A stretch of DNA of 35,405 nt from positions 1 to 35,405 of the forward strand of contig JAUVAV010000030.1 in NCBI GenBank assembly GCA_030591525.1. The letters are read 5' to 3'. Made by a program: the position numbers and the translations under genes. This DNA is from a candidate division FCPU426 bacterium (GTDB taxonomy: Bacteria; Oederibacteriota; JAAXVQ01; JAUVAV01). Shown in pieces: positions 1-35,405 of this stretch (position 1 is the stretch's first letter; each line of letters begins with the position of its first letter). Under the pieces are notes generated by a model. It was not told the DNA's origin and searched no databases. It saw only the letters and a program-made list of their open reading frames with translations.

Positions 1-166
1 CATCTTCCACCAGGGAATGGCGCGGCTGACCGTCCAAATGGGCGATAAAGCCGATTCCGCAACTGTCATGTTCATAGGCCGGATCGTAAAGACCTTGCGC
101 CAACGGGAACCCCGCAGAGTTTAAGCCCGTGAAATTTGTATATTCAGAAAAATCTTTTCCTGTCAT
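1..166 (-). CDS. gltB: Glutamate synthase large subunit, N-terminal fragment
   Basis: Only the first 55 codons are in the window; the gene runs off the left edge. The translation reads MTGKDFSEYTNFTG then GLYDPAYEHDSCGIGF. The GLYDP..EHD.CG.GF pattern is the start of the glutamine amidotransferase domain of glutamate synthase (GOGAT), where the Cys (residue 36 here) becomes the N-terminal nucleophile after removal of the propeptide. The ATG at 166 has a good ribosome binding site (AAGGTGG, 7 bases away). The enzyme makes glutamate from glutamine and 2-oxoglutarate, so it assimilates the ammonium produced by the nif system encoded further along. Seen: motif and start. Inferred: identity of the rest. 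The cofactor type (ferredoxin or NADPH) cannot be told. Confidence 0.85.
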   Translation of the reverse strand, partial: MTGKDFSEYTNFTGLNSAGFPLAQGLYDPAYEHDSCGIGFIAHLDGQPRHSLVED

Positions 167-495
167 CAGCTAACCACCTTTTTTTCGTGCCACTTCTGCA
201 AAAACGAGACGGTCAAGCAAGCCATCTACTAAGCCTCGATCCCAAAAATTCTAGATAATATACCATAAACAACACTAAAAACAAAGACGAATTGTATCCG
301 ATTAGTAAATGATTACATACGAATGGCACTAACTTAGACATTTTTCCGGCGTTCAAGCAGGGGCACAGCGGCGCCGGGTCCTTGGCTTCCCATCGCCTGA
401 TCTGCGTTAAAACAGCGGTATCCAGCCGCGGGCAGGTTTACGCTCTCCTTGCAACAGTCCGCCCCCTTTATCCTAAGCCCCGCGGCCTCTTATTC
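167..495. other. Intergenic region, GC-rich block unexplained
   Basis: No convincing gene lies between the gltB start and the end of the activase gene. The half next to gltB (167-340) is AT-rich and should hold the gltB promoter, though no clear promoter was picked out. The half from about 340 to 490 is GC-rich with several short self-complementary stretches (for example GCGG-TATCCAG-CCGC near 415-430). It resembles a structured leader, terminator region or small RNA, but I could not match it to a known RNA family. Confidence 0.4.
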
Positions 496-3400
496 CTACT
501 TATGTATCTTCTGTTTGCTTTGCGCCGGCCGGTTTTTTCCATCTTTGAGCCGTCTTCCGATTTTTCGTGCCTTTTTAAAAATAATGTCTCTATTTGGTAT
601 TAAACTACTCGCTTTTTTTCGCAAATCCAGCCGGGATACCCATGCTTTCCATTTTTCGATTTCCGGTGATATGTAATTGTCAAGCATGGCCGTCTGCCTC
701 GGCCAAATACGGAAGCCGGAAAACGGCCGGGCCATTGCGTGCCCCGCCGTCACTTCCGGGCCGTACGCCATCTCCTCTTTGGCCGCGATGATCATAAAAT
801 GCAGCCGGTTCAGGATATTTACTTCACTGGCCCCGGCGTCCATGTCAAGCGAGAGTAAATTCAATTGAGGAAACATCCCCTTGAGTTTTTTCTCCACGCC
901 CCTTCCGGTAATATGATTGGCAATACAGCCGAAAGGCTGAAGACAGACAATATTGCCGATCCCTTCATTAAGCATGGCTATCATCTCGGCGGTCAAAAGC
1001 CATCCTTCGCCGAACTGATTGGCCAGGCTGACCACCTCGCTCGTGATTTCAGCCAGACATTTCAGATCAAAAGGCTGCCTGTAAAAACGAAAGTTCTGCA
1101 TGACTATGTCAATCTGAGCCAGATGATAACTCACGTAAATATCCATCATCCTGGTTTTCAGGCTGTCAATCAAGGAACGTTTCAAGTATGCTTTTCGATT
1201 GAAATTTTCATTAACCTGCCTCTGGGCAAAAAAGTTCTGCAAGCCGGGAAGAACCACTTCCACTCCCTGGCCGGAGAGCCACTCGATAATATTCCCGTTT
1301 GAAAAAAAGTTGTATTTTACAAATATTTCGCCTACCACCCCAATCCTGGGAACAGGCCGGTCGTCAACCCCAACCTCATTGAAGCCGGCCACCGCCTCTT
1401 CCAGGACTTGGAGCAGGTAATTATAATCAGCCTGTTCAATACCTGCTTCCATCTTTTTGAGATATTTGGTATGCACGGCCTTGGCAATTCCCCGCTGCTT
1501 CTCCCTCACTACAGTGGCCAAGTACATCCGGGCCAGAGGATCGGTGAAAATTACGCCCAGTCCCATTCGTCTTAACAGTCCTTTTTTGTCAATAATAAAT
1601 CCCGGCTGAGGGTTTATAGCCTCAGCCGACAGCGCAGCCACCGGAACATCATGCAGCCCGGCGGCGGCCAGCCCTTTTTTGATAAGGGAAACATAAGAGG
1701 AGGCGCGGCATTGACCCCCGGTCTGAGTCACAATGACCGAAGTATTTTCCGGATCATACCGGCCGGATCGAAACGCCTTAATGATGTCCCCGGCAATAAG
1801 GACAGCCGGATAGCAAATATCGTTGTTTATATTTTTCAGGCCGAATTCCACCGAGGCCTTATCCTGAGGCGGAAGCACATCCACACGGTAGCCCAGGGGC
1901 CTGAAAACAGCCGGAACCAGCGGAGAATAAAAGGGGGAAAAATAAGGGGCAATAAGGGTTTTCTTCCTGTCTTCCGGCATGAAGAGACGGTTTGTTCTCT
2001 TTCTCCCTCCCCTTTCCCCTTGAGGCTTCTCCCGGTTCTCTCTTATCGCTTCCAACATGGAACGCAGCCTGATCCTGACTGCGCCCAGGTTGGCTATCTC
2101 ATCCATCTTGATTAGAGTGTATATCTTTCCGGAATTCGTAATGATATCCCTGATTTCATCCGCAGATACAGCGTCCGGACCGCAGCCAAAAGAGGTAAGC
2201 TGAAGCAATTCAGCACTATGATTTTGGCAAACCCACCTGGCTGCGGCGTAAAGTCTATTGGTATAGTTCCACTGCGTCAGGACATTGACGCCGGCTAAAG
2301 ACAGATTTTCATCTGCCGGTATTGCGTCTTCGCTTATAACATCAACTCCCAGGCGGACCAAGAGGTTGGGAATGCCATGATTTATAAGCGGGTCTATATG
2401 ATAAGGCCGGCCTGACAAGACGATAACGGTTCGCCCTTGCTTTGCGGCCTCACCTATCAGGGCCGCGGCCCTGGCCCTGAGTTCCTGCTTGAATTCTTTT
2501 TGCCTGGCAGCCCCCTGGTCCACGGCCCTCGCTACGGTTGAATAATTGAGGCCAAATTGCTTAAAAAACAAGTGAAGCTGTTTTTTTAACAGATCCTTAT
2601 TCTGAAAGCTGACAGCCGGGGCATCAAGCGGTATTCCATATTTGCCATTAGTATCAATTGCGCTTTTCAGCACATCCGGATACCCGGTAACCACGGGACA
2701 GTTAAAACTGTTCACAGCATCCTGGTATTCTTTTCTTTCGTGAACCACAATCGGATAAAAGATCCTGTCCACTCCCCGGTCCAGAAGATTGAGAATATGT
2801 CCGTGCGCGAGTTTGGCGGGAAAGCAGATATTTTCCGACATCACCGTTGACATCCCGCTCTCAAAAAGCTTGAAATTGGAGGGAGAAGAAAGAACCACCT
2901 TAAAGCCGCAGGCAGTCAAAAAAGCCAACCAGAAGGGATAATTTTCATACATGTTCAGACAGCGGGGAATGCCAAAAGTAAGGATCGGCCGGCCTTCCGG
3001 TTCACTTTTACGATCAAACAGGAGTTTGGTTTTTTCTTCAATCAGATCCCGGCCCCGGTCTTTGGCGGCAGGACTATTGCTAAAACACCGCTCGCACCGG
3101 TTACCTGTAAAAAACCGGTTTCCATTGGCAAATGTGAGTTTCATGACAGCACACCTGTTTTCGCAGCCGTTGCACTCTATTTCTTTACTGGTAAAATCGC
3201 TCCTTATCCCGGAAGCATTTTCAAAGACCGCGAATCCTTTTGATTCATCCGGCCTCGCGCCATGGTTGTTAAGGGCTGTAAGGGCTGCGCCGTATGCTCC
3301 CATGAGCTCCGGAATATCCGGGCGAATAACCTCTTGCTTAAGCAGAATTTCACACGCGCGCAACACCGCGGGATTGCGAAAGGTTCCCCCCTGGGCAATA

Positions 3401-5028
3401 ATCCTGCGGCCTAAATCCCGGGTATCTCTTAGTTTGAGTACCTTGTAAATGGAATTTTTAATTACCGAATAAGCCAACCCGGCCGAGATATCAGCCACAG
3501 TTGCCCCCTCGCGCAAGGCCTGCTTTACCCTGGAGTTCATGAAGACCGTGCATCTGGTTCCCAGATCAAAGGGAGAATTTTTCTCACAGGCTATTTTGGC
3601 AAAATCCGTAATGCTGTATCCGAGGGACCGGGCAAACGTCTCGATAAAAGAACCGCACCCGGATGAACACGCTTCATTTATCACAATATCTGATATGGCA
3701 TGATCGCGGATATAGATGGCTTTCATGTCCTGACCGCCAATATCCAAAATAAAAGAGACATCTTTATCAAAGCGTCTGGCTGCCTGGTAGTGCGCAATGG
3801 TCTCCACCACGCCGTCATTTAAGCCAAAGGCTGCTCTGATCAGGTCTTCACCGTAACCGGTGGCGGCTGTCCGGATAATCCTCGGCTGAAAACCGGCAGT
3901 TATGAATTTTTCCCTGAATACGGACAATCCATCTTTTACCGCCTGGATAGGATCGCCGTGGTTGGACCCATAGTGACCGAGAACAAATCTCCCCTGGTCA
4001 TCGGAAAGGACAAGCTTGGTGGTAGTGGAGCCGGAATCTATGCCCAAAAAAAGGTCCTGGTCTTTTATCGCGGCCAGACTAACCCGCGAGACCCTATCCT
4101 TAGAGTGCTTTGCCTGCCACGTGTTAAATTCAGCCGTGCTCTTGAAAAGCGGGTGAAGTCTTTTGGCCTCCCCGGGGGGTCTGCGGGTTCTTCTACTCCC
4201 GGACAGGGCGAGCAGTTCCTTTATTTTGATCCGGCGAGGCTGTCCCTCCGGCGCCAGGGCCGCTCCCAGGGCAGGGATGAGTTCCGGGTGCCCGGGTACA
4301 ATCAGGTCGCCCGGATTATCTAAGCCGATCACTTTAACCAGAGCCTGCCGCAGTTCCGGATAGAAAGTTAACGGGCCGCCGCCCATTAGTATCTTTTTTT
4401 TAATCTCACGGCCGCGGGACAGGGCGCTTACCGTTTGCAGGGCTACCGCATGAAATACGGAAGCAGCTATATCTGCTTTAGAAACATTTCGGCTTAACAA
4501 AGCCTGGATGTCGGTTTTGGCAAAGACCCCGCACCGGGATGCAATGGGATAAATGGAAACGGCTTTTTCAGCCAGGGCGTTAAATTCCGAGACAGGCACA
4601 TTTAAGAGCACAGCCATCTGATCAATAAAGGCCCCGGTACCTCCGGCGCAGCTTCCGTTCATTCTGATATCCGGACGAAACTGATCATCAAAAAATATTA
4701 TCTTGGAGTCTTCTCCGCCGATCTCTATAAAGGTCCTGGCTTCAGGATAATATCTCTTTACCAGATGGGCGGAGGCAACCACCTCCTGGACAAACGGAAT
4801 TTCAAAAGTCTCCGCCGCTCCCATGCCCGCGGATCCGGTAATTGCCAGATCAAGCTCAACATTGCCCAGCTCACGGAAGGCTTCCTTGAACATTTCCCGC
4901 ACAGTTTCTTCGGTTCTGGCCTGATGACGACGGTAACGGGCAAAAACCAGGTTACCCCCCTGGCCCCATATGACGACCTTGGCCGTAGTAGACCCAATAT
5001 CAACGCCTGTTAGATACACATTTTTCAT
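496..5028 (-). CDS. Giant acyl-CoA dehydratase activase (BadF/HgdC type) with fused dehydratase-like domains
   Basis: 1510 residues. Two ASKHA ATPase domains stand in tandem: residues 1-260 (GVDIGSTTAKVVI; cysteines C127 and C166, the positions that hold the bridging [4Fe-4S] cluster in HgdC-type activases) and about 326-588 (LGIDSGSTTTKLVL; C454, C493). A five-Cys patch follows (CNGCENRC, then CERC, 619-648), then a DUF2229 region (about 680-960) and a second HgdB-like region (about 1030-1440). The last two each carry a [ND]xCxPA motif and an FGC motif. Family knowledge: activases hydrolyse ATP to drive low-potential electrons into 2-hydroxyacyl-CoA dehydratase or double-cubane-cluster proteins. 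The ATG at 5028 has an AGGGG site and overlaps the HD gene by 29 bp. The true substrate is unknown; no separate dehydratase subunits are nearby. Confidence 0.88.
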   Translation of the reverse strand: MKNVYLTGVDIGSTTAKVVIWGQGGNLVFARYRRHQARTEETVREMFKEAFRELGNVELDLAITGSAGMGAAETFEIPFVQEVVASAHLVKRYYPEARTFIEIGGEDSKIIFFDDQFRPDIRMNGSCAGGTGAFIDQMAVLLNVPVSEFNALAEKAVSIYPIASRCGVFAKTDIQALLSRNVSKADIAASVFHAVALQTVSALSRGREIKKKILMGGGPLTFYPELRQALVKVIGLDNPGDLIVPGHPELIPALGAALAPEGQPRRIKIKELLALSGSRRTRRPPGEAKRLHPLFKSTAEFNTWQAKHSKDRVSRVSLAAIKDQDLFLGIDSGSTTTKLVLSDDQGRFVLGHYGSNHGDPIQAVKDGLSVFREKFITAGFQPRIIRTAATGYGEDLIRAAFGLNDGVVETIAHYQAARRFDKDVSFILDIGGQDMKAIYIRDHAISDIVINEACSSGCGSFIETFARSLGYSITDFAKIACEKNSPFDLGTRCTVFMNSRVKQALREGATVADISAGLAYSVIKNSIYKVLKLRDTRDLGRRIIAQGGTFRNPAVLRACEILLKQEVIRPDIPELMGAYGAALTALNNHGARPDESKGFAVFENASGIRSDFTSKEIECNGCENRCAVMKLTFANGNRFFTGNRCERCFSNSPAAKDRGRDLIEEKTKLLFDRKSEPEGRPILTFGIPRCLNMYENYPFWLAFLTACGFKVVLSSPSNFKLFESGMSTVMSENICFPAKLAHGHILNLLDRGVDRIFYPIVVHERKEYQDAVNSFNCPVVTGYPDVLKSAIDTNGKYGIPLDAPAVSFQNKDLLKKQLHLFFKQFGLNYSTVARAVDQGAARQKEFKQELRARAAALIGEAAKQGRTVIVLSGRPYHIDPLINHGIPNLLVRLGVDVISEDAIPADENLSLAGVNVLTQWNYTNRLYAAARWVCQNHSAELLQLTSFGCGPDAVSADEIRDIITNSGKIYTLIKMDEIANLGAVRIRLRSMLEAIRENREKPQGERGGRKRTNRLFMPEDRKKTLIAPYFSPFYSPLVPAVFRPLGYRVDVLPPQDKASVEFGLKNINNDICYPAVLIAGDIIKAFRSGRYDPENTSVIVTQTGGQCRASSYVSLIKKGLAAAGLHDVPVAALSAEAINPQPGFIIDKKGLLRRMGLGVIFTDPLARMYLATVVREKQRGIAKAVHTKYLKKMEAGIEQADYNYLLQVLEEAVAGFNEVGVDDRPVPRIGVVGEIFVKYNFFSNGNIIEWLSGQGVEVVLPGLQNFFAQRQVNENFNRKAYLKRSLIDSLKTRMMDIYVSYHLAQIDIVMQNFRFYRQPFDLKCLAEITSEVVSLANQFGEGWLLTAEMIAMLNEGIGNIVCLQPFGCIANHITGRGVEKKLKGMFPQLNLLSLDMDAGASEVNILNRLHFMIIAAKEEMAYGPEVTAGHAMARPFSGFRIWPRQTAMLDNYISPEIEKWKAWVSRLDLRKKASSLIPNRDIIFKKARKIGRRLKDGKNRPAQSKQKIHK

Positions 5029-5455
5029 CTTTTTTCCCCTTCAAATAATCCCTCACAGAACAAAAGGTGTCCACCATGCAAACAACCAACGATTCCGCAT
5101 AACGGGGAGGTATAATGGTAAGCGGCCACATATGTCTTTTAATAATATCAATTTCTTTGGGGCTTAACTCCGTCAGCCGGCGGGCGTTTGCGAGCGCAAT
5201 ATTGTGGTGTCTGAAACCGTGCAGTCTTGGTCCTTCGCGCATCCAGTCGTAAAAAAAGAGGTCGTGCAGCAAAGCTCCCCGCACTATGGCCCGGCAGTCC
5301 AGTGAGAGTCGTTTGCCCCAGAGAAAGCTCAGCCAGGCCACTTCCTTTACATGTTCCAGCCTGGTTTTAGCCTTGTGGTGATTATACTGCGCGAGGGCTT
5401 TTACCACCGGATGTTCAAGCAGTGGAGTTGCTATTGCCAGGAATTCATCATCCAT
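5000..5455 (-). CDS. HD-domain phosphohydrolase-like protein
   Basis: 151 residues. Metal-binding HD pattern: H35 (TRLEHVKEVA), H64-D65 (ALLHDLFFYDW), a further HH at about 83-84 and an Asp near 128 (VCMVDTF). HD proteins of this small size commonly hydrolyse nucleotides or phosphoesters; no substrate can be named. The start at 5455 shares one base with the stop of the upstream membrane-protein gene (TAATG) and has a GAGG site, so the two are translationally coupled. The 3' end overlaps the start of the activase gene, so all three are probably co-transcribed. Confidence 0.8.
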   Translation of the reverse strand: MDDEFLAIATPLLEHPVVKALAQYNHHKAKTRLEHVKEVAWLSFLWGKRLSLDCRAIVRGALLHDLFFYDWMREGPRLHGFRHHNIALANARRLTELSPKEIDIIKRHMWPLTIIPPRYAESLVVCMVDTFCSVRDYLKGKKDEKCVSNRR

Positions 5456-5973
5456 TATATCCTCTTCTTTTTAGTGCTTTTATTCCGCTCTGTAAAAAAA
5501 ACGGATAAAATAACCGCTCCGGTAAATATCCATTTTACCTCGGGTGCCAGCCAATTAAGCAGGCCTTGGTATGAGGGCAAAATAAAATATTCAAAGGCCA
5601 AGGCAAGCAGTACCCAGTAAAATGAGAATTCCAGGCAGATATACCCCTGGTATTGGAAACGCCGGTCTGAATAATCCCACAGGCGGGAGTTAAAAAAGTA
5701 ATACGCAATAAAGCCGGCAACAAGTTCAACTCCGGTAGTTATCAAAAAGTAACAAAGAACCTTGATAACAATATGGCAGGCATATACAAGAGGAATACAG
5801 ACCATAAGCATCAGGGCGGCTGTGCCGTAAAGCGGAAGATAGGGGCCTTTTAAAAAACCCGGATTAGTAAAGCGTTGGTTACGAAAAGAGCGGTAAAAGA
5901 CCTCCAATATCCAGCCCATAATGGAAAAGAAGCAGAAAGAAAAGAGTATATTCAACAAGCTATCCGGCTGCAT
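5455..5973 (-). CDS. Putative ABC-transporter-permease-like membrane protein (CmpB family, PF06541)
   Basis: 172 residues from the ATG at 5973. About four or five hydrophobic segments are visible. The N-terminal pattern SIMGWILEVFYRS, followed by GFLKGPYLPLYG, is typical of the CmpB family, which is found mostly in Firmicutes. A longer reading from a GTG at 6021 would overlap the ilvE 3' end and has no family support, so it was not used. The ribosome binding site at 5973 is weak. Role unknown: the family name implies transport, but there is no ATPase partner here. Confidence 0.75.
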   Translation of the reverse strand: MQPDSLLNILFSFCFFSIMGWILEVFYRSFRNQRFTNPGFLKGPYLPLYGTAALMLMVCIPLVYACHIVIKVLCYFLITTGVELVAGFIAYYFFNSRLWDYSDRRFQYQGYICLEFSFYWVLLALAFEYFILPSYQGLLNWLAPEVKWIFTGAVILSVFFTERNKSTKKKRI

Positions 5974-5983
5974 AACGCTACGC

Positions 5984-6904
5984 TCAACCAACCCTTTCCA
6001 GCCAGCCGTGAGTATCCTCACGTTCCCCGCGCAACACGCCGAAGAAAGCCTCCTGAATGGCTTTCGTGATTGGCCCGCGTTGTCCCCCGCCGACTTTGAT
6101 TTTATCCACCTGGGTAATGGGCGTAATCTCAGCCGCGGTTCCGGTCATAAAAGCTTCATCCGCAATGTAAATACTCTCGCGCGGCAGAACCTGCTGTTTG
6201 ATTTTATATCCCAGTTCCCTGGCCAGTTGAAAGACACAGTGCCGGGTTATGCCCGGTAAGATGCTTGAGCACGAAGGCGGAGTGAAAATCATATTGTTCT
6301 TCACAATAAAGAGATTTTCACCCGAACCTTCGGAGAGATAGCCAAAGGAATCCAGAGCAATTCCTTCATCAAAGCCATCCTGAATAGCCTCCATTTTAAT
6401 TAGTTGCGAATTCATATAATTGGCAGCCACCTTGGCCAGGCAGGGCATGGTGTTGGGCGCCGGACGGTTCCAGGATGCAATCCGGACCGAGATGCCTTTT
6501 TCGAGCGCTTCTTCTCCCAGATAGGCGCCCCATTCCCAGGCCGCGATCGCGGTCACAACCGGACAGTTAAAAGGGTTCAGACCAAGTGAATGATACCCGC
6601 GAAATACGAAGGGACGAATGTAAGCCGCCTTCAGCTCGTTCGCGATTATGGTATCTTTAACCGCCTCACAAAGTTGATACAAACTATAAGGAACGTCCAT
6701 GCGATATATTTTGGCTGAATCCAAAAGACGTTGCATGTGTTCCTGCAAGCGGAGAATAAACGAACCTTTGGAATTGGCATACATGCGAAGTCCGTCAAAC
6801 GCACAGGAGCCATAATGGAGCGCATGCGAAAGAATATGAATGTTTGCCTCATCCCATAGCATCAATTTCCCATCCATCCAGATGGCTTTTCCCGGGAAAC
6901 CCAT
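5984..6904 (-). CDS. ilvE: Branched-chain amino acid aminotransferase
   Basis: 306 residues, the normal length for class IV PLP aminotransferases. Visible landmarks are the start GKAIWMDGKLMLWDEANIH, the PLP-binding lysine in AKVAANYMNSQL (K158), GYLSEGSGENLF, PSCSSILPGITR and GTAAEITPI near the end. It transfers the amino group between glutamate and the oxo-acids of valine, leucine and isoleucine in the cytoplasm. The ATG at 6904 has a strong AGGAGG site. It follows the porin gene by 30 bp, an unusual neighbour for an amino acid gene, and probably shares its transcript. Confidence 0.95.
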   Translation of the reverse strand: MGFPGKAIWMDGKLMLWDEANIHILSHALHYGSCAFDGLRMYANSKGSFILRLQEHMQRLLDSAKIYRMDVPYSLYQLCEAVKDTIIANELKAAYIRPFVFRGYHSLGLNPFNCPVVTAIAAWEWGAYLGEEALEKGISVRIASWNRPAPNTMPCLAKVAANYMNSQLIKMEAIQDGFDEGIALDSFGYLSEGSGENLFIVKNNMIFTPPSCSSILPGITRHCVFQLARELGYKIKQQVLPRESIYIADEAFMTGTAAEITPITQVDKIKVGGGQRGPITKAIQEAFFGVLRGEREDTHGWLERVG

Positions 6905-6934
6905 AAAAACCTCCTATTTAAAACCCCAAAAATA

Positions 6935-8278
6935 TCAGAAGCTGTATTTTAATTTCAAATATAGCTCGTCATTGTTCTTAACTTTTCCGAAATTGGTAGT
7001 GTCTTTACCATCTATCAAGTAAGCGCCCAGGATTATTTCAGTATTGTCCACAGGATAATAGCTTACTTCAGGAAAAATCATGATTGCATAATTGTCTTCC
7101 CAGGCACTAAAATCCTTGATCTCTCCGCCCAAACCCAGCATGACTTTCAATTCATCATTATAAAACTTCTTTTCAATGCCTGCCATTAAATAATCTCCCA
7201 AATTATCTTTGCCTCGTTCATGTATGAACCCATGTAAATATTGCGCATTTATGTAAAGACCGTTTTTGAAGGTATAATCTCCGCCCACCACATACTTAAA
7301 GTAAGGTTCTGCATCCAGTGCGATAGACGGCTGAACTCCCATTCCCAGGGCGGATAAATCCGTAAGCATCTTAATTTCCTCCGGTAAAAAGGCTGCCCCT
7401 TCGGCCCAGATACCAACTTTGCCAATCGCCCCGGCTAAATCAAGGCCGATCACCTGCAGCCTGGGATAAATCATTTCAGCGTTCACATTTACACTCGTCA
7501 ATCCGGCCGGAGTTATTCCCACCTGGTTGACTAAAGGCAGGTCATCTCTTCCATAAAAATAACTGATTGAGGCATCATAATTAAACAGATTACCCCCTAT
7601 TCTCACGGCTGCCATCGAGCTTTCACCGGGATTATTTTCCGGTAAAATAATGACGTCCTTAAAATTTTCTACCAGCATTCCCGCAGGCAGGGTAAAAGGC
7701 GGCGAAAGCGCTGAAGCCCAGTCTTGGGAAGGAAGCACGGCCGGAGTGAATATGGGAACATAAACCGCGGTGACGTTGAATTCTCCTAAGTAATAAGTCA
7801 TTTTCACCGCATTCGTTCCCAGCTTGCGTCCAAAATCCATTATATCTTCCAGATCATCAGGATTAATATTGTCCGTGGGATTAAGCTTATCCGCTGTTCC
7901 CCAGGCAATCCTCTGCCGGCCGACGCGTAATTCCAGATTATTGCTTAATATTTTGTAAAAATCGACATAAGCCTCCCTGAAATCCAGGACCCAGGGAATA
8001 ACTCTTTCTTTACCGGGTTCCTGCAAATCGCCTGATTGCAACACGCCCGGCACTCCCCATCCTCTTAACCAGACTTCCCCATAAGCGTGGGCTCCGGAAA
8101 TGTCCGAATCCAGTTTGAGCGTCAAACGGTTCTCGTTCCGGACAAACTTATTATTTTCTTCTTCCACCCGGAAGCGGTTATCCGTAAGCACAGAGCCGCT
8201 TATATTTACTTCGGCAAATGCGGCTTTGAAAAACAAGCCTGCAATCATAATTCCCGTCAAAATCATTAATTTGCGCAT
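6935..8278 (-). CDS. DUF1302-like outer-membrane beta-barrel protein
   Basis: 447 residues. A signal peptide (about residues 1-22, cleavage after AAFA) precedes a chain of alternating amphipathic strands with periodic aromatic residues. The C-terminus ends in Phe (LYLKLKYSF), the usual outer-membrane-barrel signature. The segment RVGRQRIAWGTADKLNPTD resembles DUF1302 proteins, which are repeatedly found beside MMPL-type RND exporters and LolA/DUF1329-like proteins. The ATG at 8278 lies 8 bases from GGAGG; the TTG two codons upstream is too close to that site. Probable role: outer-membrane step of lipid or hydrophobic-compound trafficking. It is the best evidence in the window for an outer membrane. 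Confidence 0.75.
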   Translation of the reverse strand: MRKLMILTGIMIAGLFFKAAFAEVNISGSVLTDNRFRVEEENNKFVRNENRLTLKLDSDISGAHAYGEVWLRGWGVPGVLQSGDLQEPGKERVIPWVLDFREAYVDFYKILSNNLELRVGRQRIAWGTADKLNPTDNINPDDLEDIMDFGRKLGTNAVKMTYYLGEFNVTAVYVPIFTPAVLPSQDWASALSPPFTLPAGMLVENFKDVIILPENNPGESSMAAVRIGGNLFNYDASISYFYGRDDLPLVNQVGITPAGLTSVNVNAEMIYPRLQVIGLDLAGAIGKVGIWAEGAAFLPEEIKMLTDLSALGMGVQPSIALDAEPYFKYVVGGDYTFKNGLYINAQYLHGFIHERGKDNLGDYLMAGIEKKFYNDELKVMLGLGGEIKDFSAWEDNYAIMIFPEVSYYPVDNTEIILGAYLIDGKDTTNFGKVKNNDELYLKLKYSF

Positions 8279-8308
8279 ATTCAAATCCTCCTTAACTTAA
8301 AAAACTTT

Positions 8309-9109
8309 CTACTTCCGTTTCAGATAACGCCGGGTAAATAATTCATCCTTCAAGTCCTGATCAAACTTGCTATGGAGAACAATCATCTTGGTTCTGTGTT
8401 CTTTTTTGAGATCACACATCTCCGCCTCTTTGGCTTCCCAATATTTTCCTTTTTTCTCCAGCTTTCTTCTTTCCATTGCTTTCCAGAGCTTTCCTTGCTT
8501 TGAATAATACCGGATTTCAATTGGATAAAAATTATCTTTTCTTATCCGCATGACTAATTTTGAATAATCTTTGTTAATTCCTTTTTTGGGTCTTAGCTCA
8601 AGCTTATAGTATTCAAAAGAAGCTCGTTCCTCTTCCGGCTCGCTTGCAACGAACTCGGGATCATATTCATCGGCAAAATTAATGGCGGCCATGTCATCAT
8701 AGGTAAAATCCGTACCGGCAAAGCTGGTGTTCTTTACATGCGAAGCAATCCGCCGGATTTTTCTGAAGGCCGGCAGATAAAGGTACATAACATCATCAGG
8801 CAAATCCAGAAAGGCCAGGCCTTTCACATCTGCCGGTGATATGAATTTGATCATCCTTTTATCACTGCCTTTTTGCCACATCTTGGCTTCCCGCTTTTTT
8901 TCTTTCCCATTCTTATCAATCAGTATCATTTCCAGGGTGATTTCCTGATCCTGAGGCGCATTGGCCACACTGTCGGCCTTTTTCAGTATTTCCAGAGCGC
9001 TAAGTTTCAACGCTTGGGCTTTTGGTTCTTTCGCTTGGGCCATCGGCGCCATTAGTACAAACATCAACATCCCTATTGGTATTACTCCCAACAAGTTTTT
9101 TTTTCTCAT
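8309..9109 (-). CDS. LolA-like outer-membrane lipoprotein-sorting protein
   Basis: 266 residues with a signal peptide (cleavage after PMAQA, about residue 26). The body shows the LolA-like/DUF4292-type pattern: an early helix (ALEILKKADSVANAP), alternating charged beta strands, DDVMYLYLPAFRKIRRI, FAGTDFTYDDM and KLVMRIRKDNFYPIEIRYYSKQGKLWKAM. Such proteins are predicted periplasmic carriers of lipids or lipoproteins. The ATG at 9109 follows the RND stop after one base, a sign of translational coupling. Acting as carrier between the RND pump and the barrel is an inference from this arrangement. Confidence 0.85.
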   Translation of the reverse strand: MRKKNLLGVIPIGMLMFVLMAPMAQAKEPKAQALKLSALEILKKADSVANAPQDQEITLEMILIDKNGKEKKREAKMWQKGSDKRMIKFISPADVKGLAFLDLPDDVMYLYLPAFRKIRRIASHVKNTSFAGTDFTYDDMAAINFADEYDPEFVASEPEEERASFEYYKLELRPKKGINKDYSKLVMRIRKDNFYPIEIRYYSKQGKLWKAMERRKLEKKGKYWEAKEAEMCDLKKEHRTKMIVLHSKFDQDLKDELFTRRYLKRK

Positions 9110-9110
9110 T

Positions 9111-12107
9111 CTAAACTCCTCCTTTTTTTATTCTGATTTTTCCCAGCTTTTCTCTTTGCTCTATTACCTTTTGTCTGACTTTGTCCTTCAGCCCGGAGGC
9201 TATTTTTCTGGACAGGCGGTCGAAATTACCTATGAATCCCGCCCGGGTTACTAAAATCAAGGCCGGTAAAACTGTAATCGAGGCCAAAGCGCTGAGTACC
9301 ATGGTTAAAGCGATCAGGTAACCAAATCTTTGCATGGGAACAATATTTCCCAAAACCAGCACCAGAAAACCCAGCATTACCGAGACCGCGTTAATAACTA
9401 TCGCCTTGCCGGTGGTTGCCAAAGTCGTATTCAATGCTTCAATTTCCGAATTACAACTGCTGAATTCTTCCTTGAATCTGGTTAGAAAATGAATGGTGTA
9501 ATCGATGCCAATACCCACTGCCACGCTGCCTATCAGGACCGTGACTATATCCAGCGGTATACTAAAAATCGACATTATGGTAAAAGCCGCCAGGATAGTA
9601 AGCACGATGGGGGATAGCGAAATCAATCCGCCGACCAGGGATTTTAACCGGAAGGTAAGCAAAACAAAAACCAGGAAAATGGCAATACTCAGACTTAGGG
9701 CCTGGCTTCGCATTATTTTCTTATCAATATCCATATAAATTATAGGCATTCCTGTTTGTTGCGCCATCAGGCTGCTTTTATTCTCATCCGGATAGTCATG
9801 ATTTTTAAAGATTTCAGTATAGCGGGAACTTGTCAGGACGGCCCAATCTTCATTTATCTCCCAGACATCATCGCGCAGGTCCTTCATGAATCCTTTATTA
9901 TCAGCAAGTTCTTGCGGAAAAAGCGGTCTTAGTTTTTCAATGAGCTGATTGACCTTTTTCCAGCTATTTTCTTCGTTTATAATTGCCGCGATCGATGTGG
10001 CAGTATATTCCAACGCTTCCGGATCTTCAGCGTATAACCTCTCGGGAATATTTTTCCCAAGCAGATTAATAATATCCTTTTCGTCAGGAGTAGTTTGCGG
10101 CAACTTTTTCCCAATGTCCCGGACAATACCAGCCATTACTTTTTCCGAGCTTATTTGAATATCCGCCTCCTCACTATGTAAATAAGCATTGATTTTCGCG
10201 GCTATGGTTTTTATGGAATCAGGATTAAAACCCTCCTGCCCAACGGTCAGACTTGCAATAATTACCGTTTTCAGCTCTTCACCAGAAATCGCGAATTCAC
10301 TTCCTCTTTTTTCGATATCCAGCTTTAGCTGGGATAATATCCGTTCCGCTTTTTCCTTTTTCAGCTCATCAGCCAGTTCATCGGAAGCAAGAGAAATCCT
10401 GAATTTGACCATATCGGTCTTCAGTTCTTCCTGAATATATTTATCAACCGCCTTGACTAAAACATTTAGTTTCTTCGTATTTACTGTGCCTAATTTCGCT
10501 TGCACCAAGCCTTCCGTGGCTTCGCTGTTTATCAGTTGCTCCAATATCTCCTGACCCTCGATAAAAAACCATAGATTCGCCACCCCTTCCCTGGTCCCGG
10601 GAATGGTGGCATGTCCGTTCATCACGCGGTTCATTTCGCAAATCAAGTCGGCAATGGATTGAGGATCATTAACATGGGGTTGGGCTTCCAGATATTTCTC
10701 GAACTTAATTATTTCCTTTAAAACAAAGGGATCTTTCAAATCCCCTTCGATTAATATCTGCATTGGAATAGAACCGCCGAGTTTGCTTTGCATCATCTCC
10801 TCGGCTTGTCTGATCTCACTGTCTTTTTGAAAATAATCAACCATATTAACTTCCCGGTTCAAACGCGGTATTGCGAAAAATCCGATTACTACGGTAGCTA
10901 TGCATATTCCCACAAAGAGCTTTTCATTCCTGAGTACAAATTTCCCCAGTCTTTCCATGCTTTTGGTTGACCAATTATCTTCTATGCCGCCGTGATTTAA
11001 TTTGACTTCCCTGACTTTCAAAAAAGAAAGAACAGCCGGCAGAAAAGTCACTGAAATAATCATGGCAAACATCACGCCCAGGGCCGTAAAAACGCCGAAT
11101 TCCCGGATCAAGCTTAAACTGGAAGATAGAAATGCCAGGAACCCGATCAAGGTAGTAATGCCGGCTAAGAATATAGGAACACCTACCTCGCTCAAGGCGT
11201 CTTTTATTCCCTGGATTTTATCCTCCCCGCGATGAATCTCCTCGTTGTATTTAGAAAGCATATGAATTCCATAGGCGCTGCCAATAGCAACCAGCAAAAC
11301 CGGAATGGCATTGGAGGCGATGCTGAGAGGTATTTTCATTAAACTCATTAATCCCAGAGTCCAGACCGTGCTGATCAACACTGTAATCAATGGCAGAAAA
11401 ACTCCCCGCAGGCTTTTAAAACTAAAATAAAGAGTGAGCATGATAAGTAAGATGACCAGAGGAACGAGTTTACCCAAATCAGCCTTGATTATCCTGTCCA
11501 GGAAAGTCATCTGAAAGGGTATGCCGGCATAGTATATTTTTTCCCGGCCCGGAGTATTTTGCACTATCGTTTTCATTTGATGGGCGAGGGCTACTTTATC
11601 AGCTTCTGCTTTCAGGCGGACAATGATCACGGTTATTTTACCATCAGCCGAAACCAGGCTGCCGCGATACATATCCCTGGAAAGGGTGTATGCTTTTATG
11701 CTTTTTAGTTTTTCCGGGGCCTGGGGAATATTATTTTTATCAATAAGCTTGCCTACTTCCAGGCCGCCCGCAATTTTCTTTATGTCCATAATGTCAGTTA
11801 TGCTCATCACCAAAGAAACATTATCCAGCTCCTGGAATTTTCCAGTAATGCGATTAACCCGGTTTAGCGTTTCATAGTTAAAAACATCCTCGTTTTCCAG
11901 GGCAATCATAGCCAGGGCGTTGCCTCCAAATTTATCCCCAACCTCATTAAAAAGCATTACCAAGGGATCATCCTGGTCCAGGTAACTCAAAATATCGCTG
12001 TTAATCCGGAGGTCTTTGGCAGAATACCCAAGCCCCAAGGTCAATAGTATTGTTCCCAGAATAATTGCTACGCGGAACTTAAGTACAAAATCGGCAAATC
12101 TTCGCAT
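9111..12107 (-). CDS. RND superfamily exporter (MMPL family)
   Basis: 998 residues from the ATG at 12107 (AGGAGGG five bases upstream; the upstream in-frame start at 12143 has none). One TM segment (about 10-30), a large extracytoplasmic loop, a five-helix bundle (about 215-375) with the sterol-sensing-like pattern IGSAYGIHMLSKYNEE, TM7 near 395-415, a second very long loop (about 415-760), then a second bundle containing IGSVAVGIGIDYTIHFLTRF. This two-fold layout is the RND/MMPL plan. The second extracytoplasmic loop is long for the family. It heads the cassette with the LolA-like and barrel proteins and lies behind a TetR gene. Likely substrates: lipids or hydrophobic compounds (inferred). 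Confidence 0.9.
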   Translation of the reverse strand: MRRFADFVLKFRVAIILGTILLTLGLGYSAKDLRINSDILSYLDQDDPLVMLFNEVGDKFGGNALAMIALENEDVFNYETLNRVNRITGKFQELDNVSLVMSITDIMDIKKIAGGLEVGKLIDKNNIPQAPEKLKSIKAYTLSRDMYRGSLVSADGKITVIIVRLKAEADKVALAHQMKTIVQNTPGREKIYYAGIPFQMTFLDRIIKADLGKLVPLVILLIMLTLYFSFKSLRGVFLPLITVLISTVWTLGLMSLMKIPLSIASNAIPVLLVAIGSAYGIHMLSKYNEEIHRGEDKIQGIKDALSEVGVPIFLAGITTLIGFLAFLSSSLSLIREFGVFTALGVMFAMIISVTFLPAVLSFLKVREVKLNHGGIEDNWSTKSMERLGKFVLRNEKLFVGICIATVVIGFFAIPRLNREVNMVDYFQKDSEIRQAEEMMQSKLGGSIPMQILIEGDLKDPFVLKEIIKFEKYLEAQPHVNDPQSIADLICEMNRVMNGHATIPGTREGVANLWFFIEGQEILEQLINSEATEGLVQAKLGTVNTKKLNVLVKAVDKYIQEELKTDMVKFRISLASDELADELKKEKAERILSQLKLDIEKRGSEFAISGEELKTVIIASLTVGQEGFNPDSIKTIAAKINAYLHSEEADIQISSEKVMAGIVRDIGKKLPQTTPDEKDIINLLGKNIPERLYAEDPEALEYTATSIAAIINEENSWKKVNQLIEKLRPLFPQELADNKGFMKDLRDDVWEINEDWAVLTSSRYTEIFKNHDYPDENKSSLMAQQTGMPIIYMDIDKKIMRSQALSLSIAIFLVFVLLTFRLKSLVGGLISLSPIVLTILAAFTIMSIFSIPLDIVTVLIGSVAVGIGIDYTIHFLTRFKEEFSSCNSEIEALNTTLATTGKAIVINAVSVMLGFLVLVLGNIVPMQRFGYLIALTMVLSALASITVLPALILVTRAGFIGNFDRLSRKIASGLKDKVRQKVIEQREKLGKIRIKKGGV

Positions 12108-12192
12108 GCTTTCCCTCCTGCTTTCCAAAGTCATACAGTACAATGTAAAACATATGCGTTTTCTGTTCGGTTTCAGCCCAAAAAAATATATG

Positions 12193-12774
12193 CTATTTCT
12201 TCACTATCCCGTTAAATAATATTTCTAATAGCTTATTCAGGTTGTCTTCCAGCTCCGGCACCGGAATTTTCATGGTCCAGGGATATTCCAGGCCCTTCAA
12301 AGCAGAAATAATAGCAAACGAGGTCAACTCAACATCCGGCGCTATAAATATCTTCGTGGCTATTCCCTCGTCTAATATCGCTTTGACGGTTTCTATTTCT
12401 TCCTTATAATTATTCTCCCGCGCCTTCTCTATAAAAGCGTAGTGAGTTAAATATTCGTCCTTTAAAGCCGCGTAAATATTTACCAACTCGCTTAAATATT
12501 TCATTCTGGTTATAATAAAAGCTTTTATTTTTCCTTGTGGTGTTTCCTCTTTATTAACCGCTTCCCTGATTTTGCTGCTTAATATTTCACTTTCCTTATT
12601 TATAACTTCCCGGAAAATATCTTCTTTGTTCCGGAAATAATGGTAAAGAGAAGCTTTGCCCATGCGTGCGGCCTTGGCAATTTCATCAATAGTTGTTTTA
12701 AGAAAACCAAACCGGGAGAAAAGCTCCTGGGCTATATCTACGATAATCCCTTTTCTGTTTGTTCTCTCCGGCAT
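12193..12774 (-). CDS. TetR/AcrR family transcriptional regulator
   Basis: 193 residues. An N-terminal TetR DNA-binding domain (IVDIAQELFSRFGF; helix-turn-helix TTIDEIAKAARMGKASLYHYFRNK, residues 27-50) is followed by a helical ligand domain of unrelated sequence. The start at 12774 has AAGGAG 8 bases upstream; a longer frame from 12939 runs back into the aspA-like gene and lacks TetR similarity. It precedes the RND exporter by 85 bp on the same strand. Its likely job is to repress itself and the RND-LolA-barrel genes until a hydrophobic ligand binds. Confidence 0.92.
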   Translation of the reverse strand: MPERTNRKGIIVDIAQELFSRFGFLKTTIDEIAKAARMGKASLYHYFRNKEDIFREVINKESEILSSKIREAVNKEETPQGKIKAFIITRMKYLSELVNIYAALKDEYLTHYAFIEKARENNYKEEIETVKAILDEGIATKIFIAPDVELTSFAIISALKGLEYPWTMKIPVPELEDNLNKLLEILFNGIVKK

Positions 12775-12789
12775 CAATACAACTCCTTT

Positions 12790-12852
12790 GAAACTTTTTC
12801 GAACATTTTCGTTTCCGATTCTAATTGTGCCATTTATCCTATTTTTTGTCAA
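12790..12852 (-). promoter_or_regulatory. Promoter and possible operator of the tetR gene
   Basis: Reading the minus strand, TTGACA (12852-12847) and CACAAT (12829-12824) are spaced by 17 bases, a good sigma-70 fit. Between this and the ribosome binding site lies a 26-base dyad with GAAAC/GTTTC arms (12790-12815), in the right place for a self-repressing TetR operator. The -35 box touches the end of the aspA-like gene. The dyad has only 5-bp arms, so its role is uncertain. Confidence 0.5.
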
Positions 12853-14282
12853 CCAGAAATTTTGTTTTTGATGTTTTTCTGATTTTTTTCGACAAAGCCG
12901 AGCGCATTGACGGCTTGCGGCGCCAGCAAAGCTTGACATTTTTCCAAGGTCAAGCCGGCAATTTCATTCGCCGCCTGCTCAAATGGGAGTTGCTTTTCCT
13001 GCATGAGTTTTGCCACTTCAGCGGCCTGGTGGTATCCAATCAGTGGCACCAATACAGCGGCTATTGCCTGGCTGCGGCAGGCATTTTCACGGCACTTCTT
13101 TTCATCGGCCTGGATTTGCCGCAAACACTTTTCCGCTGCTAAATGATCGGCCGCCTGCAACAGGTCCAGAGATTCCAGCATGTTCAAAGCTATAAGCGGA
13201 AGAAAGGCGTTCAACTCCAGTTGTCCGGAACCAGCGGCCCAGGTTATGGCTTGATCAAATCCAAAAACCTGGATGGCCACCTGTGTAAGCATCTCCGGTA
13301 TTACCGGATTAACTTTATGGGGCATAATCGAAGAGCCGGCTTGCAGCGCCGGCAGTCTTACTTCCCCGATACCGGCATCCGGCCCCATATTAAGCAAGCG
13401 GAGATCACCGCTCATTTTCATTAAATTCATGGCATGGGTTTTAATCATACCCATAACCTCGACCAAAATATCCTGATTTTGAGTGGCTTCCAGCAGGTTT
13501 TCCGCCCGCGCCAGCGGCAGGCCGGTTATAACGCGCAATTCCTCGCCAACCTGAAAAATATACTTACGGGGTGCACCCAAACCTGTCCCAATAGCAGTCC
13601 CGCCTAAATTCACGACCCGGATACGCTCAGTGCATTTAAAAATCCTCCAGCGATCGCGGGCTAATACTTCCGCCCAGGCGCCAAAGGCCCGGCCCAAGGT
13701 CATGGGAACAGCATCCATTAATTCCGTACGTCCGATTTTAAACACATGAGAAAACTCTTGTTCTTTTTCCTGGGCCGCCGCTTGTAATTGCGTTACTTCC
13801 TTTTCAAGCTCTTTTAAGGCCTTAAATACGGCAATCCGCAAGGCGGTAGGATAAGTATCATTGGTGGATTGGTGCAGGTTTACATGATCAAGCGGATCGC
13901 AATGGGTATAATCCCCCGGTTTTTTACCCATAATTTGCAGCGCGCGATTGGCAATCACTTCATTGATATTCATATTAGTGCTGGTCCCGGCGCCGCCCTG
14001 ATAAGCATCCACCACAATCTCTTCATCCCATTGACCGGCCAACACTTCCGAGGCCGCCGCCTGAATAGCGTTACCCCTATGCTCCTCAAGGTATCCCAAC
14101 CTTTGATTTACCCGGGCACAGGCCAATTTCACCTCGCCATAAGCATGAATCAGCCGTGGGGGTACCCGGCGCGAAGAGACCTTAAAGTTTTCCCGGGCCC
14201 TTTCAGTATGAATACCCCACAAGGCATTTTCCGGCACTTCCCTTTCACCCAAAAAATCTTTTTCCATCCTGAATTTTTCCAT
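12849..14282 (-). CDS. aspA: Aspartate ammonia-lyase (fumarase/aspartase superfamily)
   Basis: 477 residues, normal for the family. The superfamily signature GSSIMPHKVNP is at 316-326, with the catalytic-loop serines S317/S318. The N-terminal LGEREVPENALWGIHTERARENF and GRTELMDAVPMTLG fit aspartase better than fumarase C, which usually has a T in DATP. The reaction is reversible deamination of aspartate to fumarate and ammonia. The ATG at 14282 has AAGGGG seven bases upstream. A fumarase or other lyase role cannot be excluded without a tree. The gene stands alone between tetR and the transposon remnant. Confidence 0.85.
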   Translation of the reverse strand: MEKFRMEKDFLGEREVPENALWGIHTERARENFKVSSRRVPPRLIHAYGEVKLACARVNQRLGYLEEHRGNAIQAAASEVLAGQWDEEIVVDAYQGGAGTSTNMNINEVIANRALQIMGKKPGDYTHCDPLDHVNLHQSTNDTYPTALRIAVFKALKELEKEVTQLQAAAQEKEQEFSHVFKIGRTELMDAVPMTLGRAFGAWAEVLARDRWRIFKCTERIRVVNLGGTAIGTGLGAPRKYIFQVGEELRVITGLPLARAENLLEATQNQDILVEVMGMIKTHAMNLMKMSGDLRLLNMGPDAGIGEVRLPALQAGSSIMPHKVNPVIPEMLTQVAIQVFGFDQAITWAAGSGQLELNAFLPLIALNMLESLDLLQAADHLAAEKCLRQIQADEKKCRENACRSQAIAAVLVPLIGYHQAAEVAKLMQEKQLPFEQAANEIAGLTLEKCQALLAPQAVNALGFVEKNQKNIKNKISG

Positions 14283-14351
14283 GGATTAACCCCTTCCACT
14301 TATTAACTAACTATCCACTCTTCTAAATATTACCGTACGGAAGGAAAGCAG

Positions 14352-14371
14352 AGGGTCAGGTCTTGAAATAT
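14352..14371. repeat. Left terminal inverted repeat of the RAYT element
   Basis: Twenty bases, AGGGTCAGGTCTTGAAATAT, matching the reverse complement of 16252-16271 without mismatch. The innermost base is shared with the stop codon of the transposase C-terminal remnant. Confidence 0.9.
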
Positions 14372-14550
14372 CATTTTTGTTTTCTTTCCTCTTCGGCTAT
14401 CACTTTACTGACCGTAGTATAATGGGTTTGTAATTGATCGGCAATCTCTTTTAAAGTATATCCATATTTTGTATGCGCTTCGTAAATACACTTCTTTCTT
14501 TGAGCCTTGGTTTTTACCTCTTTAATTTCCGGTGCCTGGCCCCGAAGCCC
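14371..14550 (-). pseudogene. RAYT transposase, C-terminal remnant
   Basis: A 59-codon open stretch ending in TGA at 14371. The translation contains KTKAQRKKCIYEAHTKYGY followed by TLKEIADQLQTHYTTVSKVI, the DnaA-like C-terminal helix-turn-helix typical of Y1-type REP-associated transposases. An in-frame stop (14551-14553) closes it upstream, and nothing further upstream looks like transposase, so it is a fragment. The matching N-terminal fragment is at 16120-16225 on the same strand. Confidence 0.85.
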
Positions 14551-14689
14551 TCAAATTTTTTATGTGTCTGCCCTTCTTTTCTCATGCAAAAGATGATATA
14601 GTGGAAAACATGGAAAAGGAAGAGGCTGTAGTCAATTTTCTTTTGCGGAAATAACCTTACGTAAAAGCAAGTATGTCCTTCCCGCATGC

Positions 14690-14863
14690 TTTAATATGTT
14701 ACCCGCTTCATCCCCGGCTTGACTTCGTGACATGAGATGAAGATTATTATTGATATGCATGTTCAAGCCGGGGACATTTCGCTAAAAAAGCGAAATGCGG
14801 GATACACATTTATTTAATCTACAGATCATATCCAATTCTCCGCTCTTCAGAGCGGGGAAATTG
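14690..14863 (+). repeat. Palindromic composite repeat, copy A
   Basis: It starts with TTTAATATGTTA. It contains an 11-bp inverted repeat CCCCGGCTTGA (14712-14722 and 14763-14773, 40-base spacer), a perfect 9-bp hairpin CATTTCGCT/AGCGAAATG (14775-14797), and a block at 14818-14863 beginning TCTACAGATCATATCC with a GCTCTTCAGAGC palindrome. Copy B at 18858-19000 has the same blocks in the same order on the opposite strand. REP-like elements of this kind are what RAYT proteins normally act on. Confidence 0.8.
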
Positions 14864-14893
14864 AAGCCCTTCAGTCTGTCTGGGAGAGAAATC

Positions 14894-16072
14894 ATGCCGC
14901 AATTGCCGAAGAATAATACCAGAAAGCAGCCGGGTAAATTTCAGTCAGGTAAGATCCTGATGATTTCCGGTGCTCATCTGGTTCATGATATCTATTCTTC
15001 TTTTTTAGCGCCCCTATTACCGCTGCTAATCGACAAACTAAGTCTCTCATATTCGCAGGCAGGATTTCTCTCGGTACTGCAGAGATTGCCGGCACTTTTA
15101 AATCCTTTCGTAGGAATAATCGTTGATAAAAATTATTTGCGCTTTTTTATTATTACGGCTCCGGCCATAACCGCTATCAGCATGAGCCTGTTAGGCGCGG
15201 CACCGACTTATACGGTCTTGGCAATCCTGTTGTTTACCATGGGTATTGGCGCTACTTTATTTCACGTTCCGGCACCGGTTATAATTAAACGGCTGGCCGG
15301 AGACCAGGTGGGAAAAGGCATGAGCCTGTATATGCTCGGCGGCGAGACCGCCCGTACCCTGGGACCTTTGACCATATTAGGCGCGGTCTCTTTATGGGGG
15401 CTGGAGGGAACATATAGATTAATTCCTCTGGGAATTATTGCTTCCTTGGTTCTTTATTTTAAATTAAGCCATATTAATATTTCCCGCGAAGTTGTGAACA
15501 AAAGAATGGGATTAAAGTCAACCTTGAAAAAACATCTGGATTTTTTTGCCATCCTGGCCGGCATTGCTCTTTTTAGCAGTTTTATGAAATCAGCCCTAAC
15601 CGCCTTCTTGCCCACCTATATGCATTTGCAAGGCAAGTCCTTATGGATGGGCGGCGCTGCTTTGGTTGTGCTTCAATTTGCCGGAGCTGGGGGAACCTTG
15701 TTCTTCGGATCGATTTCCGACCGGATAGGACGCAAGCCTTCCTTGATGATAATCGCAATTACCTCCCCGGTTTTTATGTGGTTTTTAGCCAGCGGGAACG
15801 GTTTTATTACCATCCCCCTGCTTATTATTCTGGGGTTTTTAATTTTTGCGTCTGGCCCGGTTTTGCTGGCCGTTGTTCAGGACATCAATTCCGAGCGCCC
15901 GGCATTTATTAATGGACTTTATATGAGCATTACCTTTTTAATGGGCGCCCTGGCAGTCATGCTGGTGGGAATTATCAGCGACTGGATAGGGCTGGAAAAC
16001 ACATACAAGCTGTCAGCAGTATTGGCTCTGGGTGCCATTCCCTTCATATTCATGCTTCCGGATAAAAGATAG
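14894..16072 (+). CDS. MFS transporter, fosmidomycin-resistance (Fsr) type
   Basis: 392 residues from the ATG at 14894 (GGGAGAG upstream). The frame is open back to 14795, but that start lies in a hairpin of repeat A and adds repeat-derived residues. Twelve hydrophobic segments are visible. The first, SGAHLVHDIYSSFLAPLLPL, and the loop SDRIGRKPSLM between the seventh and eighth, are characteristic of the Fsr branch of the major facilitator superfamily, proton-driven drug or sugar-phosphate-analogue exporters. It is the only complete gene inside the RAYT element, oriented opposite to the transposase fragments. The substrate is unknown. Confidence 0.88.
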   Translation: MPQLPKNNTRKQPGKFQSGKILMISGAHLVHDIYSSFLAPLLPLLIDKLSLSYSQAGFLSVLQRLPALLNPFVGIIVDKNYLRFFIITAPAITAISMSLLGAAPTYTVLAILLFTMGIGATLFHVPAPVIIKRLAGDQVGKGMSLYMLGGETARTLGPLTILGAVSLWGLEGTYRLIPLGIIASLVLYFKLSHINISREVVNKRMGLKSTLKKHLDFFAILAGIALFSSFMKSALTAFLPTYMHLQGKSLWMGGAALVVLQFAGAGGTLFFGSISDRIGRKPSLMIIAITSPVFMWFLASGNGFITIPLLIILGFLIFASGPVLLAVVQDINSERPAFINGLYMSITFLMGALAVMLVGIISDWIGLENTYKLSAVLALGAIPFIFMLPDKR

Positions 16073-16119
16073 GTATTACGGAAGCTAGACCCCCGGCTGA
16101 TGCTTATGCTGCGCAGACC

Positions 16120-16225
16120 GGTTGTCATTGTCTTGGTCGCAGCCAAATATCTTCCCTCGGGCTTTTCCCCGAGAAGTCACATGATATATTGCATTAGGAT
16201 ATTCAATGCGCAGTGGTCTGGCCAT
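16120..16225 (-). pseudogene. RAYT transposase, N-terminal remnant
   Basis: From the ATG at 16225 the minus strand reads MARPLRIEYPNAIYHVTSRG then KARGKIFGCDQDN, the standard start of REP-associated tyrosine transposases (MARPLRIEYPGA.YHVTSRGN). Similarity stops after about 35 residues and the frame ends at a TAG near 16085. The HUH and catalytic Tyr regions are absent. It pairs with the C-terminal remnant at 14371-14550. The right boundary of similarity is approximate. Confidence 0.85.
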
Positions 16226-16251
16226 AAGGATGGTTTAGTAGATGCATTATT

Positions 16252-16271
16252 ATATTTCAAGACCTGACCCT
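16252..16271. repeat. Right terminal inverted repeat of the RAYT element
   Basis: ATATTTCAAGACCTGACCCT, the exact reverse complement of the left end at 14352-14371. It lies 27 bases upstream of the transposase start codon. Confidence 0.9.
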
Positions 16272-16407
16272 AATACCCATACGGTCCTCGGCAGAGCCTC
16301 GGAATGAGATACTTATTTTTTCTCTTGCCCTGCTTTTTCATAAATGACATGATTGATTTTACTTAAGGTTGTTTTCGCAACAAGAACTAATTAGGAAGGT
16401 AAGAAAA

Positions 16408-17199
16408 ATGTATAAGTTGAACAGAATAATTTTGTTTTTAATATTTACTGTATCATTCATACCTTTGGCGATTGCCAAGGATTTGGATTTAACCATAGTT
16501 TATGATAATAATCCCTATGATGAAAAGTTAGAAACAAGATGGGGCTTTTCCTGTTTGGTAGAAGGACTTGAGAAAACCATTCTTTTTGATGTCGGGGGTG
16601 AGGGTTTGGTGCTTCTTCGAAATATGGCAAAGCTCAAAATCGACCCCCGGGACATTGAGGTAGTAATACTTTCCCATATTCACTATGACCATATTGGCGG
16701 GCTATCCCATTTTTTGAAGAAAAATGCCTTGGTCACCGTTTACCTGCCAAGTTCTTTGCCGCAAAGCGTCAAGGATAAAGTCAAGGATGCGGGCGCCAAA
16801 TTAATTGAGGTTCATGGTTCCACAGAAATCTGTAAAAACGCCTATTCTACCGGGGAACTCGGAACCTGGATAAAAGAAGAATCCCTGGTAATAAAAACAA
16901 AAAAAGGATTAGTAATAATTACAGGTTGTGCTCATCCCGGGATTGTAGCTATAGTTGAAAAAGCAAAAGAAATGCTTAAGCTTAATGTTTATTTAGTATT
17001 GGGCGGTTTTCATTTATGCTGGATGAATGCCTGGCAGATAAAGGGAATCGTTAAAGAAATCAAGCAAGAAAATGTTGAAAAAGTAGCTCCATGTCATTGT
17101 TCCGGCGGCCTTGCAAGGAAAGTCTTCGAAAAATTTTATGGGAGAGAATTTATTCCTGCCGGTTGTGGAAAAAAGATAAAAATAAAGGATGCTTTCTAA
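16408..17199 (+). CDS. Exported metallo-beta-lactamase-fold hydrolase (DHPS-like)
   Basis: 263 residues from the ATG at 16408 (AGGAAGGT upstream); a TTG start at 16369 was rejected. A probable signal peptide (1-23, ending AIA) is followed by the MBL metal motif HIHYDH (H90, H92, D94, H95), TGCAHPGI (H176), GGFHL (H202) and APCHC (H230). The TGC.H.GI/GGFHL/PCHC set matches the branch related to the archaeal dihydropterin-ribofuranosylaminobenzene phosphate synthase (MJ0301 type). The actual substrate is unknown. A paralogue without a signal peptide lies at 19065-19886, and the DNA is clearly AT-richer than the nif or tetR regions. Confidence 0.85.
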   Translation: MYKLNRIILFLIFTVSFIPLAIAKDLDLTIVYDNNPYDEKLETRWGFSCLVEGLEKTILFDVGGEGLVLLRNMAKLKIDPRDIEVVILSHIHYDHIGGLSHFLKKNALVTVYLPSSLPQSVKDKVKDAGAKLIEVHGSTEICKNAYSTGELGTWIKEESLVIKTKKGLVIITGCAHPGIVAIVEKAKEMLKLNVYLVLGGFHLCWMNAWQIKGIVKEIKQENVEKVAPCHCSGGLARKVFEKFYGREFIPAGCGKKIKIKDAF

Positions 17200-17232
17200 T
17201 TCTTTAAACCCGGTTGGATAATTTGGGTTGTT

Positions 17233-17931
17233 ATGTCTAATGGGAAATGGGGAGATTTCAGAAAAATGGGTCAGGCAAATTTATTATCTAACGGGGTAAA
17301 ATTACTGATAGCCGGTTTTACTATGGGTTGGGGGCCTTGTCTCACCTTTACTGCTCCCTTGCTTTTGCCTTATATTGGGGCAACAAAAAAAGATTGGCAG
17401 GGCGGCTTAAAAGTGGGATTGATATTTTCAGGTGGCAGACTTTTAGCACTTGCCATTTTGGGTGGACTTGCAACTGTTGCCTTCGGTTTTATTAATCGGT
17501 TTTTTCCGCCGCAAAAATCCGGTTGGCTCTATTTAATTGTGGCCTTTTTCATGATAATATTAGGGATACTTATTACTTTAGGCAAAGGATTTAAGCTGCA
17601 CATTGGAAAGAGTATATTAGATAAAGATCTCAAAAGTATGTTCCTCTTTGGTTTTTTAATGGGCATTGCCCCCTGTGTTCCCTATGTGGCAATTCTCACC
17701 TATATTGGTTGTGTAGCGGAAAACATTCCTCTTAAAGGCATGTTTTATGCGGTATTGTTTGCAGCCGGCACGGCAATTGCGCCTATAGTGCTGGGGGTTT
17801 TGATGGGTATCATTCCAGGAAAACTACTCAGGTCAAATAAATTGCTCAAGATTTTTCAGATAGTTTGTGGAGTTGTTCTCCTGCTTTTTGGATTTCAGCT
17901 TATTTATTATGTATTTAAGGTTATTAGATAA
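17233..17931 (+). CDS. CcdA/DsbD-like integral membrane protein
   Basis: 232 residues with about six TM segments in two similar halves. Each half carries a proline-cysteine pair in its first helix: GWGPCLTF (C36) and GIAPCVPYV (C148), the arrangement seen in CcdA/DsbD thiol-electron transporters and some related transporters. The first ATG (17233) has a weak ribosome binding site; an ATG at 17266 behind GGGGAG is a possible alternative. It is followed after two bases by the UPF0282 gene, so they are co-transcribed. Electron or ion transport is an inference from the fold. Confidence 0.75.
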   Translation: MSNGKWGDFRKMGQANLLSNGVKLLIAGFTMGWGPCLTFTAPLLLPYIGATKKDWQGGLKVGLIFSGGRLLALAILGGLATVAFGFINRFFPPQKSGWLYLIVAFFMIILGILITLGKGFKLHIGKSILDKDLKSMFLFGFLMGIAPCVPYVAILTYIGCVAENIPLKGMFYAVLFAAGTAIAPIVLGVLMGIIPGKLLRSNKLLKIFQIVCGVVLLLFGFQLIYYVFKVIR

Positions 17932-17933
17932 AA

Positions 17934-19022
17934 ATGGAAATTGAGATCCTGGGAGCGGAATCTTTGGGGGTTAGAGGTTTATGCTGTTTTATAGAAACTA
18001 AAAACAAAAAAATATTAATTGATCCGGGAATAGCTTTAGGTTATCACAGATATGGATTGCCTCCTCATCCTTTTCAGATAGCAGTAGACGAAAGAATACA
18101 AAAAAGGATTTTAGATAGATGGAAAGAAGCCACGGACATAATTATAAGCCATTATCACGGAGACCATATTCCTCTAAAAAACGCAAATCCTTACCAGCTA
18201 AGTTTAAAGAAAGTTGAAGTAAAACGAGACGTGAGTTTCTGGTGCAAAGGTTCTGATTCTCTTTCCCCAACCATGCTTGAACGTTATAAAGATTTATCAA
18301 AAGTTTTTAAGTTAAAAAATGCGCAAGGCAGGAATTATAAATCTTTAAGTTTTTCCAGACTGGTTCCTCATGGAGAAGCAAATAATGATTCCGATACAGT
18401 TATGATGACCAGAATCAAGGAGGATAATTTAGTATTTGTGCATGCCTCGGATATTCAACTCCTTAATAATGGAGCGATTGATAAAATATTATCCTGGTTT
18501 CCAAATATAGTACTGGCAAGCGGTCCTCCTCTTTATTTATCTGAATTTCCTAAAAATAAAATTAAAACCGCGTGGCATAATGCCGAACGGCTCTCCTCTA
18601 AAGTTGATATCTTAATTCTTGACCATCACCTAATGAGAAATCTTGAAGGGCTCAAATGGTTAAAACGCCTGTCTCTTAAAACCGGCAAAAAGGTTATTTG
18701 CGCCGCTGATTTTATGAAAAAACCCAGAATGCTGTTTGAAGCCAAACGTGAGCAGTTGTATAAAGATATCCCTGTTCCTGAAGGGTGGCACAAAGATTAT
18801 GCCAGGGGTAAGGTCAATACTAAATCTTATTGGAATAAGGCTGCAAAACTTTACCCCGTTAGAAATCCCGCGAACTCTACTATTATCCAATTCCCCGCTC
18901 TAAAGAGCGGGGAATTGGATATGATCTGTAGAAAACCATTATTACTATCCCGCTTCATCCCCGGCTTGAAAGCCGGGGAATTCGCGGCTAACATATTAAA
19001 TGAAACTTCCTTTGTTTTTTAA
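17934..19022 (+). CDS. UPF0282-type metallo-beta-lactamase-fold protein with a repeat-derived tail
   Basis: 362 residues. The metal motif HYHGDH (H73, H75, D77, H78) follows LIDPGIALGYHRYGLPPHP, and later HASDIQ and LILDHHLMR fit the UPF0282 family, found mainly in archaea, whose members are about 300-310 residues. Residues from about 309 onward are encoded by palindromic repeat copy B (18858-19000), so the last 50 or so residues look like translated repeat rather than family sequence, and the native end has probably been lost or displaced. Function is unknown. The start abuts the CcdA-like gene. Confidence 0.8.
   Translation: MEIEILGAESLGVRGLCCFIETKNKKILIDPGIALGYHRYGLPPHPFQIAVDERIQKRILDRWKEATDIIISHYHGDHIPLKNANPYQLSLKKVEVKRDVSFWCKGSDSLSPTMLERYKDLSKVFKLKNAQGRNYKSLSFSRLVPHGEANNDSDTVMMTRIKEDNLVFVHASDIQLLNNGAIDKILSWFPNIVLASGPPLYLSEFPKNKIKTAWHNAERLSSKVDILILDHHLMRNLEGLKWLKRLSLKTGKKVICAADFMKKPRMLFEAKREQLYKDIPVPEGWHKDYARGKVNTKSYWNKAAKLYPVRNPANSTIIQFPALKSGELDMICRKPLLLSRFIPGLKAGEFAANILNETSFVF
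18858..19000 (-). repeat. Palindromic composite repeat, copy B
   Basis: The outer arms are GTTAG..CCGCGAA (18858-18874) and TTCGCGGCTAAC (18981-18992). Inside are a palindrome around GCTCTAAAGAGC within a 46-base block (18887-18932) matching 14818-14863 on the other strand, and a 9-bp hairpin CCCCGGCTT/AAGCCGGGG (18959-18978). The end TTTAATATGTTA (minus strand, 19000-18989) equals the start of copy A. It lies inside the UPF0282 reading frame. Confidence 0.8.
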
Positions 19023-19064
19023 GTTCATGTCATTTATAACGGGGGTTTACAAGATGATAAAATT

Positions 19065-19886
19065 ATGAAACTAACAGTTTTAGTAGATAACAATACAATA
19101 ATTGATCAATATTATTTCGCTGAGCCGGCAGTTTCTTATTGGATTGAAGATAATAATAAAAAATTACTTTTTGATGTTGGATATTCAGATATATTTATAA
19201 AAAATGCAAAAAAATTAAATATAGATTTAAAGCAAGCGGATTGCCTTGTTTTATCCCATGGGCATTTTGACCATACCGGCGGCCTAGAACCATATATTAA
19301 TTTTGCCGGCCAAAGAACAAAAAATATCAGGTTAGTGGCTCATCCTTTTATTTTTAACCAGAAAATTTATGAAGGTTTTGGCGATATTGGAACTAAGCAG
19401 AGGAAAAAGGAAATACAGAAATATTTTGATTTAAACCTATCCAAAAAACCCTTATGGTTAACTGAAAATCTGTGCTTTTTGGGCCAGATACCCAGAAAGA
19501 ATAATTTTGAAGCAAAAGAACCGCTTGGGATAGTGATAAAAAATGGAAAAAAATCCCCTGATTATTTAATGGATGACAGCGCATTAGTATATAAATCAAA
19601 AAAAGGGATAGTTGTTATTACCGGATGTTCTCATTCTGGCATCTCAAATATAATTGAATATGCAAAGAAGGTCTGTGGGATGGAAAAAATATTGGATGTT
19701 ATTGGCGGATTTCATCTTTTAAATACCAAAAGAAAAATTCTGGAAAAGACTATCAAATATCTTGAATCCTGTAAGATTATGGATTTTCATCCCTGTCATT
19801 GTACAGATCTCAAGGCGAAAATAGAACTTGGAAAACACTTCCCTATACAGGAAGTAGGTTCAGGACTTGTTTTAAAATATAAGTAA
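19065..19886 (+). CDS. Cytoplasmic metallo-beta-lactamase-fold hydrolase (DHPS-like)
   Basis: 273 residues, no signal peptide. Metal motif HGHFDH (H65, H67, D69, H70), then TGCSHSGI, GGFHL and HPCHC near the C-terminus: the same motif set as the exported paralogue at 16408-17199. A mid-protein insertion (about 85-150) is longer than in the paralogue. The ATG at 19065 has no strong ribosome binding site. It is the last gene of the plus-strand AT-rich group and is convergent with the ATPase gene 64 bp away. The substrate is unknown; a pterin-phosphate-like compound is suggested only by family. Confidence 0.85.
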   Translation: MKLTVLVDNNTIIDQYYFAEPAVSYWIEDNNKKLLFDVGYSDIFIKNAKKLNIDLKQADCLVLSHGHFDHTGGLEPYINFAGQRTKNIRLVAHPFIFNQKIYEGFGDIGTKQRKKEIQKYFDLNLSKKPLWLTENLCFLGQIPRKNNFEAKEPLGIVIKNGKKSPDYLMDDSALVYKSKKGIVVITGCSHSGISNIIEYAKKVCGMEKILDVIGGFHLLNTKRKILEKTIKYLESCKIMDFHPCHCTDLKAKIELGKHFPIQEVGSGLVLKYK

Positions 19887-19950
19887 AACTCATTTTACTC
19901 TATGCCTATTAGGTGCCTATCACCAATCCAAAGAAAGGCCTGCCGCCCGT

Positions 19951-21186
19951 TCAGGAAAAAAACCTGGAAGCCGATACGACATAAAAATGATTCGCTTCTA
20001 CTTTTAAGACCCCGGGCTTTTTCACTACCTGGACAAATGGAATATCGGATAACAGCTTGGCATGCAGGTAATGATGTCTATCAATATTCACGGCGGATAA
20101 TTTTGCCTCACACAAGAAAAAAGGCTTGGAGTTTCGGGTTATTAAAAAATCCGTCTCTTTTCCATCCCGGGTGCGGACAAAATTAAGCCCGTAATGATCT
20201 TCCGAGAAATCATTCCATAAATCGATCCGGGCCTTCAGTTCCAGGGCTACAAAGTTTTCAAACTTTTCGGCCTCGCTGCTTATCATGGCATAATCATAGA
20301 AATAGACTTTTCTCTCTTTTTGAACCAGACGACTTTTTCTTTTTTGATACGGAGAAATCTCGAACAATACATAAGTCAGTATAAGATAATAAATATAATT
20401 CTTAACCGTATTAAAATTCAATCCTAAATCTTCTTTTATGGAGTTTATCGAGAGCGGCGAGCCTATCCGGGAGGGCAATATATTCATAACATCCATTACT
20501 TTTTCCAGTTGATGAATTGAGGATAGATCGCGCAAATCTTCTTTTACAATTCTTTCTCCATAATTATTATGCCATTTTTTGGAAAAAAGCGCATTTCCCT
20601 TTAAAAGCGGCTCGGGAAATCCGCTGAATTTCAACATACTTTCCATGACTGCTTGTTCATACTTTTTATCAGATATGTATTTTTCGATTTGTTTATTTGC
20701 GTCTTTTTCCGGTAAAACAGTCGCCACGTTCTTGCTTAATACCTCGGAAAGAATTAAAGGGTTGAGTTTAAACATGAAATAGCGTCCCACCAAACTATCT
20801 CCGGATTTTCTGAACATATCCAACCGGGCGCTTCCGGTAACAATAAAATGAACTTTATCCTCATAAGTATCAAAAAAGTCTTTTAAAATGTCTTTCCATT
20901 TCGGCATTTTATGAATTTCATCAAAGCAGATCCAATAGTCTTCCGGGGAAGGAAAATCCAGTATATCTTTGGCTAAAATATCCGTTTCTTTTCTATAGCG
21001 GTCACGAATTTCTTTTTTATCCCAGTTGTAGTAAAATTTTTGGCATTGAGAAAGATTTAACAGATTTTTAGCAATCGTTGTTTTCCCTGACTGACGGGGC
21101 CCGGCAATTAATCTCATTTGCCGGGAAAAAATATCAGAAAATGCGATTGATTCTAAATGTCTTTTAACGAGAGAATGTCTTTCCAT
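19951..21186 (-). CDS. AAA ATPase with DUF4143 domain
   Basis: 411 residues. Walker A GPRQSGKT (29-36), Walker B WICFDEIHK, sensor VTGSARLDMF, a winged-helix middle (SINSIKEDLGLNFNTVKNYIYYL) and a C-terminal DUF4143 part with ETDFLI and FLCEAKLS, a PD-(D/E)xK-nuclease-like core. These ATPases are common as single genes in anaerobes; their function is unsettled, with suggestions of stress or toxin-antitoxin-like roles. The ATG at 21186 follows two operator-like dyads. It is close to no partner gene. Confidence 0.88.
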   Translation of the reverse strand: MERHSLVKRHLESIAFSDIFSRQMRLIAGPRQSGKTTIAKNLLNLSQCQKFYYNWDKKEIRDRYRKETDILAKDILDFPSPEDYWICFDEIHKMPKWKDILKDFFDTYEDKVHFIVTGSARLDMFRKSGDSLVGRYFMFKLNPLILSEVLSKNVATVLPEKDANKQIEKYISDKKYEQAVMESMLKFSGFPEPLLKGNALFSKKWHNNYGERIVKEDLRDLSSIHQLEKVMDVMNILPSRIGSPLSINSIKEDLGLNFNTVKNYIYYLILTYVLFEISPYQKRKSRLVQKERKVYFYDYAMISSEAEKFENFVALELKARIDLWNDFSEDHYGLNFVRTRDGKETDFLITRNSKPFFLCEAKLSAVNIDRHHYLHAKLLSDIPFVQVVKKPGVLKVEANHFYVVSASRFFS

Positions 21187-21198
21187 AGTGTGTCATTA

Positions 21199-21253
21199 TT
21201 ACACATACATGTAAAAAAGACAAGTCTAATTTACATGAATGTGTAAATTAGAC
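21199..21253 (-). promoter_or_regulatory. Two operator-like dyads upstream of the AAA ATPase gene
   Basis: Two sites share the same half-sites and spacing, TTACA-N6-TGTAA, at 21199-21214 and 21231-21246, 32 bp apart start to start (about three helical turns). The second is embedded in a perfect 12-bp inverted repeat with a 6-base centre (21224-21253). A possible promoter on the minus strand (TTGTCT, 16-base spacer, TAATAA) overlaps the dyad nearest the gene. This looks like cooperative repressor binding; the regulator is unknown. Confidence 0.5.
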
Positions 21254-21351
21254 ATCTTTTCCGTACTACTCTCCTGCAGCGGTGTCAGATGTCATGGCGC
21301 TGACAATGCAAAAAACCGGCGCTGCACCCAGTAAAATGGTTAACGGTTCTG

Positions 21352-22521
21352 TCAAGCGTCTGTCCGGCAAACTCCCACTAATTCAGGCGAAGATATATTA
21401 TGGCATTTTCTGCTGAATTCCGGCTCCCGGCACCTGCGGCCGCACAAGGGATGAAGCGCATCCGGAGCAAAATCAACCCACACATCTTCGTATACTTGAA
21501 AATTAAAAAGCGACTTGGGAATAACGGCGTGTAATGCCAGGCCGCCAATGTCGATGGTTACTTTAAAAACATTGCCGTGGTTTGTTCGCTCGGCTATTTT
21601 TCCGCATATTCGATTCCCGCCGTTGTCCCTGGCTTCATTTTTTTTGCTTAAATCTATTTTTTCAGGGTGAAGGCACAGGTTGATCTCTTCTCCCTTTTTA
21701 AAAACCGGATAATTTTTAGCTCTAAGCATGAAAGCTTGACTCAAGCCTTCATTATTAATTTCCATCACAGCTTCATACCGGTTGGTTGCGGCCACCTTCG
21801 CTTTCAGGATATTATTAATCCCTACAAAGCGGGCTACAAACTCGGTCTTGGGATGATAAAATAATTCTTCCGGTGTTTCAATTTGTTCTATTTTACCGTT
21901 ATGCAACACTGAAATCCGGTCGCCTAAAGAGAAAGCCTCTGCCTGATTGTGAGTAACATAGATAGTCGTAAGCTCGGTTTTTCGATGGATATTTACTAAT
22001 TCAGCGCTTATTTGTTCCCTGGTCAGGACATCCAGGCTGCTCATAGGTTCATCCAGTAGAAGTACCTCCGGCTCGGTTACCAGCGTTCTCAGAAGGGCCA
22101 CACGCTGTTTTTGGCCGCCGCTCAACTGATGGGGGAAAGTATGCTTTTCTTTTTCCAGACCGGTCTTTTCCAGGTAATATTTAAGTTTTTGTGCGATTTT
22201 TGCCTCTCTCAGTTTCCTGACCCTGAGCCCGTAAGCAATATTATCGAAAACATCCAAGTGCGGGAACAGAGCATAATCCTGAAAAACCAGACCGACTTTC
22301 CGCCGGCCAGGCGGAAGCAGGCTTACGTCACGGCCCCCGATTAGAACACTTCCAATATCCGCCTTAGTCAAACCGGCGATAACCGAAACCATGGTAGTCT
22401 TGCCGCCGCCGCTGGGACCCAGTAAAACATGAAACTCACCTGCTGCTACATCCAAGTCCAGATTTTCCAGGACCGGCCGGCCATCATAGCTTTTAGAGAT
22501 TTGCCTTAACGCAATATCCAT
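21352..22521 (-). CDS. modC: Molybdate/tungstate ABC transporter ATP-binding protein
   Basis: 389 residues. Walker A GPSGGGKT (35-42), Q-loop VFQDY, signature LSGGQ (133-137), Walker B LLLDEP (154-159), then the switch histidine in VTHNQAEAF. The C-terminal 150 residues form a TOBE/MOP-like regulatory domain. The start at 22521 lies one base after the modB stop with AAAGGAT upstream; a longer frame from 22599 lies inside modB. It powers uptake of the molybdate needed by the nitrogenase encoded upstream on the same strand. Tungstate or dual use is possible. The last 20 or so residues do not look conserved. Confidence 0.9.
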   Translation of the reverse strand: MDIALRQISKSYDGRPVLENLDLDVAAGEFHVLLGPSGGGKTTMVSVIAGLTKADIGSVLIGGRDVSLLPPGRRKVGLVFQDYALFPHLDVFDNIAYGLRVRKLREAKIAQKLKYYLEKTGLEKEKHTFPHQLSGGQKQRVALLRTLVTEPEVLLLDEPMSSLDVLTREQISAELVNIHRKTELTTIYVTHNQAEAFSLGDRISVLHNGKIEQIETPEELFYHPKTEFVARFVGINNILKAKVAATNRYEAVMEINNEGLSQAFMLRAKNYPVFKKGEEINLCLHPEKIDLSKKNEARDNGGNRICGKIAERTNHGNVFKVTIDIGGLALHAVIPKSLFNFQVYEDVWVDFAPDALHPLCGRRCREPEFSRKCHNISSPELVGVCRTDA

Positions 22522-22522
22522 T

Positions 22523-23326
22523 TTATATCCTTTGCGTGCTGGGGAGCTGTTTCCTGATGCGCGATTTAAACACCAGCAACGAGGTAAAAGAAAATACAAT
22601 CAGCAGCATGGCAATGGCTATGGAGGATCCCATTTCTCCTGACATGGCATACCCGAAAATCGCGAGGGTCATGGTCTCGGTCTTGCCGGGAATACAGCCG
22701 GCTACCATGGAGGTGGCGCCGAATTCCCCCAAGGCTCTGGCCCAGGTCATAACCATGCCGGCATAGATGCCGTTGCGAGCCAAGGGCAGGAGTACTTTTC
22801 TGAAAGTGTGGAATTCCGAGGCCCCCAGGCTGCTAGAAGCTTTAGTCACATTTTCATTTATTGCTTCAAATGCCTGACGGCTGGATTTTATCAAAAATGG
22901 GCCGGCAACAAAAAGCTGTGCCATAATTATACCGGGCCTGGAAAATATCAGGTCAACTCCACGGCCGCTTAAAAAAGCGCCGAATTTGCTCTCACCGCCC
23001 AGCAGAAGCAGCAAAGCCAGACCGACCACCAGCGGGGGCATACAAATGGGAAGATCAACCAGGGTGTCGAGTATTTCCTTGCCCGGAAATTTCTTCGTGG
23101 CCAGGAGATATGCCATGGGAACGCCTAAGACCAGGGCCGCCAGCACTACGGTGAGTGAGGTTTGAAAACTAATAATTATGGCAGATACGATCAAGGGAGA
23201 TTTAAACTGGCCGGCCAGCTCACTCCAGGAAGTGGCTGTAAACAAAGCGAAAAGCGGAAATAAAATCAGGCATATAAAGATTCCGCTTAACATGGAGATC
23301 ATTAGATTAAACAGCAGGTTTCTCAT
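22523..23326 (-). CDS. modB: Molybdate ABC transporter permease
   Basis: 267 residues with about six TM segments. The EAA loop that docks to the ATPase is present: NENVTKASSSLGASEFHTF followed by RKVLLPLA. MVMTWARALGEFGATSMVAG is characteristic of ModB. The start is directly adjacent to the modA stop (TAAATG), with the ribosome binding site inside modA. It forms the inner-membrane channel for oxyanion import with the modC and modA products. Confidence 0.93.
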   Translation of the reverse strand: MRNLLFNLMISMLSGIFICLILFPLFALFTATSWSELAGQFKSPLIVSAIIISFQTSLTVVLAALVLGVPMAYLLATKKFPGKEILDTLVDLPICMPPLVVGLALLLLLGGESKFGAFLSGRGVDLIFSRPGIIMAQLFVAGPFLIKSSRQAFEAINENVTKASSSLGASEFHTFRKVLLPLARNGIYAGMVMTWARALGEFGATSMVAGCIPGKTETMTLAIFGYAMSGEMGSSIAIAMLLIVFSFTSLLVFKSRIRKQLPSTQRI

Positions 23327-24106
23327 TTATTCCACTTCCGTAAAACCATATTGCCCGAAAACCGCCCGGCCTTCAGCGCTCAAAAGATATTGGATATATA
23401 AAAACACCTCCGGTTTAGCTTTGGCTGTCCAGCCAACCGGGATAATCTCGAGGTAATTAATTGATCGCGGAATCTCAATAATTTTCACCCGGTTGGATTG
23501 CAGCGCGTCCGCCTGCCAGACAATAGAGGCATCCGCGTTTCCGTTCTCAATCCAATGCACCAGTTGCTTGACGGTTATCGCCCTGGCCTTTAGGTTAAGC
23601 TCGTTTTCCGCGAGTCCGGCTTTCTCAAGGATCACAGTGGTAGCCAAGCCTATAGCGCAGGCTTTGGCATCACCTAATACAATCCGGTTATTTGGATCTG
23701 AAAAGTCGGCAAAAGACTTTATCCGGTTATCAGCTGGGCGGGTAATAATAACCGGTATATGCAAAGCCAGGGGACTATAATCCTCCAGGAAGCCTCTTTT
23801 TTTCAGGATTTTCGCCCATTTCTCACCGCCGGGAATGAAAATCCCCGCCTGGCCGGCCAGGATTTTATTGGCCAGCCTTCCGCTGCCGCCATAATCATAG
23901 ACCACTTCTACCTGGTATTTTTCATTAAAACCCCGGCCGATTTCATTTAAAGGCAGACGCATTCCCGCGCCGGCAAATACCATGATTTCCGGTTTGGCGG
24001 CCTGGCCGGCATTACCGCAACCGCAAACCACGCCGGTTATCAGCAGCGCTAAGGCTAAAAAAAGAGGAAACAACTCCTGGTTTGTCCATCCTGCCGGCGC
24101 TCGCAT
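23327..24106 (-). CDS. modA: Molybdate ABC transporter substrate-binding lipoprotein
   Basis: 259 residues. A signal peptide with lipobox VCGC (Cys 30) implies a lipid-anchored protein. The ModA-type pattern follows: MVFAGAGMRLPLNEIGRGF, then VVYDYGGSGRLANKI, FADFSDPNNRIVLGDAKACAIG and NADASIVWQADAL. It binds molybdate (or tungstate) outside the inner membrane. The start at 24106 lies 4 bases from the DUF364 stop, with GGGGAG upstream, so the four genes form one operon. Confidence 0.9.
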   Translation of the reverse strand: MRAPAGWTNQELFPLFLALALLITGVVCGCGNAGQAAKPEIMVFAGAGMRLPLNEIGRGFNEKYQVEVVYDYGGSGRLANKILAGQAGIFIPGGEKWAKILKKRGFLEDYSPLALHIPVIITRPADNRIKSFADFSDPNNRIVLGDAKACAIGLATTVILEKAGLAENELNLKARAITVKQLVHWIENGNADASIVWQADALQSNRVKIIEIPRSINYLEIIPVGWTAKAKPEVFLYIQYLLSAEGRAVFGQYGFTEVE

Positions 24107-24109
24107 AAG

Positions 24110-24844
24110 TCACTCTCCCCGCTTTCTTTGCACCCCTTCCGGACAGTACCGCTTTTGATTCATAAGATATACCGGGCCGGCGCCGGTTACGCCGTAAAAT
24201 ATTGCCGGCTTACCCGTAGTTATAAGTTGTTGGTAGGTTTCATTAACAAAAGTAGAGCCCGTGGCAAATATTAAGCTGCACCATTTTAGATTTTTTTCCG
24301 TAGTTTCCAAAGACTCGACAATTACCCGGTTAATCTCTTTTCCAATATTACTTTTATCCAGATCAGTTACCCTAATCTCGAATTTATCGCTTAATGCTTC
24401 TAATAACCGGGGCTGAAGACCTATCATAAATATTTTAGGATTTTCAAATCGCTGCTTAATAAATTCCACTACTTGCTTTTGACAATCAACCGGTCCGGCG
24501 TCTTTACAGTGGCCGGTTTTATCTATTAAACCAAGGCGGCATAAAACCGCGTTAATGGTTGCGACAAAAATTGCCCGCCGGAAATTGTTGTTTAATTCCA
24601 TGTTTATTATTTCATAAAGGGAGCCTTCATAATTGCCGAACATGTCCGTGAAGGCCACGCCCTGAGCGCCATCATACTCAGCCTGCATCAATCTCTCCCG
24701 GCCTTTTTGTATGGGATAATCATTATGCTCAGGATTGCCTATCGCCTCCTCGGGCGATAACACTTTTGCTCTTACCCGCACAATTCCGTCTGGCAGCTTA
24801 TGTTCATAGATAACTTTAAGTATTTGTTCTCTCAGTTCTTTCAT
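24110..24844 (-). CDS. DUF364/DUF4213 protein (putative heavy-metal-chelation family)
   Basis: 244 residues. The C-terminal half shows the DUF364 Rossmann-like pattern: KIFMIGLQPRLLEALSDKF, then RVTDLD, LIFATGSTFVNETYQQLI, and KPAIFYGVTGAGPVYLM followed by RYCPEG at the end. The N-terminal part resembles DUF4213. The family is predicted to handle metals and is often found with metal or molybdate transport. Here it sits 3 bases ahead of modA, supporting a role in molybdenum handling. The biochemical function is not established. Confidence 0.82.
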   Translation of the reverse strand: MKELREQILKVIYEHKLPDGIVRVRAKVLSPEEAIGNPEHNDYPIQKGRERLMQAEYDGAQGVAFTDMFGNYEGSLYEIINMELNNNFRRAIFVATINAVLCRLGLIDKTGHCKDAGPVDCQKQVVEFIKQRFENPKIFMIGLQPRLLEALSDKFEIRVTDLDKSNIGKEINRVIVESLETTEKNLKWCSLIFATGSTFVNETYQQLITTGKPAIFYGVTGAGPVYLMNQKRYCPEGVQRKRGE

Positions 24845-24908
24845 GGCAACCGGCTTTCCTTCAAATATATATGTTAATCACGAGCCTGTCTGACAAAGTC
24901 ACTTTTGT

Positions 24909-24999
24909 GAGATTGCTTCGTCGCTAACGCTCCTCGCAATGACAGAAAACCTTGAAATATCGTCATTGCGGGCGGCCGAAGGGCGCGTGGCAATCTATC
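24909..24999. repeat. Inverted pair of an interspersed repeat between the nif and mod operons
   Basis: Two copies face each other: GAGATTGCTTCGTCGC..CGCAATGACA (24909-24945) and the inverted, diverged copy CGTCATTGCG..GGCAATCTA (24961-24999). This GCAATGAC/GTCATTGC type is a small dispersed repeat seen in many bacterial genomes. It could fold into a long hairpin in either transcript and may act as terminator or mRNA-end stabiliser for the nif operon. Confidence 0.7.
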
Positions 25000-25041
25000 T
25001 TTAAATGTTTGTCGAATACGCTCTCATAAGGCTTATCATTC

Positions 25042-25503
25042 CTACAGTCTTTTTTGCAAACAAACAAGCTTGGTTTTTGTCCAGTTTTGCCTTTTATAAA
25101 AATCCAGCGCCCGGTGGTTCCCGCTGTCTGCCAGCAGTTGGATCCGCCGCAGGCCATGCGCCCTGGCCCATTCTTCCATGGCAGCCAATAGCCTGCGACC
25201 GACCCCTTGGCCGCGAAAGGAGGAGACCACGACCACGTCCTCAATATTTCCCGTCCGGTGTCCTTCCGCGGTTGAAATCGCCGTCTGCAGAGAACACATG
25301 CCAATGACTTTGTGAGCGCTTTCCGCCACCAGGACACATCTATCTTTACTATCTGCCAACAGCAGGGACAATCCCTGCCACTGAATTGTTTCGTTAAAAG
25401 TGAAATCCTCTTCAATCGCAAACAGCTCTTTTAATAGAACCAGCATATCCTCAATATCCGCTGAAACGGCCGGTCGAATACTAATATCCGGATATTGCCC
25501 CAT
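25042..25503 (-). CDS. GNAT family N-acetyltransferase
   Basis: 153 residues. Motif A of the GNAT fold is clear: VVVSSFRGQGVGRRLLAAME (acetyl-CoA pyrophosphate loop, R97-G102), preceded by beta-4 GNIEDV and followed by RIQLLADSGNHRALDFYKRQ. It acetylates an unknown amine. The ATG at 25503 starts one base after the ferredoxin stop, so it is the last gene of the nif transcript. GNAT proteins are known in nif clusters of some anaerobes, without a clear role. Confidence 0.87.
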   Translation of the reverse strand: MGQYPDISIRPAVSADIEDMLVLLKELFAIEEDFTFNETIQWQGLSLLLADSKDRCVLVAESAHKVIGMCSLQTAISTAEGHRTGNIEDVVVVSSFRGQGVGRRLLAAMEEWARAHGLRRIQLLADSGNHRALDFYKRQNWTKTKLVCLQKRL

Positions 25504-25504
25504 A

Positions 25505-25816
25505 TCAGGTTAAAAGATGTTTTTCCGCCACTGCCCCTTCTTCCAGGGCGTCAAGAATTTCATCAATGGCCTCTTCACTTATGTTTCCATACCATTGCGC
25601 CTGCGGATAAAGCAGCATAACCGGACCCTGGTCGCACATTTTCAAACAGCCGGTAGTGGAGACCACGGCATCGGTCATTCCCCGGTCAGCGAGCTCGCTT
25701 TCCAGATATTGCACCAGGGAAACCGCTCCCTTTTTATGGCAAATTCCCTGAGGTTCTCCATTGGCCCGAAAACTGCAACATACAAAGAAATGGTATTTAG
25801 GTTTTTTTATGCTCAT
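25505..25816 (-). CDS. Thioredoxin-like [2Fe-2S] ferredoxin
   Basis: 103 residues. The cysteine spacing C14-x11-C26-x30-C57-x3-C61 is the signature of the thioredoxin-fold [2Fe-2S] ferredoxins (Clostridium pasteurianum 2Fe ferredoxin and Shethna-protein relatives), several of which are associated with nitrogenase. Start KYHFFVCCSF and TTGCLKMCDQGPVMLLYP are typical. The ATG at 25816 has AGGAG upstream and lies 25 bases after the nifB stop. Possible jobs are electron transfer to nitrogenase or cofactor assembly, or protection by a Shethna-like complex; sequence alone does not choose. Confidence 0.88.
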   Translation of the reverse strand: MSIKKPKYHFFVCCSFRANGEPQGICHKKGAVSLVQYLESELADRGMTDAVVSTTGCLKMCDQGPVMLLYPQAQWYGNISEEAIDEILDALEEGAVAEKHLLT

Positions 25817-25841
25817 ATAAACATGCTCCTTTTAAATAAAT

Positions 25842-26723
25842 TTAATTTGCACAGGCCATTCCAGCCGGCTCCCGCTTTTTCTTTGAGACCCGGTCCAGTA
25901 TTTCCTTTATCTCCGCATTCCGGTTTTCATGCAGCAGGCCGGCCGCATCCGCGCGGCAGCGCTGGCAATGATACATCTGTTTTATGTGTTGGCCGCATTT
26001 CTGCCGGATATCAAAAACTAGTTTAGGGGAAGGAGGTGTCAAATTCTCGAACTCAGTTCCCTCCACTGGGATCAAGGGCATACAGTTAAAAATATCCGCT
26101 CCCAGCCGGCCGGCCGCTTGGGCCACACTCTCGATATGCGTATCATTAACCCCGGGAATCAGTATGCAATTTACCTTAACCGTGAAGCCGGCTTGTTTAA
26201 GCTGCTCCACGGCTTTCAGTTGCCGCAGGCTCAGTAAACGCGCAGCCTCATATCCCCGATAGATTTCCTCTCCATCGCGCACCCAGGCGTAGACTCGTTC
26301 TCCTATGCCGGGATCTACCGCATTAATCGTGATAGTAATATGCGTGGCGCCGTAATATTTAAGCTCCGGTATATAAGGCATGATGTTCAAACCATTAGTC
26401 GCAATACAGAACAATATTTCCGGATAATTAGACCGTATAAGTCTCAAGGTCTCCAGGGTTAGTTCCGGAGCGGCGAAGGCGTCACCCGGGCCGGCTATGC
26501 CGGCCACGGAAACATCCGGTATGATTTTATTAATCAAATTAAAGTATTCCAGGGCCTGAGCCGGGGAAATAACCGCGCTGCTCACTCCAGGCCGGCTTTC
26601 ATTAACGCAACTATATTTGCGGTTACAAAAACGGCACTGAATATTGCATCCGCGGGCTACGGGCAGATGCACCCGGGCGTACTTATGCCGGGCCTCGGCA
26701 TTAAAACAGGGATGAGTATTCAT
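25842..26723 (-). CDS. nifB: FeMo-cofactor biosynthesis radical SAM protein NifB
   Basis: 293 residues. Radical-SAM cluster CNIQCRFC (C26, C30, C33 from the chosen start) within the NifB-specific HKYARVHLPVARGCNIQC and NRKYSCVNESRPGVSS. The end has CQRCRADAAGLLHE. It makes the NifB-co precursor (8Fe-9S-C) from 4Fe clusters. It lacks the C-terminal NifX-like domain, as in archaeal and clostridial forms. The chosen ATG at 26723 has GAGG 9 bases upstream. A GTG at 26738 overlapping the nifN stop (GTGA) is possible and would add five residues. Confidence 0.95.
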   Translation of the reverse strand: MNTHPCFNAEARHKYARVHLPVARGCNIQCRFCNRKYSCVNESRPGVSSAVISPAQALEYFNLINKIIPDVSVAGIAGPGDAFAAPELTLETLRLIRSNYPEILFCIATNGLNIMPYIPELKYYGATHITITINAVDPGIGERVYAWVRDGEEIYRGYEAARLLSLRQLKAVEQLKQAGFTVKVNCILIPGVNDTHIESVAQAAGRLGADIFNCMPLIPVEGTEFENLTPPSPKLVFDIRQKCGQHIKQMYHCQRCRADAAGLLHENRNAEIKEILDRVSKKKREPAGMACAN

Positions 26724-26734
26724 AGTATTAATCC

Positions 26735-28093
26735 TCACATATAAGTATAACCAACTGGAGATTGCGCTTGCGTGTTTTCAATAATCGTATTCACGATCCG
26801 GTCAAAAAGCTGCTGGGTTCCCCGATAGCCGAGATGCAATATCCGCTGTCCGCCAATCCGGTCATGTATGGGAAACCCCACCCTTACCAGCGGAATGCCC
26901 AGCTTACGCGCTATAGAATACCCTTTGCTGTTGCCCAGCATAAAATCCGGCTTCAATTTTCTGCTGATATCATGTATCTCTTCAAAATCCACTCCCTCGC
27001 GGACTTCCAAAGAACGGCCGGATTGGCAAGACAGTTTTTCCAATTCCGCTTTCAGAATTCCGTTGTGGGAGCCGGTCGCGCATAGAACCGGGATTATCCC
27101 GGTTTCCAGAAGAAAACCGGCCATGGCAGCAACCATGTCCGCTTCGCCGAAGACCACGGCTTTTTTTTCGAAGCAATACTTATGCGCGTCCGCGTATGCG
27201 TCGAGCAGCCGTCCGCGCTCCTCCCGTATGGCTTGGGGCGGGCTTTGCCGGCTTATTGTTTCCAGGATTTGCATAAATTCGTCAGTGGCCTGGATGCCGA
27301 TCGGCAAACCGGTAGTGTAGCGTTTAAGCGTAAATTTATGTTCCAGATAAGCGCTTGCGCTCTCCTGGCCGGCCGGACTTCGTCCCAGCTCAATGGCAAA
27401 AGCAAAACCGCCCAATTTTGCCAAATCCTCCACCGAGGTTCCTCCTGACGGTATCTTTTGATACCCATCCCAAGGCCCTCCGTCTAAAGTACAGGAATAA
27501 TCCGGCAATATGATATGGTCCAGTGCAAAATCCGCGAGCAGTTCCTTAAGATAACGAATGTCGGCTGATGAAACCATGTTGGGAAACAAGACCACGCGCT
27601 GAGTTCGTGGAAGCGGCGCAGCGAAGTAAGTTACCAGAGACTTGATAGCCGCGTGAAAACCATCCATATGCGTGCCCTGATAGCTGGGCGTGGATACCGG
27701 AACAATATGCGGCAGGCGCGCGTTGGGTTCTTGCTCAGACTTAAACTCACGCAGATATTGGGGCACATCATCTCCAATGGTCTCACTCAAACAGGTCGTG
27801 GCCACGCCTATCAGCTCGGGCGTGTACTGGGTACAAATATTTTTCAAAGCATTGGTCAAATTATTCTTACCTCCAAAAACCGTCGTGGTCTCCGTGAAAT
27901 TCGAGGAGGCGATGTCAATCGGCTCTTTATAATGGCTTATCAGGTAGCGCCGGATATAAGTGGCGCAGCCCTGGGACCCATGCAAAAGGGGTAAAGCGCC
28001 CTTTATGCCCTTGAAAACCAGGCAGGCTCCCAGCGGGGAGCATAATTTACAGGGATTGCTGGTAGCAGTATGGCTAGGCGCTGTGGTTTGCAT
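26735..28093 (-). CDS. nifN: Nitrogenase FeMo-cofactor scaffold NifN
   Basis: 452 residues. Family landmarks are NPCKLCSPLGACLVFKGIKG, LLHGSQGC (C43), TTCLSETIGDDV (C101), STPSYQGTHMDGF, LGNSKGYSIARKL and PLVRVGFPIHDRIGG. With NifE it forms the tetramer on which NifB-co matures into FeMo-co. Two ATGs are possible: 28099, overlapping the nifE stop as TGATG, and 28093, which is better spaced (8 bases) from GGAAGG and was chosen. Confidence 0.94.
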   Translation of the reverse strand: MQTTAPSHTATSNPCKLCSPLGACLVFKGIKGALPLLHGSQGCATYIRRYLISHYKEPIDIASSNFTETTTVFGGKNNLTNALKNICTQYTPELIGVATTCLSETIGDDVPQYLREFKSEQEPNARLPHIVPVSTPSYQGTHMDGFHAAIKSLVTYFAAPLPRTQRVVLFPNMVSSADIRYLKELLADFALDHIILPDYSCTLDGGPWDGYQKIPSGGTSVEDLAKLGGFAFAIELGRSPAGQESASAYLEHKFTLKRYTTGLPIGIQATDEFMQILETISRQSPPQAIREERGRLLDAYADAHKYCFEKKAVVFGEADMVAAMAGFLLETGIIPVLCATGSHNGILKAELEKLSCQSGRSLEVREGVDFEEIHDISRKLKPDFMLGNSKGYSIARKLGIPLVRVGFPIHDRIGGQRILHLGYRGTQQLFDRIVNTIIENTQAQSPVGYTYM

Positions 28094-28098
28094 TTTCA

Positions 28099-29457
28099 TC
28101 ACCTTCCGCCAGGCGCGCCCGCATAATCGCGCCGGAATAATCTCCAAACCGGGCTCATGATCGAGGCATAAACTTCTTTGATGAAATTTTCCATGCCTTC
28201 ATATCCGGCCAGAGCGGTCTTTCTTTCATGATTATGGTCACAAAATGCGATGCCCAGTTTATAGGCCAGAGGTCGTTCCTTCACCCCGCCGATGAAAATA
28301 TCCACCTTCTTTTCCAGGGAAAAAGCGGCCAGCTCCACCGGATTGGAATCATCCAGAATAACCGTGCCTTCATCGCACATCGAACGCAGGCGTTTATAAT
28401 CATCAGCCCGGCCGGTTTGGGACCCCACCACTACGACCTCCATGCCCAGCAAGCGCAGGGCCTTGATCAGGGAGAAAGCCTTAAACGCCCCTCCCACATA
28501 AACTGCGGCCCGCTTGCCGGTCAGGTGGGGGCGATAGCTATTCACCAGGGACATGCTCTTATGAGTTGCTTCCGCCACTAAGCGCTGCGTGCGCTCTATA
28601 ATCTTCTCATCTTTAAAAAACCGGGCTACCTCCCAAAGCGCTTCCGAAGTATCTTCAATACCTATATAAGATACCCGGATAAACGGTATATTGTATTTGG
28701 CTTCCATCAGTTTGGCCAGATGCAGCATGGAACCGGAGCACTGCACCACATTAAGCGAGGCAGTATGCGCCTGCTTAATATCATCAATGCGGCCGTCCCC
28801 GGTAATAGTGGCAATAACTTCTACTCCCATCTGCTTATAGTATTCGCGGATGATCCAGGTTTCGCCGGCAATGTTGAAATCCCCAAGTATATTGATACTG
28901 TATGGGTATACTTCCGGAATTGACCTGGTACCGACTAATTTAAAAATAGCCTCACAAGCTGCCCGGTACCCGTCGCGTTTGGTCCCGTTAAAACCCGCGG
29001 AATGCACTGCCAATACCGGTATGCTTTTCTCTGCTTCCACCCGGCGGCAGACCGCATCAATATCATCTCCGATAATTCCGGTTATACAGGTGGCATAAAC
29101 AAAAGCCGCTTTGGGACTATGCGCGTCAATTAGTTCACACAGCGCGTGATAGAGTTTTTTTTCTCCCCCGTAAATTACGTCCCTCTCCTGTAAATCCGTG
29201 GAAAAACTCATGCGGTGCAGTTCCGGCCCGGAGGAAAGCGCACCACGGATGTCCCAGGTATAGGCCGCGCAGCCGACAGGACCGTGCACCAGATGCAGTG
29301 CATCCGCAATGGGATAAAGCACTACCCGCGAACCACAGAACACGCAGGCCCGTTGGCTTACAGAACCGGCCGCGCTGTTACGCTCACAGGCCATGGCAAA
29401 GCCGTCTTCACCTTTGCGAAACACCTGCTGTTTGCGTTCTTTCAGTATAGTTCCCAT
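28099..29457 (-). CDS. nifE: Nitrogenase FeMo-cofactor scaffold NifE
   Basis: 452 residues. Cysteines match the [4Fe-4S] ligands of NifE: C38 (SQRACVFCGSR), C63 (HGPVGCAAYTWD) and C124 (YATCITGIIGDD). Other landmarks are INILGDFNIAGETWI, NVVQCSGSMLHLA and YVGGAFKAFSLIKAL. It partners NifN in FeMo-co assembly in the cytoplasm. The ATG at 29457 has GGAGG upstream, 23 bases after nifK. A cysteine pair (C38/C41) gives two options for the first ligand. Confidence 0.95.
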   Translation of the reverse strand: MGTILKERKQQVFRKGEDGFAMACERNSAAGSVSQRACVFCGSRVVLYPIADALHLVHGPVGCAAYTWDIRGALSSGPELHRMSFSTDLQERDVIYGGEKKLYHALCELIDAHSPKAAFVYATCITGIIGDDIDAVCRRVEAEKSIPVLAVHSAGFNGTKRDGYRAACEAIFKLVGTRSIPEVYPYSINILGDFNIAGETWIIREYYKQMGVEVIATITGDGRIDDIKQAHTASLNVVQCSGSMLHLAKLMEAKYNIPFIRVSYIGIEDTSEALWEVARFFKDEKIIERTQRLVAEATHKSMSLVNSYRPHLTGKRAAVYVGGAFKAFSLIKALRLLGMEVVVVGSQTGRADDYKRLRSMCDEGTVILDDSNPVELAAFSLEKKVDIFIGGVKERPLAYKLGIAFCDHNHERKTALAGYEGMENFIKEVYASIMSPVWRLFRRDYAGAPGGR

Positions 29458-29480
29458 TGTTCGCCTCCGCGCTCTTTAAC

Positions 29481-30857
29481 TCACATTACCAGCTCAAAAC
29501 TCTCTTCCGGCGTATCCCGGTCCTTACGGTCCAACAAAACCCCCAGTATTCTCTCCAGCAACTGCATTCCGCCCTGATATCCCACGCTCGGGAAATAGGT
29601 GTGCCCTACCCGGTCGGTAATTGGAAAACCATAACGCACAAAAGGTATATCCTCGTCGCGGGCAATATATTTCCCATAGCTGTTTCCGAGCAACAGATCA
29701 ACGGGCTCGTTTTTTATCCACTGGTGCAGCAGAAAAATGTCCCCGGCGTGCTGCACTTTGGCTTCCGGTACTGCCTGGCCCAAAATTTCCTGCATGCGCC
29801 GCAGGAATTTCTTGCCGCGCGTGCCGGTGAGGACATATACCGGGCGCATATCCAGATCCACTAAAAATTCGCTTAGCGATATCAATTGATCCGGATCGCC
29901 AAAAAGCGCCACTCTTTTCCCAGCCAGATATTGCTGCATATCCGTAATCATATCCACCAGCCGTCCCCGCTCGTAATTAATACTCTCCGGAACTTTCAGA
30001 CGGGAATATGGGCGCAGGGCATTAATAAAGCGGTCCGTTGCCTTAAGCCCGATCGGCAGATCGAGAATTTGACAGGGAACCTTGTACTTGGCATCCAGGG
30101 CCTCGGCCGCTGCCTGAGAAGTAAATTTCCCCAATGCGATAGTCGCTTCGCTGTCACCAATACGCCGCATTTCATGCAGACCGACTCCGCCCTGAGGATA
30201 CATCTGAAACTTCCCGGTCTGCGGTGAATCAACCACACCCGAAGTATCAGGAAACATAATCGTATTTAAGCCCATCTCCTGGCAGAGACGCTTTAGCTCG
30301 CGCATATCCGCCGGTTCCACCCATCCGGGAATAATGTTTATCTGATCATTTTTTCGGCCTTCACCGCCCGAGAGCTGCAGGGCCATGCTTTTAACCATAT
30401 TGGAAAAACCCGTAATATGCGAGCCCACATAACTGGGCGTGCTCGCGGAAATGACCACTTTGCCTTCCGGTATCTTTCCATCTTCATGCGCCTTGCTGAT
30501 AATCTGCGGCACGTCATCTCCGATGGTTTCCGAAAGACAGGTCGTATGTATGGCAACAATGTCAGGATTGTAAATGGTAAATATATTATCGAGCGCCTGC
30601 AAAAGATTTGCCTGCCCTCCGAATACCGAGGCCCCTTCAGTAAAGGAACTGGTGGCTGCCATAATCGGCTCCTTGTAATGCCGGGTCAGCGTGCTGCGGT
30701 GATAGGCGCAGCATCCCTGCGCGCCGTGGCTGTGCGGCAGGCATTTGTGGATTCCCAGGGAAGCGTAGATCGCGCCTATGGGCTGACAGGTCTTGGCCGG
30801 GTTTATGGTTAAAGCCTTCCGGGGGTTAATCTCTTTAGGTGTATGTCTTAATAACAT
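29481..30857 (-). CDS. nifK: Mo-nitrogenase MoFe protein beta subunit NifK
   Basis: 458 residues. P-cluster cysteines C24 (INPAKTCQPIGA), C49 (HGAQGCCAY) and C107 (TTCLSETIGDD) are present, and S142 in STPSYVGSH matches the P-cluster serine position. The protein is about 60 residues shorter than Azotobacter NifK, lacking the N-terminal extension, as in Clostridium pasteurianum. It holds half of the P-cluster and passes electrons towards FeMo-co in NifD. The ATG at 30857 has AGGAGA upstream, 24 bases after nifD. Confidence 0.97.
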   Translation of the reverse strand: MLLRHTPKEINPRKALTINPAKTCQPIGAIYASLGIHKCLPHSHGAQGCCAYHRSTLTRHYKEPIMAATSSFTEGASVFGGQANLLQALDNIFTIYNPDIVAIHTTCLSETIGDDVPQIISKAHEDGKIPEGKVVISASTPSYVGSHITGFSNMVKSMALQLSGGEGRKNDQINIIPGWVEPADMRELKRLCQEMGLNTIMFPDTSGVVDSPQTGKFQMYPQGGVGLHEMRRIGDSEATIALGKFTSQAAAEALDAKYKVPCQILDLPIGLKATDRFINALRPYSRLKVPESINYERGRLVDMITDMQQYLAGKRVALFGDPDQLISLSEFLVDLDMRPVYVLTGTRGKKFLRRMQEILGQAVPEAKVQHAGDIFLLHQWIKNEPVDLLLGNSYGKYIARDEDIPFVRYGFPITDRVGHTYFPSVGYQGGMQLLERILGVLLDRKDRDTPEESFELVM

Positions 30858-30881
30858 GAGAGTTCTCCTATGATTAAAGTA

Positions 30882-32504
30882 CTAGCTTGCCGCGAAATCC
30901 GCCCTGATCTGCTCCTCTTCCTTCCAGGGCGCGTCAATCAGTTTCCAGATCCGGGTATTTATAATCCGGTCGATTTCCCGGTAAAAATTTATAGCTCCCC
31001 GAAACCCGGCATAAGGCCCTCCGTAATCATAACTGTGCAGTTGCTTGCACGGGATCCCGTTTTTCTGCACTCCGTACTTTTCCTTGATACCCGCACAGAA
31101 TATGGCCGGCTTATACAGTTCCAGCAGTTTTTCCTGTTCAAACTGGCTGATATCATCGATGGAAAGCGTATTTTTTTCCATGCTGGGAATCATGCCCTCG
31201 TAATGGTTAAGTGTGATTCCCTGTTTTTCCAGTTCATGCTTTTTCTCCGCGCTCAGACGCGCCTGGTAACGCGTGTTGTCCTTTTCAACTTTCAATTCCT
31301 CGATATTCCGGCTGTCCGCATCCACTTCCAGACCGTCCAATACTTTGCGCCCCTCATAATCATCACGGTGCGCGAATTCATATCCGGCGCCAACCACTTT
31401 CATCCCAATTTCCTTAAAAAGCTCCTGGTAATGATGAGCGCGCGATCCGCCCACAAAAAGCAGAGCCAGCTTGCCTTCCAGGCGCGGCCGCAGCTCGGCC
31501 TGAGCTTTTTCAACCTCCGGCATCTCCTGGGCAATATACTTCTCAACCGCGTCAATTAATTCCGAATCCCCAAAATAACGGGCGATTATACGCAGCGAAT
31601 CAGCCGTGGCCTGCGCCCCGATAAAGTTTATCTTCAGCCAGGGAATACCAAACTTGGCTTGCATCATCTCCGCCATATAATTGATTGAACGATGACACAT
31701 AACCAGATTCAAATCCACGTTATGCGATTTACAGAAATCGTCATAAGATGAATTGCCGCTAAATGTGGAAACCAGCGTAAACCCGCACTCGGCAAACATC
31801 TCCTCCAGCAAAAAGGCATCTCCGCCGATATTATATTCGCCTAAAAGATTGATCTTATACTTGCCGGCTATGGGTTCATCATCCAGCCCCACCACATGTT
31901 TAAAGAGCTGGTTATTAGCGATGTGATGCCCGGCTGACTGGCTGACCCCTTTATATCCTTCGCAACTGAACCCGAATACATTGATCCCCAGCTCCCTTGA
32001 CATTTCCCTGGACACCTGGTGGACATCATCGCCGATCAGTCCTACCGGACAGGTTGCGAAAATTCCAATTGCCTTAGGATGAAGTAAATCATAGGCTTCC
32101 TGGATCGCCTGCTTAAGTTTTTTCTCTCCCCCGAAGATGATTTGTTCTTCCTGCATGTCAGTCGTAAAACAATAGGTCATATAATTCGGCGCATCCGCAC
32201 TTTTCGGCCGGGTCTGGTTGCGGCGGGTCAGCCAACTATAATACGCGCATCCCACCGGGCCATGTATGATTTGCACAATATCCCGCGTCGGACCGAGCAC
32301 CACGCCCCGGCAACCTGCGTAGCAGCAGCCGCGCTGGGTAATAATTCCGGGAACAGTTCTCACATTAGCCTGGATACTGTCGCCTTCTTTTTCCGGGCTG
32401 ATTACCGTGATATGCTTACTGCGTTTACGCTTTACCTTAGTGGGATAGACTTTCAGCAGTTCGTCTTTGATTTTAGCCGCATCCGGCAAACTGGTTTTTC
32501 CCAT
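30882..32504 (-). CDS. nifD: Mo-nitrogenase MoFe protein alpha subunit NifD
   Basis: 540 residues from the ATG at 32504 (AGGAGGG upstream); a longer frame to 32549 overlaps nifI2. P-cluster ligands: C60, C86, C152. FeMo-co ligands: C270 (NLVMCHRSINYM) and H490 (KQLHSYDYGGPY). Substrate-pocket residues Q189 and H193 (SQSAGHHIAN). An extra stretch of about 50 residues between EFAHRDDY (about 382) and GIKEKYG (about 472) is absent from Azotobacter NifD but known from Clostridium. No anfG/vnfG delta subunit is present, so this is the molybdenum enzyme. It reduces N2 to ammonia with NifK and NifH. Confidence 0.97.
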   Translation of the reverse strand: MGKTSLPDAAKIKDELLKVYPTKVKRKRSKHITVISPEKEGDSIQANVRTVPGIITQRGCCYAGCRGVVLGPTRDIVQIIHGPVGCAYYSWLTRRNQTRPKSADAPNYMTYCFTTDMQEEQIIFGGEKKLKQAIQEAYDLLHPKAIGIFATCPVGLIGDDVHQVSREMSRELGINVFGFSCEGYKGVSQSAGHHIANNQLFKHVVGLDDEPIAGKYKINLLGEYNIGGDAFLLEEMFAECGFTLVSTFSGNSSYDDFCKSHNVDLNLVMCHRSINYMAEMMQAKFGIPWLKINFIGAQATADSLRIIARYFGDSELIDAVEKYIAQEMPEVEKAQAELRPRLEGKLALLFVGGSRAHHYQELFKEIGMKVVGAGYEFAHRDDYEGRKVLDGLEVDADSRNIEELKVEKDNTRYQARLSAEKKHELEKQGITLNHYEGMIPSMEKNTLSIDDISQFEQEKLLELYKPAIFCAGIKEKYGVQKNGIPCKQLHSYDYGGPYAGFRGAINFYREIDRIINTRIWKLIDAPWKEEEQIRADFAAS

Positions 32505-32521
32505 TTTATTCCCTCCTGTAA

Positions 32522-32902
32522 CTAAGTATCCAAAATGCTTTCTCCGCATTCACCAGTGCGTACTCGCGCCGCTTCCAAAACCGGCATTACAAATATCTTG
32601 CCGTCGCCGGGTTTGCCGGTACGATTCACTTCCATAATCGTATTTACTACCTTTTTCACCAGGTTGTCAGGAACAATTACTGTCAATGAGCGTTTGGCGA
32701 CCAAGCGCGGTTCCCCGCCCAGTTGGGATACCGCTTCTTCATATCCCTGCCGGGCTCCGTTCATAACCCTGAAATCCACATTCCCTTTGCCCCGGCCGTG
32801 TACGCCGCCAGTGGCGGTAAAAGAGGAAATGCCGGCCTCAGCCAACGCTTTTTTGGTTGTATTCATCATGTTGATTCTGATTACTGCCATTACTTCTTTC
32901 AT
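32522..32902 (-). CDS. nifI2: Nitrogenase-associated PII-like regulator NifI2
   Basis: 126 residues of the PII fold. The start MAVIRINMMNTTKKALAEAG, a T-loop region GGVHGRGKGNVDFRVMNGA, LVAKRSLTVIVPDNLVKKVV and TGKPGDGKIFVMPV are typical. The long T-loop segment and its position after nifI1 identify NifI2. With NifI1 it binds and blocks MoFe protein when nitrogen is plentiful, relieved by 2-oxoglutarate and ATP (known from methanogens). The ATG at 32902 has AAAGGA upstream; the stop is 17 bases from nifD. Confidence 0.94.
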   Translation of the reverse strand: MKEVMAVIRINMMNTTKKALAEAGISSFTATGGVHGRGKGNVDFRVMNGARQGYEEAVSQLGGEPRLVAKRSLTVIVPDNLVKKVVNTIMEVNRTGKPGDGKIFVMPVLEAARVRTGECGESILDT

Positions 32903-32922
32903 AATTACATTCCTTTCTGTGC

Positions 32923-32977
32923 CGGCATTTGTGCCGCATTATCCGGAAATTTGTAAGTATTGCAGGGATGCCCCTGC
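32923..32977 (-). other. Two small hairpins between nifI1 and nifI2
   Basis: CGGCA/TGCCG with a 4-base loop (32923-32936) and GCAGGG/CCCTGC with a 4-base loop (32962-32977). Neither is followed by a T-run, so simple terminators are unlikely. They may stabilise or process the mRNA so that the nifH part accumulates above the rest. Confidence 0.4.
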
Positions 32978-32985
32978 TCCCAAAC

Positions 32986-33312
32986 TCAAGTTTCCTTAAT
33001 TCCGGAGCTGATGGTATATATCTCCTCTACCGGGGAAACAAATATCTTGCCGTCGCCGAAAGCGCCGGCAGATCCGGTGCGGGCTGATTTCAAAACCGCG
33101 TCCAGCACAAACTGCTGTTCACTGTCAGGCACTACAACTAATAGCAGTTCTTTAGGCAGTTCATCATAATGAATCTCGCCCACTTTTAGCCCTCGCTGCT
33201 TGCCCCGGCCAAATACCGATATCTTGGTAACTGCCGGATAACCGGCCTCCATTAAGGCTTCCAAAACTTCGCCGGATTTCTCCGGCCTTACAACCGCTCT
33301 AATCATTTTCAT
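32986..33312 (-). CDS. nifI1: Nitrogenase-associated PII-like regulator NifI1
   Basis: 108 residues. PII pattern MIRAVVRPEKSGEVLEALMEAGYPAVTK, FGRGKQRGLKVGEIHYDELPKELLLVVV and SARTGSAGAFGDGKIFVSPV. It is the partner of NifI2 in the post-translational switch of nitrogenase. Of three possible starts the ATG at 33312 is best (GAGG 8 bases upstream); the GTG at 33321 overlaps that site. It lies 20 bases after nifH. Confidence 0.94.
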   Translation of the reverse strand: MKMIRAVVRPEKSGEVLEALMEAGYPAVTKISVFGRGKQRGLKVGEIHYDELPKELLLVVVPDSEQQFVLDAVLKSARTGSAGAFGDGKIFVSPVEEIYTISSGIKET

Positions 33313-33332
33313 GTTAAGCACCTCGTTTTTTA

Positions 33333-34498
<1,166 letters not shown>

Positions 34499-35191
34499 TT
34501 ACCGGGAAGGTTTTTTTCTATACACCAGCCCGGCAATAAAAATACTGATTTCCAGCAGCAACCAAAGCGGTACGGCCAGCAGGATCTGTGAAATGATATC
34601 CGGCGGAGTCAAAAAAGCCGCTATCATGAATAATAACACGATAACCACCCGGCGTTGCCTTTTCAGCGTGTCCGGTGTAAGCATGCCGAATTGGGACAAA
34701 AAGAAAACCACCAGCGGCAGTTCAAACATCAGCCCAAAAACCAAGAGTATCCAAAACAGGAAAGAAAAATAAGCGCTGATCGAAATCATGGGAGTTAAGG
34801 CGGGCAGGGCTTGACTTAGAAAAAATTGTATGCTCAAGGGCACGATGAGGGCATGGGCAAAAAGCGCTCCGGAAAAAAACAACAAAACGGAAAGCGGTAA
34901 ATACACCAGAATATTTTTCTTCTCTTTTCGGGTCAGTCCTTTGGCAGCAAAGCCCCATAGTTGATAAAAGATAACCGGAATAGCCGCCAGGCAACCGGCA
35001 AATAGGGACACTTTGATTTTTGCCAGGAATGCTTCAAACGGTTTGATAAACACCAATTCCTCAATCGGGCGTGAAAAGAACAGGATTAATTCCTCGGCAA
35101 ACAGATACGCACCAATCGTCGCCAGCACTAATGTAATAACCATCCGGAAGATTCGTTGCCGCAATTCTTCCAGATGTGAAAGGAAGGTCAT
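34499..35191 (-). CDS. tatC: Sec-independent protein translocase TatC
   Basis: 230 residues from the ATG at 35191 (GGAG six bases upstream). It starts MTFLSHLEELRQRIFRMV, the TatC signature, followed by six TM segments; FIKPFEAFLAKIKVSLFAG, GLTRKEKK and FGLMFELPLVVFFL are also typical. TatC recognises twin-arginine signal peptides and, with TatA, exports folded proteins. A longer frame from 35287 overlaps tatA by 59 bases and is not used. It lies 37 bases after tatA. Confidence 0.95.
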   Translation of the reverse strand: MTFLSHLEELRQRIFRMVITLVLATIGAYLFAEELILFFSRPIEELVFIKPFEAFLAKIKVSLFAGCLAAIPVIFYQLWGFAAKGLTRKEKKNILVYLPLSVLLFFSGALFAHALIVPLSIQFFLSQALPALTPMISISAYFSFLFWILLVFGLMFELPLVVFFLSQFGMLTPDTLKRQRRVVIVLLFMIAAFLTPPDIISQILLAVPLWLLLEISIFIAGLVYRKKPSR

Positions 35192-35228
35192 GCTCTGCTC
35201 CGGCTGCTGGTTACGGCCGGAACGCGAG

Positions 35229-35405
35229 TTACTTTTTTTTAGCTTTTTTGTCTTCTTCAATATCCGAAACTGCCTCCTTGAATTCATTCGCCTCTTTTTT
35301 AAACATTTTCATCCCTTTTCCCAAAGCCCTTCCGATTTCAGGTAATTTCCTGGCTCCGAACAACAATAGGATGATAACCAATATTACCAGAAGTTCCGGT
35401 AATCC
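35229..35405 (-). CDS. tatA: Sec-independent protein translocase TatA, C-terminal part
   Basis: 58 residues up to a TAA at 35229; the start lies beyond the right edge. It reads GLPELLVILVIILLLFGARK then LPEIGRALGKGMKMFKKEAN: the single TM helix, the FGARKLPE hinge and the amphipathic helix of TatA, then a charged tail rich in Lys. Probably only a few N-terminal residues are missing. It forms the pore component with TatC. Confidence 0.93.
   Translation of the reverse strand, partial: GLPELLVILVIILLLFGARKLPEIGRALGKGMKMFKKEANEFKEAVSDIEEDKKAKKK

Follow-up and report, generated by a model that had tools for sequence, protein, structure and literature searches.

The 1510-amino acid protein studied here is predicted to be an ester reductase of the PlsA type, built as a single chain and active on membrane phospholipids, an assignment that we consider likely. 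Its gene lies in the window, which is the whole 35,405-nucleotide stretch of DNA analysed from a candidate division FCPU426 bacterium. The family of the protein is already known: it comprises the anaerobic plasmalogen synthases (PlsA), which are relatives of glycerol ester reductase (Ger). The initial annotation, made from the sequence of this DNA, missed that the architecture belongs to this described PlsA/Ger family. Jackson 2021 and Sahonero-Canavesi 2022 are cited as its founding papers. The PlsA-type identity is proposed because of the domain layout, the clade of the protein, 33 discriminating alignment columns, fold matches, and lipid-type neighbours. As the product, we favour a vinyl ether (plasmalogen) over its main rival, a saturated ether.

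The gene is an intact open reading frame (ORF) with an ATG start on the minus strand, as determined by ORF analysis. The Pfam scan of the protein returned two BcrAD_BadFG and two DUF2229 stretches; the ORF and the two BcrAD_BadFG stretches bear out the earlier description of a 1510-residue chain with two ASKHA domains. The features of the gene are as follows.

496..5028, minus strand: whole gene of the predicted PlsA-type ester reductase, 1510 aa (ORF call, Pfam, cysteines, trees)
4255..5007, minus strand: Act1, first ASKHA activator domain, residues 8-258, with C127 and C166 (PF01869; sequence match to HadI/HgdC)
3274..4047, minus strand: Act2, second ASKHA activator domain, residues 328-585, with C454, C458, and C493 (PF01869; fold match)
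3085..3195, minus strand: cysteine patch, residues 612-648 (conservation; beta strands in the model)
2014..3045, minus strand: Red1, HgdB-like half, residues 662-1005, with C735, C777, and C949 (fold match; DUF2229)
769..1956, minus strand: Red2, residues 1025-1420, with C1072, C1107, and C1368 (homology to Red1)
499..768, minus strand: C-terminal tail, residues 1421-1510 (motif EKW[KR][AS]WV[ST]xL)

The motif [ND]xCxPA occurs at residues 733 and 1070, and FGC at residues 947 and 1366, so that both C-terminal regions carry the two motifs, as had been noticed before. The division of this part into two halves also stands; their limits are about 662-1005 and 1025-1420 rather than the 680-960 and 1030-1440 given originally. 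On sequence comparison, Red2 corresponds to PlsR in the two-gene species. The tail motif was present in 10 of the 10 close-branch members examined. An amphipathic helix in the tail found no support: in 8/8 tails, 532 to 1888 of 2000 shuffles reached the observed moment. In the window genome (96% complete), the only BcrAD_BadFG matches at 1e-3 were the two inside the PlsA-type gene, and an Rfam scan of the window gave zero matches.

AlphaFold2 models were obtained for residues 1-1020 (pLDDT 84.1, pTM 0.74) and residues 600-1432 (pLDDT 88.6, pTM 0.87). Act2 matched the folds of MbdQ (Z 28.8), HadI (Z 28.3), and HgdC (Z 27.3). The fold matches of Act1 were mostly other ASKHA kinases, with pantothenate kinase at the top (Z 19.7); Act1 was assigned as an HgdC/HadI-type activator because of its sequence match. 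The activator traits of HgdC and HadI were thus found as an ASKHA fold with two cluster cysteines (by fold in Act2, by sequence in Act1), not as a separate small protein. Red1 (residues 668-1002) matched HadBC (Z 14.7), BzdNO (Z 14.3), and DCCP (7yzm_A, Z 14.2), and the next other matches stood at Z 8.2. Red2 had no HadBC match of its own among the VIA rows (mainly over Red1), and its Rossmann-type matches had Z of 8.2 or below. In a profile alignment, Red1 and Red2 matched each other with an E value of 2.8e-13, and C735, C777, and C949 faced C1072, C1107, and C1368. Since Red2 is without a HadBC fold match, its HgdB-like nature is taken from the profile match to Red1. The expectation of an HgdB fold in the C-terminal regions therefore held for the first half, and the second gave no match by itself.

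The Foldseek superposition onto the HgdB-type fold was loose (best E 1.2e-5, target TM 0.50, rmsd 8.8 Å). When the C-terminal part was used for sequence-profile searches of solved structures, no HgdB-type match reached significance. Pfam HGD-D matched 21 of 57 relatives weakly (E up to 1, best 6.4e-6). It also matched two distant relatives out of six, in one case above the cut-off. The HgdB kinship of the C-terminal part is thus visible only in the modelled fold and in weak Pfam HGD-D hits. Taken together, the models and the profile comparison agree with two proposals of the initial annotation, namely that activator and acceptor modules are joined in one chain and that the protein is akin to the HgdB/benzoyl-CoA reductase/double-cubane superfamily.

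The conservation of the cysteines, a check that the initial annotation had itself put forward, was evaluated in 77 full-length relatives. This set consists of 80 loci minus L035, a fragment, and L071 and L097, for which the longest-plus-strand-ORF rule picked the wrong ORF. Fifteen cysteines were invariant in 77/77, which exceeds what chance would give: C127 and C166 in Act1; C454, C458, and C493 in Act2; C619, C622, C626, and C645 in the patch; C735, C777, and C949 in Red1; and C1072, C1107, and C1368 in Red2. The pair of cysteines ascribed to each ASKHA domain (C127/C166 and C454/C493) is therefore fully conserved. The patch, which holds C619, C622, C626, C645, and C648 in the 1510-aa protein, is upheld in its first four cysteines; C648 was variable among the 77 relatives. 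Most of the fifteen cysteines were also kept in every row of a larger alignment, with 45 near rows and 27 distant ones. Residue 458 was cysteine in 45/45 near rows and threonine in 27/27 distant rows. With gaps counted, cysteine was missing from distant rows at positions 1072 and 1107 in 2 of 27, at 1368 in 3, in the patch in 2, and at 127 in 1. The first alignment had suggested a loss of C777 in distant relatives (alanine in 4/6); this was taken for misalignment because cysteine stood there in 27/27 distant rows of the larger alignment. Two sets of diverse sequences (26 and 23) had no invariant cysteines beyond the three of Red1 and the three of Red2.

These counts bear on the type of cluster. 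BzdO is described as binding a single [4Fe-4S] cluster through Cys95, Cys128, and Cys380, and BzdN as using six cysteines for its double-cubane cluster (PMC11971306). The three-cysteine pattern of each dehydratase-like module is comparable with that of BzdO, and the cysteine spacing in Red2 (35, 261) resembles the BzdO spacing (33, 252). We infer that Red1 and Red2 may carry one [4Fe-4S] cluster apiece. The BzdNO and MbdONPQ proteins share the fold of the window protein, whereas the six-cysteine double-cubane site of BzdN contrasts with the three invariant cysteines in both window halves.

The layout Act1-Act2-Red1-Red2 is shared with PlsA and with PlsA plus PlsR. PMC12838417 models PlsA as these four domains and reports one ORF for it in E. 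faecalis, L. cremoris, and B. longum and a plsA-plsR gene pair in C. perfringens. Listeria orthologues of PlsA are reported in a review (PMC9702350). The Listeria monocytogenes protein was 40.8% identical over 95% of the window protein, and a near-complete Listeria record held one locus matching it. A Fusobacterium gene pair (975 + 404 aa) and the Clostridium-type split pairs aligned end to end with the window protein. Among 31 genomes of one Clostridium genus, 6 had split pairs, 23 had single genes, and 2 were without a match at 1e-30. The split pair L175 measures 4,202 bp with the stop codon added, a length similar to that of the 4,199-bp C. perfringens fragment described in PMC12838417. Identity of the window protein to the anchors used was 41-43% for the PlsA part and 32-34% for the PlsR part; these anchors are PlsA orthologues by literature, not the biochemically tested proteins themselves.

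In a FastTree tree of 72 sequences, the window protein fell in a 44-member clade with Listeria and with the split Fusobacterium and Clostridium pairs (support 1.0). The same clade was recovered by IQ-TREE with 37 sequences (support 100); the IQ-TREE supports were taken after re-rooting, so that a label may shift by a node, and values of 46 occur inside the close branch. Inside the clade, the window protein sits in a supported branch together with Desulfobacterota-type and Bacteroidales sequences, and the anchors form the sister branch. No tested member was found in the window branch; judged by the anchors, the tested enzymes that the papers name lie in its sister group. The near clade is set apart from the 27 distant rows by 33 columns, and in all of them the window protein has the near-clade majority residue. 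Its common ground with PlsA and PlsA plus PlsR thus consists of the clade, the conserved cysteines, and a pair each of activation and reduction/dehydration domains; the C-terminal tail and the CmpB-HD neighbours described below belong to the window branch.

A Ger-like glycerol ester reductase would use the same machinery, with a saturated alkyl ether as its product, at sn-1 and perhaps at sn-2 too. We regard this as unlikely, though a reading to be taken seriously. Ger is described as a PlsA homologue that gives alkyl ethers (PMC8788747, PMC13274423, PMC11150832), and Ger of T. maritima and D. alkenivorans as a PlsA homologue with two activation domains; it is likened to the window protein by description, not by sequence, and differs in its alkyl ether product. 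The two Pfam activation domains (BB) of the window protein form the layout that PMC13274423 ties to Ger, and close relatives occur in Desulfobacterota-type genomes, the group of D. alkenivorans, for which Ger has been shown according to PMC11150832. However, BB was found in all 12 activator-bearing relatives scanned, including the Listeria, Fusobacterium, and Clostridium PlsA-type proteins. BB therefore fails to decide between PlsA and Ger, and the number of Pfam activation domains seems to be no criterion for separating the two. In a tree without a named Ger, the window protein also lies within the PlsA clade, away from other Desulfobacterales families. A search for Ger by protein mass, set to a D. 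alkenivorans-like pair (159 + 153 kDa), returned 13 proteins in 7 genomes and no firm identification. A 2026 paper states that sequence does not yet separate PlsA from Ger (PMC13274423).

The fold superfamily is shared with enzymes of CoA thioesters, and relatives are annotated publicly as 2-hydroxyacyl-CoA dehydratase or acyl-CoA dehydratase activase. A fused radical dehydratase or reductase of the HgdABC or benzoyl-CoA reductase type is nevertheless very improbable: the nearest relatives are PlsA-type proteins, and the neighbours in the window and at L185 are lipid-type, not those of a CoA pathway. HadBC/HgdAB with HadI/HgdC resemble the window protein in the folds of Act2 and Red1, but they are separate proteins with CoA-thioester substrates, whereas the window protein is one chain. 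We give even less credence to a low-potential reductase that would use ATP and a double-cubane cluster to reduce small molecules. A device of this kind had been suggested in the initial annotation, which was probably wrong as to cluster type. The folds of Red1 (Z 14.2) and the activator recur in DCCP and DCCP-R, but HadBC (Z 14.7) and BzdNO (14.3) fit Red1 equally well, and the window protein is closely akin to PlsA. The double-cubane reading was set aside because each half has three invariant cysteines against the six ligands of DCCP; the activator is, moreover, fused in the window protein. A PlsA-type ester reductase thus remains the preferred reading.

The gene is preceded by the following features.

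5000..5455, minus strand: HD-domain protein, overlapping the start of the PlsA-type gene by 29 nt
5455..6021, minus strand: CmpB (PF06541) membrane protein with several hydrophobic segments, abutting the HD gene (Pfam)
5984..12939, minus strand: upstream same-strand run of class IV aminotransferase, DUF1302-like, LolA-like, MMPL, and TetR genes (ORFs, Pfam)

The HD protein matched Pfam HD slightly below the 22-bit cut-off (E 0.00062, 20.5 bits). Past HD and CmpB, the order is class IV aminotransferase, then an outer-membrane-like protein, LolA-like, and MMPL; from their spacing, the genes of 5984..12939 may belong to the same unit as the PlsA-type gene. The initial annotation named an HD protein and a lipid-transport cassette as neighbours. 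HD, LolA-like, and MMPL are present, although the direct neighbours are HD, CmpB, and the class IV aminotransferase. HD was directly upstream in 9/9 close relatives (the window, L028, L029, L030, L145, L146, L147/L180, L148, and L150/L184), counted over loci with upstream DNA; L035, L037, L153, L154, L185, and the second G146 copy were left out. CmpB was the next gene after HD in four of the nine and fused with HD in another four (L029, L030, L146, and L150); in L180, it lies 1.5 kb further upstream, with an AbiEii-type gene between. Outside the close branch, CmpB adjoins the PlsA-type gene only in L063, L078, and L102 among the 80 loci. Common descent contributes to this pattern. As a set, the remaining window neighbours were not seen again among the relatives; only TetR recurred, upstream in 4/9 (L028, L030, L150/L184, and L180) and 29-32% identical to the window TetR. 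Among open-licence papers, no match by title or abstract start was found for plasmalogen with PF06541, CmpB, or the HD domain. The lipid-type neighbours were LolA-like and MMPL in the window, LpxR in L180, and the pair downstream of the gene in the sister genome, described next.

At L185 (G003), the PlsA gene, 93% identical to that of the window, is followed by genes for a patatin-like phospholipase and a PAP2 phosphatase (3769-5737). AbiEii-type nucleotidyltransferase genes lie near two PlsA genes (L180, 6892-7623; L185, 6530-7288).

No dehydratase genes occur elsewhere in the window, as first stated; another contig of the genome, however, encodes a single stand-alone HGD-D protein (HgdB-like, about 334 aa; G000, C17:7708-8652, L186). 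No separate BcrAD_BadFG activator for it was found in the window genome. A nitrogen-fixation cluster lies at 25842-34271 on the minus strand, with NifH, two P-II regulators, NifD, NifK, and NifE above the NCBIfam cut-offs and NifN-like and short NifB-like proteins slightly below them. Beside it (21352-24106, minus strand) is an ABC transporter set of solute-binding protein, permease, and ATPase; as a guess, it is perhaps for molybdate. Three metallo-beta-lactamase-fold proteins and a DsbD-like membrane protein are encoded in a row at 16369-19886 on the plus strand.

Among 45 genomes of the phylum, a match at 1e-100 was found only in the window genome and in one genome of the same family (93% identity); many others had relatives at about 25% identity. 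The nearest records were Deltaproteobacteria MAGs (74-76%), followed by Desulfosarcina widdelii and an Acidobacteria MAG (64%), and Desulfobacterales genomes reached 73%. The gene was probably gained horizontally from a Desulfobacterota-type donor. Contamination is disfavoured because a copy is present in the second genome of the same family.

In the proposed mechanism, Act1 and Act2 would pair as a pseudo-dimer around one [4Fe-4S] cluster with C127, C166, C454, and C493 as its ligands; a small electron carrier would charge this cluster. ATP hydrolysis on the ASKHA domains would push the electron, perhaps via the cysteine patch, to the [4Fe-4S] clusters of Red1 and Red2. The sn-1 ester carbonyl of the phospholipid would there be reduced step by step to a hemiacetal, which would lose water to give the vinyl ether. 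CmpB and HD may assist at the membrane. More tentatively, and with less than even confidence, CmpB, HD, and PlsA might form a three-part membrane machine in the Desulfobacterota-type branch, in which CmpB and HD would present, process, or release the lipid and the tail would dock, the set having moved horizontally into the window lineage.

The synthesis of ether lipids in anaerobes has been assigned to genes only recently, and the chemistry is unproven. What the analysis adds is modest and consists of the CmpB-HD pair as partner genes, a tail specific to the branch, and the lineage of the host. The invariant cysteines provide a residue map for mutagenesis, with four in the activator domains, four in the patch, and three in each reductase half, together with C458 of the activator part. 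The conserved CmpB-HD pair offers a role that can be tested by co-expression. With this case, the range of PlsA-type enzymes takes in a small phylum about which little is known.
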